64,000 nucleotides of DNA from Chrysophaeum taylorii (taxonomy: Eukaryota > Sar > Pelagophyceae > Pelagomonadales > Pelagomonadaceae). Positions 1 to 64,000 of this stretch are shown in pieces. The stretch covers positions 1-64,000 of the forward strand of contig JAQMWT010000417.1 of the NCBI GenBank assembly GCA_029834535.1, given 5' to 3'. The first letter of the stretch is position 1, and every line of letters begins with the position of its first letter. Made by a program: the position numbers and the translations under genes. The notes beneath the pieces were generated by a model. It was not told the DNA's origin. It saw nothing but the letters and a program-made list of their open reading frames with translations, and searched no databases.

Positions 1-445
1 TGCTGACGAAGCCACCAGAACAATCCCGCGCAGCTGCAGACTCAAGCGCAGATGACACGGAAACGATGCCGATGCTGATGAGGATAGCAGGCCGACGAAG
101 AATTTACAGTGCATTCTGGAAAGACGAATGAATGATTATGGAGGGTCCTTTGCTTCCGATGAAATACGAAGACAAGGATCCCTAATCAAGATTACCAGCA
201 CTGATTCCACTCTGAGATTTGTCCTTTGATGTTTTGGAGGAAGGCCGGAAGCCGCAGATAAAGAGGCTGCCGCGAGCAATGTTATGCGAAGACGCCAAAC
301 AAAGATATATACGAAAGCTCAAGCAGCGGTATCGAGACCAACCACGGAGACGAGGCGATTCAGAGCCGATGTGCTACCACCAACTTCGTTGACGCCGCGA
401 GATGGCAAGGACGTCGACCGAAGATGATTTGTTTTTTGATTACCC
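1..445 (+). other. Unassigned 5' edge, probably inside Gypsy copy A
   Basis: No gene can be called. Sequence recognisably homologous to the other two Gypsy copies begins only near 480, so this stretch most likely belongs to the rapidly diverging gag/protease spacer of copy A, but I see no motif that proves it. Confidence 0.3.
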
Positions 446-1359
446 TCAGTTGCTTCGATTAAGGACTTTACGGTTTATAGCCTGGTCAATCTTACCGGAA
501 TAACCCAAGTCGTCTACGGGCGCAAGAAGATTAAAGTTAAGGATGAACGAGTCGATGCACCAATCGTGACCTTTCGATCTATTTACGATCGAAATCCGAT
601 AACCGTACCGATTTACAATCATCAACACGATGCCTTTCGGCAGAGTCTCGACCGGTCAAGACTCGAGTTTATGCTCTTTGAGCACGATTAAAGATCTCCG
701 AAAGCCCGCCGCCGGACGTAAGGTAGCCATGGCTACGCGGGGACAGCTACGACAAATATCCTCCCCAGCTCGGGGAAGAGACGCGCGAGAAGTAAATCGC
801 TTATGCCGCGCGCACGCTTCAAATCGAGCCCGGTCGAACGTACAATCTACCGGTTATTTTGTCGAGCAAGCTATGGAAAAAGGACAGGTTTTCGTCGCTA
901 CGTTTGCTGAGAACGAGCAGTTGGGAGTTGTCGAAGGAATGTGTTCTTCTTGCGAAGAGCGCGACCGGTCCGCTGCTCGGGTGGCAGTTACTGCCACGGA
1001 AGAAGTGGGCCGACGATCGTCACTCAGGCGAAGCCCTTGCGATTGGTGAATCGTTAGGTACGAAGATGAGTTGAAGTCTCTACGATCAACGAACTTACGA
1101 AAGATTTGAAGAAGGATACGACAAGGGGAACCTTTCTTTCACCGTTTCTGTCGCTAGTCATTTGACGCGATGCGACGAATCTCCCCCGCCGATGCTGCTG
1201 AGCACGGTGCAGAAGGACGCTATGACCGCTATGACGGACAAGTCCACCCTCAAACGACCTGAAGGCAGCGACGATTTCGCTCGAAGGTCAGAAAAAGATG
1301 AAAAGAAATGCCGCGAGATCACCGAAGCGGAGATCCGCCGCCGATATGAAAAGGTTCAA

Positions 1360-2230
1360 TGGCTTCCAATCACTTATCGCAAGGTGGTGATGCTGTTCAG
1401 TGGAGCCGGGCAGTACTTTAGGTCTCCAACGAGCCAACGAAACGTGTGGGACGTCGTTTCGAGTCGTGCTAGCACTCGATGCGTCGGACACCGCCAACCA
1501 GATCCACCACAAGAACTTTCCGAATATTCCTGTGGTGCAGCACACATTGTGTGGTCGCTATGTTACAACCTACGGTTGATTGAATCTTATTTACCCTACG
1601 CGGAATGGTCGTCGTCGATGTGTGTCGCGTCGCCACCCTGCGTACACTCCGCTCTGTGCAACTTGACTTCCAGAGATGTTGGGAAGGGAGTCACCGCTAC
1701 CCACTGGACGATGAAATTATGCAAGATGGCTGGTTTCTTCATGTGGTTGATAGAGCAGGAGGCTTCGATTATTTCTTACGTTGCACGTTTGCACCCTTAC
1801 GTTTACGTCGTCAATTTTTACGACATAACTCCCAGTTTGATGAGCTGTCGCGTGCGATTGTTGGTTTCAGCCATCCGCTCCATTTGCGCGCAGTTCCAAA
1901 GACTTGCAAGAATATGCAGCAGAGTTCGCCGCAGCACTTGGCTACGCCGACGAACGACATTTACTTCAGATGAACAATTTAGGATCATCACGAGCCGCGA
2001 CAGACGCAGCTTATACTGTTACGCGTGTCCCGCTTCGCGTAGGACCGCACCGTTCTGATTACAGATCTCTGAATCTGGAAATGACTTCGGAGTTGCTGAC
2101 GATGCCCCCTGATTTTGAGTGGGCCGGCTTCTCCAGGACGACCTCGTTGAAACACTTGGCGTCCGTCGTGCCACCTGACACGATGGCCTTATTAGTATGC
2201 TCGATCTGCACAACTCTGTGACCAAGGAAT
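1360..2230 (+). other. C5 cytosine DNA methyltransferase-like domain of Gypsy copy A
   Basis: The segment shows C5-MTase motifs in canonical order: motif I-like VVMLFSGAG (about 1385-1410), the catalytic-loop motif IV as ASPPC (about 1629-1641), a motif VIII-like stretch ending CRVRLLVS (about 1800-1868), and a motif X-like VPPDT near 2170. It aligns along its length with the equivalent parts of copies B and C. C5-MTases methylate cytosine in DNA using S-adenosylmethionine; here the domain sits between protease and reverse transcriptase. The copy is decayed, and I make no claim of activity. Confidence 0.8.
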
Positions 2231-2479
2231 TTCACCTGAGCGGCGAAGCTTTGCCGTCAGCGTTGAGTCCTGCAGACCGACCGTTTGATTATTATTTACA
2301 AATTGATGAAACCACCCTTCGTCACGTACAAGTTCCGCTGTTAAACACGCGCACACGTGTCATAAGATGGGTGTCGACTGATGATCTTCAAGATCACACC
2401 AAATGGAAACCTCCAGAGGTACCGTTGATTCCGCCTGCAACAGATGAGCCGGGGACGTCTCATGCTTCTTCTGCTGGGC

Positions 2480-2660
2480 CCCCCCGACAACCAAATTTAG
2501 ACGTTCCGCCAGATCCTGAGCGAGATCGGGAACCGAAGATTAAGAGCGAGCCGAGTGTTCGTGTCAAAGGCGAGAGGATCAACAAAGCCACCCGGAAGTG
2601 AAACTAAAATACAGAAAAGTTCGATGTGCCATGGAAAGATGCGCCGCGCGATGCCGAGGG
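2480..2660 (+). other. Single copy of the linker that is amplified in Gypsy copy B
   Basis: This stretch encodes the acidic/proline linker (VPPDPE...EPKIKSEPSVRVKGE) between the methyltransferase-like domain and the reverse transcriptase. It is present once here and once in copy C (about 56010-56200), but as about 23 tandem 181-bp units in copy B, which fixes one copy as the ancestral state. Confidence 0.75.
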
Positions 2661-5600
2661 TGCACCACTGCCGCAGACTCCTGAGCATGTCAAGGACAAC
2701 GAAACAATGAAAGTTAAAATTCCTACGAAGGAAGAAGTTGACAAGGTTGTTCAGGAGCTGGGAATTCCTGACAATCCGCACTTAGATGACGAGGCGAAAC
2801 TGATGCTCCGTCATTGTGTGCAATATTCTTGGGCCTTTTTCGACCCGATTATGAGACCTGTGGACTCGCCTCCCGTGTCTCTACGATTCAAAGACGCGAA
2901 TCCGCGACCGATAAAGATGACGCCCTACCGATTGACGCCTGCGAAACTCGAGTGTCTCCGCAAGCAGATCAGCGAGTGGTGCCGGGATGGAGTCATTCGT
3001 CCGGCCAACTCACCTTGGGGCTTTCCTGTGTTGATGCTTCCGAAGAAAGGAGCTGAGATTGGAACGTCAAACGCGTTCCGTGCTGCAGTTGACTTACGTC
3101 AGCTCAACGATCAATTGGTCAATGACAGTTGGCCAAACATTCGACAAGATGATGCTTTAGCTTTTCTCGCGATGAGACGATGGCGGACATGCATTGATAT
3201 TAGGTGGGGATACCACAACCTTCGTCTGGATCCGGCAGCGCAGGACGCTGTCACGATGGTTAGCCCACTTGGCGCTCACAGTTTCTTGCGATTACCTCTA
3301 GGTGTGAAGACAGCCGGAGCTCTTTTCTGCAAGCAAATGGCGAGCGACCTTTCGAAATGGATGTATCAAGACTTGGTTGCGTTTGTTGACGATATTATGA
3401 TGGGATCCGACGATCTTCATCGACATTTACAAGTTTTGATCGAAGTGATGTGTCATTTGGCACAGAGAGGGTACAGCGGTCGAACCGCGAAGTTCCACCT
3501 TCTCAAGGATGATATAGAATTTCTGGGACACATTTCTACCCAGAAGGTTTGAAGCCGAATCCAAAGACGCTGGAAGCACTGCAGAAGATGCCGATTCCAG
3601 GTACTTTACCGAATACTTCCCGAAGACCCAGATACGCTCTTTCATCGGCATGAGTAATTACTGCCGGCGATATGTGAAGGGCTACTCGAAGATTGTGGAA
3701 CCGTTGAGACGATTATGCCTCGAAGGTGTAAAGTTCGAGTGGACGCCCGAGTGTCAGAAAGCTTGGGATACGATTATTGAAGCTTTGGTTGATTCCCGAG
3801 GAGTCTACCACGCCGATTATGATCTGCCTTTTCAGATCCGATGCTTCCAAGGATGGACTTGGAGCATATCTCTTCCAAATTGTCGAAGTCAAGGACGATG
3901 CCGGAAGAGTGACTCGAGAAGAACGAGTAATTGAATACTGGAGCCGAGCTGTGCCGAAGGAGATGCGGAATTATGAGCCCCGTCGGCTAGAGCTGCTGGC
4001 AGTTATACTTTCTCTAGAGCACTTTCGAGCCTACATTGAAGGGCACCGGACTGTTTTGGAGACCGATCACCGAAATTTGACGTTTTTACGTAAGGCGACG
4101 CACTCGTCTGGGCAGCTTGCTCGTTGGGCGATGCGCCTCGCCAATTTTGACCCTGAACTTGGTTATAAGCCGGGAAAGTCACCGGGAATGAGTATCCCTG
4201 ACTGTCTCTCCCGCAACCCGATTGATCATGTCATCGAGACTGACGAGTTTGGAGAACCTTGAACCACGCGTATTTAGTGTTCCAAGAGCTTCCCCGACCT
4301 GTTGATGACCGAGGAGTTCCCGTCTCTGGCTGCCACTTCATAATGTCGTTTATTACGACCGAACTGCCGGAAGACGGAGACGAAGACCCTGAAAAGGATC
4401 CGATGAAATTGGCTACGTCTCACGCTACGAGACAACGTCGGAAGAACCGTGCGCGTGATGAGCCACAGATCTTCAAGGACGCAGCCGCTTACAAAGATTA
4501 TATCGATAAGATACCCGATAATATGACGCTCGCGGAGATCGCACGTGAGCAAGAATCTGATGCTACGTGCGAGGATATTCGCTACCGAATGGCCCAAGGT
4601 CAGACGCCGCGACGTTCCCGAGCGAACGAACGATTCGAAGTCGTTAAAGATGTTCTTTACCGCATTTCTGCTGATTCGCACCCGATGATTGTTGCACCTG
4701 CTACGTTGCGCAAGCGCATTATTCGACTCTATCATGACACTCCGGTTAACGGTGGTCATATGGGACGTCACAGTACCGTCCAGGCTATCCAAGAACGATT
4801 TTGGTGGCCCCACATGTCGAACGAAGTTGGAGTCTTCATTGCTGAATGCTTAGTTTGTCAGAAAGCTCGTACGCCTGAGCCGAAACGAGCTGGACTCTTG
4901 CAGCAGCCCGTCTACGATGGTGATGGTGCTGTTCTTTGCATGGATTTATTTGGACCCTTGCCCAGCGCTGGTCCCGAGACGTATCTTCTAGTATTTTTTG
5001 ATCCGTTCTCGCATTTCTTGATTCTGGATGTTTTGAACGATAAGACCGCTGAGTCCGTCCTCGAGTCTTTTGTCATTAACATTCTCCTCAAGGGCTACTT
5101 GCCCCAGATGATTCGTACCGACAACGGTAAAGAGTTCGTGAACAAGTTGATGCGCGAGTTTTGCCATCTCTTTAACACACGATACCAAACTACGATTCCT
5201 TATCATGCCCAGTCGAACCCGGCTGAGCGCGTCAACCGATTTATCAAGGCCTTCCTCCGTGCTTGCCTTCAAGGCCGGAACATCACGGATTGGCCTGACT
5301 TTGCCCATTATATTGCGTTTTGCTACAACCGCAAGTTTATTCCAGGCACGCAGATTTCTCCCTTTATGCTGCGCCTGAACCGTCAGCCGATGCTGCCGAC
5401 TGACTACACGCTCATGGATTTTGATACACGATTGTTGCCGAAGACTCGCTCTGATGCAGTCGCCGAGACTCGCGAACGATTGAAATATTATACAAAGCTC
5501 GTCCGCGAGGCTCGTGATAAAGCTTTGAAGAAACAGCGATTGGCTTATAATGCTGATCATGTTGATGTTGAATACAAGGAAGGATCGCACGTTTTGCTCT

Positions 5601-6275
5601 ACATCCCTTTCCTTCAGAACAAACTTCGACCGGAATGGCGAGGGCCGTTTATTATCAAGGAACGCCTCTCCCCGGTCACCTATAGGATTGAGTCTCTCGA
5701 CTCTCCGCCCGAAGAACGACGTGTTCATGTAAGTCAGATCACGCCGGTGATGGTACCTCCGATCGTTGATCAAACCATCCAAAAACCCGAAGAAACCTTC
5801 CGTGATGATTATCAGCACGGTAAGTTTGTTGTTTTCCGGATTCCTGACCGGAAGCGCTCTGATTGGCGCAAGAAGATTTATGTTGCCGAAGTTTACGAGC
5901 CTTACGATTACCAAAATGATCGTGTCGCTCTACATTTCTATTCCGATTTGGGTCCGAACGATGATGTCGCTTATTTCAAGCCGACCTCTCACCTTTCGCA
6001 CCGCAAGCTCAAGCCCGAATACAAGGACGTTGAATGTCGAAGTTTCACCGACAAGTCCCGAATTTCCTCCAACACAACTCCTTGTGTCACGGATTTCGCT
6101 CCGCACGAGATTGACGTGTTGGTCCCCAAGTTTACTTTACGCAGTGGTCGGGTTCCTGAACCGATCATCACCCGCGTTTACCAGAAGATTCGTTCACGAG
6201 ATGCTCGTAAGGCGAAGCCGCGCTCCTCGCGCTAGCACCTCGCTGGGGCAGCTCGAATTCTTACCAGGGGAGTCC

Positions 6276-6475
6276 TGTGGCGGCAACTCCCGCCTCCTAA
6301 GGCTTACCCCTCTTCTAGGGCCCCCCCTCATCAGGGGCGCCCTACTCCGTTCCGATGATGTCAGAGTTTTCTCTGACATCATCTTCCTTTTCCGTGACAT
6401 GTGTCACCCTGATTTCTGATTTCGATTATCCTTGATCATAAAGCAACAGCCGATCCTCAAGTTGAGAGGACCAGG
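6276..6475 (+). repeat. 3' LTR of Gypsy copy A (partial or diverged)
   Basis: It begins TGTGGCGGCAACTCC right after the polypurine tract, exactly as the LTRs of copies B and C begin. Similarity to the copy C LTR can be followed to the shared block ATCCTCAAGTTGAGAGG near 6470. The far end is not clear and may lie anywhere up to about 6600, where coiled-coil gene K1 becomes recognisable. Confidence 0.75.
6354..6383. promoter_or_regulatory. Perfect 13-bp hairpin in the copy A LTR
   Basis: GATGATGTCAGAG, a TTTT loop, then the exact reverse complement CTCTGACATCATC. Each arm contains TGATGTCA, one base from the bZIP/CRE palindrome TGACGTCA that occurs at the equivalent place in the copy C LTR. 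It could be a transcription factor site pair in the LTR or an RNA hairpin; the sequence does not decide. Confidence 0.6.
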
Positions 6476-6559
6476 CGCAGGAGTTGTTTGTGGTCGCGTG
6501 GCGGGAGAACGGCCATCCTCGTCCAGTGATCCCACCAAGGGCACGGACGCGATCGGCGA

Positions 6560-7530
6560 GCCAGGATTCGAAGGCACGCCAGGTAGCCCCTAAAATTCTC
6601 CTTACGCCACAAGCGTATTTGTCCTTGAGTTGTCGCATGGCCCAAGGGCCCGATCTCTTCAGTCGGTTTCTCGTCAGTGCCTCTGCGGCCGCCGCAGCCC
6701 GTCTTGCCGCCTCCGTTCACTGGGCCTTGGTCGCGTTGAGCTCGCCGATGGATAGCTGCACCTTCGCAGCATCGCGGTCGTACTGCTTCTCCCTCGCGGC
6801 AACTTGGCGCTCGTTCCGGACCCGGAGTCGCTCCTCCCGACGGGCGGCATCCCGAACCTCGTCCTCGTACTTCCCCTCGGCCTTCAGACGCACCGCCTCG
6901 GACTTAGCCCGCCCTGTCTCGGCATCGAGAGTCTCGGCGTGGGCCTGGTTCCGCTCGCGCTCGGCTGCGGCACCGCGCCGCTGCTGGGTCTCCTTAGCCA
7001 CCTTTTGACTGTTGATGATGTTGTCATTCGGTGCTAGCTGCTTCCGAAGCAATGGCGAGGACGGGCCTGGCACTTCGGTTGGACGAGGTTGAAGCGGGCA
7101 TCGCGCGCGGCTCAGCGACTCTATGCGCGCCGCGGGGCCACTGTTCTCCTTATCTGCGCTCTCGCGAATGCCAGCAAGGCCGACATTGACCACTGTCTAA
7201 TCAACAACGTATTCGACGGCGAGCGTCACGGTATCCACCCCGGGGTCGTAATGCATCTTCTGAACCACCCCCAACCCCTCCTCCACTCTTTGACGGCACG
7301 AATAGTCGTGAACGATACACGCCTTGTCGCCCGGCCGAATCTGCGTCTTAACGTGCTTGGTCTGAGCGTCCGAGCTGCGGTGCGAGGATAGCTTGCACCG
7401 GACCGCCTATACGCTTCGCGGGTGCGAAGTCTCGCCTATCAGAGGGTGAGCAAACATCAAAGTCGATGCTGGGCTTGGCGACAGCCGCGTCCGGGGGGGT
7501 GGGGGGGGGGGGGGGGGGCGCGAGAACACG
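6560..7530 (-). pseudogene. Coiled-coil gene K1 (partial, member of the K family)
   Basis: The longest open stretch (7193-6717, - strand) encodes a charged Ala/Arg/Glu-rich coiled coil (repeats such as AERERNQAHAETLDAETGRA and DEVRDAARREERLRVRNER). Upstream, in other frames, it matches the N-terminal part of K2 at 42875-43600: VCS..RRDFAP, RPGD, LHYD..VDTVTL and the landmark ESADKEN versus ASDKEN. Downstream it matches K2 up to MRQLK near 6620 and is then lost against the Gypsy copy A LTR. Frame changes along the match show that this copy has decayed. The function is unknown; in K2 the family continues into a transposase-like core and a Tudor-like segment that are missing here. Confidence 0.55.
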
Positions 7531-7552
7531 AACCCCCCCCCCCCACCACCAC
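7494..7552. repeat. Homopolymer G tract followed by C tract
   Basis: There is a run of about 26 G interrupted by one T, and shortly after it a run of about 13 C followed by CCACCACC. It can fold into a hairpin or G-quadruplex, and is also the kind of site where assemblies go wrong. It lies between K1 and J and codes for nothing recognisable. Confidence 0.85.
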
Positions 7553-7790
7553 CAGCAGCACGAAAGTTTGGGGCTGGGGGGCCGGTGACCCCTCACTTAG
7601 GCCTTTTCTTTAGCGCTGCGGAGTAGGTGACCCCCTCCCCAGGACGACGGGCACTGCAGCACCAGAGTCGCTCTACAAAGGTACCATGGTAGTCCAAAAT
7701 TCGGCAGGGAAATTGGGGCTCGAGGGGGGTGCGTGGCAACGCTGAATGGGTCGCAAGGAATGAGGCGGCATCGTGGTTGAATGCGGTGTC

Positions 7791-8976
7791 TCAGAGATCC
7801 ATGAAGTAGTCGCGGACGTTCTCATCAAGAGCGGGGCTCTCCTCCTCCTCCTCCTCCTCGAGGGCGGGCTCGTCGACGGAGTCTGGGTCGTAGGCTTCGT
7901 CCATGGTCCCCGGGGGCGGTTCATTGTCGTCACCGTCCTCGTCTTGAGGAATGGGCTCGTCGTCGTTGTTGTTGTCGTTGTCGTCGTCGATCGCATCCTC
8001 GTTGTCAACATTGATCCCGGACTTGCTCGCAAGAACGCGCACCTTTTGGAGCAGGACCTTGATTTCCGACTAGATTTTTTCGTTCTTCTCGTCGAGGTCA
8101 TTGAGCACGCGGAGGTAGCTGGCGTCCGTGCCCTTGCCGACCTTCTTGAGGGCGAAAGTCACACCGTCCGGGTTTCTCTTGTACAGATCGAAACTCGGGA
8201 GGAAGGTCAGAGTCTTGTACTCAGGCGACTTGGATGCCACGTCGCGGTCTTCGGCAATGTACTCCCGTTGCTTCACCACTGCAGCGAGCTGCGACTCGAG
8301 TTGGCATCGGACAGCTTTCAGTCGGGACAGCTCAGTTTCGTTAAAGGAGCGACCACCAAACTCAAGATCATTCGCCGCAGCCCTTTGCTCGAGACCACTA
8401 AGGGTCTTGATGGCACCACCTCGTTTGTCTAAGTCCTTGCGCAGATTCTTGTGGAACTTGTTCATCCGCCACCGCCGATCGACCATCCTTCCACGATACG
8501 CCCTCGAAAGCTTGAAGTTAAACAAGTAGACATGGTAATGAGTCACGTTGTAGAAGCGCTTCTGTCCGCTGCTGTCTTTGGAAAGCTCGGTGTTCTTATA
8601 AACGGGCCAGAGCGAGGTTATGGGATTACCCTGTGACTTGATGGTCTGCAGCCGCTTCATCGACACACCGGTCGGAAACGCTGGAGCTTTTTCGCTGGCG
8701 GCTTCGTGTCGTTTGGCGGGGCCGCGTTCTTGTCCTCCGAGAGCCAGCCTTGGTTCTGCGCGAGCTTGGTCAACAGCAACACCGGGATTCCGTGGTGCGC
8801 TGCAGCGACTCCCAGGAAGATGGCTTCTGGTTGCGCGCGACGTACGTGTCTCGCAGTTCTTCGACCGATTCGATCCACTCCTTCTCCAAGGCCTCCAAAA
8901 CTTTCTTCACCCGCTCCTCATTTTCCTTTCCCATCGACTTCAAGGCCGCCCGAACAACGTCGTTGATAGACGACAC
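7791..8976 (-). CDS. Gene J: unrecognised protein with acidic tail (possibly disrupted)
   Basis: Three collinear open stretches on the - strand look like one gene. The N-terminal part (8976-8770) is helical and charged (ALKSMGKENEERVKKVLEAL) and continues toward a WESL...GIPVLL pattern that vaguely resembles a SAM-like helical bundle. The middle (8666-8070, 198 residues) has a Tyr-rich segment (YNVTHYHVYLFNF) and a coiled coil. The C-terminal part (8042-7791) is very acidic, with Asp/Asn and poly-Glu runs, ending in DENVRDYFMDL and a stop. The stretches lie in different frames, so either short introns or frameshifts separate them; introns of about 40-60 nt occur elsewhere in this window. I do not recognise the family. 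Its position upstream of K1 on the same strand may mean both came from one mobile element. Confidence 0.45.
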
Positions 8977-9210
8977 AAGTGCAGGCCAGTAAGTTCACCT
9001 AGTCCCAATCTCTAACCCCAGTAAGTTCACCTGTTCCCAGTAAGTTCACCTGGTCAGTAAGTTCACCTAGTCCAAATCTCTAACCCCAGTAAGTTCGGCG
9101 TAAACCCACTCGTGCTCACACCCACTCCTTTGAGCTCGTCGCTCTCACCCCCGCCAATCCAAGCTGCTTTGATCCGCACGCGCCGCCAACCCTTGAGTCT
9201 TAACTACTAA
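8977..9210 (-). mobile_element. Helitron-family tail fragment with minisatellite
   Basis: It starts ACAAGTGCAGGCCAGTAAG and contains several copies of CAGTAAGTTCACCTRGTC, then a conserved block of about 90 bp (CTCGTCGCTCTC...CCGCCAATC...TGCTTTGATCCGCAC), and ends near CTACTAATCGACAGATG. The same block and repeats follow the helicase fragments at 11140-11440, 19200-19606 and, reversed, 11490-11735 and 44456-44835, so this is the tail of that element without its helicase part. Confidence 0.65.
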
Positions 9211-9240
9211 TCGACAGATGTTTGTTTGTTTGTTTGTCTC

Positions 9241-9370
9241 ACAGGGGTATATATAGCCCCGGGCACTCGCACACACCAGGACCGGCATTCCTACCCTCCC
9301 TTTTTAAAAGGTGAGGGTAGGAATGCCGGTCCTGGTGTGCGCGAGTGCCCGGGGCTATATATACCCCTGT
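9241..9370. repeat. 130-bp near-perfect palindrome
   Basis: 58-bp arms (9241-9298 and 9313-9370) differ at one base, and the centre CCTTTTTAAAAGG is itself palindromic. The arms carry a TATATATA box-like core within GGGGTATATATAGCCCC. The right arm is the start of the first unit of the tandem array that follows, so the palindrome is a head-to-head junction of that repeat. Confidence 0.9.
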
Positions 9371-10486
9371 GCTTCCCCATCATAGTGAAACGTGAACATC
9401 TGGGGCGAGTCAAGCATGTATGTGTATGCGAGACGATGGGGACCCAGCAGACGACGACGCCATCTGCTTAAGATGAACATCTGCGTCGGAGATGAACACC
9501 CGGTCCTGGTAAGTGAAAGCGCCCAGATGAGGGGGTCTAGTGTTTGTGCTAGACGATGGGGCTCCAGCAGTTGGCGACGGCAACTGCTTCGTAGACACTC
9601 ACACACTCCTTGCGACGCAGCGGTGGAGCGGATTCGAACGCGCGATCCACCTCGAGCGCTTTAAGGGCCCATAACCAAAAGTGAGGGTAGGAATGCCGGT
9701 CCTGGTGTGTGCGAGTGCCCGGGGCTATATATACCCCTGTGCTTCCCCATCATAGTGAAACGTGAACATCTGGGGCGAGTCAAGCATGTATGTGTATGCG
9801 AGACGATGGGGACCCAGCAGACGACGACGCCATCTGCTTAAGATGAACATCTGCGTCGGAGATGAACACCCGGTCCTGGTAAGTGAAAGCGCCCAGATGA
9901 GGGGGGTCTAGTGTTTGTGCTAGACGATGGGGCTCCAGCAGTTGGCGACGGCAACTGCTTCGTAGACACTCACACACTCCTTGCGGCGCAGCGGTGGAGC
10001 GGATTCGAACGCGCGATCCACCTCGAGCGCTTTAAGGGCCCATAACCAAAAGGTGAGGGTAGGAATGCCGGTCCTGGTGTGCGCGAGTGCCCGGGGCTAT
10101 ATATACCCCTGTGCTTCCCCATCATAGTGAAACGTGAACATCTGGGGCGAGTCAAGCATGTATGTGTATGCGAGACGATGGGGACCCAGCAGACGACGAC
10201 GCCATCTGCTTAAGATGAACATCTGCGTCGGAGATGAACACCCGGTCCTGGTAAGTGAAAGCGCCCAGATGAGGGGGGTCTAGTGTTTGTGCTAGACGAT
10301 GGGGCTCCAGCAGTTGGCGACGGCAACTGCTTCGAAGACACTCACACACTCCTTGCGGCGCAGCGGTGGAGCGGATTCGAACGCGCGATCCACCTCGAGC
10401 GCTTTAAGGGCCCATAACCAAAAGGTGAGGGTAGGAATGCCGGTCCTGGTGTGTGCGAGTGCCCGGGGCTATATATACCCCTGTGT
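9305..10486 (-). repeat. Tandem array of a 372-bp tRNA-related repeat (just over 3 copies)
   Basis: Units start near 9309, 9681, 10051 and 10424 at GTGAGGGTAGGAATGCCGG and are almost identical. On the - strand each unit opens with a tRNA-like segment (in + coordinates about 9615-9665, 9986-10040, 10360-10415) containing a B-box/T-loop GTTCGAATCC and GCGCTCGAGGTGGATCGCGC, reminiscent of the 3' half of a Leu- or Ser-type tRNA. The body has no coding signal and ends at a TATATATA-containing GC-rich block. This is the structure of a tRNA-derived SINE that has become tandem. The T-stem does not pair well, so I do not call functional tRNA genes. Confidence 0.75.
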
Positions 10487-10504
10487 GTCTGTCAGTCTGT
10501 TCGT

Positions 10505-11440
10505 TTGTCCCTCGATTTAGGGTAAGGATCAGGTAGGCGCGAGAGTAAGGATCAGGTAGGCCCGCGAGCCAGGCATTGATCCTCCAAGCCGTCTACGGCG
10601 ACCTCGCAGACTATTTCCACGACCCGCGGCGGCTCTTTCAGCGCGCCATTCTCACGCCCCGTCGAAACGATGTTGTCGATGCTGACAACGCGCGCATGAC
10701 CGCGGCCTTTCCCGGAGACGAGGCGTCGGAGTTCTTTTCGGCCGACTAGGTTGGGTCGGAAGACGACGCCTCGCTCTTTACAGTCGAGTTTTCAACTCCC
10801 TGACAACCAACGGCATGCTGACTTTGATCGCGAGCTTAAAGTCTTCGCAACCTCGACCCGTCGCACGGCCACTGCAACGGTACCAGATACATGATCGATC
10901 GTGTCGTTGTCACCGAGGCTCCTCCAACCTGTATCCCTTAAGGCCCGCCTACGCCAAACGATCAACAAGAGCCAGGGCCAGACGCCCCGCGAGGTCGGCG
11001 TCCTCTTGCCCAAGCCCGTCTTCTGCCACGTCCAGCTCTACGTGGCTCTCTGTCGATCGGCAACCCCGAGGATATCCTCTTCTGGGTCGACGACTCCACC
11101 CTACCCCTTACGTGCTGCGCAATACCGATAAGCCCCTCCCGGCGTCTACACGCGCACTGTGTGAATTTACTGGAATCAGGTGAACTTGTCAAACCAGTGG
11201 AACTTACTGAGGTCGAGATTGCACTAGGTGAACTCTGCACCAGATGAACTCCTGGGTCCAAGTAAAACTACTGTTTTTAGAGTAACTCAAAGGATAGCGT
11301 GTGCGGATCAAAGCAGCTTAGATTGGCGGGACACGAGTTCAAAGGAGAGTGGGGTGGTGGATGTGGAGCACGGCGGTTTACGCTGACCTTATTGGGGTTT
11401 GAGATTGCACTGTGAACTTACTGGCCTGCACTTGTTTAAA
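10505..11440 (+). mobile_element. Helitron-derived fragment H1 (Pif1-type helicase 3' end plus tail)
   Basis: It begins near AGGGTAAGGATCAGGTAGGC and enters a decayed Pif1/Helitron helicase C-terminal region: AVYGDL, FQRAILTPRRNDVVDADN, then NGTRYMIDRVV and QTINKSQGQTPREVGV...LPKPVF..VQLYVALCRSATP (about 10573-11080). In Pif1-like helicases these are the C-terminal motifs (MTINKSQGQT, QLYVALSR). Frames shift several times, so it is not functional. The tail (11140-11440) carries CAGTAAGTTCACC repeats and the conserved 90-bp block, ending GGCCTGCACTTGT. The Rep domain and the rest of the helicase are absent. Confidence 0.75.
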
Positions 11441-11477
11441 GACAAACAAACAGACAGACGCAAACATCTGTCGATTA

Positions 11478-12510
11478 GTAGTAAGGACAAGTGCAGGCCA
11501 GTAAGTTCACCTAGTCCCAAACTTCTAACCCCAGCAAGTTCCCACTCCAACCCTGCTTTATTTGTTCACCTGGTCCATAAGTTCACCCAGTCCAAATCTC
11601 TAACCCCAGTAAGTTCACCTGGTCCCAGGTGCCGTTTTATAAGTTCAAACTGGTCAGTAAGTTCACCACCTAGTCCCAATCTCTAATCCCAGTAAGTTCA
11701 CCTGGTCCACAAGTTCACCTACAGTGCGCGTGTAGACGCCAGGAGGGGGCTTATCGGTATTGCGCAGCACGTGGGTAGGGTGTCGTCGACTCAGAAGAGC
11801 AAATCCTGGGGTTGCCGATCGACAGAGAGCCACGTAGAGCTGGACGGCAGAAGACGGGCTTGGGCAAGAGGACGCCGACCTCGCGGGGGTCTGGCCCTGG
11901 CTCTTGTTGATCGTTTGGCGTCGGCGGGCCTTAAGGGATACAGGTTGGAGGAGCTCGGTGACAACGACACGATCGATCATGTATCTGGTACCGTTGCAGT
12001 GGCCGTGCGACGGGTCGAGGTTGCGAAGACTTTAAGCTCGCGATCAAAGTCAGCATGCCGTTGGTTGTCAGGGAGTCAAAACTCGACTGTAAAGAGCGAG
12101 GCGTCGTCTTCCGACCCAACCTAGTCGGCGAAAAGAACTCCGACGCCTCGTCTCCGGGGAAAAAGGCCCGGTCATGCGCGTTGTCAGCATCGACAACATC
12201 GTTTCGACGGGCGTGAGAATGGCGCGCTGAAAGAGCCGCCGCGGGTCGTGGAAACAGTCTACGAGGTCGCCGTAGACGACTTGGAGGATCAATGTGTGGC
12301 TCGCGCGCCTACCTGATCCTTACCCTGAATCGGGGGACTCTCTTCGCCTGCCCCACGACTCGGCGACGACCCCGACTAGGGGTCCCGCGTAATTCTATCC
12401 CTGCCCGTCAGGCACGATCCCTCCTACCCCACAAACCCACCCACGTCCTTCGTGCTCCCCACACACACCCTCTAGCAGTTTCCATGTTTAAAGACGAAAC
12501 ATAACGCACT
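11478..12510 (-). mobile_element. Helitron-derived fragment H2, inverted relative to H1
   Basis: This is the same composite as H1 on the opposite strand: tail repeats at 11490-11735, decayed helicase C-terminus at 11740-12295 (TINKSQGQT, VQLYVALCRSATP and, upstream, FQRAILTP), then TGATCCTTACCCTGAATCGG and a C-rich stretch (CCCACAAACCCACCCACGTCC) with TTTAAAGACGAAAC. The matching flank at 45475-45560 shows that this C-rich stretch belongs to the element. H1 and H2 meet tail to tail across CACTTGTTTAAAGACAAAC...AAGGACAAGTG at 11425-11495. Confidence 0.7.
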
Positions 12511-12749
12511 AGCCGGGCTCGCTGCCGCCCGCCGCTCACGTGCGATCTCAGCGAGCGTCATATTATCGGGTATCACCGACTCGGAGACCGGCACGCGTCC
12601 GGAAAGACGGGATTCGCGTCTCGGGCGAGACAGGTCCGGAACGACGGTCCGTTGGAGTTCGGGTGCAGTTCTGGCGTGGCGGCCGCGGGCGCGGGCGGGC
12701 GTCCCAAGAGATTCGAAAGTTGAATCGCGCGTTGAAGGCGACCCGCCGG

Positions 12750-15420
12750 CATGACACCGAGTGAGACCCCCGGCGCGAGGCGCGACGAGCGGACGTCGAG
12801 CGGAGCGGCGGCGACGGCGACGGCGGAGCGTTCGGCGCAGGTGAGCCGCGATCTTCGGGCGAGCCAGCTCGAGAGGCGGCCCGCGAACACGTCGAAGTCC
12901 TACGGGACGTCGGCGGGCCGGGGACGCGGTGGATCAAGCAATTCCGCGAGTTCGTGGCGGCGGCGCCGGGGTCGACGCTCTACGGCAACCGCATCGATCC
13001 GGATCGCGAGGCGTACGACGGCGGCGACGACCTCGTCACGCCGGACAAGTGCCTCGAGTTCTTGCGCTTCACGGCGGGCGCGCGAAGCTCGACTCGTACG
13101 GCAAACCTATCGACGGGGACCTGGTCGGCATCAGCACGCTGCGCCAGCTGCTGAAGGCCCTCGTCGACTACTACCAGGAGCAGCTAACCGACGACAAGTA
13201 CAGGCACCGCATCCAGAAGCACAACATCCTCGCCCCGATCGCACTACGGCGTCGCCATAGTGCTGTCGAATCACGCGAAGGACACGGCGCGCCGCAAGCG
13301 CCAGAAGTACCTGTGCCGCCACACGCGGGCGCTGCTGGTCGGCTACAACGACGAGCAGCACGGAATGCTCTGCGAGTACGCGCTCTTCGACGGCGCGCCG
13401 GGCCCGACCGAGCGCAACAAGCTCTTCCGCGGGACTCGCGCGCGATTCGCGCACGTGGTCCAGCACGTGCTCGCTCTGCGCGGCGACAGCCTCCGCAAGG
13501 CCCAACTCGCCGACTGGCTCGTGTTTCAAACGCGGTCCGCCGAGGGCCCCACGCTTGCCGGCTGCTCGTCTTTCTCCACGACAACGGCAAGACGAACGTC
13601 ACGGGACACGCCGACGTGCGCCGCGATGCGCCACGCGACGAACCCGGAGAGGTGAGCGCCCCGCCGCGTCGCGTCCGTTCACGCGCTGGATCCGCAGGTG
13701 CCTCCACTTCAGCATGGCGCTCTACTTGTTCACGATGTGGACCGTTCTCGGCGTCCGCAAGCCCAATTACACGCCGTACGCCGGCGTGGACGAGAAGGAC
13801 GGGCAGCCGATCGTCGTCCGCGAGTGGATGGACTACTTCCTCGTCTTCGACGGCAAGCCTGCTGGCCGCCGCGGCAAGTCGGGACCTCCCGACCCGAAGA
13901 ACCGCTCTCGGACAAGGCGATGCTCGACGAGACCAAGGGCATGTACGCGCGGATCGCGGTTCCAATAGAAGACCCCGAGCACGTCGTCCACCTGCGCCGC
14001 GGCGAGGCTCTCGGATGGCGGAGGCGGCCGGAGTCGGCCGCGACGAGCTGCGGCAAGCCGCACACCATCGGCAGGCGGACGCGCTCAGCGTGTCGTACTG
14101 CAACGACTTCCCGATGCGCTTCATTCGACACAGCGCCGGTTTCCCGATCGACGGTGGGTGTCGTGTGACGACGTCGCGCGATCGCTCGAGCTTTCCCGAT
14201 CATAGGCGGGTGTTACTACGTCGCGCGATCGCTCGAGCCCGTGCCGGACCGACTCAGGAATATGGTCTTCGGCTCCGTGGTCGACCCGGTTCGAGCGATG
14301 ATGCGCTCCGACGAGGCGACCTTCGATCGCAATACGCGCAACCACCTCGGCTCGATCACCTCGCCGAGTGCCTCGTCCAAGATGCGGCGCTCATGCGCAA
14401 ACTTGGGAAGATGGACGACCACCCGATGTGGGGCTTCGCGCCGTTCAACACGAAAGAGTTCGCCGACTACGTCGAGCGCCAAGACGCCGCCATGAAGAAC
14501 ATGCCGATCGAGCGCCTGCGGATGACGGCGGCGGCGGCGCAGGAGCGCGGCGACACGCTGACTGCCGCCGCCATCAACGCGATCTACGCCTCGCTCTGCG
14601 ACACCCACCACAGGTCGCCGCCGCGGCCGTCCCCTCGACGACGACCGCCGTCCGGCTCGCGAACACGCCCGCGCGCCAGCTCAGCGAGATCCACAGCCGC
14701 GTATGCGACGCCCAGTCTCGTCCCGAGGCTACCGTCGTGCCCGCCGGGCGCTCGACCGCTCGAAGTGGCCACGCCGATCCGCCTGCGACGCCACCACGTC
14801 GTCTTGCCACCGAGGACATGGCGGACGACGAGCTCATGTTTGGCATGCGACCTCTCGTCGTTGCTGACTCGTCGACCTGGGACGAGGACCCGCTCCCCAT
14901 TCGCGTCGTGTTATCAGCTACGACCGTGCGAGTCACCCAGGAGGTGGCCCAAGAGTACTTTCGCGGCGTCGACGGGGGCCCGCCGGTCAAGGAGCTCGAG
15001 CGCTTCTACGGTCCAAAAGCGGTCCGGGATGGGCAAAAACGGCAAGCACTCGTGGCGCTCGAATGGCACCCGCAAGGACAACCGCGCTTTCGAGGAAAGC
15101 GTTCAGCAAGCGCGCCGTGATCTACGAGGTCCTAGACGCGAGGGGCGAGGACGCGGGCGTCGCATTCCTCGACGGACTCATCAAGGACCAGTTCCCCACT
15201 CCCGCAAACTTCACTCGTCTGGCCTCCAGAGGAGCTCTCAAAGCGAAGGCCCAACTACGCCAAGAACCGCGCCCGTGGCAAAAGGGCCGTGATGGGGGCC
15301 CAAGTAAGAAGCAACGACTCGTCGATGGCGCTGCCACCCACGACAAATCCACGAACGCCGAACGACGACGACGACCTGCCGACCTGAGCTTTTGCGTGGT
15401 CGACGCAAATAGCCCCGGAT
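12750..15420 (+). CDS. Crypton-like tyrosine-recombinase gene (NDC10-like core, GCR1-type C-terminus)
   Basis: A GC-rich gene on the + strand. Recognisable parts in order: RWIKQFREFVAAAPGSTLYG and CLEFLRF (12920-13080), LDSYGKPIDGDLVGISTLRQ (13090-13220), a central segment with NHAKDTARRKRQKY and YNDEQHG (13260-13550), DNGKTNVTGHAD (13570-13620), a cysteine/LYLF segment typical of NDC10-like proteins (CLHFSMALYLFTMW, 13698-13740), and a C-terminal DGGPPVKELERFYG...GKNGKHSW...RKDNRAF...KRAVIYEVL region (14970-15150) matching the GCR1_C DNA-binding type. This combination is known from Crypton transposons and fungal GCR1-like proteins. Two good GT-AG introns keep the protein in frame (13652-13697 and 14154-14205). 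At least three other frame changes (about 13085, 13250, 13900) have no splice sites, so the copy looks damaged. I could not place the recombinase tyrosine. The start codon is uncertain. Confidence 0.65.
13652..13697 (+). other. 46-nt intron in the Crypton-like gene
   Basis: GTGAGCGCC...ATCCGCAG. Joining the flanks reads NPER-CLHFSMALYLF, restoring the NDC10-like motif in which a conserved N-P-x-x-C is followed by hydrophobic residues and LYLF. Confidence 0.7.
14154..14205 (+). other. 52-nt intron coinciding with a 52-bp tandem duplication
   Basis: GTGGGTGTCG...CCGATCATAG. Splicing reads FPIDGGCYYVARSLEPVPD. The stretch TTCCCGATC...CGTCGCGCGATCGCTCGAG occurs at 14141-14190 and again from 14193 with an offset of 52, equal to the intron length, so the intron is one copy of a tandem duplication. 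Confidence 0.65.
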
Positions 15421-15424
15421 AAGG

Positions 15425-16630
15425 CGACCTAGTCTTGTTAACTGGCGTTCATTTTGTGAAACTGGCGGGCGCTTGTGCCACGAGTGGCTGGGCCTCGCCC
15501 TCCAACTAGCAATGGGTCGGGAGAGTTGACCATCCGTGGGTGCGCGGTGGTGGCGAAGCCACGAGGGATCGGGGGACCAGAGGAGGCGTAGTTCGTCAGC
15601 ATATTGGTCTCGGCCCAGTCTCGGCCCAGGATGGAGTTTTGGGTCTGCTCTAAGTCCTGAGTGCTGGCGCCGGGGTCGACGGCAAATCGCTGCAGCGAGA
15701 GTCGGACCCCTAGCAAGCCCAGCGCCGAAAGAAAGGGCGCAACCAGAATGTCCAGAATGTTCCCAGAAACCGTTCTCACAGATTGGGTGCGTTCGGAGCG
15801 CGATGGGAGGGGCGCGGCGTTCGATTGCGGGAACAACGACGAAGGCGACAGCGGCGGTTCGTGTATCATCGACTCGACGTTCACCGTGCCGAGGAGGAAC
15901 GAGCAGGATTTAACCGCCGTGAGTCCTCCTGGACGGAGTCACGACTCGGCCAAGTCTCAAGAGACATTCCTGGTGAGACGCGCTGGAGAAGTCGAAGTCC
16001 AGCGATAAGCCGAATAGGAAGCACCGAGACTGAAGGATTGACTGGGACACCTGATGTCAAGTACGAAGGCTCCCGTCGAAGCTTCGAGACCTTGAGCGTA
16101 GTGCACGTACGGGATCATCGCTCGATATTCTTTCCAGTTCCCACATCGAGCGGCATGATCGCGGGGCATTCGTTCGACAGTTATGGGTGGGCCTTGGCGT
16201 CTAGACGCGATTGCCGGAGCATCTGCACGAGATGGCTGCTTTGGTCCCTTTCTTATGGTTCGAGTCGTTGGTGAAGCGAAGCGGCGCGTGCGTCGATGCG
16301 CCAGGCTCAAGCGTGCCGAGCGCGCCTCGGGTCCAAGTTCCTCCTTGACTAGTGTCGTGATTCACGTCGAGCAGCGCACTCGACAACATCGGCACAGCCT
16401 GTCGCCCCGTTTCCTCGTCCAGCCCTCGAGCAAGAATATACCACGTGACCACAGCTTGCTCCTTGCGGGGCAGATCCAGGGACTCGCTAGGTTCGGTAAC
16501 TCGCTAGCCTCGTAGCAATGAGCCGGGCGTTGAAGGGAGGAGGCTCCTGGGCGTTACGTCGCGCTGATAGGGCCCGCGCGGCGCACGTGTAGGGCTTGGC
16601 GCCTAAGTGTTATGTTATGCCCCGGTGCAC
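15425..16630. other. No gene recognised
   Basis: Several overlapping open frames of 80-165 codons exist on both strands, as expected by chance in GC-rich DNA. None shows a domain, and no frame stands out. The stretch may be decayed transposon sequence between the Crypton-like gene and the palindrome at 16636. Confidence 0.4.
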
Positions 16631-16635
16631 ACGTA

Positions 16636-16780
16636 ACAGAAAACTTTCAAGCACGTTAGACAGAAATGTTACTGAGTACCCAAGTATTCTATCACATTCC
16701 TGTCGTATTTTGACAGGAATGTGATAGAATACTTGGGTACTCAGTAACATTTCTGTCTAACGTGCTTGAAAGTTTTCTGT
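16636..16780. repeat. Perfect palindrome, 69-bp arms and 7-nt loop
   Basis: The arm 16636-16704 (ACAGAAAACTTTCAAGCACG...CACATTCCTGTC) is repeated as an exact reverse complement at 16712-16780 around the loop GTATTTT. It is AT-richer than its GC-rich surroundings. A transcript would fold into one long hairpin. No convincing target duplication is seen at its ends. It could be a foldback/MITE-type element, a hairpin small-RNA precursor or a cloning or assembly artefact. Confidence 0.95.
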
Positions 16781-17150
16781 CGTTCTCCGAGGCTCGAGGC
16801 CGCCTAACAGCGACCCCTCGCTCGTTGATCTCCAAAGCCACAAGCTCCAGGGGCTCACTATGAGGATACCCTCGAGGATACGGAGAGCTTTCCGTGGTGC
16901 GGGTGCACCTTGCCGCGCTTCGTGCCGGCGATCTTGGTTATACTAGTACAAAATTCGGCTTCGGTTACTCGGGCCGCACCCTCCCTCCCGCGCCAAGGAC
17001 ACCGATGAGAAAAGCGCAAGCGCCCCTTCCTCTACCGAATCGGTCGCAAGAGCGCAGGCGGTTAGGAAGCTACACTACGCTACACTCGCGGCGACGTGTT
17101 CTCCGCGCGGGTTGAGGTCTGCCGCACGTGCTCTCGGGTTCCTCGATCCG
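16781..17150. other. No gene recognised
   Basis: GC-rich sequence without a distinctive open frame or repeat. It is probably the decayed downstream end of the LINE-like sequence that follows on the - strand. Confidence 0.35.
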
Positions 17151-17152
17151 GA

Positions 17153-18463
17153 TCAGCACCCAAGAGGAGGGCGACAAGGAAGCCCTGCACGTCGGACGCC
17201 GCCGCAACCGACCGTCGGCGAGACGCGCGAGCAGCAAGCCGCAACAACACCGAGAGCGCGCGAGAGCGCGTGCTCGGACGCGCGACCACGAGCTGCGGTC
17301 GATGTCGGCGGCGGGTCGCCGAGCCCTCGACCGTCGCGCGAACCGCGCGTCGGTGGTCGACGGGGTTGGTACGCCCAACATCGACGGGACCCACAACGCT
17401 CCGAAACACTTCGCCTGCTCCTCGCCGCCCGCGCAGGCAGCGGCCGCGCAGAATTCGGGCTTCTCGGACGTCGTCGCGCGAAGGCCTTCGGCGCGGCCGC
17501 CCGGTCGCGCCGCCCGGCATTGGCCAGAGCTGGCGACGTCGGGGCGCGCGGCGGCCCTCGGCGGTCGCCCGCCCCGGGGGTGGTCGGGCGCCTCGACGCG
17601 GACCGAGGGGCTGAGGACGCGATACCTCGGATTCCGAAAAGTTGGGACGGCTTCCGTTTAGCGGGACGGGTTCGCCCCGCGGGGAGGGACGGGTAAGGCT
17701 TCGCGGCGACAAGTAGACCCGGGTGATACGCTCTAGGAAGAGCTCCACGAACGAACAAGGTCTCAAGGTTGTCAATTGTGTCCATCGCCGAGCGTGCCTT
17801 GACGTTGCTCGGGAAGGGCTGGGCGAAAACGGATGGGAATTCATTGCGGCACTGGTCGGGGCCCACACCAGCCTTCGGCCGGAGCGTGCGGTAAGTTTCA
17901 CGCAGGGCGACCGAGAGTGTGGCGAGCCCTTGCGGGTGGTTGGGGAAAGTGTGAAGGTCCTCCTTGCGAGCAGGATGTTGGGACACGAGTTGGCGCATGA
18001 CGTCTGGGTGGCATGGGTCGGCGATGCCCAGGCTGGTGAGAATACGGCATGCCCGAGAGAGGTCGCCAGATTCAGCGAGTCGCAATGCGCGAAGTGCGTC
18101 CGCGTCATCGTCGGGGGCCGCACGTGAGCGTACATGGGAGCGCACGCGAGTCACGTCGTGGAGGTAGCCGTCAATGAGGAGGTCGTAACGCCCAGCGGCG
18201 AAGGCTGCAAAGCGGTCAGTGAGCACGTCGGGCCGACGGGCGCCGCCTCGTGGTGCTCGCCGAAGAAGTAGGCTGTGAAGGCTCATGCACCAAAGGAGGG
18301 CACGGTCACGAGCGTGATCGGAAGTGGCGTCTTCAAACCACGAACACACCTCGGCCATTGCGCACGCCCATGCCTCGCGGAATTGGGCGGGAATGGTGCG
18401 AATGCACGAGCACGGCGATATAATGAGGTCTTTGATGGAGACCTCGTCGATCGCAGAGCGCAA
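17153..18463 (-). pseudogene. LINE-like retrotransposon ORF (N-terminal to reverse transcriptase), decayed
   Basis: A 436-codon open frame on the - strand. Its first 250 residues look like real protein: HARDRALLWCMSLHSLLLRR, GRYDLLIDGYLHDVTRVRS, then ALRLAESGDLSRACRILTSLGIADPCHPDVMRQLVSQHP. This pattern of small helical repeats (gain, recombine, loss, then KHP or QHP) is common just upstream of reverse transcriptases in some protist LINEs. It is followed by LFVRGALPRAYHPGLLVAAKP, where the reverse transcriptase would begin. The rest of the frame is Arg/Pro/Ser-rich and looks like a shifted frame rather than protein, so the reverse transcriptase itself is not readable. I cannot assign a clade. 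Confidence 0.4.
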
Positions 18464-18479
18464 ATCGCTCAGGTCAGGT

Positions 18480-19606
18480 TTGTCTTTAAATGTCGACTGC
18501 TGAGAGGGGGGTGTGTGTGGGGACAGGTCAGGTTTGTCTTTAAATGTCGTCTGCTAAGTGGGGGGTCCCCCGAATCAGGGTAAGGATCAGGTAGGCGCGC
18601 GAGCCAGACAGTGATCCTCCAAGCCGTCTACGGCGACCTCGCAGACTGTTTCCACGACCCGCGGCAGCTCTTTCAGCGCGCCATTCTCACGCCCCGTCGA
18701 AACGATGTTGTCGATGCTCACAACGCGCGCATGACCGCGGCCTTTTTTCCCCCGGAGACGAGGCGTCGGAGTTCTTTTCGGCAGACTAGGTTGGGTCGGA
18801 AGACGACGCCTCGCTCTTTACAGTCGAGTTTTCAACTCCCTGACAACCAACGGCATGCTGACTTTGATCTCGAGCTTAAAGTCTTCGCAACCTCGACCCG
18901 TCGTACGGCCACTGCAACGGTACCAGACACATGATCGATCGTGTCGTGTCACCGAGGCTCCTCCAACCTGTATCCCTTAAGCCCCACCGACGCCAAACGA
19001 TCAACAAGAGCCAGAGGCAGACGCCCCGCGAGGTCGGCGTCCTCTTGCCCAAGCCCGTCTTCTGCCACATCCAGCTCTACGTGGCTCTCTGTCGATCGGC
19101 AACCCCGAGGATATGCTCTTCTGAGTCGACGACTCCACCCTACCCCACACGTGCTGCGCAATACCGATAAGCCCCCTCCCGGCGTCTACACGCGCACTGT
19201 AGGTGAGCTTACTGGGACCAGGTGAACTTACTGGAACCAGGTGAACTTACTAGGGTTAGAGATTGGGGCAATGTGAACTAAGTGACCAGGTGAACTTACT
19301 GGGACCAAGTGAGCTTACTGGGGTTTTAAGAGTAAACTCAAAGGTTAGCGGCGTGTGCGGATCAAAGCACCTTAGATTGGCGGAGGCGAGAGCGACGAGC
19401 TCGAAGGAGTGGGTGTGAGCTAAGTGAACTTACTGACCAGGTGGGCTTATATGAAACTTACTGGGACCAGGTGAACTTACTGGGGTTAGAGATTTGGACT
19501 AGGTAAACTTACTGACCAGGTGAACTTATATGAAACTTACTGGGATTAGGTGAACTTACTGGGGTTAGAGAGTGGGACTAGGTGAACTTACTGGCCTGCA
19601 CTTGTG
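18480..19606 (+). mobile_element. Helitron-derived fragment H3 inserted next to Copia sequence
   Basis: Its left part has TTTGTCTTTAAATGTCGACTGCTGAGAGGGG twice (about 18480 and 18536), then CAGGGTAAGGATCAGG, the decayed Pif1/Helitron helicase C-terminus (18611-19080: AVYGDLADCFHDPRQLFQRAILTP; QTINKSQRQT; IQLYVALCRSATP), and the tail with CAGTAAGTTCACC-type repeats and the 90-bp block (19200-19606), ending GGCCTGCACTTG. Copia coding sequence begins immediately after, so the right boundary at about 19606 is well placed. Confidence 0.75.
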
Positions 19607-21020
19607 GGTATTAATTACTATCCGTTTCAGTCGATGACCTATTGATCACTGGTACCAACACTGCCAAAATTGCGTCTCTTCGCACCGCTCTGGCGACCGA
19701 ATATGGCAAGGTGGCATGACAACATCAGATCCTTTCTTGGCATCAATATCCACTACAATGTCTCCGCTGGTCATCTCACTATGAATGTAGCAGCGAAGAT
19801 CAACAAGATGCTTGCTGAGCATAAGCTCAACCTACATAGCCTAGACGCCCCCTATTCGGACATCCTCGTCCAAAATCCTTCTACTAAACTTCTCTCAGAC
19901 TTGGCTACTACCTTATATGTATTACGCCAAAACTTCCCTTTCTATTATGGCACCAGCATTTATTTGTCTGTCACATGTCGGCCGGACATCACCACCTTAT
20001 GCAACAAATGCTGCAAGGGGATGCACAACCCCGACCAAACACACCTTCTGCACTTATATTTTTTACTTCGCTATTTAAAGGGCACTCCGAATGACTCCCT
20101 TGACTATTCATCCGACAGCCCATCTATTACCCCCTTTATTCAGCATCTGATCGCTCGCTATCCTGAACTGCATCACCTTCGTTCACCTATTATCTGTTTT
20201 ACTGATGCAAGCTTTGCTGATCGTTCTGACCCTCGCTTACGATCCATTTCTGGTGCATGTATATTCGTCTTTGGCAATCTCGTATTTTGGTCTACCAAAC
20301 GACAGGCTCTCACTGCCAAGAGCACCATGGAAGCTGAACTCATCGCCGCCAGTGCAGCCGCTGATGAATGTCACTGGTTCTACAAGCTTTTCTCATCTCA
20401 CCCCTATTTGTTTTCGTGTGATCAAGCTCACGCTATCCCAATGCTTATTGATAACTAGCGCACTACATGTCGCTAATCATCCTAAAGTCAGTGCTCCTTC
20501 TCGTCATATCAACTTACGAGAATTTCGCATTCGTGACTACCAAGCTAATTCGATCATTAGACCTCTCTGGTGTCCTACTCTCTACCAGGCCGCTGATCGT
20601 TTTTCGAAGCTCCTTCCACGCAACTTGTTTCACAAGTTCAAAAAACGCCTACGGCGTTTACTCCACTTCAACCTCCCCACTATCACATCAAGTTACTCTT
20701 TCGGCTACTCTTCCACCGTACGACTCTGTCCAGAACACTCTCTACATTCTTGTCGACGGTAAGAAGCTTCCTGCTTAGTTTGATCCAGATTTCGCTCCCC
20801 GCGTTCAATCTGTGAGGGCGTAGAGATGGAAAATCTGAACTAGGGTTAGTACCCCCTGTTCTAGGGTTAGTTCACTTAACTTTGCCACCTTTTGATTTAA
20901 GAAAACGCTGTGTTATTCACACCGGCTGTCCTCGATTAAGAGACAGATTCGAGGACAGACTACCACTGTTCTCACGCTCTGCTGAAGGGCAACACAGTTG
21001 TGATTGCTGTTCTCTACGCA
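19607..21020 (+). mobile_element. Ty1/Copia retrotransposon, 3' half with LTR
   Basis: A fossil Copia element on the + strand. It starts inside the reverse transcriptase (VDDLLITGTN near 19635, the catalytic YVDD region), continues through the connection (LGINIHYNVS, YLSVTCRPDITT, LRYLKGT) into RNase H (DASFADRSD near 20205; AKSTMEAELIAASAAADE near 20320) and a C-terminal tail to about 20780, then a purine-rich tract (GTAGAGATGG) and an LTR of about 190 bp ending in CA at 21020. The LTR matches the one at 44166-44345. The 5' half is missing, replaced by Helitron fragment H3. Coding has a few breaks. The LTR carries two AACTAGGGTTAG-like blocks. Confidence 0.85.
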
Positions 21021-22340
21021 CCTAAGGAAGGCGTCGTAGCTGTATGTTGTTGGATGAGGGCAATTCAGTATCAGCGAGCTCAGTCTCGAGGTTTGCTAAG
21101 GCGACGCGAGCCTCTTCGCAGCCTGGCGATGAGGCGAGTCTCGGCCACCTGCGAGCGTCAGCGAGGTTGAGGCCACGGCCCGCGTCCACAGGCCAGTTGT
21201 GTGGTGTATCCTCGCGCAGCGCATTGCAGCCGAGTTCGTACTGTGCGAGCATGTGGTTTCCATATTAAGATGCGACACAAAAGCACCTAGTCGCTTCGAA
21301 AATGTCTTTTGGGACTCCATAATGAAAATAACGAAAAGCCTCGACCGCCGATGCTGATTCATAGAAATGGGTGATGCGATACTGCGCTTCTATGTGACCA
21401 CCGCTGGCGGCCAGGCGGTAAGCGTCAACAGCAGCAAGGACGCCTTGCCGCTGCCCGCTCGTTTATCGCCACCTGGTCTCCAGCCGCAGCAAGCTTGCTC
21501 TTCTCGGCGCATTTCCGTCGTTTAACTACCTTGCCTTTTTCCTGAGCGCGAGCCGCACATCTCGCAGCACGTACGTCGACAACATCCATTCTCGACTCCT
21601 CTCGACTCCGCCCGCCCACCGTCGGCGCCCGCTCTAGTGGTCGTCTGTGGGAGAGGTGGTGCTCGCAATACGAAGCTTGGAACCATCGACGAGGGTTTCG
21701 AAGCTAGGATTACCCGGACGGACACCTCCGCATTCCTTTTTAGAAGTAAGGGCACATGTGAGAAAGAGGGGTCTCGCATGTGCGACTATTCGCATTACGC
21801 GGCGAGCTTGCGGTCATAAAGCGTGAAGTCTATGTACAGGATCAAAATTTTTACAATGCCAAATAAACATTGCAACATGAGACTAACAAGGATGCATACG
21901 ATCCGTCGTTAGACGATCCAAAGAAAAGGGAAAGGGGGAAAACCTTTGCTTGCATGTTTCTGTACAAGCGCGGGGGAGATAGTTATATAACAGTAACCAT
22001 GCGAGTGTGCACGTCCAGCAAACGACCCCGGTCGTTCGCATACCTCATACCGAAGTAGGCGTACACCGTCGATGGGATAATATTTACAGCAGACCGAATC
22101 AGCAAACACATAGTCGATTCTTACTTGCAACGAGGCGTGGTGACAAGATGCATCGGATCATCGTACAAATCAGTTGGACTAGCACATCTTCGCGTCTCGG
22201 CCCATAACCTGGAGAGGTTTGACCCTCTCCAGAGGTATGGTAGAGATAGCGTGCGGTCTAAAATGTGACTAGACCATTCCGCCTCACCACGTGTGCTACT
22301 ATTGCAGGAATAGAGCTCCATACCTCCCAGGGCATACCCC
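21021..22340. other. No gene recognised
   Basis: Open frames are short. The longest candidate is a Lys/Arg/Ala-rich - strand frame of 64 codons at 21425-21619 (KGKVVKRRKCAEKSKLAA), which has no recognisable domain. At 22208-22231 there is a 9-bp hairpin CTGGAGAGG/CCTCTCCAG around TTTGAC. Nothing else can be supported. Confidence 0.4.
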
Positions 22341-23850
22341 CTGAGAAGCTTTCACACTGGTAGCGAGAGACAGAGCTACTGCCAGATAAACAATAGACTC
22401 TGGGCCTTACGGCACGCAAGGGTGGAACTATCCAAGATCGGAAGAGAACCAGACGAGCCTATTGTCGGTGTTGATTTAGCTAAAGCGGAAGGAAGAGAGG
22501 AGGGGCAAGGATTATGAGGGTAAAGCCGTGAATAGGACACGGAGAGAAAACCCTCATAAGAAAAGAAGTAAGAAGTGCTCCTGTGGACCAGATGTGGTGT
22601 ATTGGAGTACCAGAAAGTCGTATAATATGTGGGTGTAAATCTCTGGACCCTTCCTCTCGAGTCGCGTCATGAAAGCAGCCGTCATGATCCTCAGGAGGGG
22701 GTTTCCTCTAGAGGGGGCATCCTCTTCAATCTAGTTTAGCTTTCTCTTTATCATCACGCCTTGTATCTTCCTGGACTTGTCCTCTACCCATATAACGTCC
22801 AGGTTAGCAAGCTGCTGATGATTCTACGACTGAACATGAGCTGCAAGAAGTTGTGTTTCTTCATGTGACCTCTGTAGTTTCACTTCTTCTTTGCTGTTCA
22901 CTAACAGTTCACAAGTATTTTTTTATTATTTGACCGCACTCACTACGAGGACTACAACCTCTACCTAACTTACAAGTTTCATCTCTTTGACGTTGCATTC
23001 TAATGAAACAACGACGCTTCATGGAACATGATGCTCAGGTTGAAGTCTTCCATCCTCGTCCTTAAACATCGACTTATGTCGCAACACAACTCTGTCAAGA
23101 GTGTTAACCGCTACCCAACTCACACTCTTAACGTGTTGATGTCTCTGCTCTCTGCTATATGTGAGATATAAAGGTCAGGCAGTCTCGCTACCTGTGCCTT
23201 TACTTGCGCATTCTCTACCTTTTTTTTGTTTCCTCTAGCTTTCGCTAAGAGCATCCCCGAGTGTTACCTTTCTGACCAAGTCCTCTAAGTCCTGAAACCA
23301 AGTCTCCTAAGTCCTGACACCAAGTGTCTATGATGAACATGTTGTACCACTTCATGTGACCTCTGAAGTGCACTTCCTGCTCATCATGATCTCGTCCTTG
23401 TCACATTTCGCAAGAGAAGTCATATAGCTCTGCATCAAGATATCTCGTGGAGGTGCAGAAAAATCTGCTAACTCCTTACCCCTTATCCGTCCGCTGAGAA
23501 CGCGGCCTATTCCTTACCCTTCTTCTTCCCTTTTCACCAAATCTTTGGTCTCTGATTTGTGTTCACGCTCATCATCATGGTCTAGCGCGTCCCGTAGGTA
23601 TGTAGGAATCACATGTTAACCTGATGTGTTTCTATGTATCGTCTGTCGTGTGCCGAGGCTAGGGGAACTGGGCCCTACCTTTTTGTTCCCTGAAATTTAC
23701 CTTGCCAGACTCACACGGTGAGACGGGATGGTCTCTCAGTGACTTAACCACTGCCTCGAGGGATTCTCTGAGAACTGCTTTAAATGACAGCTGCTCTTAT
23801 CACATGACTCCCGAGGAAACCCCCTCCTGAAATGAAGCTCCCTCTTCAAT
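22341..23850. other. AT-richer non-coding stretch bracketed by a direct repeat
   Basis: No open frame is reported in this 1.5 kb, in strong contrast to the rest of the window. A block reading CCTCTTCAATCTAGTTTAGC (22721-22740) recurs as CCTCTTCAATCTAGTTCAGC (about 23842-23861), each time preceded within about 40 bp by a GAGG/CCTC-rich inverted stretch. These could be the ends of a non-coding mobile unit of about 1.1 kb or degenerate LTRs. Confidence 0.35.
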
Positions 23851-23859
23851 CTAGTTCAG

Positions 23860-24270
23860 CTGTAATGCCTGCATAATCGCACTCGAGCCTGATGGGAACA
23901 GCAAGATTCCAATGGACCCCTTAATGAGGTCAATGCGTATTTGCACTTCATACGGGAGAGCTACTTGCGGCTCATCAAAGTTTATAGTTAAGCACCGAGA
24001 AGGAGCAGCCTTAGATTGGCTCTTGTCCGTCGTATGCTGGAAACTCTGCCTCAAAATCTGGCCCGTCGGGGATGGCCGTAGAGTGCTGCTCCCGCTCACA
24101 TACGAGTTTGAGGAATCTTCGGACTTTTTACCAGTTGTGCGCAAGTGCACACATAATCGGTCGAGGCAGGTTCCTGGGTGAACAGGCAAGCGCCGTAGTA
24201 CTCTTAATATCTCTGGCGGCTGGGCAACGGTCACATTAATAATCGCAACTGAAGGCGACGACTTGGAACT
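23860..24270 (-). CDS. Possible exon of an unrecognised gene
   Basis: An open frame of about 127-140 codons on the - strand reads VTVAQPPEILRVLRRLPVHPGTCLDRLCVHLRT..., with a middle poor in complexity and a hydrophobic end (GSIGILLFPSGSSAIMQAL). Composition is protein-like and unlike neighbouring repeats, and it lies on the same strand as Rab5, about 700 bp downstream. I see no family signature. It may be an exon of a host gene or chance. Confidence 0.25.
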
Positions 24271-24945
24271 GGAACCAATTTTGCTTCAGACGAGAGGCCA
24301 CGCAACCAAGACACTGAGCACACGTGGTCACGCGCTGTAGGCATTTGGCGAAGAGGTAGACACGAATGCACAGCCTGCCTGGTTACTGGCATCTGCCGGC
24401 AGAGCTTGGCACACGCGTTGTACGGCACCAGATATCGCCCTTAGATATTACAATGCAGCATGAGCCTCGACGGAATCTAATGCTGCATTTGAAGCCGGGA
24501 CATCTTGCGGTTACAAGTCAAACAATAGATTGAATTCCGGCTAGAGCGCGGGACACACGCAGCTTACTTCTACTGTGGGAGTCTTAACAGGGATTTCTTA
24601 CAATGAGTGCTGTTGTAACAGCTCAAGCAAATTGGATCAATCCCATCATCCTCCTGTCCCTACCACCGGTTCTTCGATCGGAGTTTGAGAGGACTGAAGA
24701 GGACGTCATACTTCCATAACAATTCCATTAATAAACCACCATTCAGCTTCATCTGTTGGTAACTAAGCGCAGCATCATTCGCCAACTCAAGTATCGCAAG
24801 ATCGAAATTGATGAAGAGGGGTATTCGCGAACACATTACGCAACATAAGGACAGCATTTGCCACACAGACGAATCAGCTTACCGTTACGCATGTACACTA
24901 CGACACACAGCTATTGAACGACAGTCCAGGCAAAAAAAAACCTGG
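24271..24945. other. No gene recognised (Rab5 3' flank)
   Basis: Only short open frames are present. The region lies between the possible exon above and the stop codon of Rab5 and presumably holds the Rab5 3' untranslated region; I see no convincing polyadenylation signal at a defined distance. Confidence 0.35.
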
Positions 24946-25780
24946 TCAACAGCACGCTTTATTGTCATTATTTTTTGGCCTAAAGAACATACTCATCACA
25001 TGTCGCAGTCTCGTAAGGTGTTTTAGCATTCTCACTCACGGTATGATCGGAAATGCTTCCCTTTCTGGTTGAGGAGGGGATTTGGGCAACTTCCCAGCTG
25101 TCGGGACATTTGATTTAAGTCTATCACATACATCACCTCACCTATTTCTCGGAATAGGTCCTTCACATTGGTAGCATTCTTAGCAGACGTTTCCATGTGA
25201 AGAATGCAATTTTCTTCTGCATACTTCTGAGCTTCCTGCCAGAGTGATTACATAAGGGCAGTGTTGCTACACACCTCGTATTCAACTCGACGCTTGGTGT
25301 GCAGGTCTGCTTTGTTCCCAGCAAGTGCGATTACCACATTCGGATCACCACGTCTCTGCAGTTCTTTAACCCATGACTTCGCGCCGTTGAATGATTCTTT
25401 GTTCGTGATGTCGTACACAACAATAGCCGCTGCAGCCCCACGATAGTACATTGGGGCAAGGCTTCGGTACCGTTCTGTGATTGATAAAGCGAATAGCAAT
25501 GGTGATTATAAGCCTTTAACAAGCGATTACCTTGGCCAGCAGTATCCCAAATCTCAAATTTTACAGTCGCATTCTCAAGATTAACTGATTGGGTCAAGAA
25601 AGCGGCTACAAAAATGAGTCAGTTGTCGGTACTTGCAAGACGCTTACCGCCGATGGTGGGTTCTTGAAACTCGAAGAACTCGTCGCGCACAAAACGCACA
25701 ACAAGGCAGGACTTTCCAACGGCAGTGTCGCCTAGCAGGACGAGTTTGAAGTGGCATACTCGTCCTGTCCCTGACGCCAT
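24946..25780 (-). CDS. RAB5: Rab5-type small GTPase, six exons
   Basis: Exons, in order on the - strand: 25780-25648, 25605-25531, 25474-25275, 25235-25142, 25097-25040, 24979-24946; all introns are GT-AG and 42, 56, 39, 44 and 60 nt long. The spliced frame is continuous for 197 residues, near the usual 200-215. Visible motifs: P-loop GDTAVGKS (residues 17-24), effector PTIGAAF (41-47), switch [22 protein letters not shown] (from 64), NKAD, ETSAK, and a C-terminal Cys-Cys (NKACC) for double geranylgeranylation. The AAIVVYDIT and [10 protein letters not shown] signatures are Rab5-specific. Rab5 controls early endosome fusion on the cytosolic face. The ATG at 25780 places the P-loop at the normal distance. 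It looks intact and is the only clear host gene here. Confidence 0.93.
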
Positions 25781-25823
25781 GTCACCACTTATAAAAACCC
25801 AATCTAAGGCTGATTCTTATGAC

Positions 25824-25868
25824 GGTAGGGTGGGTTAAGGAACCATAAATAGGGTGGGTTAAGGAACC
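25824..25868. promoter_or_regulatory. Duplicated motif TAGGGTGGGTTAAGGAACC upstream of Rab5
   Basis: The 19-bp motif occurs twice in tandem (25826-25844 and 25850-25868), 45-90 bp upstream of the Rab5 start codon, and once more at 44033-44051 in the same orientation. It may be a promoter element or a piece of a dispersed repeat. The third copy lies just outside the SINE-like element that flanks K2, so the motif also brackets the K2 locus. Confidence 0.4.
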
Positions 25869-26193
25869 AGATGGTTACGCGTGCAGCCCCCCCCTGCCAC
25901 TGAATGCTCGTGGAAAGTCGATAGACGTCGAAAGGGGCTTCCAACTGGCCACTTTGCTCCCGAGGCCACCCTCGTAGCTCCCGCACTCGCGATTCTATGC
26001 TGCTTTGTTTCCTATAGCCCCGCTGATAAGCGTGAGCAGGCACCGGCTGCTCGAGTTTACGTGGATCCAGGTAATAATGCATGAAAGCGAACCCACTCGA
26101 CAATGTGGTTCCTCCGAGGAATTCCTGACCAAGACACGGTGCGAAGTCGACCATATTTCGGCGGCTGCTTGGCCGTCGGCGACAGTCGGCCCG

Positions 26194-28489
26194 TCAATCG
26201 GCGAGCTCGTCGGTGAAAGAAAACGCCAATGTGCTCGTAAAAAAGGTGCCTCCCGCCGTTTCATCCACATCCTCGTCGTACGTGTTCGTTGGTGTCGAGC
26301 TCGAAGCGCCAGGAGCCAGGTTTGGTGCCTTGAAAAAACGTCGGACGATTTGCCTGGAGCCAACCAGAGGAGCCGTCGTCGTATCCGATGAATATCCACC
26401 CAGTCCCAAGTTTTCTGCGGCCATCCTTTGAATTCGTATCCGAGACGGCCTCAATCTCGCCTGGCATCCTATGGGCCCCAGGTTCTCCTTCGAGCTCCCA
26501 CAACACCTCGACTCGCTGGGCAACGAGAGAGTCGACAATCGAAGGCAGCTGGTCTCGTTTCGCCATTCGCTTGCGCTTTGCTCGCTTTGTGGCCAAAGCA
26601 GCCCCAAGGCGCCGAGCGTCCAGGGCCCTGCGCTCCTGTGTTGCCGTACCAAGCACTGGCGGCGGTCGTCGCTGCGGAACAACAGGCTCATCCGTCAACA
26701 CCGCCGCTCCATTTTTATCTTGCGGTAGATCTGTTTGAGATGCTTGGTTTAAAAGGCAACATTTGCTTCTGAACCAGACTGGCCGACCAGTGCGTCCTTA
26801 GTCGAAGTGAAGGACTTGGGCTTGAGGTCACCCACGCCCATGCCGTGGGTGTAGCGAGTAATGTTGCTGACGAGCATCTTGCATCGACCACTGTTGCTAC
26901 GGAGCTTGGCGAGTTCGGCGTCGAGCTTTCTTTCCAACTCTGCGAGCGTGGTTTGTCCCTCCAGCTCCTGGTTTCTGACAAGGGGCACCTTCTCAATGGC
27001 AATAGAAGGGGCGCCTTCTCAATGGCTTCCCTGGCCCTCGTCAAATCGTTTACGCGTCGATCGAACGTCGCCGCGATCGTTTCGGCATTTCGCGCACGGT
27101 GCTGATCGATCGCTGCTTGGCGAATGAGTGTCGGCTTTCGCCTTGAAGTCCGGCCGCCCCATTCGCGCTGCTTCAATCAAGGCCGTCACAGTCTTGTCGT
27201 CATGCTGGTCAAGACGACCGGTGGCGGATTTCCTTCCACCACTACCACCTCTGTCTGTTCCTTCGGCAGCGGCGGTGGCTCGGCGCTGACGCTTGGCGGC
27301 ATGCGCATCGACCCTCTCTCGGACGCTTGCCAATGCCGCCCCAGAGTTGTCGGTCGTCCCGACAGCACCAGCAAGACTGCGAACGCCGACGTCACCAATC
27401 GCTGAAATTCCGTCCGCCGAACCATAAAGCTTCGTGTACACCCCACGGAACTGATCGAGGGCGCTCTGGACGTCGCAATAGCCTGGGATTCGCCGTGAGC
27501 GGTCTGGTCGGCGAGCTCGGTGGCGCCCATGGTCCAATCTCGAACTCCATGTTCGCCGTCGATTCGGAGTTGCGTGCCGATGAGCTCCTTGCCGTCGAGC
27601 GGCGACGCGTCCGATTGGAACGCGCGCACCTCGCCCTCGCTGAGGTCGAGGGCTAAGAGGAGCTCGTGGAGACGTCCCATCTCGCTTCGCAGGTTGCGGA
27701 CGAAACGCAAGGACGGGAGCTCCATCTCGGCGGCGCGCTCTTCCCCGATGACCGCGATGACGATCGATGCGATGACTTCAGAGACCTCAGCCGGCGCGAC
27801 GCGCAACGCCAACAGACGCATACAGAGGTGTCGCACCCACGGAGGCCAGGCCCGGCCCTTTCCAGCACCAACGCCTGCCGGCCGGCATGGAACTCGAATA
27901 GTGGCGTCTCGCTTCTCGAGCTCGGCGACGCGCGCCTGTAGACGATCGACCTCCTCGTCCCGCGCTCTAAGCTCGGCCTCGGCCTTGTCGAGCTCAAGGG
28001 CCAGCTGCTTCGCATCCCTGTTGACGTCGGCGTAGCTGCGCTGGAGCTGGCGCATCTTCGCCGGGTCGCACTTTTTAGCCAGCTGCGCCTTGGTCCGCTC
28101 CGTCGCCGCTGCCGCCGCCTCGGTCACTGCTCGCTTCACTTCGGCGCGCGGGCGTCGGCCACTTCGGCGCGGGCGTCGGCCCGCCGCAGGCTTCTCTTCA
28201 GCCACCGCCTGCAGAGCGCGCTTCCGCTTCAACGCCGCAGCCTCCTCGCTCCGCTGACGCTGGACCTTGAGTTGTTGCTCTCGACGGGCCGCCTCCCGGG
28301 CCTCGGCATCAGCTCGGGCAGCGACAGCTGCCGCAGCCTCCATGGCCTCGGCCTTCTCGACCTCAGCCTCGAAGGCCTCTTCGTTTGCCACCATAACGGC
28401 ACGCTCGGCCGCGGCGGCACGGTGTTGCTGGGACACCTGCTGCCTCGAGCTGCTGGACCTTGCGCCGTTCCGCCACCAGCTGCCTCCGC
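26194..28489 (-). pseudogene. Gene K2, C-terminal part: coiled coil, transposase-like core, Tudor-like segment
   Basis: From the Gypsy insertion point downward on the - strand: an Ala/Glu/Arg coiled coil (VEKAEAMEAAAAVAARADAE, 28430-28250), a Lys/Arg-rich segment, a second coiled coil (LELDKAEAELRARDEEVDRL, about 27990), then a globular core RHLCMRLLALRVAPAEVSEV...LPSLRFVRNLRSEMGRL...FQSDASPLDGKEL (27850-27560). The helical part followed by (Q)(S/T)D-x-(S/T) resembles the start of a catalytic core in a widespread family of uncharacterised, probably transposon-encoded proteins. Farther down are helices (LAELERKLDAELAKLRSN, 26900) and RVEVLWELEG...GWIFIGYDDGSSGWL (26520-26400), a Tudor-like pattern. 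Frame changes between these blocks suggest decay or small introns. Function is unknown. Confidence 0.5.
28485..28489. other. Target site duplication of Gypsy copy B (left)
   Basis: TCCGC directly before the LTR end TATGGCGG. The same five bases follow the other LTR at 42870-42874. A 5-bp duplication is normal for Gypsy integrases. Confidence 0.85.
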
Positions 28490-28811
28490 TATGGCGGCAC
28501 AGAAAAACCACTCCCGACCCCCGGGTGACAAAGGGGGTACTCACCGACTCGTCCTAGACCTCGCTGAACGAGGAAAACACGGACTCGGAGTCGGATATGC
28601 TCGCCACACACCTGGCTCACGCTCACCAAGCCTCTCAGCAAGATGGGGAGATGGTATATGATAGCAAGAATGCTACAAGAATGCTACAAGAATGCTTCTC
28701 TCGAGGGAGAGGTATGATGTCACTAGGAAAGTAGGAAAAGGCGTCCCGTTGAACGGGTATCAAGCCTCGAGAAGGGAGGGTAAGCCTTAGCGGTCAGGAG
28801 TTGCCGCCACA
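28490..28811 (-). repeat. 3' LTR of Gypsy copy B
   Basis: 322 bp. In element orientation it starts TGTGGCGGCA and ends TGCCGCCATA, so the termini form a 10-bp inverted repeat with one mismatch and a TG...TA rather than TG...CA end. It is preceded inside by the purine tract CCAGGGGAGTC. A tandem AAGAATGCTAC motif and TGATGTCA lie in the middle. Confidence 0.92.
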
Positions 28812-29831
28812 TGACTCCCCTGGTGAGAATACGAGCTGCCCTCAGCGAGTCCGGCGAGAAGCACGAGCCTTGGCTGAATGAGCATCTCGGGAACGAATCT
28901 TCTTCTATACACGTTTAACGACAGGCTCGGGAACGCGTCCACTACGCAAAGTGAACTTAGGAATCAACACATCGATCTCATGCGGGGCGAAGTCGGTGAC
29001 ACAAGGTGTGGTACTATTGTTGACCTTGGACTTGTCGGTGAAACTGCGACCGTCCACGTCCTTGTATTCCGGCTTAAGCTTGCGAGTAGAGAGATGTGAG
29101 GTAGGCTTGCAACAAGAAACCCTGTCATGGGGACCAAGATCAGCATAAAAATGCAGAGCGACTCGATCATTCACAAAATCATAGGGCTCATAAACTTCAG
29201 CTACGTAAATCTTCTTTCGCCAATCGGACCGTTTGTTATCTGGAATCCGAAAGACAACGAACTTACCGTGCTTGTAATCATCCCGAAAGGTCTCCTTGGG
29301 TTTGGGCATAGCTCGATCGACCACTGGAGAAACCATCACAGGGGTGATCCGACTAACATGAACACAACGGCGTTCAAGAGGAGAATCAAGTGACTCAATC
29401 CTGTAAGTGACCGGAGACAAGCGTTCCAAAATAACGAATGGACCGCGCCATTCCGGTCGAAGCTTGTTCTGAAGAAAAGGGATGTGGAGAGAACATGTGA
29501 ACCTTCTTCATACTCCACATCGACATGGTCCGCATTGTAAGCGAGACGTTGTTTACGAAGAGCCTTCTCGCGAGCTTCGTTCACCGTAGCGGTATAGAAT
29601 TTCAACCTCTCGCGAGTCTCGGCCACAACATCGGAGCGAGTTTTCGGCAGGCGGCGGTCATCAAGATGCATGATCGTATAATCTGTTGGCAATAGAGGCT
29701 GCCGGTTGAGACGAAGCATGAAAGGTGAGATCTGAGTCCCCGGAATAAACTTACTATTGTAGCAAAAAGCAATGTACTCCGCGAATTCGGGCCAGTCCGT
29801 GATCTTGCGGTTTCGAAGACACGCATGGAGG

Positions 29832-30198
29832 AACTAACTAACTAACTTCAGACCTCTCCCGAGCATGGGAGCCAGGCCGGACCGACAGGAGCCAGTCCGG
29901 AATCACGGGCCTGCAGACGAGGAGCGCCGAAAGGTCGGTCGGCGGAGAGTGACCATCGAGCTTGTCGCCATGCGACGATGAGACCGCGATGTGACTGACA
30001 ACCAACTCGTCGATAACCTTCCGTCTTCGCCCCCCGGCCATACCCCGTCCCACTGCGAACGTTCCGGCTGCCAACCGGCCCGCCCGGGAGGCGAATAGGT
30101 GCCAACCTACGCCGGGAGGACGGATGCCCTCGCAAGGCTCAGGATTCATGAGGCACCGTCCTCCATCGCAACCGCAATCGGCGATCAGGGTAAGGTAT
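29832..30198 (-). mobile_element. SINE-like element in the integrase of Gypsy copy B
   Basis: A 367-bp insert that interrupts sequence continuous in copies A and C. On the - strand it opens ACCTTACCCTGATCGCCGA, has no coding signal, and ends CATGCTCGGGAGAGGTCTGAAG followed by (TTAG) repeats. It is nearly identical to the elements at 43625-43998 and 58618-58885. Its last 45 bp and TTAG tail match the 3' end of the LINE fragment at 53007-53746. I see no clear target duplication here and no convincing pol III A/B boxes. Confidence 0.8.
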
Positions 30199-32799
30199 AA
30201 GCCTTGATAAAGCGGTTGACCCTTCCCGCAGGATTAGCCTGAGCATGATACGGAATCGTGGTACTATACCGAACATTGAAGAGATGACAAAACTCTTAAA
30301 TCAACTTGTTGACGAACTCTTTCCCATTGTCGGTACGAATCCTCTGAGGTAGATAACCTTTGAGTAATATACTCGCGACAAAAGACTCGAGGATTGACTC
30401 AGCCGTCTTATGGTGTAGTACGTCGAGAATCAAGAAATGAGAAAATGGATCAAAAAAGATGATCAGATATGTATCGGGACCAGCACTGGGCAAAGGTCCG
30501 AACAAATCCATACAAAGGACGGCGCAATCACCATCATACACCGGTTGCTGAAGAAGACCTGCTCTCTTTGGTTCAGGCGCACGAGCTTTCTTGCACACTA
30601 TGCAACCAGCAATATAAGCACCCACCTCATTAGACATGTGGGGCCACCAAAAACGTTCAAGTATCTACTGCACTGTACTTTGACGACCCATGTGACCACC
30701 ATTGAGAGGTGTGTCACGGTACAATCAGATGATGCGCGTCCGTGTGGTTCGGGGTGCGACTATCATCGGGTGCAAGTCAGGTGCGGCACGGTAGAGAACT
30801 CCTTTCACCACTTGATAGCGATAATTGGCTCCGTACCGACGAAGAGAATGGCCCTGAGCCATGCGATAACGAATGTCCTCGCAAGTAGCATCAGTGATCT
30901 GCTCTTTAGCTATCTTTTCCAAAGTCAAATTATCTGCGATCTTGTCGATGTACTCTTGGTGATCATCGGCATCACGGAAGATACTAGGTTGGGTCTGCAG
31001 ACGTTGCTTCTGACGTTGTCTCGTAGCATGAGACGTGACCAATTGCATCGGATCATCGAGATCCTCTTCTTCTTCCTCCACAGGTAACTCAGTCGTAACA
31101 AACGACAGAATGACATGGCACCCAGGTAAAGGTACTCCTTCATCATCGACAGGGCGATGACGTTCTTGGCACACTAGATACGCGTGGTTCAAGGGTTCAC
31201 CAAACTCATCCGTCTCGATGACATGATCTATAGGATTGCGAGAGAGACAGACAGTCAGGGATACTCATCCCCGGCGACTTCCCTGGTTTGTAACCCAATT
31301 CAGGATCAAAATTGGCTAGCCGCATCGCCCATCGAGCCAACTGCCCAGACGAGTGCTTCGCCTTTTGTAAAAACGTCAAGTTGCGATGATCTGTTTGAAG
31401 GATCGTCTTGTGACCTTCGATATAATAGCGGAAATGCTCCAGAGAAAGAATAACCGCCTGTAGCTCTAGCCGGCGAGGCTCATAGTTCCGCATCTCTTTC
31501 GGCACAGCTCGGCTCCAATACTCAATAACTCGTTCCTCTCGTGTCACCTTGCCGGTTTCGTCCTTGACTTCCACGAGCTGAAAAGGATACGCGCCCATAC
31601 CATCCTTGGAAGCATCCGAGCGGACCTGAAAAGGAAGATCGTAGTCAGGATGATAAACTCCGCGAGAGTCCACCAAAGCTTCGATGATCATGTCCCATGC
31701 CTTTTGGCACTCAGGCGTCCACTCAAACTTAACTCCCTCAAGACACAATCGCCTCAGCGGCTCCACAATCTTCGAGTAATTCTTCACATATCGGCGGCAA
31801 TAGTTGCTCATGCCGATGAAAGATCGAATCTGGGTCTTCGGGGACGCGTTACGCATAGGCAACGTACCGGGAATCGGCATCTGCTGCTGCGCTTCTAACG
31901 TCTTGGGATTCGGCTTCAAGCCTTCCGGAGTCGAAATGTGTCCCAGAAACTCTATTTCATCCTTGAGGAGGTGGAACTTCGAAGTTCGCCCACTATATCC
32001 TCGCTGCGCTGAATGGCACAGCACTTCAAGCAAAACTTGTAAATGTCGGTGGAGTTCATCCGATCCCATCATAATATCGTCGACAAACGCGACCAAGTCC
32101 TTATACATCCATGTGGACAAATCGCTAGCCATCTGCTTACAGAAGAGAGCTCCTGCTGTTTTTACTCCCAGAGGCAAGCGCAAGAAACTATGGGCTCCAA
32201 GTGGACTAACCATCGCAACGGCGTCCTGAGCGGCGGCGTCCAAACGTAGGTTGTGATAACACCAATGCACGTCCGCCAACGGCGCATGGCAAGAAAAGCC
32301 AAAGCATCATCTTGACGAATATTCGGCCAACTGTCATTGACCAGCTGATCATTGAGCTGACGCAAGTCAACTGCAGCACGAGCATTCGACGTCCCGGCCT
32401 CTGCTCCCTTCTGAGGCAGCATCAGTACAGGGAATCCCCACGGAGAGTTCGCCGGTCGGATGACTCCATCGCGACACCACTCAGTGATCTGCTTTCTGAG
32501 ACACTCAAGCTTTGCTGGCGTCAACCTATAAGGCGTCATCTTGATCGGTCGTGGGTTTGCGTCTTTAAATCGTAGAGAAACCGCTAGCGAGTCCACGGGT
32601 CTCATAATCGGATCAAAAAAGGCCCACGCGTATTGCACGCAGTGGCTCAACATCATCTTTGCATCCTCATCCAGATGCGGGTTGTCGGGAATTCCCAGTT
32701 CTCGAACAACCTTTTCGACTTCTTCCTTCGTCGGAGTTACGACTTTCGTCGCCTCATTGTCCTTGACGTGCTCCGGAGTCTGCGGTAACGGTACACCGT

Positions 32800-35700
32800 C
32801 CGCGTCGCGCGGCGCATCCTTCCATGGCACATCGAACTTTTCTTCGTATTTGAACCACACCTCGGGGTGGCTCTTATTGATCTTTTCACCTTTGACGCGC
32901 ACATTCGGATCGCTCATTACTTTCGGCTCCTGTTCATGATCAGGATCCGGCGGAACGTCCACTTTTTTTGATTGTCGGGTCCGCGTCGCGCGGCGCATCC
33001 ATCCATGGCACATCGAACTTTTCTTCGTATTTGAACCTCACCTCGGGGTGGCTCTTATTGATCTTTTCACCTTTGACGCGCACATTCGGATCGCTCATTA
33101 CTTTCGGCTCCTGTTCAGGTTCAGGATCCGGCGGAACGTCCACTTTTTTTGATTGTCGGGTCCGCGTCGCGCGGCGCATCCTTCCATGGCACATCGAACT
33201 TCTCTTCGTATTTGAACCTCACCTCGGGGTGGCTCTTATTGATCTCTCCACCTTTGACGCGCACATTCGGATCGCTCCTTACTTTCGGCTCCTGTTCAGG
33301 TTCAGGATCCGGCGGAACGTCCACTTTTTTTGATTGTCGGGTCCGCGTCGCGCGGCGCATCCATCCATGGCACATCGGACTTTTCTTCGTGTTTGAACCT
33401 CACCTCAGGGTGCCTCTTATTGATCTTTTCACCTTTGACGCGCACATTCGGATCGCTCATTACTTTCGGCTCCTGTTCAGGTTCAGGATCCGGCGGAACG
33501 TCCACTTTTTTTGATTGTCGGGTCCGCGTCGCGCGGCGCATCCATCCATGGCACATCGGACTTTTCTTCGTGTTTGAACCTCACCTCAGGGTGCCTCTTA
33601 TTGATCTTTTCACCTTTGACGCGCACATTCGGATCGCTCATTACTTTCGGCTCCTGTTCAGGTTCAGGATCCGGCGGAACGTCCACTTTTTTTGATTGTC
33701 GGGTCCGCGTCGCGCGGCGCATCCATCCATGGCACATCGAACTTTTCTTCGCATTTGAACCTCACCTCGGGGTGGCTCTTATTGATCTTTCCACCTCTGA
33801 CGCGCACATTCGGCTCGCTCCTTACTTTCGGCTCCTGTTCAGGTTCAGGATCCGGCGGAACGTCCACTTTTTTTGATTGTCGGGTCCGCGTCGCGCGGCG
33901 CATCCATCCATGGCACATCGGACTTTTCTTCGTGTTTGAACCTCACCTCAGGGTGGCTCTTATTGATCTTTTCACCTTTGACGCGCACATTCGGATCGCT
34001 CATTACTTTCGGCTCCTGTTCAGGTTCAGGATCCGGCGGAACGTCCACTTTTTTTGATTGTCGGGTCCGCGTCGCGCGGCGCATCCATCCATGGCACATC
34101 GGACTTTTCTTCGTGTTTGAACCTCACCTCAGGGTGGCTCTTATTGATCTTTTCACCTTTGACGCGCACATTCGGATCGCTCATTACTTTCGGCTCCTGT
34201 TCAGGTTCAGGATCCGGCGGAACGTCCACTTTTTTGATTGTCGGGTCCGCGTCGCGCGGCGCATCCATCCATGGCACATCGAACTTTTCTTCGTATTTGA
34301 ACCTCACCTCGGGGTGGCTCTTATTGATCTTTCCACCTTTGACGCGCACATTCGGATCGCTCATTACTTTCGGCTCCTGTTCAGGTTCAGGATCCGGCGG
34401 AACGTCCACTTTTTTTGATTGTCGGGTCCGCGTCGCGCGGCGCATCCATCCATGGCACATCGAACTTTTCTTCGTATTTGAACCTCACCTCGGGGTGGCT
34501 CTTATTGATCTTTCCACCTTTGACGCGCACATTCGGCTCGCTCCTTACTTTCGGCTCCTGTTCAGGTTCAGGATCCGGCGGAACGTCCACTTTTTTTGAT
34601 TGTCGGGTCCGCGTCGCGCGGCGCATCCATCCATGGCACATCGGACTTTTCTTCGTGTTTGAACCTCACCTCAGGGTGGCTCTTATTGATCTTTTCACCT
34701 TTGACGCGCACATTCGGATCGCTCATTACTTTCGGCTCCTGTTCAGGTTCAGGATCCGGCGGAACGTCCACTTTTTTTGATTGTCGGGTCCGCGTCGCGC
34801 GGCGCATCCATCCATGGCACATCGAACTTTTCTTCGTATTTGAACATCACCTCGGGGTGGCTCTTATTGATCTTTTCACCTTGGACGCGCACATTCGGAT
34901 CGCTCATTACTCTCGGCTCCTGTTCAGGTTCAGGATCCGGCGGAACGTCCACTTTTTTTGATTGTCGGGTCCGCGTCGCGCGGCGCATCCATCCATGGCA
35001 CATCGAACTTTTCTTCGTATTTGAACATCACCTCGGGGTGGCTCTTATTGATCTTTTCACCTTGGACGCGCACATTCGGATCGCTCATTACTATCGGCTC
35101 CTGTTCAGGTTCAGGATCCGGCGGAACGTCCACTTTGTTTGATTGTCGGGTCCGCGTCGCGCGGCGCATCCTTCCATGGCACATCGAACTTTTCTTCGTA
35201 TTTGAACCTCACCTCGGGGTGGCTCTTATTGATCTTTCCACCTTTGACGCGCACATTCGGCTCGCTCCTTACTTTCGGCTCCTGTTCAGGTTCAGGATCC
35301 GGCGGAACGTCCACTTTTTTGATTGTCGGGTCCGCGTCGCGCGGCGCATCCATCCATGGCACATCGAACTTTTCTTCGTATTTGAACCTCACCTCGGGTG
35401 GCTCTTATTGATCTTTCCACCTTTGACGCGCACATTCGGCTCGCTCCTTACTTTCGGCTCCTGTTCAGGTTCAGGATCCGGCGGAACGTCCACTTTTTTT
35501 GATTGTCGGGTCCGCGTCGCGCGGCGCATCCATCCATGGCACATCGAACTTTTCTTCGTATTTGAACCTCACCTCGGGGTGGCTCTTATTGATCTTTCCA
35601 CCTCTGACGCGCACATTCGGCTCGCTCCTTACTTTCGGCTCCTGTTCAGGTTCAGGATCCGGCGGAACGTCCACTTTTTTTGATTGTCGGGTCCGCGTCG

Positions 35701-36955
35701 CGCGGCGCATCCATCCATGGCACATCGGACTTTTCTTCGTGTTTGAACCTCACCTCAGGGTGGCTCTTATTGATCTTTTCACCTTTGACGCGCACATTCG
35801 GCTCGCTCCTTACTTTCGGCTCCTGTTCAGGTTCAGGATCCGGCGGAACGTCCACTTTTTTGATTGTCGGGTCCGCGTCGCGCGGCGCATCCATCCATGG
35901 CACATCGGACTTTTCTTCGTGTTTGAACCTCACCTCAGGGTGGCTCTTATTGATCTTTTCACCTTTGACGCGCACATTCGGATCGCTCATTACTTTCGGC
36001 TCCTGTTCAGGTTCAGGATCCGGCGGAACGTCCACTTTTTTTGATTGTCGGGTCCGCGTCGCGCGGCGCATCCATCCATGGCACATCGAACTTTTCTTCG
36101 TATTTGAACATCACCTCGGGGTGGCTCTTATTGATCTTTTCACCTTGGACGCGCACATTCGGATCGCTCATTACTCTCGGCTCCTGTTCAGGTTCAGGAT
36201 CCGGCGGAACGTCCACTTTTTTTGATTGTCGGGTCCGCGTCGCGCGGCGCATCCATCCATGGCACATCGGACTTTTCTTCGTGTTTGAACCTCACCTCAG
36301 GGTGGCTCTTATTGATCTTTTCACCTTTGACGCGCACATTCGGCTCGCTCCTTACTTTCGGCTCCTGTTCAGGTTCAGGATCCGGCGGAACGTCCACTTT
36401 TTTTGATTGTCGGGTCCGCGTCGCGCGGCGCATCCATCCATGGCACATCGGACTTTTCTTCGTGTTTGAACCTCACCTCAGGGTGGCTCTTATTGATCTT
36501 TTCACCTTTGACGCGCACATTCGGCTCGCTCCTTACTTTCGGCTCCTGTTCAGGTTCAGGATCCGGCGGAACGTCCACTTTTTTTGATTGTCGGGTCCGC
36601 GTCGCGCGGCGCATCCATCCATGGCACATCGAACTTTTCTTCGTATTTGAACCTCACCTCGGGGTGGCTCTTATTGATCTTTCCACCTTTGACGCGCACA
36701 TTCGGCTCGCTCCTTACTTTCGGCTCCTGTTCAGGTTCAGGATCCGGCGGAACGTCCACTTTTTTTGATTGTCGGGTCCGCGTCGCGCGGCGCATCCATC
36801 CATGGCACATCGGACTTTTCTTCGTATTTGAACCTCACCTCGGGGTGGCTCTTATTGATCTTTTCACCTTTGACGCGCACATTCGGCTCGCTCCTTACTT
36901 TCGGCTCCTGTTCAGGTTCAGGATCCGGCGGAACGTCCATTTTTTTTGATTGTCG
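32800..36955 (-). repeat. Satellite-like array: about 23 tandem units of 181 bp inside Gypsy copy B
   Basis: The block GGATCCGGCGGAACGTCCA recurs every 181 bp (three spacings are 180) from 32943 to 36923, giving 23 occurrences. Each unit equals the linker segment between methyltransferase-like domain and reverse transcriptase that is single in copies A and C (VDVPPDPEPEQEPKV...INKSHPEVRFKYEEKFDVPW). Units fall into recognisable variants (MSDPN/KGEK, RSEPN/KGGK, VQGEK/MFKYEE, RFKHEEKS), and these recur out of order, a sign of unequal exchange or block duplication. Because 181 is not a multiple of three, the array is not one continuous coding segment. It ends at a run of 13 G at 36955. Confidence 0.95.
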
Positions 36956-37239
36956 GGGGGGGGGGGGCAGATGAAAAAGCATGAGCCGTCCCCGGCGCAT
37001 CTGTTGGAAGCGGAAGCATAGGGACTTCTGGCGGTTCCCATTTAGTGGGATCCTGGAGATCATCTTTTGACACCCACTTAACGACACGAGTACGCGTATT
37101 TAACAGCGGAATCTGTACGTGACGAAGGGTGGTGTCGGAAATTCGCTAATACTGCTCAAAGGATCGATCTGCCGGGTTCAACGCGGTCGGCAGGACTTCG
37201 CCACTTTGGCGGAAACCTCTGGTCACGGAGTTGTGCAGA

Positions 37240-38080
37240 TCACTGCTAAAATCGCAAGAGTGTCTGGAGGGACGACAGACGCTAAATGTCTGAACGAATC
37301 TGTCTTAGACAAGCAAGCCCACTCATGGTTCAACGGCATCGTGAGCAACTCGGCCGTCATCTCGAGAGTCATTGGCTGAGTGTCCGAGCGATGCGGTCCC
37401 AAACGAAGAAGAACTCGCGTAACGGTGTAAGCCGTATCTGTTGCTTCTCGGGACGAGCCGAGATTATTCAGCTGGAGCAGGTGGCGTTCATGAGCGCAAC
37501 CTAAAGCTGCAGCAAATTTCTGTTGCATATTCGCACATGTCTTCGGAGCCTCTTGCAAGTGCAGTGGGTGACTGGAAACCAACAATCGCACGCGAGAGCT
37601 CATCAAAGTGGGCGTGATATCATGAAAATGGACGACGTACACGTAAGGGTGTAAACGCGCTATATAAGAAATAATGGACGCCTCCTGTTCAATCAGCCGC
37701 ATCAGGAAGCCAGCCATTTTGCACGGCTTCATCGTCCAATTAGTGGCCGTAACTCCCCTGCCAACATCTCTGGATGTCAAGTTGCAGAGTGCTGAATGAA
37801 CGCAGGGTGGAGACGCTACACACACCGACGATGACCATTCCGCTTCAGGCAAATAAGCCTTGATCAATCGGAGGGTCGAGTCATATCGTCCGCAGAGCGT
37901 GTGCTGGACCACAGGTATCTTCGGAAAATTCTTCTGATGAATCTTGTTGGCTGCTGTTAAGGACGACTCGAAACGACGTCCCGCACAACTTATTCGCTCG
38001 TTGCAGTCCTAAAGTACTTCCTCCGGCTCCGCTAAAGAGCATCACGACCTTGCGATACGTGACCGGTACCCAGTGGACTT
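37240..38080 (-). other. C5 cytosine DNA methyltransferase-like domain of Gypsy copy B
   Basis: On the - strand: motif I VVMLFSGAGGSTLGLQRA (about 38055-38000), motif IV ASPPCVHSALC (about 37815-37790), a motif VIII-like YVYVVHFHDITPTLMSSRVR (about 37640-37580) and a motif X-like VVPPDT (about 37270). The order and spacing are those of C5-MTases and agree with copies A and C. It is flanked by the retropepsin-like region on one side and the tandem array on the other. Confidence 0.82.
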
Positions 38081-38849
38081 TTTCAAACCTTCGGCGAATC
38101 TCGCCTTCTGTAACTTCTCGGCATTTCTTTTCCTCCTCGTCGGTTCGTCGGTCGAAATCGTCGTTACCGAGCGATTCTTGACGAGAATTCTTGTTCTTAT
38201 CGGCAGAAGGAAACGCCTTCTGCACCGAGCTCAAAAGCATCGGCTCGGGAGCCGCATCGCCTTGAGTCAGATGGCTACAGATTCGGCTTCGCCATCCTTC
38301 GTTAAATCGTCGACCGTTTCAACATTCAGCTCGTCATCAAAACGAACAATATCGCCCAAAGCGAGAACTTCACCTTGAGTAATCACGGTCGGCACATCCT
38401 GGGTAGAGGAGATCGCCACTCGAGCTGCGAACTTGTCATGATCCTCAGGAGAAGAACGCATTCTATCGACTACCCCAAGTTGCTCGTATCTATAAGACGC
38501 AGCAACGAAAACTTGCCCGGTTTCCATGGGCTCTGAAAGAGCGACTGGCACGCAGTAAGTGCGCCCAGGCTCGACCTTCATCGTGCGCGCAGCATAGGCT
38601 ATCACTTCATAGGCATCGCTGTTCGAACTTCGAGAAGGCGCAACTGTAGGGACTCCCCAAGTCGTCGAAGCTCCCGCTCGTTTCGGCGGTGGACGCTGGA
38701 GGTCTTCAATCTTGCACAAGCGAGCGTATACGCGGTTCTCAACTGTGCTCAGGCTCTTTTGCATCGCATGGTGCTGTTGCCCATAAACCTGAACTACCAC
38801 GGGGTTGCGCTTGTCATAAGTTGTTCTGAACGCCAAAATCGGAGAATCG

Positions 38850-40640
38850 ACTCGTCGATCCTGCACCTTTAACTTCTTGCGCCCATAAGCGACTTGTGTG
38901 CGGAGAAACGCAATGCGATTTCGCGGGTAGTCCACTATGGCTCCCAGCACCCGAATATCGCGCGCTCCCAGCAGAAATAGGTGATTAGTATCGGCCACGA
39001 TGGCAACCACTGGGACTGCCACGTCGTCCGCGAACGCAATTCGCAATGCGACCCATTTGTGGATAGTCGTCTTATTCAATCCTGACCCGTACAGGGTGCG
39101 CTCGACTGGAAGATCGCCTCGGTCAAGGATGATATTATCCTTTGTCAGTTTTTCGACCATCCCACGACAAATATAGGAGACATCAGCCATTCCATCCACG
39201 CCTAAAGTCGTTGCGAACTTCGGCCCGTCTCGTCGTCTGTATATATGACCAACTATGAATGTAAGTGTACCAGGGTCCTGACAACCGATGGTGATGAGGT
39301 CTTGCTCGATCTTGTCCCCATCGCTCGGCGAAAGTGCAGTGTGATGACATCGCAACTGCGGTTTCGCATCGCCCGGCATCTGCATCGTCACCGCTGCCAT
39401 ATCTGGCGTTCCACATCTCGCCTCTGAATCTATATTGGCGCTCGCCGCTTCGGCTGCTTCCTCATTCCCCAGTTTCGCTGGCAACAAATTCTGACACTTC
39501 TCAATCGGAGGCACATATACTTCCTCCTTTATCTCCTCTGATAATTTTCGTTTCTCGTCCATCAAATCGGACATTCCCGTCCACTTCTCCTCCATCGGCG
39601 CCGCTGTGGTCTGCTCTGCTGCGACCAAAACTGTATCGGCTAAAACATCGGCTAAAACAGTTTCGGGGGGGGGGGGGGGCGTAGGAAAAGAAGACGTCGT
39701 CCCCGACGTCAACTCAAAAGGTCTAACGTCATCATCGTGAACTGCCCTGCAAGACATGCACATTGAAGAATGGGGGGACACTGGAACCTGCGGCATGGGT
39801 TCGTCGGTCTCCGAGTCTGAGTCTCCCCAGTAGCGCAGAGAATCCAAAGTTGCATCTGATATTGCTTCCACATACGATGTAGAAGGCCACCGAACGACCC
39901 GAGCGTTGGTGGTACTTTGCTCCTGTTGCAAGCGATGGTTGCTCGTCACAGCGGCATCGGCAGCATCATCGGACACTCGGGCGGGGCGCGCCGTCGGGTA
40001 AAAGACAACTCCCGACGATGGCCGCGCTTCGCGTAGAGATTGGAACGCGAAAGTTGCGCTCGAATGTCCCGAACTATCCTGATATCGGCCTCCGTCATAT
40101 TCGTCATCGCGCTGTCGATGGCGTCTGAGCCGGCGCGAATTGCGACTAGAGCTCCGGCTATGGCGGCGACGGCGGGGGCTCGGGCTTGATGTAGGACTAT
40201 TGGCCTTTTGATCAAGGCTCTTACTTCGGTGTCGGCGCGACGATCGTCTAGAAGGTGATCGTCCGTCTCGCTGTCGTGTAGAAGACGACTTGCTATCTTT
40301 GATACCTCTGACCTCGCTCACCATGGTCGCCATTGTGGTTCCAAGCTCGGCGAGGGCCGTTTGTATTTCATTAGTAGGTTCCAATCCGCGCGTGGCGTGC
40401 GCATTAGATGCATCGTCACGCTTCTCCCAATCGGAACGCGATGTGGGTTGCTTTTTATATTTCCGAATGCGCTTCCACATCGCACAGTGATAACGGTCCG
40501 GATCGCGGTTGCAAACCTCGCGATTTCCGTGTTCATCTTCATCATATGGGTGGACCAGAAGAACCCGCACTCCTTGCACGTCTTCTTGCACCACCAAGAA
40601 GGATCTCGCAAGATCAGCGGAACCGTATTCCCAGACGGTT
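38850..40640 (-). other. Arg/Ser-rich and retropepsin-like region of Gypsy copy B
   Basis: In element order: a Cys/His pattern (CNRDPDRYHCAMWKR) that may be a degenerate zinc knuckle, an Arg/Ser-rich segment (RSPSRRSSRRHRSKS), an acidic spacer, then LGVDGMADVSYI, where a retropepsin has its D-(S/T)-G loop, followed by VPVVAIVADTNHLFLLGARD and GAIVDYPRNRIAFLR, the usual second half of Gypsy proteases. The matching part of copy C is split by a LINE. Confidence 0.6.
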
Positions 40641-42547
40641 TATCCGCATCTTGCTTAGCTTGTTGATCGGAAGTCATAGCTCGACCTCCCCGCCCTCGCG
40701 GCGATTTATTTGGTTTCGGATTGGAAGGTCCTTGGTCCTTCTCCTCCTCCATCAACTTTAGAAATTCGTTCTCGAGTCGCGTAATAAGCGCCACCATCGA
40801 CTTAAAAGTCAAGTAACTATCCGGGTGTCCGCTCCTCATAGTCCGCACACGGGTCCGTAACTCCTTGGACGCCAAACCACTGATAAGCTGGTCGAGGATA
40901 TCAACGTCATCCATCGTGCGGCTGGACTCGGTACAAAAGGCTAAAGCCTCACTCTGAAATTTGGTACAATACGTTTGTACGTGCCGCTCCCCAGACTTCT
41001 TCGGAACTGAAGACTGAGTGACCTTCCGCAGCTTATCGAGCAACTCCTGCTGCGAGCTCGGAGGTCGGCAAGTCGATCTAAAACAATCCAGAATATTATC
41101 ACAGTAAGCCTTGTTGAGACGACGGATGCGCCGAATCGAGGCTCCATGCTCTTCGTCGTCAGCATCCAATTTCCAATAAAATGTCGGACCGTGCGGTAGC
41201 TCATCGCCGAGCTCCTCGTATTTCCACAAATGCCCCTCAAAACTTGGTGCAACGGTATCGCGTAAGTGCACCGGTAATAGGTAACGTAATTTCTCGACCG
41301 AGTAATGGTCATCTGCCAAAGTATGCATCACCGCTGCCGAATCCAGATTGAAATGCCGTTGATCTCGGCCGTCGATGACGAGTTTGAAGTTGTCAGGCTT
41401 CAAACTGGAAGTGGGGCGACGAGATCGGCTCAAGTTGGCCTTCTCGAAGGCGTCCGCACCGTCTGCGATAATCCCCGTGATAATCCCCGTAAAAATTTCG
41501 TACCTTCATCTTCAGTTTCCGCCCTACCCTCAGTCTCCGTATCGACTCGGGGCGGAGGCTCGTCCCCCGTTTCAGTGCTCCTTTCCGGTTCAGTCCGCCT
41601 CACGGGCGTTTCCGGTTCGGGTCGACTCACGGGTCGTTCGCGGCTACTCTCACGACGTGTACGTTCGGCTAACAATTCATCTCGCTCACGACGAAATCGT
41701 TCAGCCTCCTCACGTAGAGTCCTCGTTGTTTCGATCTCTTGCTGCAATGCGTCATTCAGCATGTCAACTTCTCGTCGAGCCGCTTCTTCTTTCGCTTCAG
41801 CCCTTTCACGGGCAAATCGCTCAGCTAATCGTTCATTTTCGCGACGTCTCCGCTCGAGGTCTTCACGAAGTCGACTTCGGGCTACGGATCCGCGCTCAAT
41901 CGCAACACGCTCGCCACGGTCCGGGGTCGTTGGACTCAACGGCGAAGAAATTGCGGTATCCGGAGGCACGTCAGGGGGCAAGTCAGCAACGTCGACTGCC
42001 TCGGCCTCTCTTAATTCACCTTCCTCGCGGCCTATCTCAGGGGCGGCGGGAAGCACTGGAGGAGATTCGTCCTCACGCACGTCTGCGTCTGTATCCATAT
42101 TGTTTCAATGTCGATGAGGAATCTCGAAACACGTCCGGATTCGATCACTCGAAGTAATGCACGTTGATCACAACAACGCTGTCTGTCGCTGTAAAAACAG
42201 CACTCACGGAATTCCGATCCGCTGGCAATCCAAAAATGCCCGTGGGCAATCCAAAAATGCCCGTGGGTAGCGATCCCACTCGCTAACAGCTTCCGCCGTT
42301 CAGCTACACCAAAATCAATTCCCGGGTGAATGCGCTGTGATTTCCAACTCGCACGCGTGTTCGTCGTCTCTCGGGACGCACGAACAAAACAAAGTCCGCG
42401 TATATTCTCAACGCAAACCGGTCCACTGGAACTCCGCGTGCTTGATCAGGGCACACGTGCAAATCGAGACCACGTAATACAATACGAACGGCGGCACTCG
42501 TTCGTCGGCGACCGATATAGTCGCACAATCTCATATCCTCCGCCACG

Positions 42548-42869
42548 TATGGCGGCACAGAAAAACCACTCCCGACCCCCGGGTGACAAAGGGGGTACTC
42601 ACCGACTCGTCCTAGACCTCACTGAACGAGGAAAACGCGGACTCGGGGTCGGATATGCTCGCCACACACCTTGCTCACGCTCACCAAGCCCCTCAACAAG
42701 ATGGAGAGATGGTATATGATAGCAAGAATGCTACAAGAATGCTGCAAGAATGCTTCTCTCGAGGGAGAGGTATGATGTCACTAGGAAAGTAGGAAAAGGC
42801 GTCCCGTTGAACGGGCATCAAGCCTCGAGAAGGGAGGGTAAGCCTTAGCGGTCAGGAGTTGCCGCCACA
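42548..42869 (-). repeat. 5' LTR of Gypsy copy B
   Basis: 322 bp, the same length as the LTR at 28490-28811, with about 9 differences and no indels; eight of the differences are transitions. Its outer end is followed by the target duplication TCCGC at 42870-42874. Confidence 0.92.
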
Positions 42870-42874
42870 TCCGC

Positions 42875-43600
42875 AACTCAGGCGACTGCGACTGCGACTG
42901 CGATTGTGCTGGCTGCAGCGCAGGCGGCCGCCGGTGCGAAGCGGTCGATCGAGCGCGACTGGCGACGGCGTTCTCCTTGTCCGACGCTGCGCGGACGCCG
43001 CTCGAGCCCACCTTGATGGTGCCGTTGGAGACGCCCTTGACCGTGAGAGTGACCGAGCTCGTTGCCGCGTCATAGTGGAGCCTGTGGACGGTAACCGCCT
43101 CAGCGTAGACTCTGACGCCCGCCGAAAGGCTGCCTATCGCCTCGACTCGATCGCCGGGCCGGATATCCGTCTTCAAGCACGTCGTCAACGCTGCCGAGAT
43201 GCGCTTCTTGATCTCGAGCACAGGCTGGAAGTCGGCGTGCTATGGGGCAAAGTCGTTGCGGCAGCGCTTACTGCAGACGAAGAATTGAAGGGGCAGCTCG
43301 CCCTCGATGCCGAGCACTCGTTCCAGGTCAATCGCCTTGCCCGGATCCTCCGGTAGCAAAGCGACGCAGCAGCAACACTCTCCTTCGCGGAGGTTGGACC
43401 GGCGTACGCGAAGCTCGGCCGGTTTCGTTGACCGATTCAGCGAGGAGCCCGGTGGCCGTATCAGGCAAGTTCTGAACGGCCGCCGGGGCCCCAGCCATCG
43501 TCCTAGACCGCGTCGGACGCGCTTAGGCGCGTCCCAACGGCCCAAAAACGGCTATAAGGCTCAAGTTTGAATGGAGCCTGGCGCTTTCCGATATCCGCAA
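42875..43600 (-). pseudogene. Gene K2, N-terminal part, separated by Gypsy copy B
   Basis: On the - strand: QFFVCSKRCRNDFAP, then IKKRISAALTTCLKTDIRPGDRV (a small beta-like domain), VTVHRLHYDAATSSVTLTVKG, GVRAASDKENAVASRARS and a Gln/Ser-rich linker (QPAQSQSQSQSPELR) that runs into the LTR. The same order is seen in K1 (7530-6560): VCS..RRDFAP, RPGD, LHYD..VDTVTL, ESADKEN. The coiled coil that follows DKEN in K1 lies on the other side of the Gypsy element, at 28489 downward, so K2 was one gene before the insertion. The start codon cannot be fixed. The family is unrecognised. Confidence 0.55.
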
Positions 43601-43624
43601 GGGTTTCGTGCTCAGTGTCAGAAA

Positions 43625-43998
43625 ATCTTACCTTACCCTGATCGCCGACTGCGGTTGCGATGGAGGACGGTGCCTCATGAATCCTGAGCCTTGCGAGGGC
43701 ATCCGCCCTCCCGGCGTAGGTTGGCACCTATTCGCCTCCCGGGCGGGCCGGTTGGCAGCCGGAACGTTCGCAGTGGGACGGGGTATGATGGCCGGGGGGC
43801 GAAGACGGAAGGTTATTGACGAGTTGGTTGTCAGTCACATCGCGGTCTCCTCGTCGCATGGCGACAAGCTTGATGGTCACTCTCCGCCGACCGACCTTTC
43901 GGCGCTCCTCGTCTACAGGCCCGTGATTCCGGACTGGCTCCTGTCGGTCCGGCCTGGCTCCCATGCTCGGGAGAGGTCTGAAGTTAGTTAAGTTAGTT
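43625..43998 (+). mobile_element. SINE-like element, full-length copy with 8-bp target duplication
   Basis: A 374-bp element flanked by GTCAGAAA at 43617-43624 and 43999-44006. It starts near ACCTTACCCTGATCGCC and ends GGGAGAGGTCTGAAGTTAGTTAAGTTAGTT. No coding frame is convincing. It is the best-bounded copy of the family. Confidence 0.88.
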
Positions 43999-44032
43999 GT
44001 CAGAAAGTTAATTCACTCAATCAAATTTATGG

Positions 44033-44051
44033 TAGGGTGGGTTAAGGAACC
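44033..44051. repeat. Third copy of TAGGGTGGGTTAAGGAACC
   Basis: Identical 19-bp motif, same orientation as the pair upstream of Rab5 at 25826-25868, located between the SINE-like element and the Copia LTR. Confidence 0.6.
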
Positions 44052-44139
44052 TCAAATCCTTTGGTTGACAAACTAGCCCTCCCGAAGAGAGGGTGTTTGC
44101 CAAAGCTCTTCGGGTGATTAATGCGTTGGCGAAACCGTC

Positions 44140-44375
44140 GTCGCCAGCTCAGTATATCAGTATATTGCATAGAGAACCGTATTTCAACTGTGTTACCCTT
44201 CAGCAGAGCGAGAGAACAGTGGTGGTCTGTCCTGGAATCTGTCTCCTAAACGAGGACAGCCGGTGTGAACAACACAGCGTTTTCTTAAATCAAAAGGTGG
44301 CAAAGTTAAGGGAACTAACCCTAGAATAGGCGGTACTAACCCTAATTCCTATTTTCTATCTCTACGCCCTTCTCT
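44140..44375 (-). repeat. 3' end and LTR of the Copia element of 45871-50135
   Basis: On the - strand GGGCGTAGAGATAGAAAAT (purine tract) is followed by an LTR of about 180-190 bp ending ATGCA at 44166. It matches the LTR of the other Copia copy at 20838-21020 throughout, including two ...TAGGGTTAGT blocks. A Helitron fragment and microsatellites separate it from the body of the element. Confidence 0.75.
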
Positions 44376-44455
44376 GAGCACGGATTGTTTGTCTGATCCT
44401 AAACCCTGGGTTCAAACAAACTGACAAACAACATCTGCCAATTGGTAGTAAAGAC

Positions 44456-45475
44456 AAGTGCAGGCCAGTAAGTTCACCTAGTCCCAATCTCTAACCCCAG
44501 TAAGTTCACCTAATCCCAGTAAGTTTCATATAAGTTCACCTGGTCAGTAAGTTCACCTAGTCCAAATCTCTAACCCCCGTAAGTTAACCTGGTCCCAGTA
44601 AGTTTCATATAAGTTCACCTGGTCAGTAAGTTCACCTAGCTCACACCCACTCCTTCTAGCTCGTCGCTCTCGCCTCCGCCAATCTAAGGTGCTTTGATCC
44701 GCACACGCTGCTAACCTTCGAGTTTACTCTAAAACCCCCAGTAAGCTCACCTGGTCCCAGTAAGTTCACCTGGCCACTCAGTTCACCTAGTCCCAATCTC
44801 AAACCTCAGTAAGTTCACCTGGTTCCAGTAAGTTCACCTACAGTGCGCGTGTAGACGCCGGGAGGGGGCTTATCGGTATTGCGCAGCACGTGTGGGGTAG
44901 GGTGGAGTCGTCGACTCAGAAGAGCATATCCTCGGGGTTGCCGATCGACAGAGAGCCACGTAGAGCTGGACGTGACAGAAGACGGGCTTGGGCAAGAGGA
45001 CGCCGACCTCGCGGGGCGTCTGGCCCTGGCTCTTGTTGATCGTTTGGCGTCTGCGGGCCTTAAGGGATACAGGTTGGAGGAGCCTCGGTGACACGACACG
45101 ATCGATCATGTATCTGGTACCGTTGCAGTGGCCGTGCGACGGGTCGAGGTTGAGAAGACTTTAAGCTCGCGATCAAAGTCAGCATGCCGTTGGTTGTCAG
45201 GGAGTCGAAAACTCGACTGTAAAGAGCGAGGCGTCGTCTTCCGACCCAACCTAGTCGGCCGAAAAGAACTCCGACGCCTCGTCTCCGGGAAAAAAGGCCG
45301 CGGTCATGCGCGCGTTGTCAGCATCGACAACATCGTTTCAACGGGGCGTGAGAATGGCACGCTGAAAGAACCGCCGCGGGTCGTGGAAACAGTCTGCGAG
45401 ATTGCCGTAGACGGCTTGGAGGATCAACGTCTGGCTCGCAGGCCTACCTGATCCTTACCCTGAATCGGGGGACAA
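44456..45475 (-). mobile_element. Helitron-derived fragment H4 in Copia sequence
   Basis: The same composite as H1-H3 on the - strand: tail repeats CAGTAAGTTCACC and the 90-bp block (44456-44835), then the decayed helicase C-terminus (44870-45440: QTINKSQGQTPREVGVLLPK, HVQLYVALCRSATP; upstream LKELRRLVSGKK corresponds to the degraded FFSADSVG-type region) and CCTGATCCTTACCCTGAATCGG. Inactive: Rep and most helicase motifs are absent. Confidence 0.72.
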
Positions 45476-45870
45476 ACAACCAGACCTCCTACCCTCCTAC
45501 CCCACAAACCCACCCACATCCTTCATGCCCCCCCCACACACACCCCTCTTAGCTGTCGACATTTAAAGACAAACAAACAGACAAACAAACCCACCCACAT
45601 CCTTCATGCCCCCCACACACACACCCCTCTTAGCAGTCGACATTTAAAGACAAACAAACAGACAAACAAACCCACCCACATCCTTCATGCCCCCCACACA
45701 CACACCCCTCTTAGCAGTCGACATTTAAAGACAAACAAACAGACAAACAGACAAACAGACAAACAGACAAACAGACAAACAGACAAACAGACAAACAGAC
45801 AAACAGACAAACAGACAAACAGACAAACAGACAAACAGACAAACATCTGCCGATTAGCAGTAAGGATTTG
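45476..45870. repeat. Triplicated C-rich unit and (ACAAACAG)n microsatellite
   Basis: About three tandem units of 75-90 bp carry CCCACCCACATCCTTCATGCC, CACACACCCCTCTTAGC and GTCGACATTTAAAGACAAAC. They are followed by about 14 copies of the 8-mer GACAAACA (45732-45845), then CATCTGCCGATTAGCAGTAAGGA. Similar units flank H2 and H3, so this is the other end of the Helitron-derived composite, expanded. Frames such as SVCLFVCL read from it are not proteins. Confidence 0.85.
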
Positions 45871-48800
45871 TTGATAGGTCGATCCCAATTGATATAGAGG
45901 CAAGTATCGACTTGTGAGCGTTCGAACTCATGTTGTCGAAGAAATGAGTCGAGCTTAATGTTCCATAACAAAGCTGGCTGTTTGAGGCCATAGAGAGCCT
46001 TGACGAGTCGGAGAGCGAGCTTCGACTCTGGATGGTTCTTCTGTCTCTGCTGGATAAGATTTGACGAGACAATTATTCCTCGAGGAAAGTCGATCCATAC
46101 TGGGCGATCGAGTGCCGATTGGATGAATGCCTGAGGAATGTCCGCGTGCGCGACCGGGAGCTTGTGCTTCACAGCGATGGCGAGCAGTAGCCGGTTGGTA
46201 GCGAGCATTGCGGTTGGGGAGGATGTGGCATAAAAGTCAATGCCTACGCGTGCCAAGAAACCTCGGGCGACTAGACGAGCTTTATTGCGGTCTGGAGTGC
46301 CGTCAGCAAAATACTTGATCTTCAGCACGAGCTTCGTCGAGATAGACGAACGGTCTGGCGGTAAAGGCTCAAGCTTGAAGACACCATTGGAGCACAATCC
46401 CTCAATTTCCTTGCGAATCGAAGCGATATGCTTTAACTTATCTTCTTCGCTGAGTCCTTTGAGTTCGACAATCTTTCCAGGCTCATAGACAATATCTTCA
46501 GCGGTCACAAGCTGCAACACGACGTGATCGATGTGCTGCAAATCATAGTCCATGACTTCTTGTAGAATATCTTGATTCGGATCACTTTTGACTTAGGAAG
46601 AGAGGTGTCCGAGTTCGCCAGAATCATGCATGAAGGCATGCCTGTGACGAGAAGCTAGATGGTAGTGTTGATGCGCGGAGATGTCCCACAGAAGAGAGGA
46701 ACCCATACAACAGAATACTTGATTCCATTGACGCGCATAGTACTCTGCCGGTGACATTTCGTCGTGGCACATGTAGTTCTCGAGAACAGAATTGTCGTTA
46801 TCAAGGTGGTCAACCAACACAGACGAGTGGTATGGTTTCCTGGGGAAGTCAACGTACAAGAGTTCCGCGTCGGTTTCTCTCTGCAAATCCAGTGCGGTGC
46901 CGCCCATGATACCATAGTCTCGTGTGGTACTTGCTAGGAGACATCCTTTTGGGACATCGTTAGGCGGCTTAGCTTTTCTTCGAATGTTGAGAGCAGAGGC
47001 GATGCTGGCGGCGTGGCCCTGGTGCAGAGCGCTGACACTGATGAGGAACATCAATGTGCTGGACATGTTGGCTGTGGCGTGAGCCGTGGATTGCTCCTGC
47101 TGGTATTTCCAGTTGCGACCATACTCTGAGGCGATAATGCGTCTGGTGAAGAGTTTTCCATTGTCAACACGTTTCACGATGTAGAGTTGATCCTTAGGGA
47201 TGCGGAATCCACGTTCGTCATTGAGATCTGCTTTGAGCTTATCGCTCTGGTTGCGATGCACGAGAACTGGAGTGAAACCTGAATCGTCGAGAACAACCTC
47301 TAGGCGATCTTTTCGTTTGGGCATCGGAATGCTACCATCCGGCGGAGGTGGCCGGTTGAGGAACGAAAAATCCTGTTCAGGTGTCGCGTCGCTGACGGGA
47401 CTTGAATCAGCAGCGGGAGTTGGATTCGGTTCTTTGTGTTCGTCGTCATCGCTAGATTTGTCATCGTGCTCGTCTTCATGAGTCTCGCCCTCATTTTTTG
47501 ATTTCTGTCTAACTTCCGGCATTTGCTGTTCGCTTATAGCTGGTAGCGGGTCCTCTTGTCGTGCCTTTGTTGGGATCTGTGCGAGTGCATTGATCCGTTC
47601 GATCTCCTTGTTACAGTTGACTGGCATGTCTGCGTCGACATGAAAGTCGTTTGAGGTGACGATTTTCCCATATCGCGCTTGATGTACAAGCAGGATAGAG
47701 CTGTGAACATCACGGATAAATCGGTCTGTTCCGGGGAGGTTCGGGTGATAGTTGTTACTATGAAAGTAAGAGGCAGAGATGCTGGGGGGTTCCAGCTTGT
47801 GACTTTGAGGGTAGACAAAAGTGACAGGTTCGCCAAAGGGGAGAAGCTTCAAGAGCGGTGCCGTGGGTGACATGATACGCCGGGGAACGGTGCATGGCAT
47901 GTGTGTGCGCGAGGGCAGTCCATGAGAGCGCTAGTTGTCGGCTTGGATCTTATGCAGGAGAGCAAATGGGTGATAATACTCAGCGGCAATAGACTTACCT
48001 TCGATGCGTACACTGCGAAGGTTGAGGAGGCGAACTACAGTGCCTCGGGTGTTTTCCTTGATAATGTTTTCAGCAAAGTTCCGCTGGTGGAGGTGGCGAC
48101 CAAGGATTTGGAATTGGAGACCAAGCTGCACCTTGAGAGGGTGGAAGGCTTCAGAGCGAAAAGTTGAGAATACGCCAGAGGATATGATCTTCACATGGAC
48201 ATCGAATTCGACTTTGATTACATTGACCACATAGAGGATGCCGGCCAGAACATCTTGTGCGTCTAAGTCCCGTAGGAAATAAACCCATTTGTGTGCTGAG
48301 ATGGTACACACGAAGTGCATGATACAGCGAAATCCGCCGTAGCACTTGCGGATGCTCGGGTATGACACATCCATGTGGAGGTGTTGGCCAGGAGCATAGG
48401 CCGGTTCATCCTGTGACCAGGAATTGTTTTTGTGACTGTAGCTTACATGCGATTGGCAGCGCTTGCATTCACTGCAGTCTTGCAGATACCGATCATCACC
48501 TGGGCGGAGATTCGTTACATTAGCGGCAATCGTGCGGCGAAGAATCTCTGGTTGCTGGTGGTGTATTCGGTGCCAGCGAGTGACCAAAAGCACTCTTTTG
48601 GCGTCCTGAGTGGTGCCGGGCTGGTGCAAGGGAGGCAGTGCGGCAGTCGAAGCGCTGGAGGGGCTGGGTCGCTTGTCGACTCGGATTTTAGCAACGGTTG
48701 CCTCGGCAAGAAGCGTCTCGAGGTTTGTCGATTTGCTTGGTTTGCGGATCGCATCATGGTGAGCATCTGCAACGGCATTGAAGAGGGAGGTGAGGTTCAG

Positions 48801-50135
48801 GTCTTCCTCTGCTAAGAGACGGCTGGAGATGGCCGAGAAGAATTCTGCAACCTGGTTGATGTCTCCGGGGCTGGGGATGCCATGGCACATCGTGGCCCAT
48901 TCGACGTGAAAAAGGTTCGCGTGGTGGTGCGATTCGTGGAATGCGAGGACAGCGCTGTACTTTGCCTGCAACATGTGGTGCGGGACGGCGTTGGCCAGTG
49001 CCTTGAACGCGAAGTACGGCGGGTGCTGTTTGAACAGGCGGAGCAGTTCCGGGTCCGAGTGGTGTCCAAATTTTGCGATTTCGTTGAGGGTCGCGTAACG
49101 AATGTGGTCTGGAGAGATCAGCAGCAAGGCATTGGAGTAGCTCGTGTTGGTGGGGTACGAGCCTGTGACCGAGCAGCACTTGGTGCTCTTCTGAAGCGTG
49201 TCTCCTATGTGGCCGACATAGTCCGCGTATGTGGGACGTGCTTTGGACATGAGGAGTCCCTTGGGGTCATCGAGAGCAATTCGCCCTTGTGAGACGATCG
49301 CGGCAAAGCCAGGATGCGAAGGATTCATATAGTGGACCCAAGTGGACGGGCGCGAACAGCTTTGAGCGGCGGCCAAGGAGGTGGTGTAAGCGACGACCAG
49401 AAAGGCGGTGCCCTTGGGAACATCCAGGGAAAAGGCGTGCGTTGGGGAGAAGACTGCGGGTTCGTCGGAACACAGTCCAATATCTGAGGGGGCCTGGAAT
49501 GGAGGGTTAGGGAGGCGCGCGGGAAGTAGCCACAATCGATGGCAGTAGCGGCGGTGCTGGTGATGGCTCCATCCAAATGGTAAGCACATTGGGACTCTGA
49601 GGCATGAAAACAGCGGATGGTGTTCCAAGCGGCGAGAGTGGGGTGTTGCGACAAATGGTTGTGCAGGAGCGTGAAAACCAGTAGGTTGGAAATGGACGCC
49701 ATTGTGGCGTAGGGGGTGCCGTCGGCATCTAGGCTGAGATCCGTGAAGGGCTTGGTGAGACGTGCGAGCAGTTGGCAGATGCGGGCATTCTCGGAAATCG
49801 AGAGTTTCGAGGCGTTGGCGGGCTTGTAGGAGTAGGTAGCCTTGTGCTGGTAGTAGTCCAATGTGGAGCGGGGCACGGTACCTTGAAGGGCGGGTTTGGC
49901 GATCCATAGATCGTCAGGGATGGTGTGACTGGGGTCCAGAAGAGGAACCATGCTCGGAGGCGAGGTTAACCAAGGAGAGGCGGTTTTCTCGAGGTTGTAG
50001 CCTGTGAGCGGGTGCCGGGCATACACAGCGAGATAGCGTGTCTTGCTGATGACGTCACCAAAGGCAGAGGCATTGTAGACGCCGGAGTGGCGGAAGTAGC
50101 CTAAGCGCTGATAACCTTTGGCGAGTTGAGCATAC
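45871..50135 (-). mobile_element. Ty1/Copia retrotransposon, 5' part (gag to reverse transcriptase)
   Basis: A fossil Copia element on the - strand. From its 5' side: gag-like region (about 50130-48600, from EYAQLAKGYQRLGYF), pre-integrase with CSECKRCQSH, integrase core (HMDVSYPSIRKCYGGFRC..., about 48400-47950), a variable acidic/proline linker with SSPVSDATPEQDFSF, then reverse transcriptase (RKEIEGLCSNGVFKLEPLP; KARLVARGF; AHADIPQAFIQ; ALYGLKQ; 46550-45880). The body stops at Helitron/microsatellite sequence, and its 3' LTR is at 44166-44345. The 5' end abuts Gypsy copy C near 50135 with no 5' LTR visible. It is broken at a handful of places. Confidence 0.85.
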
Positions 50136-53006
50136 TCGTGGTGAGTTCGGGGGTTGGGACCGACTTGCCCCCTGAAGCGCCTCCAGAAACAGCAATTTTT
50201 TCGCCGTTGAGTCCAACGACCCCGGACCGTGGCGAGCGCACTACGATTGAGCGCGGATCCGTGACTCGACGTCGACTTCGTGAAGACCTCGAGCGGAGAC
50301 GACGCGAAAACGAACGACTAGCTGAGCAATTTGCCCGTGAAAGGGCTGAAGCTAAGGAAGAAGCGGCTCGACAAGAGCTCAATGTGCTGAATGAAGCGTT
50401 GCGGCAAGAGCTCGAGACAACGAGGACCTTACGTGAGAGGTTGAACGATTTCGTCGTGAGCGAGACGAACTAGCAGCCGAACGTATGCCTCGTGAGATTC
50501 AGCCGTGAACGACCCGTGAGTCGACCCGAACCGGAAACACCCGCGAGGCGGTCTGAACCGGAAAGGAGCACTGAAACGGGGGATGAACCTCCCCCCCGAG
50601 CCGATACGGAGACTGAGGGTAGGGCGGAAACGGAAGATGAAGGTGCGGAATTATCACGGGGATTATCGCAGACGTTTGCGGGCGCCTTCGAGAAGGCCAA
50701 CTTGGGCCGATTCCAGTTTGAAAGCTGACAACTTCAAACTCGTCATCGAAGGCCGAGATCAACGGCAGTTTGATCTGGATTCGGCAGCGGTGATGCATAC
50801 TTTGGCAGACGACCATTACTCGGTCGAGAAATTACGCTATTTATTACCGGTGCATTTACGCGATACCGTTGCACCAATTTTCGATGAGCATTTGCGGAAG
50901 TACGAGGAGCTCTGCGATGAGCTGCCGCACGGTCCGTCATTTGATTTGAAATTGGATGCGGACGACGAAGAGCATGGAGCCGCGATTCGGCGCCTCCGTC
51001 GTCTCAACAAAACTTACTGTGATAGAGTTATGGATTATTCTAGATCGACTTGCCGACCTCCGAGCACACAGCAGGAGCTACTCGATAAGCTGCGTAAGGT
51101 CACTCAGACTTCGGTTCCGAAAAAGAGTGGTGAGCGACATGTGCAAACTTATTGCACCAAGTTCCAGAACGAGACGCTAGCCTTTTGTACCGAGTCCAGC
51201 CGCACGATGGGTGACGCTGATATCATCGACCAGCTTATTAGCGGTTTGGCGTCCAAGGACTTACGGACCCGTGTGCGGACTATGAGGAGCGGTCACCCGG
51301 ATAGCTACGTGACTTTTACGTCGACGGTGGCGCTCATTACGAGACTCGAGAACGACTTTCGGAGGTTGATGGAGGAGTAAAAGGACCAGGGACCCTCCAA
51401 TCCGAAACCGAATAAACCGCCGCGATGGCGGGGAGGTCGAGCCATGGCCTCCGATCAACAAGCTAAACAAGATTCGGATAAACCGTCTGGAAATACGGTT
51501 CCGCTGATCTTACGAGATCCGTTTTGGTGGAGTAAGAAGACCTGCAAGGAGTGCGGATACTTCTGGTCCACTCGCGATGAAGATGAACACGGGAGTCGCG
51601 TGTTTTGCAACCGCGATCCGGACCGTTATCACTGTGCGATGTGGAAGCGCATTCGGAAACACAAGAAACAGCCCATATCGCGTTCCGATTGGGAGAAGCG
51701 TGACGATGCATCTAATGCGCACGCTACGCGCGGATCGGAACCTCCTACTGATATTCAAACAGCCCTCACCGAGCTTGGAACCACAATGGCGACCACGGTG
51801 AGCAGGTCAGAAGCATCAAAGATAGCAAGTCGCCTTCTACACGACAGCGAGACGGACGGTCGCCTTCTAGACGATCGTCGCGCCAACGCCGAAGTAAGAG
51901 CCCGGATCACAAGGCCAATAGTCCTACATCCAGTCCGAGCCCCCGCCGTCGCCGCAATGGCCGGAGTTATAGTCGCAATTCGCGCCGGCGACGTCATCGG
52001 CCGCGCGATGACGAATATGACGGAGGCCGATATCAGGACAGTTCGGGACATTCGAGCGCAACCTTCGCGTTCCAATCTCTATGCGAAGCGCAGCCATCGT
52101 CGGGAGTTGTCTTTTACCCGACGGCGCGCCCCGCCCGAGTCTCCGATGATGTTGCCGATGCCGCTGCGACGGGCAGCCATCGCTTGCAACAGGAGCAAAC
52201 TACCACCGACGCTCGGATCGTTCGGTGGCCTTCTACATCGTATGTGGAAGCAATATCAGATGAAGCTTTGGATTCTCCGCGCTACTGGGAAGACTCAGAC
52301 TCGGAGACCGACGAACCCGCGCCGCAGGTTCCAGTGTTCCCCCATTCGTCAATGTGCATGTCGTGCAGGGAAGTTCACGACGACGACGTTAGACCCTTCG
52401 AGTTGACGTCGGGGACGACGTCTTCTTTTCCTACGCCCCCCCCGAAACGGTTTTAGCCGATACAGTTTTGGTCGCAGCAGAGCAGACAACAGCGGCGCCG
52501 ATGGAGGAGAAGTGGACGGGAATGTCCGATTTGATGGACGAGAAATTGCGAGAATCGTCCGAGGAAACAAAGGAGGAAGTATACCCCCGATTGAGAAGCA
52601 TCAGAGTTTGTTGCCAGCGAAACTTGGGAATCAGGAAGCAGCCGAAGCGCCGAACCCACCCAAGGTTGCGATCGAAAAAGACAGAGAGCCACCAGACAAA
52701 GAGACCGCGGCGAACGCCAATATAGGTTAGGAGGTGAGGCGCGGGACGCCAGATATGGCAGCGGTGACGATGCAGATGCCGGGCGATGCGAAACCGGAGG
52801 CACGATGCCATCATACTGCTTTCGCCGCGCGATGGGGAAAAGATCGAGCAAGACCTCATCGCCATCGGCTGTTTGGACCCTGGCACACTTACGTTCATAG
52901 TTGGACATACTTACAGACGACGAGACGGGCCGAAAGTCGCAACGACTTTAGGCGTTGATGGATTGAGTGACGTCGCCTATGTTTGTCGTGGGATGGTCGA
53001 CAAACT

Positions 53007-53746
53007 AACTAACTAACTAACTTCGGACCTCTCACGGGCATGGGAGCCAGGCTGGGCCGGCAGTAGCCGGTCCAGGATCACAGAGCAAAAATCACACAGC
53101 TGGGGTAGAGGCGAGGGATGAAAAGCCGTTGATGGCGGACCGCCACTGCGCGCGGTCTTGTGCGAGGTCGTGCCACGAGTTGAAGGGGATGTCGCATTTC
53201 CGGTGTGCCTTGGCGAGCGACCTCCCGTACGTCATCTGCGGAGCCCCCGGTGGGCGCTTGGAGCGGACCCATGACGAGAGCATCTTGCGAGGGAGTCGGG
53301 AGAAGGGCATGCGGGCGACGTGACCGGCCCAGCGGAGCTGGCGGCGCGTGACGTAGACGTCGATGGACTCGAGGCCGAGGCGCCGCAGCAGGATCTCCGT
53401 TGAGATGTGGTGGGACCAGGTGTGTTTCCGGGTCACACGACACATGACGCGGGCGCACTGCGCGTGAAAACACCGCAGCCGGCGGAGCAGGACCTCGGTG
53501 AGGCACCACGATTCCGCACCGTGAAGGAGGATGGCCAGGACGAGCGAGACATAGACGAGGCGCTTGGCGCGAGCAGAGACGGACTTCGAGGCGAAGATGC
53601 AGTCCCGCAAGGCACCGAAGGCCTGAGACGCCTTCTTGATCCGCGCGTCGACGTCTGCGTCGTCGCGGCTGTCGCGCGAGAGGACCGAGCCGAGGTACTT
53701 AAACTGGTCGACGACCGGTATGAAGCGGCCGCGCCCGAGCTCGATG
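53007..53746 (-). mobile_element. 5'-truncated LINE in Gypsy copy C
   Basis: A 740-bp insert flanked by AAACT at 53002-53006 and 53747-53751. The - strand encodes the C-terminal end of a LINE reverse transcriptase protein: DQFKYLGSVLSRD, ARIKKASQAFGALRD, LAILLHGAESWCLTE, RCFHAQCARVMCR, RRQLRWAGHVARMPFSRLPR. This is the segment after the catalytic core in many non-LTR elements, including the frequent RLRWxGHVxRM motif. The frame reads to a stop near 53092, then a short 3' region and a (TTAG)n tail (CTAA repeats at 53007-53022 on the + strand). Truncation at the 5' side is typical of target-primed insertion. The 3' end matches the SINE-like family. Confidence 0.88.
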
Positions 53747-54889
53747 AAACTGGCGAAGGCTAATCTAATCCTCGACCGAGGCGATCTCCCAGTCGAGCGC
53801 ACCCTGTACGGGTCGGGATTGAATAAGACGACTATCCACAAATGGGTCGCATTGCGAATTGCGCTCGCGGACGACGTGGCAGTCCCAGTGGGTGCCATCG
53901 TGGCCGATACCAATCACCTATTTCTGCTGGGAGCGCGCGATATTCGGGTGCTGGGAGCCATAGTGGACTACCCGCGAAATCGCACTGCGTTTCTCCGCAC
54001 ACAAGTCGCTTACGGGCGCAAGAAGTTAAAGGTGAAGGATCGACGAGTCGATTCTCCGATATTGACGTTCAGAACAACTTATGACGAGCGCAACCCCGTG
54101 GTAGTTCAGGTTTATGGGCAACAGCAGCATGCGATGCAAAAGTGCCTGAGCACAGCTGAGGACCGCGTTTACGCTCGCCTGTGCAAGATTGAAGACCTTC
54201 AGCGTCCACCGCCGAAACGAGTGGCAGCTTCGACGACTTGGGGAGTCCCGACAGTTGCGCCTTCTCAAAGCTCGAACAGCGATGCCCATGAAGTGGTAGC
54301 CTGTGCCGCGCGCACGATGAAGGTCGAGCCTGGGCGCACTTACTGCGTGCCAGTCACTCTTTCAGAGCCCATGGAAACCGGGCAGGTTTTCGTTGCTACG
54401 TCTTCTGGATACGAGCAACTCGGGGTAGTCGATGGAATGTGTTCTTCTCCGGAGGATCACGACAAGTTCGCCGCTCGAGTGGCGATCTCCTCTACCCAGG
54501 ATGTGCCGACCGTGATTACTCAAGGTGAAGTTCTCGCTTTGGGAGATATTGTTTGTTTTGATGACGAGCTGAATGTTTGGACGGTCGACGAGTTAACGAA
54601 GGAACGAGTTAACGAAGGACTGTGAAGCCGAATATGACAAGGCCAGCCTGTCGTTTACTGTTTCGGTCGCAAGCCATCTGACTCAAGGCGATGCGGCTCC
54701 CGAACCGATGCTTTTGAGCTCGGTGCAAAAGGCGTCTCCTTCTGCTGATAAGGATAGGAGTTCTCGTCAAGAATCGCTCGGTAACGATGCTTTCGACCGA
54801 CGAACCGACGAGGAGGAAAAGAAGTGCCGAGAAGTTACAGAAGGCGAGATTCGCCGAAGATTTGAAAGGTCCAATGGCTGCCGATCACG

Positions 54890-55740
54890 TATCGCAAGGT
54901 TGTGATGCTATTTAGCGGCGCCGGAGGCAGTACTTTAGGGCTGCAACGAGCGAATGAGTTGTGCGGGGCGTCGTTTCGAGTCATCCTTGCTCTTGACTCT
55001 TCAACAGCTGCCAACAAGATTCATCAGAAGAATTTTCCGAGGATATCTGTGGTTCAGCACACGCTCCGCGGACGATATGACACGACCCTCCGATGGATCA
55101 AGGCTTATTTGCCTGAAGCGGAATGGTCATCGTCGATGTGTATCGCGTCTCCACCCTGCGTTCATTCAGCACTCTGCAATTTGACGTCCAGAGATGTTTG
55201 CAAGGGAGTTACGGCCACTAATAGGACGATGAAGCTGTATAAAATGGCTGGATTCATGATGTGGCTGATTGAACAGGGGGCGTCCATTATTTATTTACAG
55301 CGCGCTTACACCCTTACGTGTACGTCGTCAATTTTCATGATATCACGCCCACTTTGATGAGCTCTCGCGTACGGTTGTTGGTCTCCAGTCACCCACTGCA
55401 CCTGCAAGAGGCTCCGAAGACATGTGCGAACATGCAACAGAAATTTGCTGCAGCATTAGGTTACGCTGATGAACGCCACCTGCCCCAGCTGAATAATCTA
55501 GGCTCGTCCCGAGATGCAACAGATACGGCTTACACCATTACGCGAGTTCCTCTTCGCTTGGGACCGCACCGCTCGGACACTCAGCCTTTGACTCTCAAGA
55601 TGACGGCAGAGTTGCTCACGATGCCGCTGGACCATGATTGGGCTGACCTGTCTAAGACAGATTCGTTTAAGCACTTAGCGTCTCTCGTCCCTCCAGATAC
55701 TCCTGCGATTTTAGCAGTCGATCTGCACAACTCCGTGACC
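54890..55740 (+). other. C5 cytosine DNA methyltransferase-like domain of Gypsy copy C (best copy)
   Basis: This is the most readable of the three. Motif I VVMLFSGAGGSTLGLQRA (54896-54950) is followed by LALDSSTAANKIHQKNFP and VVQHTL, matching the usual D-x-x-x-x-A...N(F) and GDI-type motifs II-III. Motif IV is IASPPCVHSALC (PPC at about 55150). YVYVVNFHDITPTLMSSRVR (55316-55375) matches the V-L-N-A-x-D-Y-G-V-P-Q-x-R-x-R region of motif VIII. LTLKMTAELLTMPLDHDWAD and LVPPDTPAILA (55590-55720) match motifs IX-X (L-T-x-R-E...FP and VPP). About 280 residues span motif I to X. The protein family transfers methyl from AdoMet to cytosine C5. Confidence 0.85.
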
Positions 55741-58617
55741 AGAGGTTTCCGCCAAAGTGGCGAAGTCCTGCCGACCGCGTTGAGCCCAACAGATCGATCC
55801 TCTGAGCAGTATTTGCGAATTGCCGACACCACCGTTCGTCACGTACAGGTTCCGCTGTTGAATACGCGTACTCGTGTCGTTAAGTGGGTGTCAGAAGATG
55901 ATCTCCAGGATCCCGCCAAATGGAAACCGCCAGAAGTACCTGTGCTTCTGCTTCCAACAGATGCGCCGGGGACGGCTCATGCTTCTTCTGCTGCCTCCCC
56001 CCGACAATCAAAAGTGGACGTTCCGCCGGATCCTGAACCTGACCAGGAGCCGAAAGTAAGGAACGAGCCGAATGTGCGCGTCAAAGGTGAAAAGATCAAT
56101 AAGAGCCACCCTGAGGTGAGGTTCAAATACGAAGAAAGTCCGATGTGCCATGGAAGGATGCGCCGCGCGACGCGGACGGTGCACCGTTACCGCAAACTCC
56201 GGAGCACGTTAAGGACAACGATGCCATGAAAGTTGAAACTCCGACGAAAGAAGAAGTCGAGAAGGTTGTTCGAGAACTGGGAATCCCCGACAACCCGCAT
56301 CTGGATGAGGATGCGAAGATGATGTTGAGCCACTGCGTGCAATATGCGTGGGCCTTTTTTGATCCGATTATGAGACCCGTGGACTCGCCGCCGGTTTCTC
56401 TACGATTTAAAGACGCAAACCCACGACCGACTGAGATGACGCCTTATAGGTTGACGCCAGCAAAGCTCGAGTGTCTCAGAAAGCAGATCACCGAGTGGTG
56501 TCGCGATGGAGTCATCCGACCGGCGAACTCTCCGTGGGGATTCCCTGTACTGATGCTGCCTAAGAAGGGAGCAGAGGCCGGGACGTCGAATGCTTTTCGT
56601 GCTGCAGTTGACTTGCGTCAGCTCAATGATCAGTTGGTCAATGACAGTTGGCCGAATATTCGTCAAGATGATGCTTTGGCTTTTCTTGCCATGCGCCGTT
56701 GGCGGACGTGCATTGATATTCGATGGGGTTATCATAACCTACGTTTGGACGCCGCCGCTCAGGACGCCGTTACGATGGTTAGTCCACTTGGAGCCCATAG
56801 TTTCTTGCGCTTGCCTCTGGGAGTGAAAACAGCAGGAGCTCTCTTCTGTAAGCAGATGGCTAGCGATTTGTCCACATGGATGTATAAGGACTTGGTCGCG
56901 TTTGTCGACGATATTATGATGGGATCGGATGAACTCCACCGTCATTTACAAGTCTTGATTGAAGTGCTGTGCCATTTAGCGCAGCGAGGATATAGTGGAC
57001 GAACTTCTAAGTTCCACCTCCTCAAAGATGAAATCGAGTTTCTGGGACACATTTCGACTCCGGAAGGCTTGAAGCCGAATCCCAAGACGTTAGAAGCGTT
57101 GCAGCAGATGCCGATTCCCGGTACGTTGCCGAACACGTCCCCGAAGACCCAGATTCGATCCTTCATCGGCATGAGCAACTACTGCCGCCGATATGTGAAG
57201 AATTATTCGAAGATTGTGGAGCCGCTGAGGCGATTGTGTTTTTTGGGTGTTAAGTTTGAGTGGACGCCTGAGTGCCAAAAGGCATGGGACACGATCATCG
57301 AAGCTTTGGTGGACTCTCGCGGAGTTTATCATCCTGACTACGATCTTCCTTTTCAGATCCGCTCGGATGCTTCCAAGGATGGTCTGGGCGCGTATCTTTT
57401 CAGCTCGTGGAAGTCAAGGACGAAACCGGCAAGGTGACACGAGAGGAACGAGTGATTGAGTATTGGAGCCGAGCTGTGCCGAAAGAGATGCGGAACTATG
57501 AGCCCCGCCGGCTAGAGCTACTGGCAGTTATTCTTTCTCTTGAGCATTTTCGCTCTTATATTGAAGGTCACAAGACGATCCTTGAGACGGATCATCGCAA
57601 TTTGACGTTTTTACGAAAGGCGAAGCACTCGTCTGGGCAGTTGGCTCGATGGGCGATGCGGCTCGCCAATTTCGATCCTGAATTGGGTTACAAACCAGGG
57701 AAGTCGCCGGGAATGAGTATCCCTGACTGTCTCTCTCGCAATCCTATCGATCATGTCATCGAGACGGATGAGTTTGGTGAACCCTTGAACCACGCGTACC
57801 TAGTGTGCCAAGAACTTCCTCGACCTGTCGATGATAAAGGAGTACCTTTACCTGGGTGCCATGTCATTCTGTCGTTTGTTACGACTGAGTTGCCAGTGGA
57901 GGAAGAAGAAGATGGTCGCGACGATCCGGTGCAATTGGCCACGTCTCACGCTACGAGACAACGTCAGAAGCAACCTAGTATTTTCCGTGATGCCGATGAT
58001 TACCAAGAGTACATCGACAAGATTCCGGATAATTTGACTTTGGAAGAGATAGCCAAGAGCAGATCACTGATGCTACTTGCGAGGACATTGGTTATCGCAA
58101 GGCTCAAGGCCATTCTCTTCGTCGGTACGGAGCCAATTATCGCTATCAAGTGGTGAAAGGAGTCCTCTACCGTGCCGCACCCGACTTGCACCCGAGGATA
58201 GTCGCACCCCGGACTTTACGGACGCGTATCATCCGACTGTACCATGACACACCTCTCAATGGTGGTCACATGGGTCGTCAAAGTACAGTGCAGTCGATAC
58301 TTGAACGTTTTTGGTGTCCCAACATGTATAATGAGGTGGGTGCTTATATTGCTGGTTGTATAGTGTGCAAGAAAGCTCGCACGCCTGAACCAATGAGAGC
58401 AGGTCTTCTTCAGCAACCTGTGTGTGTGTATGATGGTGATTGCGCCGTCCTGTGTATGGGTTTGTTCGGACCTTTGCCTAGTGCCGGTCCCGAGACGCAT
58501 CTGATCATCTTTTTTGATCCATTTTCTCATTCCTTGATTCTCGACGTACTGCACCACAAGACTGCTGAGTCAATCCTCGAGTCTTTTGTCGCGAATATAT
58601 TACTCCAAGGTTATCTA

Positions 58618-58885
58618 TATTCGCCTCCCGGGCGGGCCGGTTGGCAGCCGGAACGTTCGCAGTGGGACGGGGTATGGCCGGGGGGCGAAGACGGAAGGTT
58701 ATCGACGAGTTGGTTGTCAGTCACATCGCGGTCTCATCGTCGCATGGCGACAAGCTTGATGGTCACTCTCCGCCGACTGACCTTTCGGCGCTCCTCGTCT
58801 ACAGGCCCGTGATTCCGGACTGGCTCCTGTCGGTCCGGCCTGGCTCCCATGCTCGGGAGAGGTCTGAAGTTAGTTTGTTAGTTAG
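58618..58885 (+). mobile_element. SINE-like element, 5'-truncated, in the integrase of Gypsy copy C
   Basis: A 268-bp insert flanked by TTATCTA at 58611-58617 and 58886-58892 (the second copy overlaps the TTAG tail by two bases). It lacks about the first 100 bp of the full-length copy at 43625 and ends GAGGTCTGAAGTTAGTTTGTTAGTTAG. Confidence 0.88.
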
Positions 58886-60063
58886 TTATCTACCTCCGAG
58901 GATTCGTACCGACAACGGAAAAGAGTTCGTCAACAAATTGATGGAAGAGTTTTGTCATCTCTTCAATGTTCGGTATAGTACCACGATTCCGTATCATGCT
59001 CAGGCTAATCCTGCGGAAAGGGTCAACCGCTTTATCAAGGCTTTCCTCCGTGCATGTCTTCAAGACCGCAAGATCACGGACTGGCCCGAGTTCGCGGAGT
59101 ACATTGCTTTTTGCTACAATCGTAAGTTCATTCCGGGAACTCAGATCTCACCCTTCATGCTCCGTCTCAACCTGCAGCCTATATTGCCGACCGATTATAC
59201 GATCATGGATCTTGATGTCCGCCGCGCGCCGAAAACTCGCTCCGATATTGTGGCAGAGACTCGCGAGAGGTCGAAATTCTACACCGCTACGGTGAATGAA
59301 GCTCGCGAGAAGGCTCTTCGTAAACAACGTCTCGCTTACAATGCGGACCATGTCGATGTGGAGTATGAAGAAGGATCACATGTTCTGCTCTACATCCCTT
59401 TTCTTCAGAACAAGCTTCGACCGGAATGGCGCGGTCCATTCGTTATTCTGGAACGCTTGTCTCCGGTCACTTACAGGATTGAGTCTCTTGATTCTCCTCC
59501 TGAACGCCATCGTGTTCATGTCAGTCAGATCACCCCTGTGATGGTTTCTCCAGTGGTCGATCGAGTCGTGCCAAAACCCAAGGAGACCTTCCGGGATGAT
59601 TTCAAGCGCGTTGAGTTCGTTGTCTTTCGGATCCCCGATAGCAAACGGTCCGATTGGCGAAAGAAGATTTACGTGGCTGAAGTTTAGGAGCCCTATGATT
59701 TGTGAATGATCGAGTCGCTCTGCATTTTATGCCGATCTCGGTCCCCATGACAAGGTTTCTTATTACAAGCCTACTTCACATCTCTCTACTCGCAAGCTCA
59801 AGCCGGAATACAAGGACGTGGACGGTCGCAGTTTCACGGACAAGTCCAAGGTCAACAACAGCACCACTCCTTGTGTCACCGACTTCGCTCCGCATGAGAT
59901 CGATGTGTTGATTCCTAAGTTCACTTTGCGTAGTGGACGCGTCCCCGAACCTGTTGTCGAGCGCGCCTACAAGAAGATTCGTTCCCGAGATGCTCATTCA
60001 GCCAAGGCTCGTAATTCTCGTCGAGCTCGCAGATGGCAGCTCGTATTCTCGCCAGGGGAGTCC

Positions 60064-60361
60064 TGTGGCGGCAACTCCTGACCGCTAAGGCTTACCCCCC
60101 CCTTCTCTAGGCTTGATAACCGTTCAACAGGACGGCTTTTCTTACTTTCCTAGTGACGTCATATCGCTCCCTCGAGAGAAGCGCATCTTGCTATCATAAA
60201 CCAACTCTCCATCCTCAAGTTGAGAGGCTTGGTGACAAGGTGTGTGGCGAGCATAACCGACCCCGAGTCCGTGTTTGCCTCGTTCAGTGAGGTCTAGGGC
60301 GAGTCGGTGAGTACCCCCTTTGTCACCCGGGGGTCGGGAGTGTTTTTTCTGTGCCGCCATA
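60064..60361 (+). repeat. 3' LTR of Gypsy copy C
   Basis: Begins TGTGGCGGCAACTCC after the purine tract CCAGGGGAGTCC and ends GTGCCGCCATA; 298 bp, shorter than the 322-bp LTRs of copy B mainly through fewer AAGAATGC repeats. It contains the bZIP-type palindrome TGACGTCA near 60156. Confidence 0.88.
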
Positions 60362-60553
60362 GGCTCTCCGTATCTTTGTGTGGGGGAATCCGCTTGAGCC
60401 ACGTCTTCGACGGCACAATATGTTCTAAACCGAACACCAACTTCGGGCCGCGGAAAGCACGCGATCGGAGCAGCGCTACCTACGCCTGTCTTTGCGTCTA
60501 CGGAAACTTCACGACCTCATCTGTCGGTCAGGCCAAAGTTCGGCGGGCAGACG

Positions 60554-61560
60554 GTGCTAATCAGACCGTGCTGTCGCCGCGTCCTTATGGCACTTCTCGC
60601 AACAGCTGCGGATGATATTTTGGCGGCAGCGACGGCATTAGACACCGAAGGCTGGTGGGAAATCGACGTTGACTTCGCACGACGCGTTGGTGCGAGTCTA
60701 AATCTCACTGTCGACTACGAAATACTCAACGCCGCGCTCAATAGAGATCTTGGTCCGACTCTTCGAAGGTACCACCACAAAGATGCGGCTGGCCGGAGGC
60801 ACTGGTCATACTGCAGTAACCCGACAAAATTCACGGACAGCCCCCACCGCCGTATTCATTGCCAATGCGGCGCCGGCGGAAGCCGCGGGACCTACCACCT
60901 ACCCGCCTGTCCGGCCTGGGACTGGCCGAATACAACGACGTGGGCCATCCTCTCGGAGTACGGCGCCGGCGCCGGCGGCTATCCCAAGTCGCGTGCTGTG
61001 GAGGCCCCAGTCCCCGCCGCGGCCCTCGACTTCGCCACGGCCCTGGCCTCCACCGAGACCCAACGCCGAGTACGAACAAGAGGCGGGCTCAGTCGACGCC
61101 GAGCAAAGCACCGCCAAAGTCGGACGAGGAGTACGACGACACGCCGTCGCCAGCCCCGTACCGGCAACCCGAGGCCATCATGGCAAAGCCCAAGCTCGAA
61201 GCCGAGGATCACTCAACGGAGATCGCGAGGCTGAGAGCGCGCGTCAGGCACCTTGAGTACGAGAAAGAGGACGTTAAGACCAAGCTGCAGCAGAGCTAGC
61301 CGCCTACCACCAGGTCGACGATCTTCAAGTCGAACTACGCCGGCATCGAGAGCTCGTGACCTTCAACGCCAGCACGATAAAGAAGCAGGAGTGCGAGCTC
61401 GAGGCGCTGTGTCGAGCTGCTGATGGAGCTCGACGCCGAGTCGAGATTTTGTCAGAGGTGCGCGTCCGGGATGCCGGGGCCCGCGCCTCGGAGGCGGAGG
61501 TGCGCGCCTGGGACGCCGAGGCCCGCGCCTCAGCGCCCCAGGCATGGTTCTTGGCGGAGG
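60554..61560 (+). pseudogene. K-like coiled-coil gene K3, interrupted by a TIR element
   Basis: The + strand opens with a compact globular segment ALDTEGWWEIDVDFARRVGA and VDYEILNAALNRDLGPTLRR (60600-60790), a possible small helix-turn-helix domain. It then runs through a low-complexity Arg/Pro-rich part into coiled coils EIARLRARVRHLEYEKEDVK (61220-61290) and CELEALCRAADGARRRVEIL...RASEAEVRAWDAEA (61390-61540). The arrangement of charged Ala-rich coils resembles K1 and K2, but I cannot align its N-terminus with theirs. Frames change several times and a TIR transposon sits at 61566-62863. Function is unknown. Confidence 0.4.
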
Positions 61561-61565
61561 TCAAT

Positions 61566-62863
61566 TACATCTGGCGCATCAGAAATGGGCAGGTTTATTT
61601 AGCCTTACCCTCATACGGAACACGTCACATACATACTAAACTTTTGGCGCTTCAGAAATAAAGAAGGTTCATTGTGCCTTACCCTCACTTGTACCACGTC
61701 ACACAGCGTTTTATATACATACTACGCGCTAAACTGATGTGTCGGTGGACGATTTTTTCGAGCGCGTTTGTCGGAGCTTTGGACTCCTCGGCCGGAGGCG
61801 GGCCGAGCACGAGGCGGTCGCACCGCGTGAAAAAACGTTGGGCCTTAAACGTGAGCTTGTTGCGGCCTTTGAAGTCGATCCGGGAGAGGTACGTGTACAG
61901 TTCTATGGTGGTGAGCTTGCGAAGCTTGTCGTAGGTGTGTTGCTTCAGCTCTTCCAGCGCGCGCGCGATCTCGTCTTTCTTTTGCTGCGCGTCGCGTACC
62001 TTGGTGGCGTCGTTATTGGGCCACTCTGCACTGGCGAGGCGCTGCTCGAAATTCTTGATGAAGCCCGGGACGCGCGCGAGCCCGACAGCAGCCTTGTCGA
62101 CGTGCACGTGCTCGTCGACCTCGCCTCTCTCAAAGGCGGCGATGACGTCGGTGATTATTTTCACGCGAGGACGTCGGTGATTTTTTTCACGTTGAAGGCA
62201 TTAAAGGCGTCGAGCGTCGGTCGGAAGCTTTGTATGCGAGCGCGTTCCTGATGTTGGAGGATCTCGGGCCTGCTGTGTTTGCGGTTGATGCCGAGGATCG
62301 ATTGTACGAGAGTTCGGCGACGCCAGCAACCCCGCATTGCTCGAGAGTCTCTTTCAAAAGGCAATCGGACCAGGCGCGTCGGCCGGTGGGCGTTTGAAAG
62401 ACTGCAGCAACAACTGGGTCGTCGACACGGAGACGGAACTTCGGTGGCATCGTCGGCACTGAATGCACAAATAGCAACCAAAGTACAAGTCCCTATAGAG
62501 CGCGCCGCTGTCCAGGCCCTCGGGGGTATGTGCCGAGGACTTAGTTTGCGTGAAGCTCTAAACAGGCCTCGGGGGGCGACGCTGCGCGCCAAAACGTGCC
62601 GAATGAGGGTTTCGTCGCTCACAATAAACAGCCGTGTCAACCGATTTCCACCTCGCCGCGTCGCGTTTCTTGCTCGGGGACACGCAGCGCGAGTACGACC
62701 AAGGTGCTGGTACGATGGGACCGACGGGACCTGTGAAGGATGCTCGTCTCCGAACGCTTCTAGGGTTGGCCGAATGCCGGAGATTTCGAGTTTTTTGCTG
62801 CCGGATGGGCGCATGACGTCACGAGGCCTTGCTGAGGTATTTTTTTCTGAAGAGCGGGATGTA
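61566..62863 (-). mobile_element. TIR transposon, copy I (1298 bp, 5-bp target duplication TCAAT)
   Basis: The left end TACATCTGGCGCATCAGAAA and the right end, read on the other strand, TACATCCCGCTCTTCAGAAA agree at 16 of 20 bases, and TCAAT flanks both sides (61561-61565 and 62864-62868). An approximately 85-bp subterminal sequence near the left end is duplicated (61575-61650 and 61648-61735, with shared CCTTACCCTCA...CACGTCACA). It carries the cargo gene listed separately on the - strand. No transposase signature is visible, so it may be non-autonomous. A 5-bp duplication with TACATC ends does not match a superfamily I can name. Confidence 0.75.
61685..62480 (-). pseudogene. Cargo gene of TIR element copy I, unrecognised protein
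   Basis: On the - strand: MPPKFRLRVDDPVVAAVFQT, WSDCLLKETLEQCGVAGVAE, LSYNRSS...NIRNALAYKAS (62480-62230), then in another frame KKITDVIAAFERGEVDEHVH, VGLARVPGFIKNFEQRLASA, a charged helix (RDAQQKKDEIARALEELKQH), TIELYTYLSRIDFKGRNKLTF and a short tail to a stop at 61685. A 27-bp tandem duplication (ATCACCGACGTC... at 62147-62190) lies at the frame change. The second copy at 63340-64000 has the same order without that duplication, so the two halves belong to one protein of about 250 residues, largely helical. I recognise no family. The gene starts about 380 bp inside the element end. Confidence 0.5.
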
Positions 62864-62941
62864 TCAATGGGGGCTTGAGTTCGATGAAATTATCGGGGGG
62901 ATCGAGGGGGAACTGGGTTGAAGGATATATACTGACCTTGT

Positions 62942-64000
62942 TACATCTGGCGCATCAGAAAAAATCTCTCTCTCCAGGGCCTCGTGACGTCATGCGCCCA
63001 TCCATTTACAAAAAACTCAAAATCTTCGTCCGATGGCCAACCCTTGAATCGTTCGGAGACGAGCATCCGCCACAGTTCCCGTCGGTCCCATCGTACCAGC
63101 ACCTTGGTCGTGCTCGCCGTAGGCTTCCCTGAGCAAGAAACGCGACGCGGCGAGGTGGAAGTGGGTTGACACGGCTGTTCATTTTTGCGACGAAACCCTC
63201 ATCTTGCACGTTTTGGCGCGCAGCATCGCTCCCCGAGGCCTGCATACGGGATCCAGCTCACCAAGTCATCGGCACACACCACCGAGCCCCCAGCAACTCG
63301 ATCCCGTATACAGACTCGTTCTTTCGTTGCTGTGTGCTCGACAATGCCACCGAAGTTTCGTCTCCGCGTGGATGACTCGGTTGTTGCTGCAGTCCTTGAA
63401 ACATCCACCAACCGACGCTGGTCCGACAGCCTTATGAAAAAGACTCTCGAGCGACGCGAGATTGCTGGCGTCACTGAACTCTCGTACAATCGACCCTCGG
63501 CATCAACCACGAACACAGGAGGCCTGAGATCCTCCAACATCAGGAACGCGCTCGCATACAAAGCTTCCGACCGACGCTCGACGCCTTTAATGCCTTCATC
63601 GTGAAAAAATTCACCGACCTCATCGCCGCCTTTGAGAGAGGCGAGGTCGACGAGCACATGCACGTCGACAAGGTTGCTGTCGGGCTCGCGTGCGTCCCGG
63701 ACTTCATCAAGAATTTTGAGGAGCGGCTTGCCAGTGCAGAGTGGCCCAATGACGACGCCACCAAGGTACGCGAGGCGCAGTAAGAGAAGGACGAGATCGC
63801 GCGCGCGTTGGAAGAGCTGAAGCAACACACCTACGACTCGCTTCGAAACCTCGCCACCATAGAACTGTACACGTACCTCTCCCGGATCGATTTCAAAGGC
63901 CGCAGCAAGCTCACGTTGAAGGCCCAACGTTTTGACACGCGGTGCGACCGCCTCGAGCTACGCCTCGAGCTCGGCCCGCCACCGGCCGAGGGGTCCAAGG
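62942..64000 (+). mobile_element. TIR transposon, copy II (runs off the window)
   Basis: Begins with TACATCTGGCGCATCAGAAA, identical to the left end of copy I, and follows copy I throughout on the opposite strand: GGCCTCGTGACGTCATGCGCCCATCC (from 62978), GAGACGAGCATCC, then the cargo gene MPPKFRLRVDDSVVAAVLET (from 63343), NIRNALAYKAS, KKFTDLIAAFERGEVDEHMH (from 63601) and TIELYTYLSRIDFKGRSKLT (to about 63920). One in-frame stop (63781) and frame changes show decay. The other end lies beyond the window. The two copies are head to head with about 78 bp between them. Confidence 0.72.
62978..63003 (+). promoter_or_regulatory. CRE/bZIP palindrome TGACGTCA upstream of the cargo gene
   Basis: GGCCTCGTGACGTCATGCGCCC is conserved between copy II here and copy I (62804-62829 on the opposite strand), about 360 bp before the cargo start codon, in a region where the two copies otherwise differ at many sites. 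TGACGTCA is the classical CREB/ATF-type bZIP target. A regulatory role is inference. Confidence 0.4.

Follow-up and report, generated by a model that had tools for sequence, protein, structure and literature searches.

DNA methyltransferases (DNMTs) are known from LTR Gypsy elements of Klebsormidium and from LINE and DIRS elements of Symbiodinium, and retrotransposon DNMTs methylate CG de novo (PMC5890265). KnitGypsy-Dnmt3 of Klebsormidium nitens (de Mendoza et al. 2018, PMC5890265) shares with the family described here that it is a Gypsy LTR element with a cytosine-C5 methyltransferase (C5-MTase) in its Pol ORF, present in multiple intronless copies. Purifying selection is evident in both, with Ka/Ks < 0.2 in KnitGypsy-Dnmt3 (PMC5890265); in the present family the values are 0.055 for distant copies and 0.182 for near ones. 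The repeats of KnitGypsy-Dnmt3 are DIRS-like according to a figure legend, whereas those here are ordinary direct LTRs where seen; its enzyme groups with Dnmt3 and keeps the key residues (PMC5890265), while the present domain, compared by description, is very divergent with a motif VI other than ENV. SymbioDIRS-Dnmt3 and SymbioLINE-Dnmt of Symbiodinium are also high-copy retrotransposons with a C5-MTase, but they are DIRS and LINE elements, unlike the LTR Gypsy and Copia elements considered here; the Symbiodinium Copia superfamily is described as being without any DNMT domain (PMC5890265). The hosts differ as well, Klebsormidium nitens for KnitGypsy-Dnmt3 and an alga with a red-lineage plastid in the present case. 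The latter identification follows from a form ID-like rbcL (488 aa, on contig C697) together with its best PDB matches, which we take to be diatom Rubiscos.

A further Ty3/Gypsy element with an acquired domain, of a different fold, of chemistry opposite to that of the methyltransferase here and in a plant host, is found in orchids. It shares the combination of Gypsy with a captured nucleic-acid-modification domain, in that case an m6A RNA demethylase (PMC9289625). When a Copia-borne C5-MTase was sought in the open-access literature none was found. The first-pass annotation of this DNA held that methyltransferase capture has been reported in algae but is rare; the Gypsy precedent bears out the report (PMC5890265), but rarity does not describe the present genome, in which the Gypsy family is abundant and a Copia family apparently has an MTase as well. 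A Gypsy-borne C5-MTase is a known kind of which this family is a divergent variant, and the Copia carrier is the more surprising part; that family seems from its sequence to carry a separate C5-MTase.

The domain in copy C and across the Gypsy family

The window, i.e. the whole stretch of 64,000 nucleotides that was analyzed, represents contig C417 of a 70.8-Mb assembly and holds three broken copies of a Ty3/Gypsy element (A, B and C; Table 1), all of which have the order protease-like region (PR-like), MTase, reverse transcriptase (RT), RNase H and integrase (IN). In copy C, on the + strand, C5-MTase motifs I, II, IV, VIII, IX and X lie in order within the interval from the PR-like region to RT. 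The first-pass annotation had placed motifs in canonical order at 54890..55740, between the protease and RT regions of a Ty3/Gypsy element; all of them were found where it had put them. A six-frame scan of the window for motif I followed by PPC, uninterrupted by a stop, gives a single occurrence, that of copy C, compared with 0 in 200 triplet-shuffled windows. Frame 54866-55354 matches PF00145 at 22.9 bits (cut-off 22, E 6.6e-5), a narrow pass that takes in only positions 2-71 of the 324 in the profile, and therefore the match over motifs I-X that the first-pass annotation had proposed as a check was obtained for motifs I-IV but not beyond. The second frame (55273-56226) is without any Pfam match. 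Two reading frames that overlap at about 55294-55354 share the MTase of copy C between them, with a frameshift near 55.3 kb that the first-pass annotation did not mention, so this copy is not intact.

Table 1. Positions in the window of the three Gypsy copies, the motifs of the copy C MTase domain, and the Copia-type element
Feature	Position	Strand	Basis
Copy A	502..6611	+	97.7% identical to L029 over 502-6554; 3' LTR about 6282-6611
Copy A MTase pieces	1303-2412	+	similarity to L029
Copy B	28483..42870	-	LTRs 28483-28812 and 42537-42870, 96.1% identical
Copy B MTase pieces	37032-38129	-	similarity search
Ty1/Copia reverse transcriptase	45711..46592	-	RVT_2 E 5.8e-29
Copia frame: MTase end, spacer, integrase-like region	47931..49913	-	Cys motif at about 48485; no Pfam match
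Copia MTase region after ENV Glu, in pieces; motifs I-VI missing	49066..50167	-	tblastn with P0002, 90%, 87% and 63% identity
Copy C protease-like region, split by insert	52954..54445	+	DGLS motif 52954-52983; remainder from 53747, tblastn 61% identity
Copy C MTase part 1 (motifs I, II, IV, candidate VI)	54866..55354	+	PF00145
Motif I LFSGAGGSTLGLQRA, SAM binding	54908-54952	+	motif position
Motif II ALDSSTAANKIHQKNFP	54989-55039	+	motif position
Motif IV SPPC, predicted catalytic Cys	55148-55159	+	motif position
Candidate motif VI LIEQ	55265-55276	+	Glu at Cys+38; register uncertain
Copy C MTase part 2, other frame (motifs VIII, IX, X, C-terminal end)	55294..55929	+	tblastn with L029 domain, 73% identity
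Motif VIII FHDITPTLMSSRVRLLVS	55333-55386	+	motif position
Motif IX-like LLTMPLDHDW	55612-55641	+	motif position
Motif X LVPPDT	55684-55701	+	motif position
Copy C reverse transcriptase	56439..57158	+	RVT_1 E 1e-13; 95% identity to L029 RT
Copy C RNase H, two frames	57249..57697	+	RT_RNaseH E 2e-21
Copy C integrase, two frames	58207..59222	+	Integrase_H2C2 E 1.1e-16; rve E 3e-5, 24.6 bits, below cut-off 32.6
Copy C 3' LTR	60064..60362	+	84% identity to copy B LTR

The protease-like region of copy C has no Pfam match, and the DGLS motif is presumed to be that of a protease. A minus-strand open frame (53092-53913) is seemingly inserted in this region, between DGLS and the remainder; it also has no Pfam match and by eye resembles the C-terminal part of a LINE-type reverse transcriptase. 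A 5' LTR of copy C was looked for in the window and not found. Copy B holds a tandem array (32783-37060) of about 23 units of 181 bp, the unit corresponding to the MTase-RT linker of the element; as 181 bp is not a multiple of 3, the array is apparently a minisatellite that expanded out of a coding part of the retrotransposon.

Across the genome the copy C frame matches at least 150 places (849 candidates at first look). In the 150 places listed, a list biased to good copies, a stop was read inside the matched stretch (up to 163 aa) in 14. Twenty longer stretches, chosen for long frames, were fetched; two are uninterrupted (L029 and L030, both on contig C5), each with one continuous open frame (3067 and 3063 aa, respectively) that runs from PR-like through MTase, RT and RNase H to IN, and Pfam identifies RVT_1, RT_RNaseH, Integrase_H2C2 and rve in both. 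Whole-frame scans place PF00145 ahead of RT at 18.9 bits (3067 aa) and 18.4 bits (3063 aa), both below the cut-off, and the 2393-aa frame of L033 is above it at 25.3 bits. The best PDB match of the Gypsy Pol is Ty3 Gag-Pol (E 6.8e-66); RT-RNase H precedes integrase and the RT is Ty3-like, the arrangement by which Ty3/Gypsy is recognized. The protease is inferred from the motifs DGMA and LLGGRD alone, with no Pfam match, and in L029 DGMA is found at residue 1055, ahead of motif I of the MTase at residue 1451. A Gag domain was looked for in the Gypsy family and none was found. LTR pairs occur in three of the 20 longer stretches (L031, 92.4%; L045, 92.0%; L047, 122 nt at 87%), and in the remaining 17 the LTRs may have been cut off by the stretch ends; where both ends are seen, in the longer stretches and in copy B, the LTRs are direct and of ordinary type. 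Protein database searches returned no relative of P0001 residues 1400-1800 at E 0.001 among 3293 candidates, or of alignment A1 at E 0.01 among the best 8000 candidates, and viral contigs searched with alignment A1 and with the host Dnmt2-like protein also gave no relatives. The protein database may contain few algal genomes, so these searches are no proof that the family is unique.

To characterize the domain itself, 24 loci in which it is uninterrupted and near full length (23 distinct proteins) were used; the duplicates L041 and L044 and copies with stops, frameshifts or partial matches were left out. Each of the 24 gives a PF00145 match at E <= 0.1 (1.7e-6 for the best of them), and 23 match TIGR00675 dcm at the same limit (best E 0.0011; L029 scores 18 bits against a cut-off of 100.65). 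Nine of the 11 domains with scores seen pass the PF00145 cut-off, L045 (20.9) and L048 (21.5) being just below, and in these 11 the match stops at profile position 52 of 324. Motif I (LFSGAGGSTLGLQRA) is invariant in the 24 domains save for the L and S after GAGG, both nearly invariant, and FSGAGG (motif I FxGxGG) is present in every one. Alignment by hhalign with nine canonical C5-MTases (eight from phage and plasmid records and one host Dnmt2-like gene) gives E 2.9e-6 and a probability of 88% over motifs I-IV. At a lower posterior cut-off the alignment covers 254 columns including motifs IX-X, and scores 50.1, a value to be set beside the 22.0 that is the highest of 100 column shuffles; the region after motif IV alone is not significant against the canonical enzymes (hhalign E 0.059). 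Structure models of the broken window-copy pieces gave no usable fold (mean pLDDT 35.9 and 33.3). Taken at the level of sequence, the Gypsy domain is well supported as a C5-MTase-derived part of Ty3/Gypsy Pol; it is about 310-370 aa long and lies between the protease-like region and the reverse transcriptase.

Comparison of copies shows that the domain is under selection. Median dN/dS of distant pairs is 0.055 for MTase (156 pairs), 0.022 for RT (36), 0.032 for RNase H (16) and 0.035 for IN (1), and it is higher in the PR-like segment, which for this purpose begins just past the DGMA motif (0.157, 211 pairs), and in the linker (0.198, 48 pairs); distant-pair dS is mostly 1.5-2.4, near saturation, and open segments only were used, so the ratios may be lowered. 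Near pairs give 0.182 for MTase, 0.117 for RT, 0.284 for PR-like and 0.611 for the N-terminal segment in the Gag position (6 pairs, 4 copies). The MTase value of 0.055 indicates that selection keeps the domain. Using one uninterrupted piece per locus, MTase distances correlate with those of PR (r 0.91, 23 loci), RT (0.73, 14) and IN (0.98, 9), correlations that were matched by 0, 0 and 6 of 1000 permutations, respectively. The MTase domain is inherited together with the element and retained. The view that a C5-MTase-derived domain is built into Ty3/Gypsy Pol is thus upheld by the PF00145 matches in 24 of 24 domains, the 3067- and 3063-aa frames, the Ty3-like Pol, purifying selection and the tracking distances.

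Catalytic residues, methylation trace and possible activity

All 40 readings, taken from the loci and the window, have the motif IV cysteine (Cys 114); the motif reads PCV, not PCQ. The glutamate of LIEQ (E152) is present in 39 of the same 40 and the next glutamate (E154) in 37, and the arginine pair of motif VIII (R184/R186) in all 24 domains. The Gypsy motif VI is not ENV, the Asp of motif III is replaced by His, and GN of motif X by AS. The distance from Cys to E152 is 38 residues, compared with 38-44 in the canonical nine (exactly 38 in four of them), and the distance from Glu to Arg is 32 residues as against 41-44. An hhalign comparison with the host Dnmt2-like protein places the ENV of that protein within a gap of 13 residues, so that its Glu is unmatched; an ungapped reading of the same alignment puts SY[VI] at the ENV place. 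Loss of motif VI by replacement of ENV with SYV was the first reading of these data, and was set aside when spacing and the likely helix/strand order favoured LIEQ, the Dnmt2-like alignment keeping some ambiguity. The LIEQ Glu is likely but not certain to be the catalytic Glu of motif VI, because that alignment leaves ENV unmatched.

The interpretation we favour, and hold to be rather probable, is that this Ty3/Gypsy polyprotein carries a C5-MTase-derived domain that is translated in Pol and methylates the element's own nucleic acid before integration. The domain would be made as part of Pol, be released, or packaged into the particle alongside RT and IN, bind SAM, and methylate cytosines most likely in the nascent cDNA, and the methyl mark would be transient or not maintained once the element is integrated.

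That last feature of the proposal is included because the inserted copies carry no deamination scar. The observed/expected ratio of CpG is 1.21-1.24 in the window Gypsy copies, measured over approximate spans, 1.29-1.33 in L029, L030, L031 and L033, and 1.17-1.19 in L017 and L045; in the host-gene loci it is 1.26 (L001) and 1.46 (L002), and in the Copia-family loci L003 and L004 it is lower, at 1.05 with TpG/CpA at 1.14. The over-representation of CpG in the window and in loci L001-L004 and L029-L031 would be unusual if the genome were heavily CpG-methylated. Among 12 related Gypsy copies, private C>T changes per site-copy were counted in three contexts (CG, 77 of 16879; CHG, 45 of 8941; CHH, 120 of 23420), with 54, 22 and 66 private C>A/G changes in the same order; no C>T excess exists in these 12 copies at CG relative to non-CG (77/16879 versus 165/32361; ratio 0.89, 95% CI 0.68-1.17). 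A trace of long-term methylation is absent from the Gypsy copies in every context, which counts against stable methylation of inserted copies. The suggestion that the element could mark its own copies consequently found no backing, given neither CpG depletion nor a C-to-T excess at CpG. The missing scar is compatible with methylation that is transient, whether on cDNA or on RNA, and a scar might be masked by repair; the lower CpG of the Copia-family loci leaves room for methylation there.

The domain might instead be a pseudo-methyltransferase that has kept SAM and nucleic-acid binding, lost methyl transfer, and serves Pol as a binding or folding module. This we judge unlikely, though with enough in its favour to be taken seriously: the missing scar would fit it, as would the replacement of ENV and its fall into the 13-residue gap of the Dnmt2-like alignment, and the Pfam and PDB profiles recognize the SAM-binding end only. 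Set against these points is the retention of Cys (40/40), of the LIEQ Glu at Cys+38 (39/40) and of the Arg pair (24/24); moreover, taking LIEQ as motif VI needs a shortening of just ~10 residues between VI and VIII (32 versus 41-44), which by reading lies in a loop. We consider it improbable that the domain, like Dnmt2, methylates cytosines in RNA, be it the primer tRNA or the genomic RNA of the element; if RNA were its target, the lack of a scar in the DNA would be explained. Profile search of the PDB returned two Dnmt2/tRNA-methyltransferase chains (E 0.24 and 0.26, motifs I-II only), its sole C5-MTase matches, plus one unrelated chain, and of 10 single proteins compared the host Dnmt2-like protein was second (31.0) to a phage enzyme (31.8), but these Dnmt2 scores are weak and come mostly from the SAM-binding end. 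A further alternative, that the motifs arose by chance in a Gypsy spacer of the ordinary kind, is helped by the fact that the N-terminal part alone reaches a significant profile match, and that narrowly. We regard it as refuted by the PF00145 matches (E <= 0.1) of all 24 domains, the motif pair in 0 of 200 shuffles, the hhalign score of 50.1 against a shuffle maximum of 22.0, and dN/dS of 0.055.

A second MTase-carrying family, most likely Ty1/Copia

A search of the genome with PF00145 found 57 places. Two are host-gene-like and match almost the entire profile, L001 (contig C634; profile 1-319) and L002 (contig C621; a 2086-aa frame); by eye they are Dnmt2-like and Dnmt5-like, respectively, and are probable host C5-MTase genes. 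Six of the other 55 places (L003-L008) were examined. Their common region has PCQ, ENV (ENA in P0004), motif VIII-like residues and an altered motif I, AGGLHQEGF, and aligns with the canonical set over motifs II-VIII (hhalign E 9.8e-12). A protease-like DGGAS motif lies upstream of the MTase in P0003 and P0004, in P0003 at 228 residues before motif I. Median dN/dS of this MTase core is 0.132 (6 copies); neighbouring segments are similar (0.151 and 0.173), so the MTase of the second family is not singled out by selection.

A truncated copy of this family is present in the window (45711-50167, minus strand), ending at 50167 just past the ENV Glu and adjoining Gypsy copy C; its MTase pieces (49066..50167) alone have no Pfam match. 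An integrase-like region (residues 482-593), whose best PDB match is Ty1 integrase (7z0h_W, E 0.029, not significant alone), precedes the RVT_2 reverse transcriptase in this one copy, which is the Ty1/Copia order. Independently, L007 has an MTase followed by an integrase-like motif, in several frames. Since the window copy joins an integrase-like region to RVT_2 and L007 joins MTase to an integrase-like motif, the second MTase-carrying family is most likely Ty1/Copia. Two features of the surrounding DNA were also observed: a ACAGACAA microsatellite and 81-bp repeats interrupt the Copia RT (45504-45866), and inverted repeat pairs of 489 nt (97%) and 386 nt (95%) lie 25 kb apart (18745-19605 versus 44454-45295), beside the Copia element.

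No profile similarity was detected between the Gypsy MTase and the Copia-family MTase (hhalign E 0.13); both alignments are shallow, so the two may still share an origin. We put at about even chances the reading in which Gypsy and Copia each captured a C5-MTase independently, with the domain fixed in the position next after the PR-like motif. As part of this joint reading, and just as evenly balanced, the two would have diverged in opposite ways, Gypsy keeping motif I with a non-ENV motif VI and Copia keeping PCQ and ENV with an altered motif I. If true, this would be the first Copia element known to carry a C5-MTase, and the acquisition would be convergent, which would suggest that an element gains a selective advantage when its particle contains a packaged cytosine methyltransferase.

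Retrotransposons are usually the targets of DNA methylation, which raises the question of what elements that encode a methyltransferase gain from it. The Gypsy MTase is under selection not far from that on RT, and with Gypsy and Copia carriers in one genome it would be testable there whether cDNA, RNA or the inserted copy is methylated.
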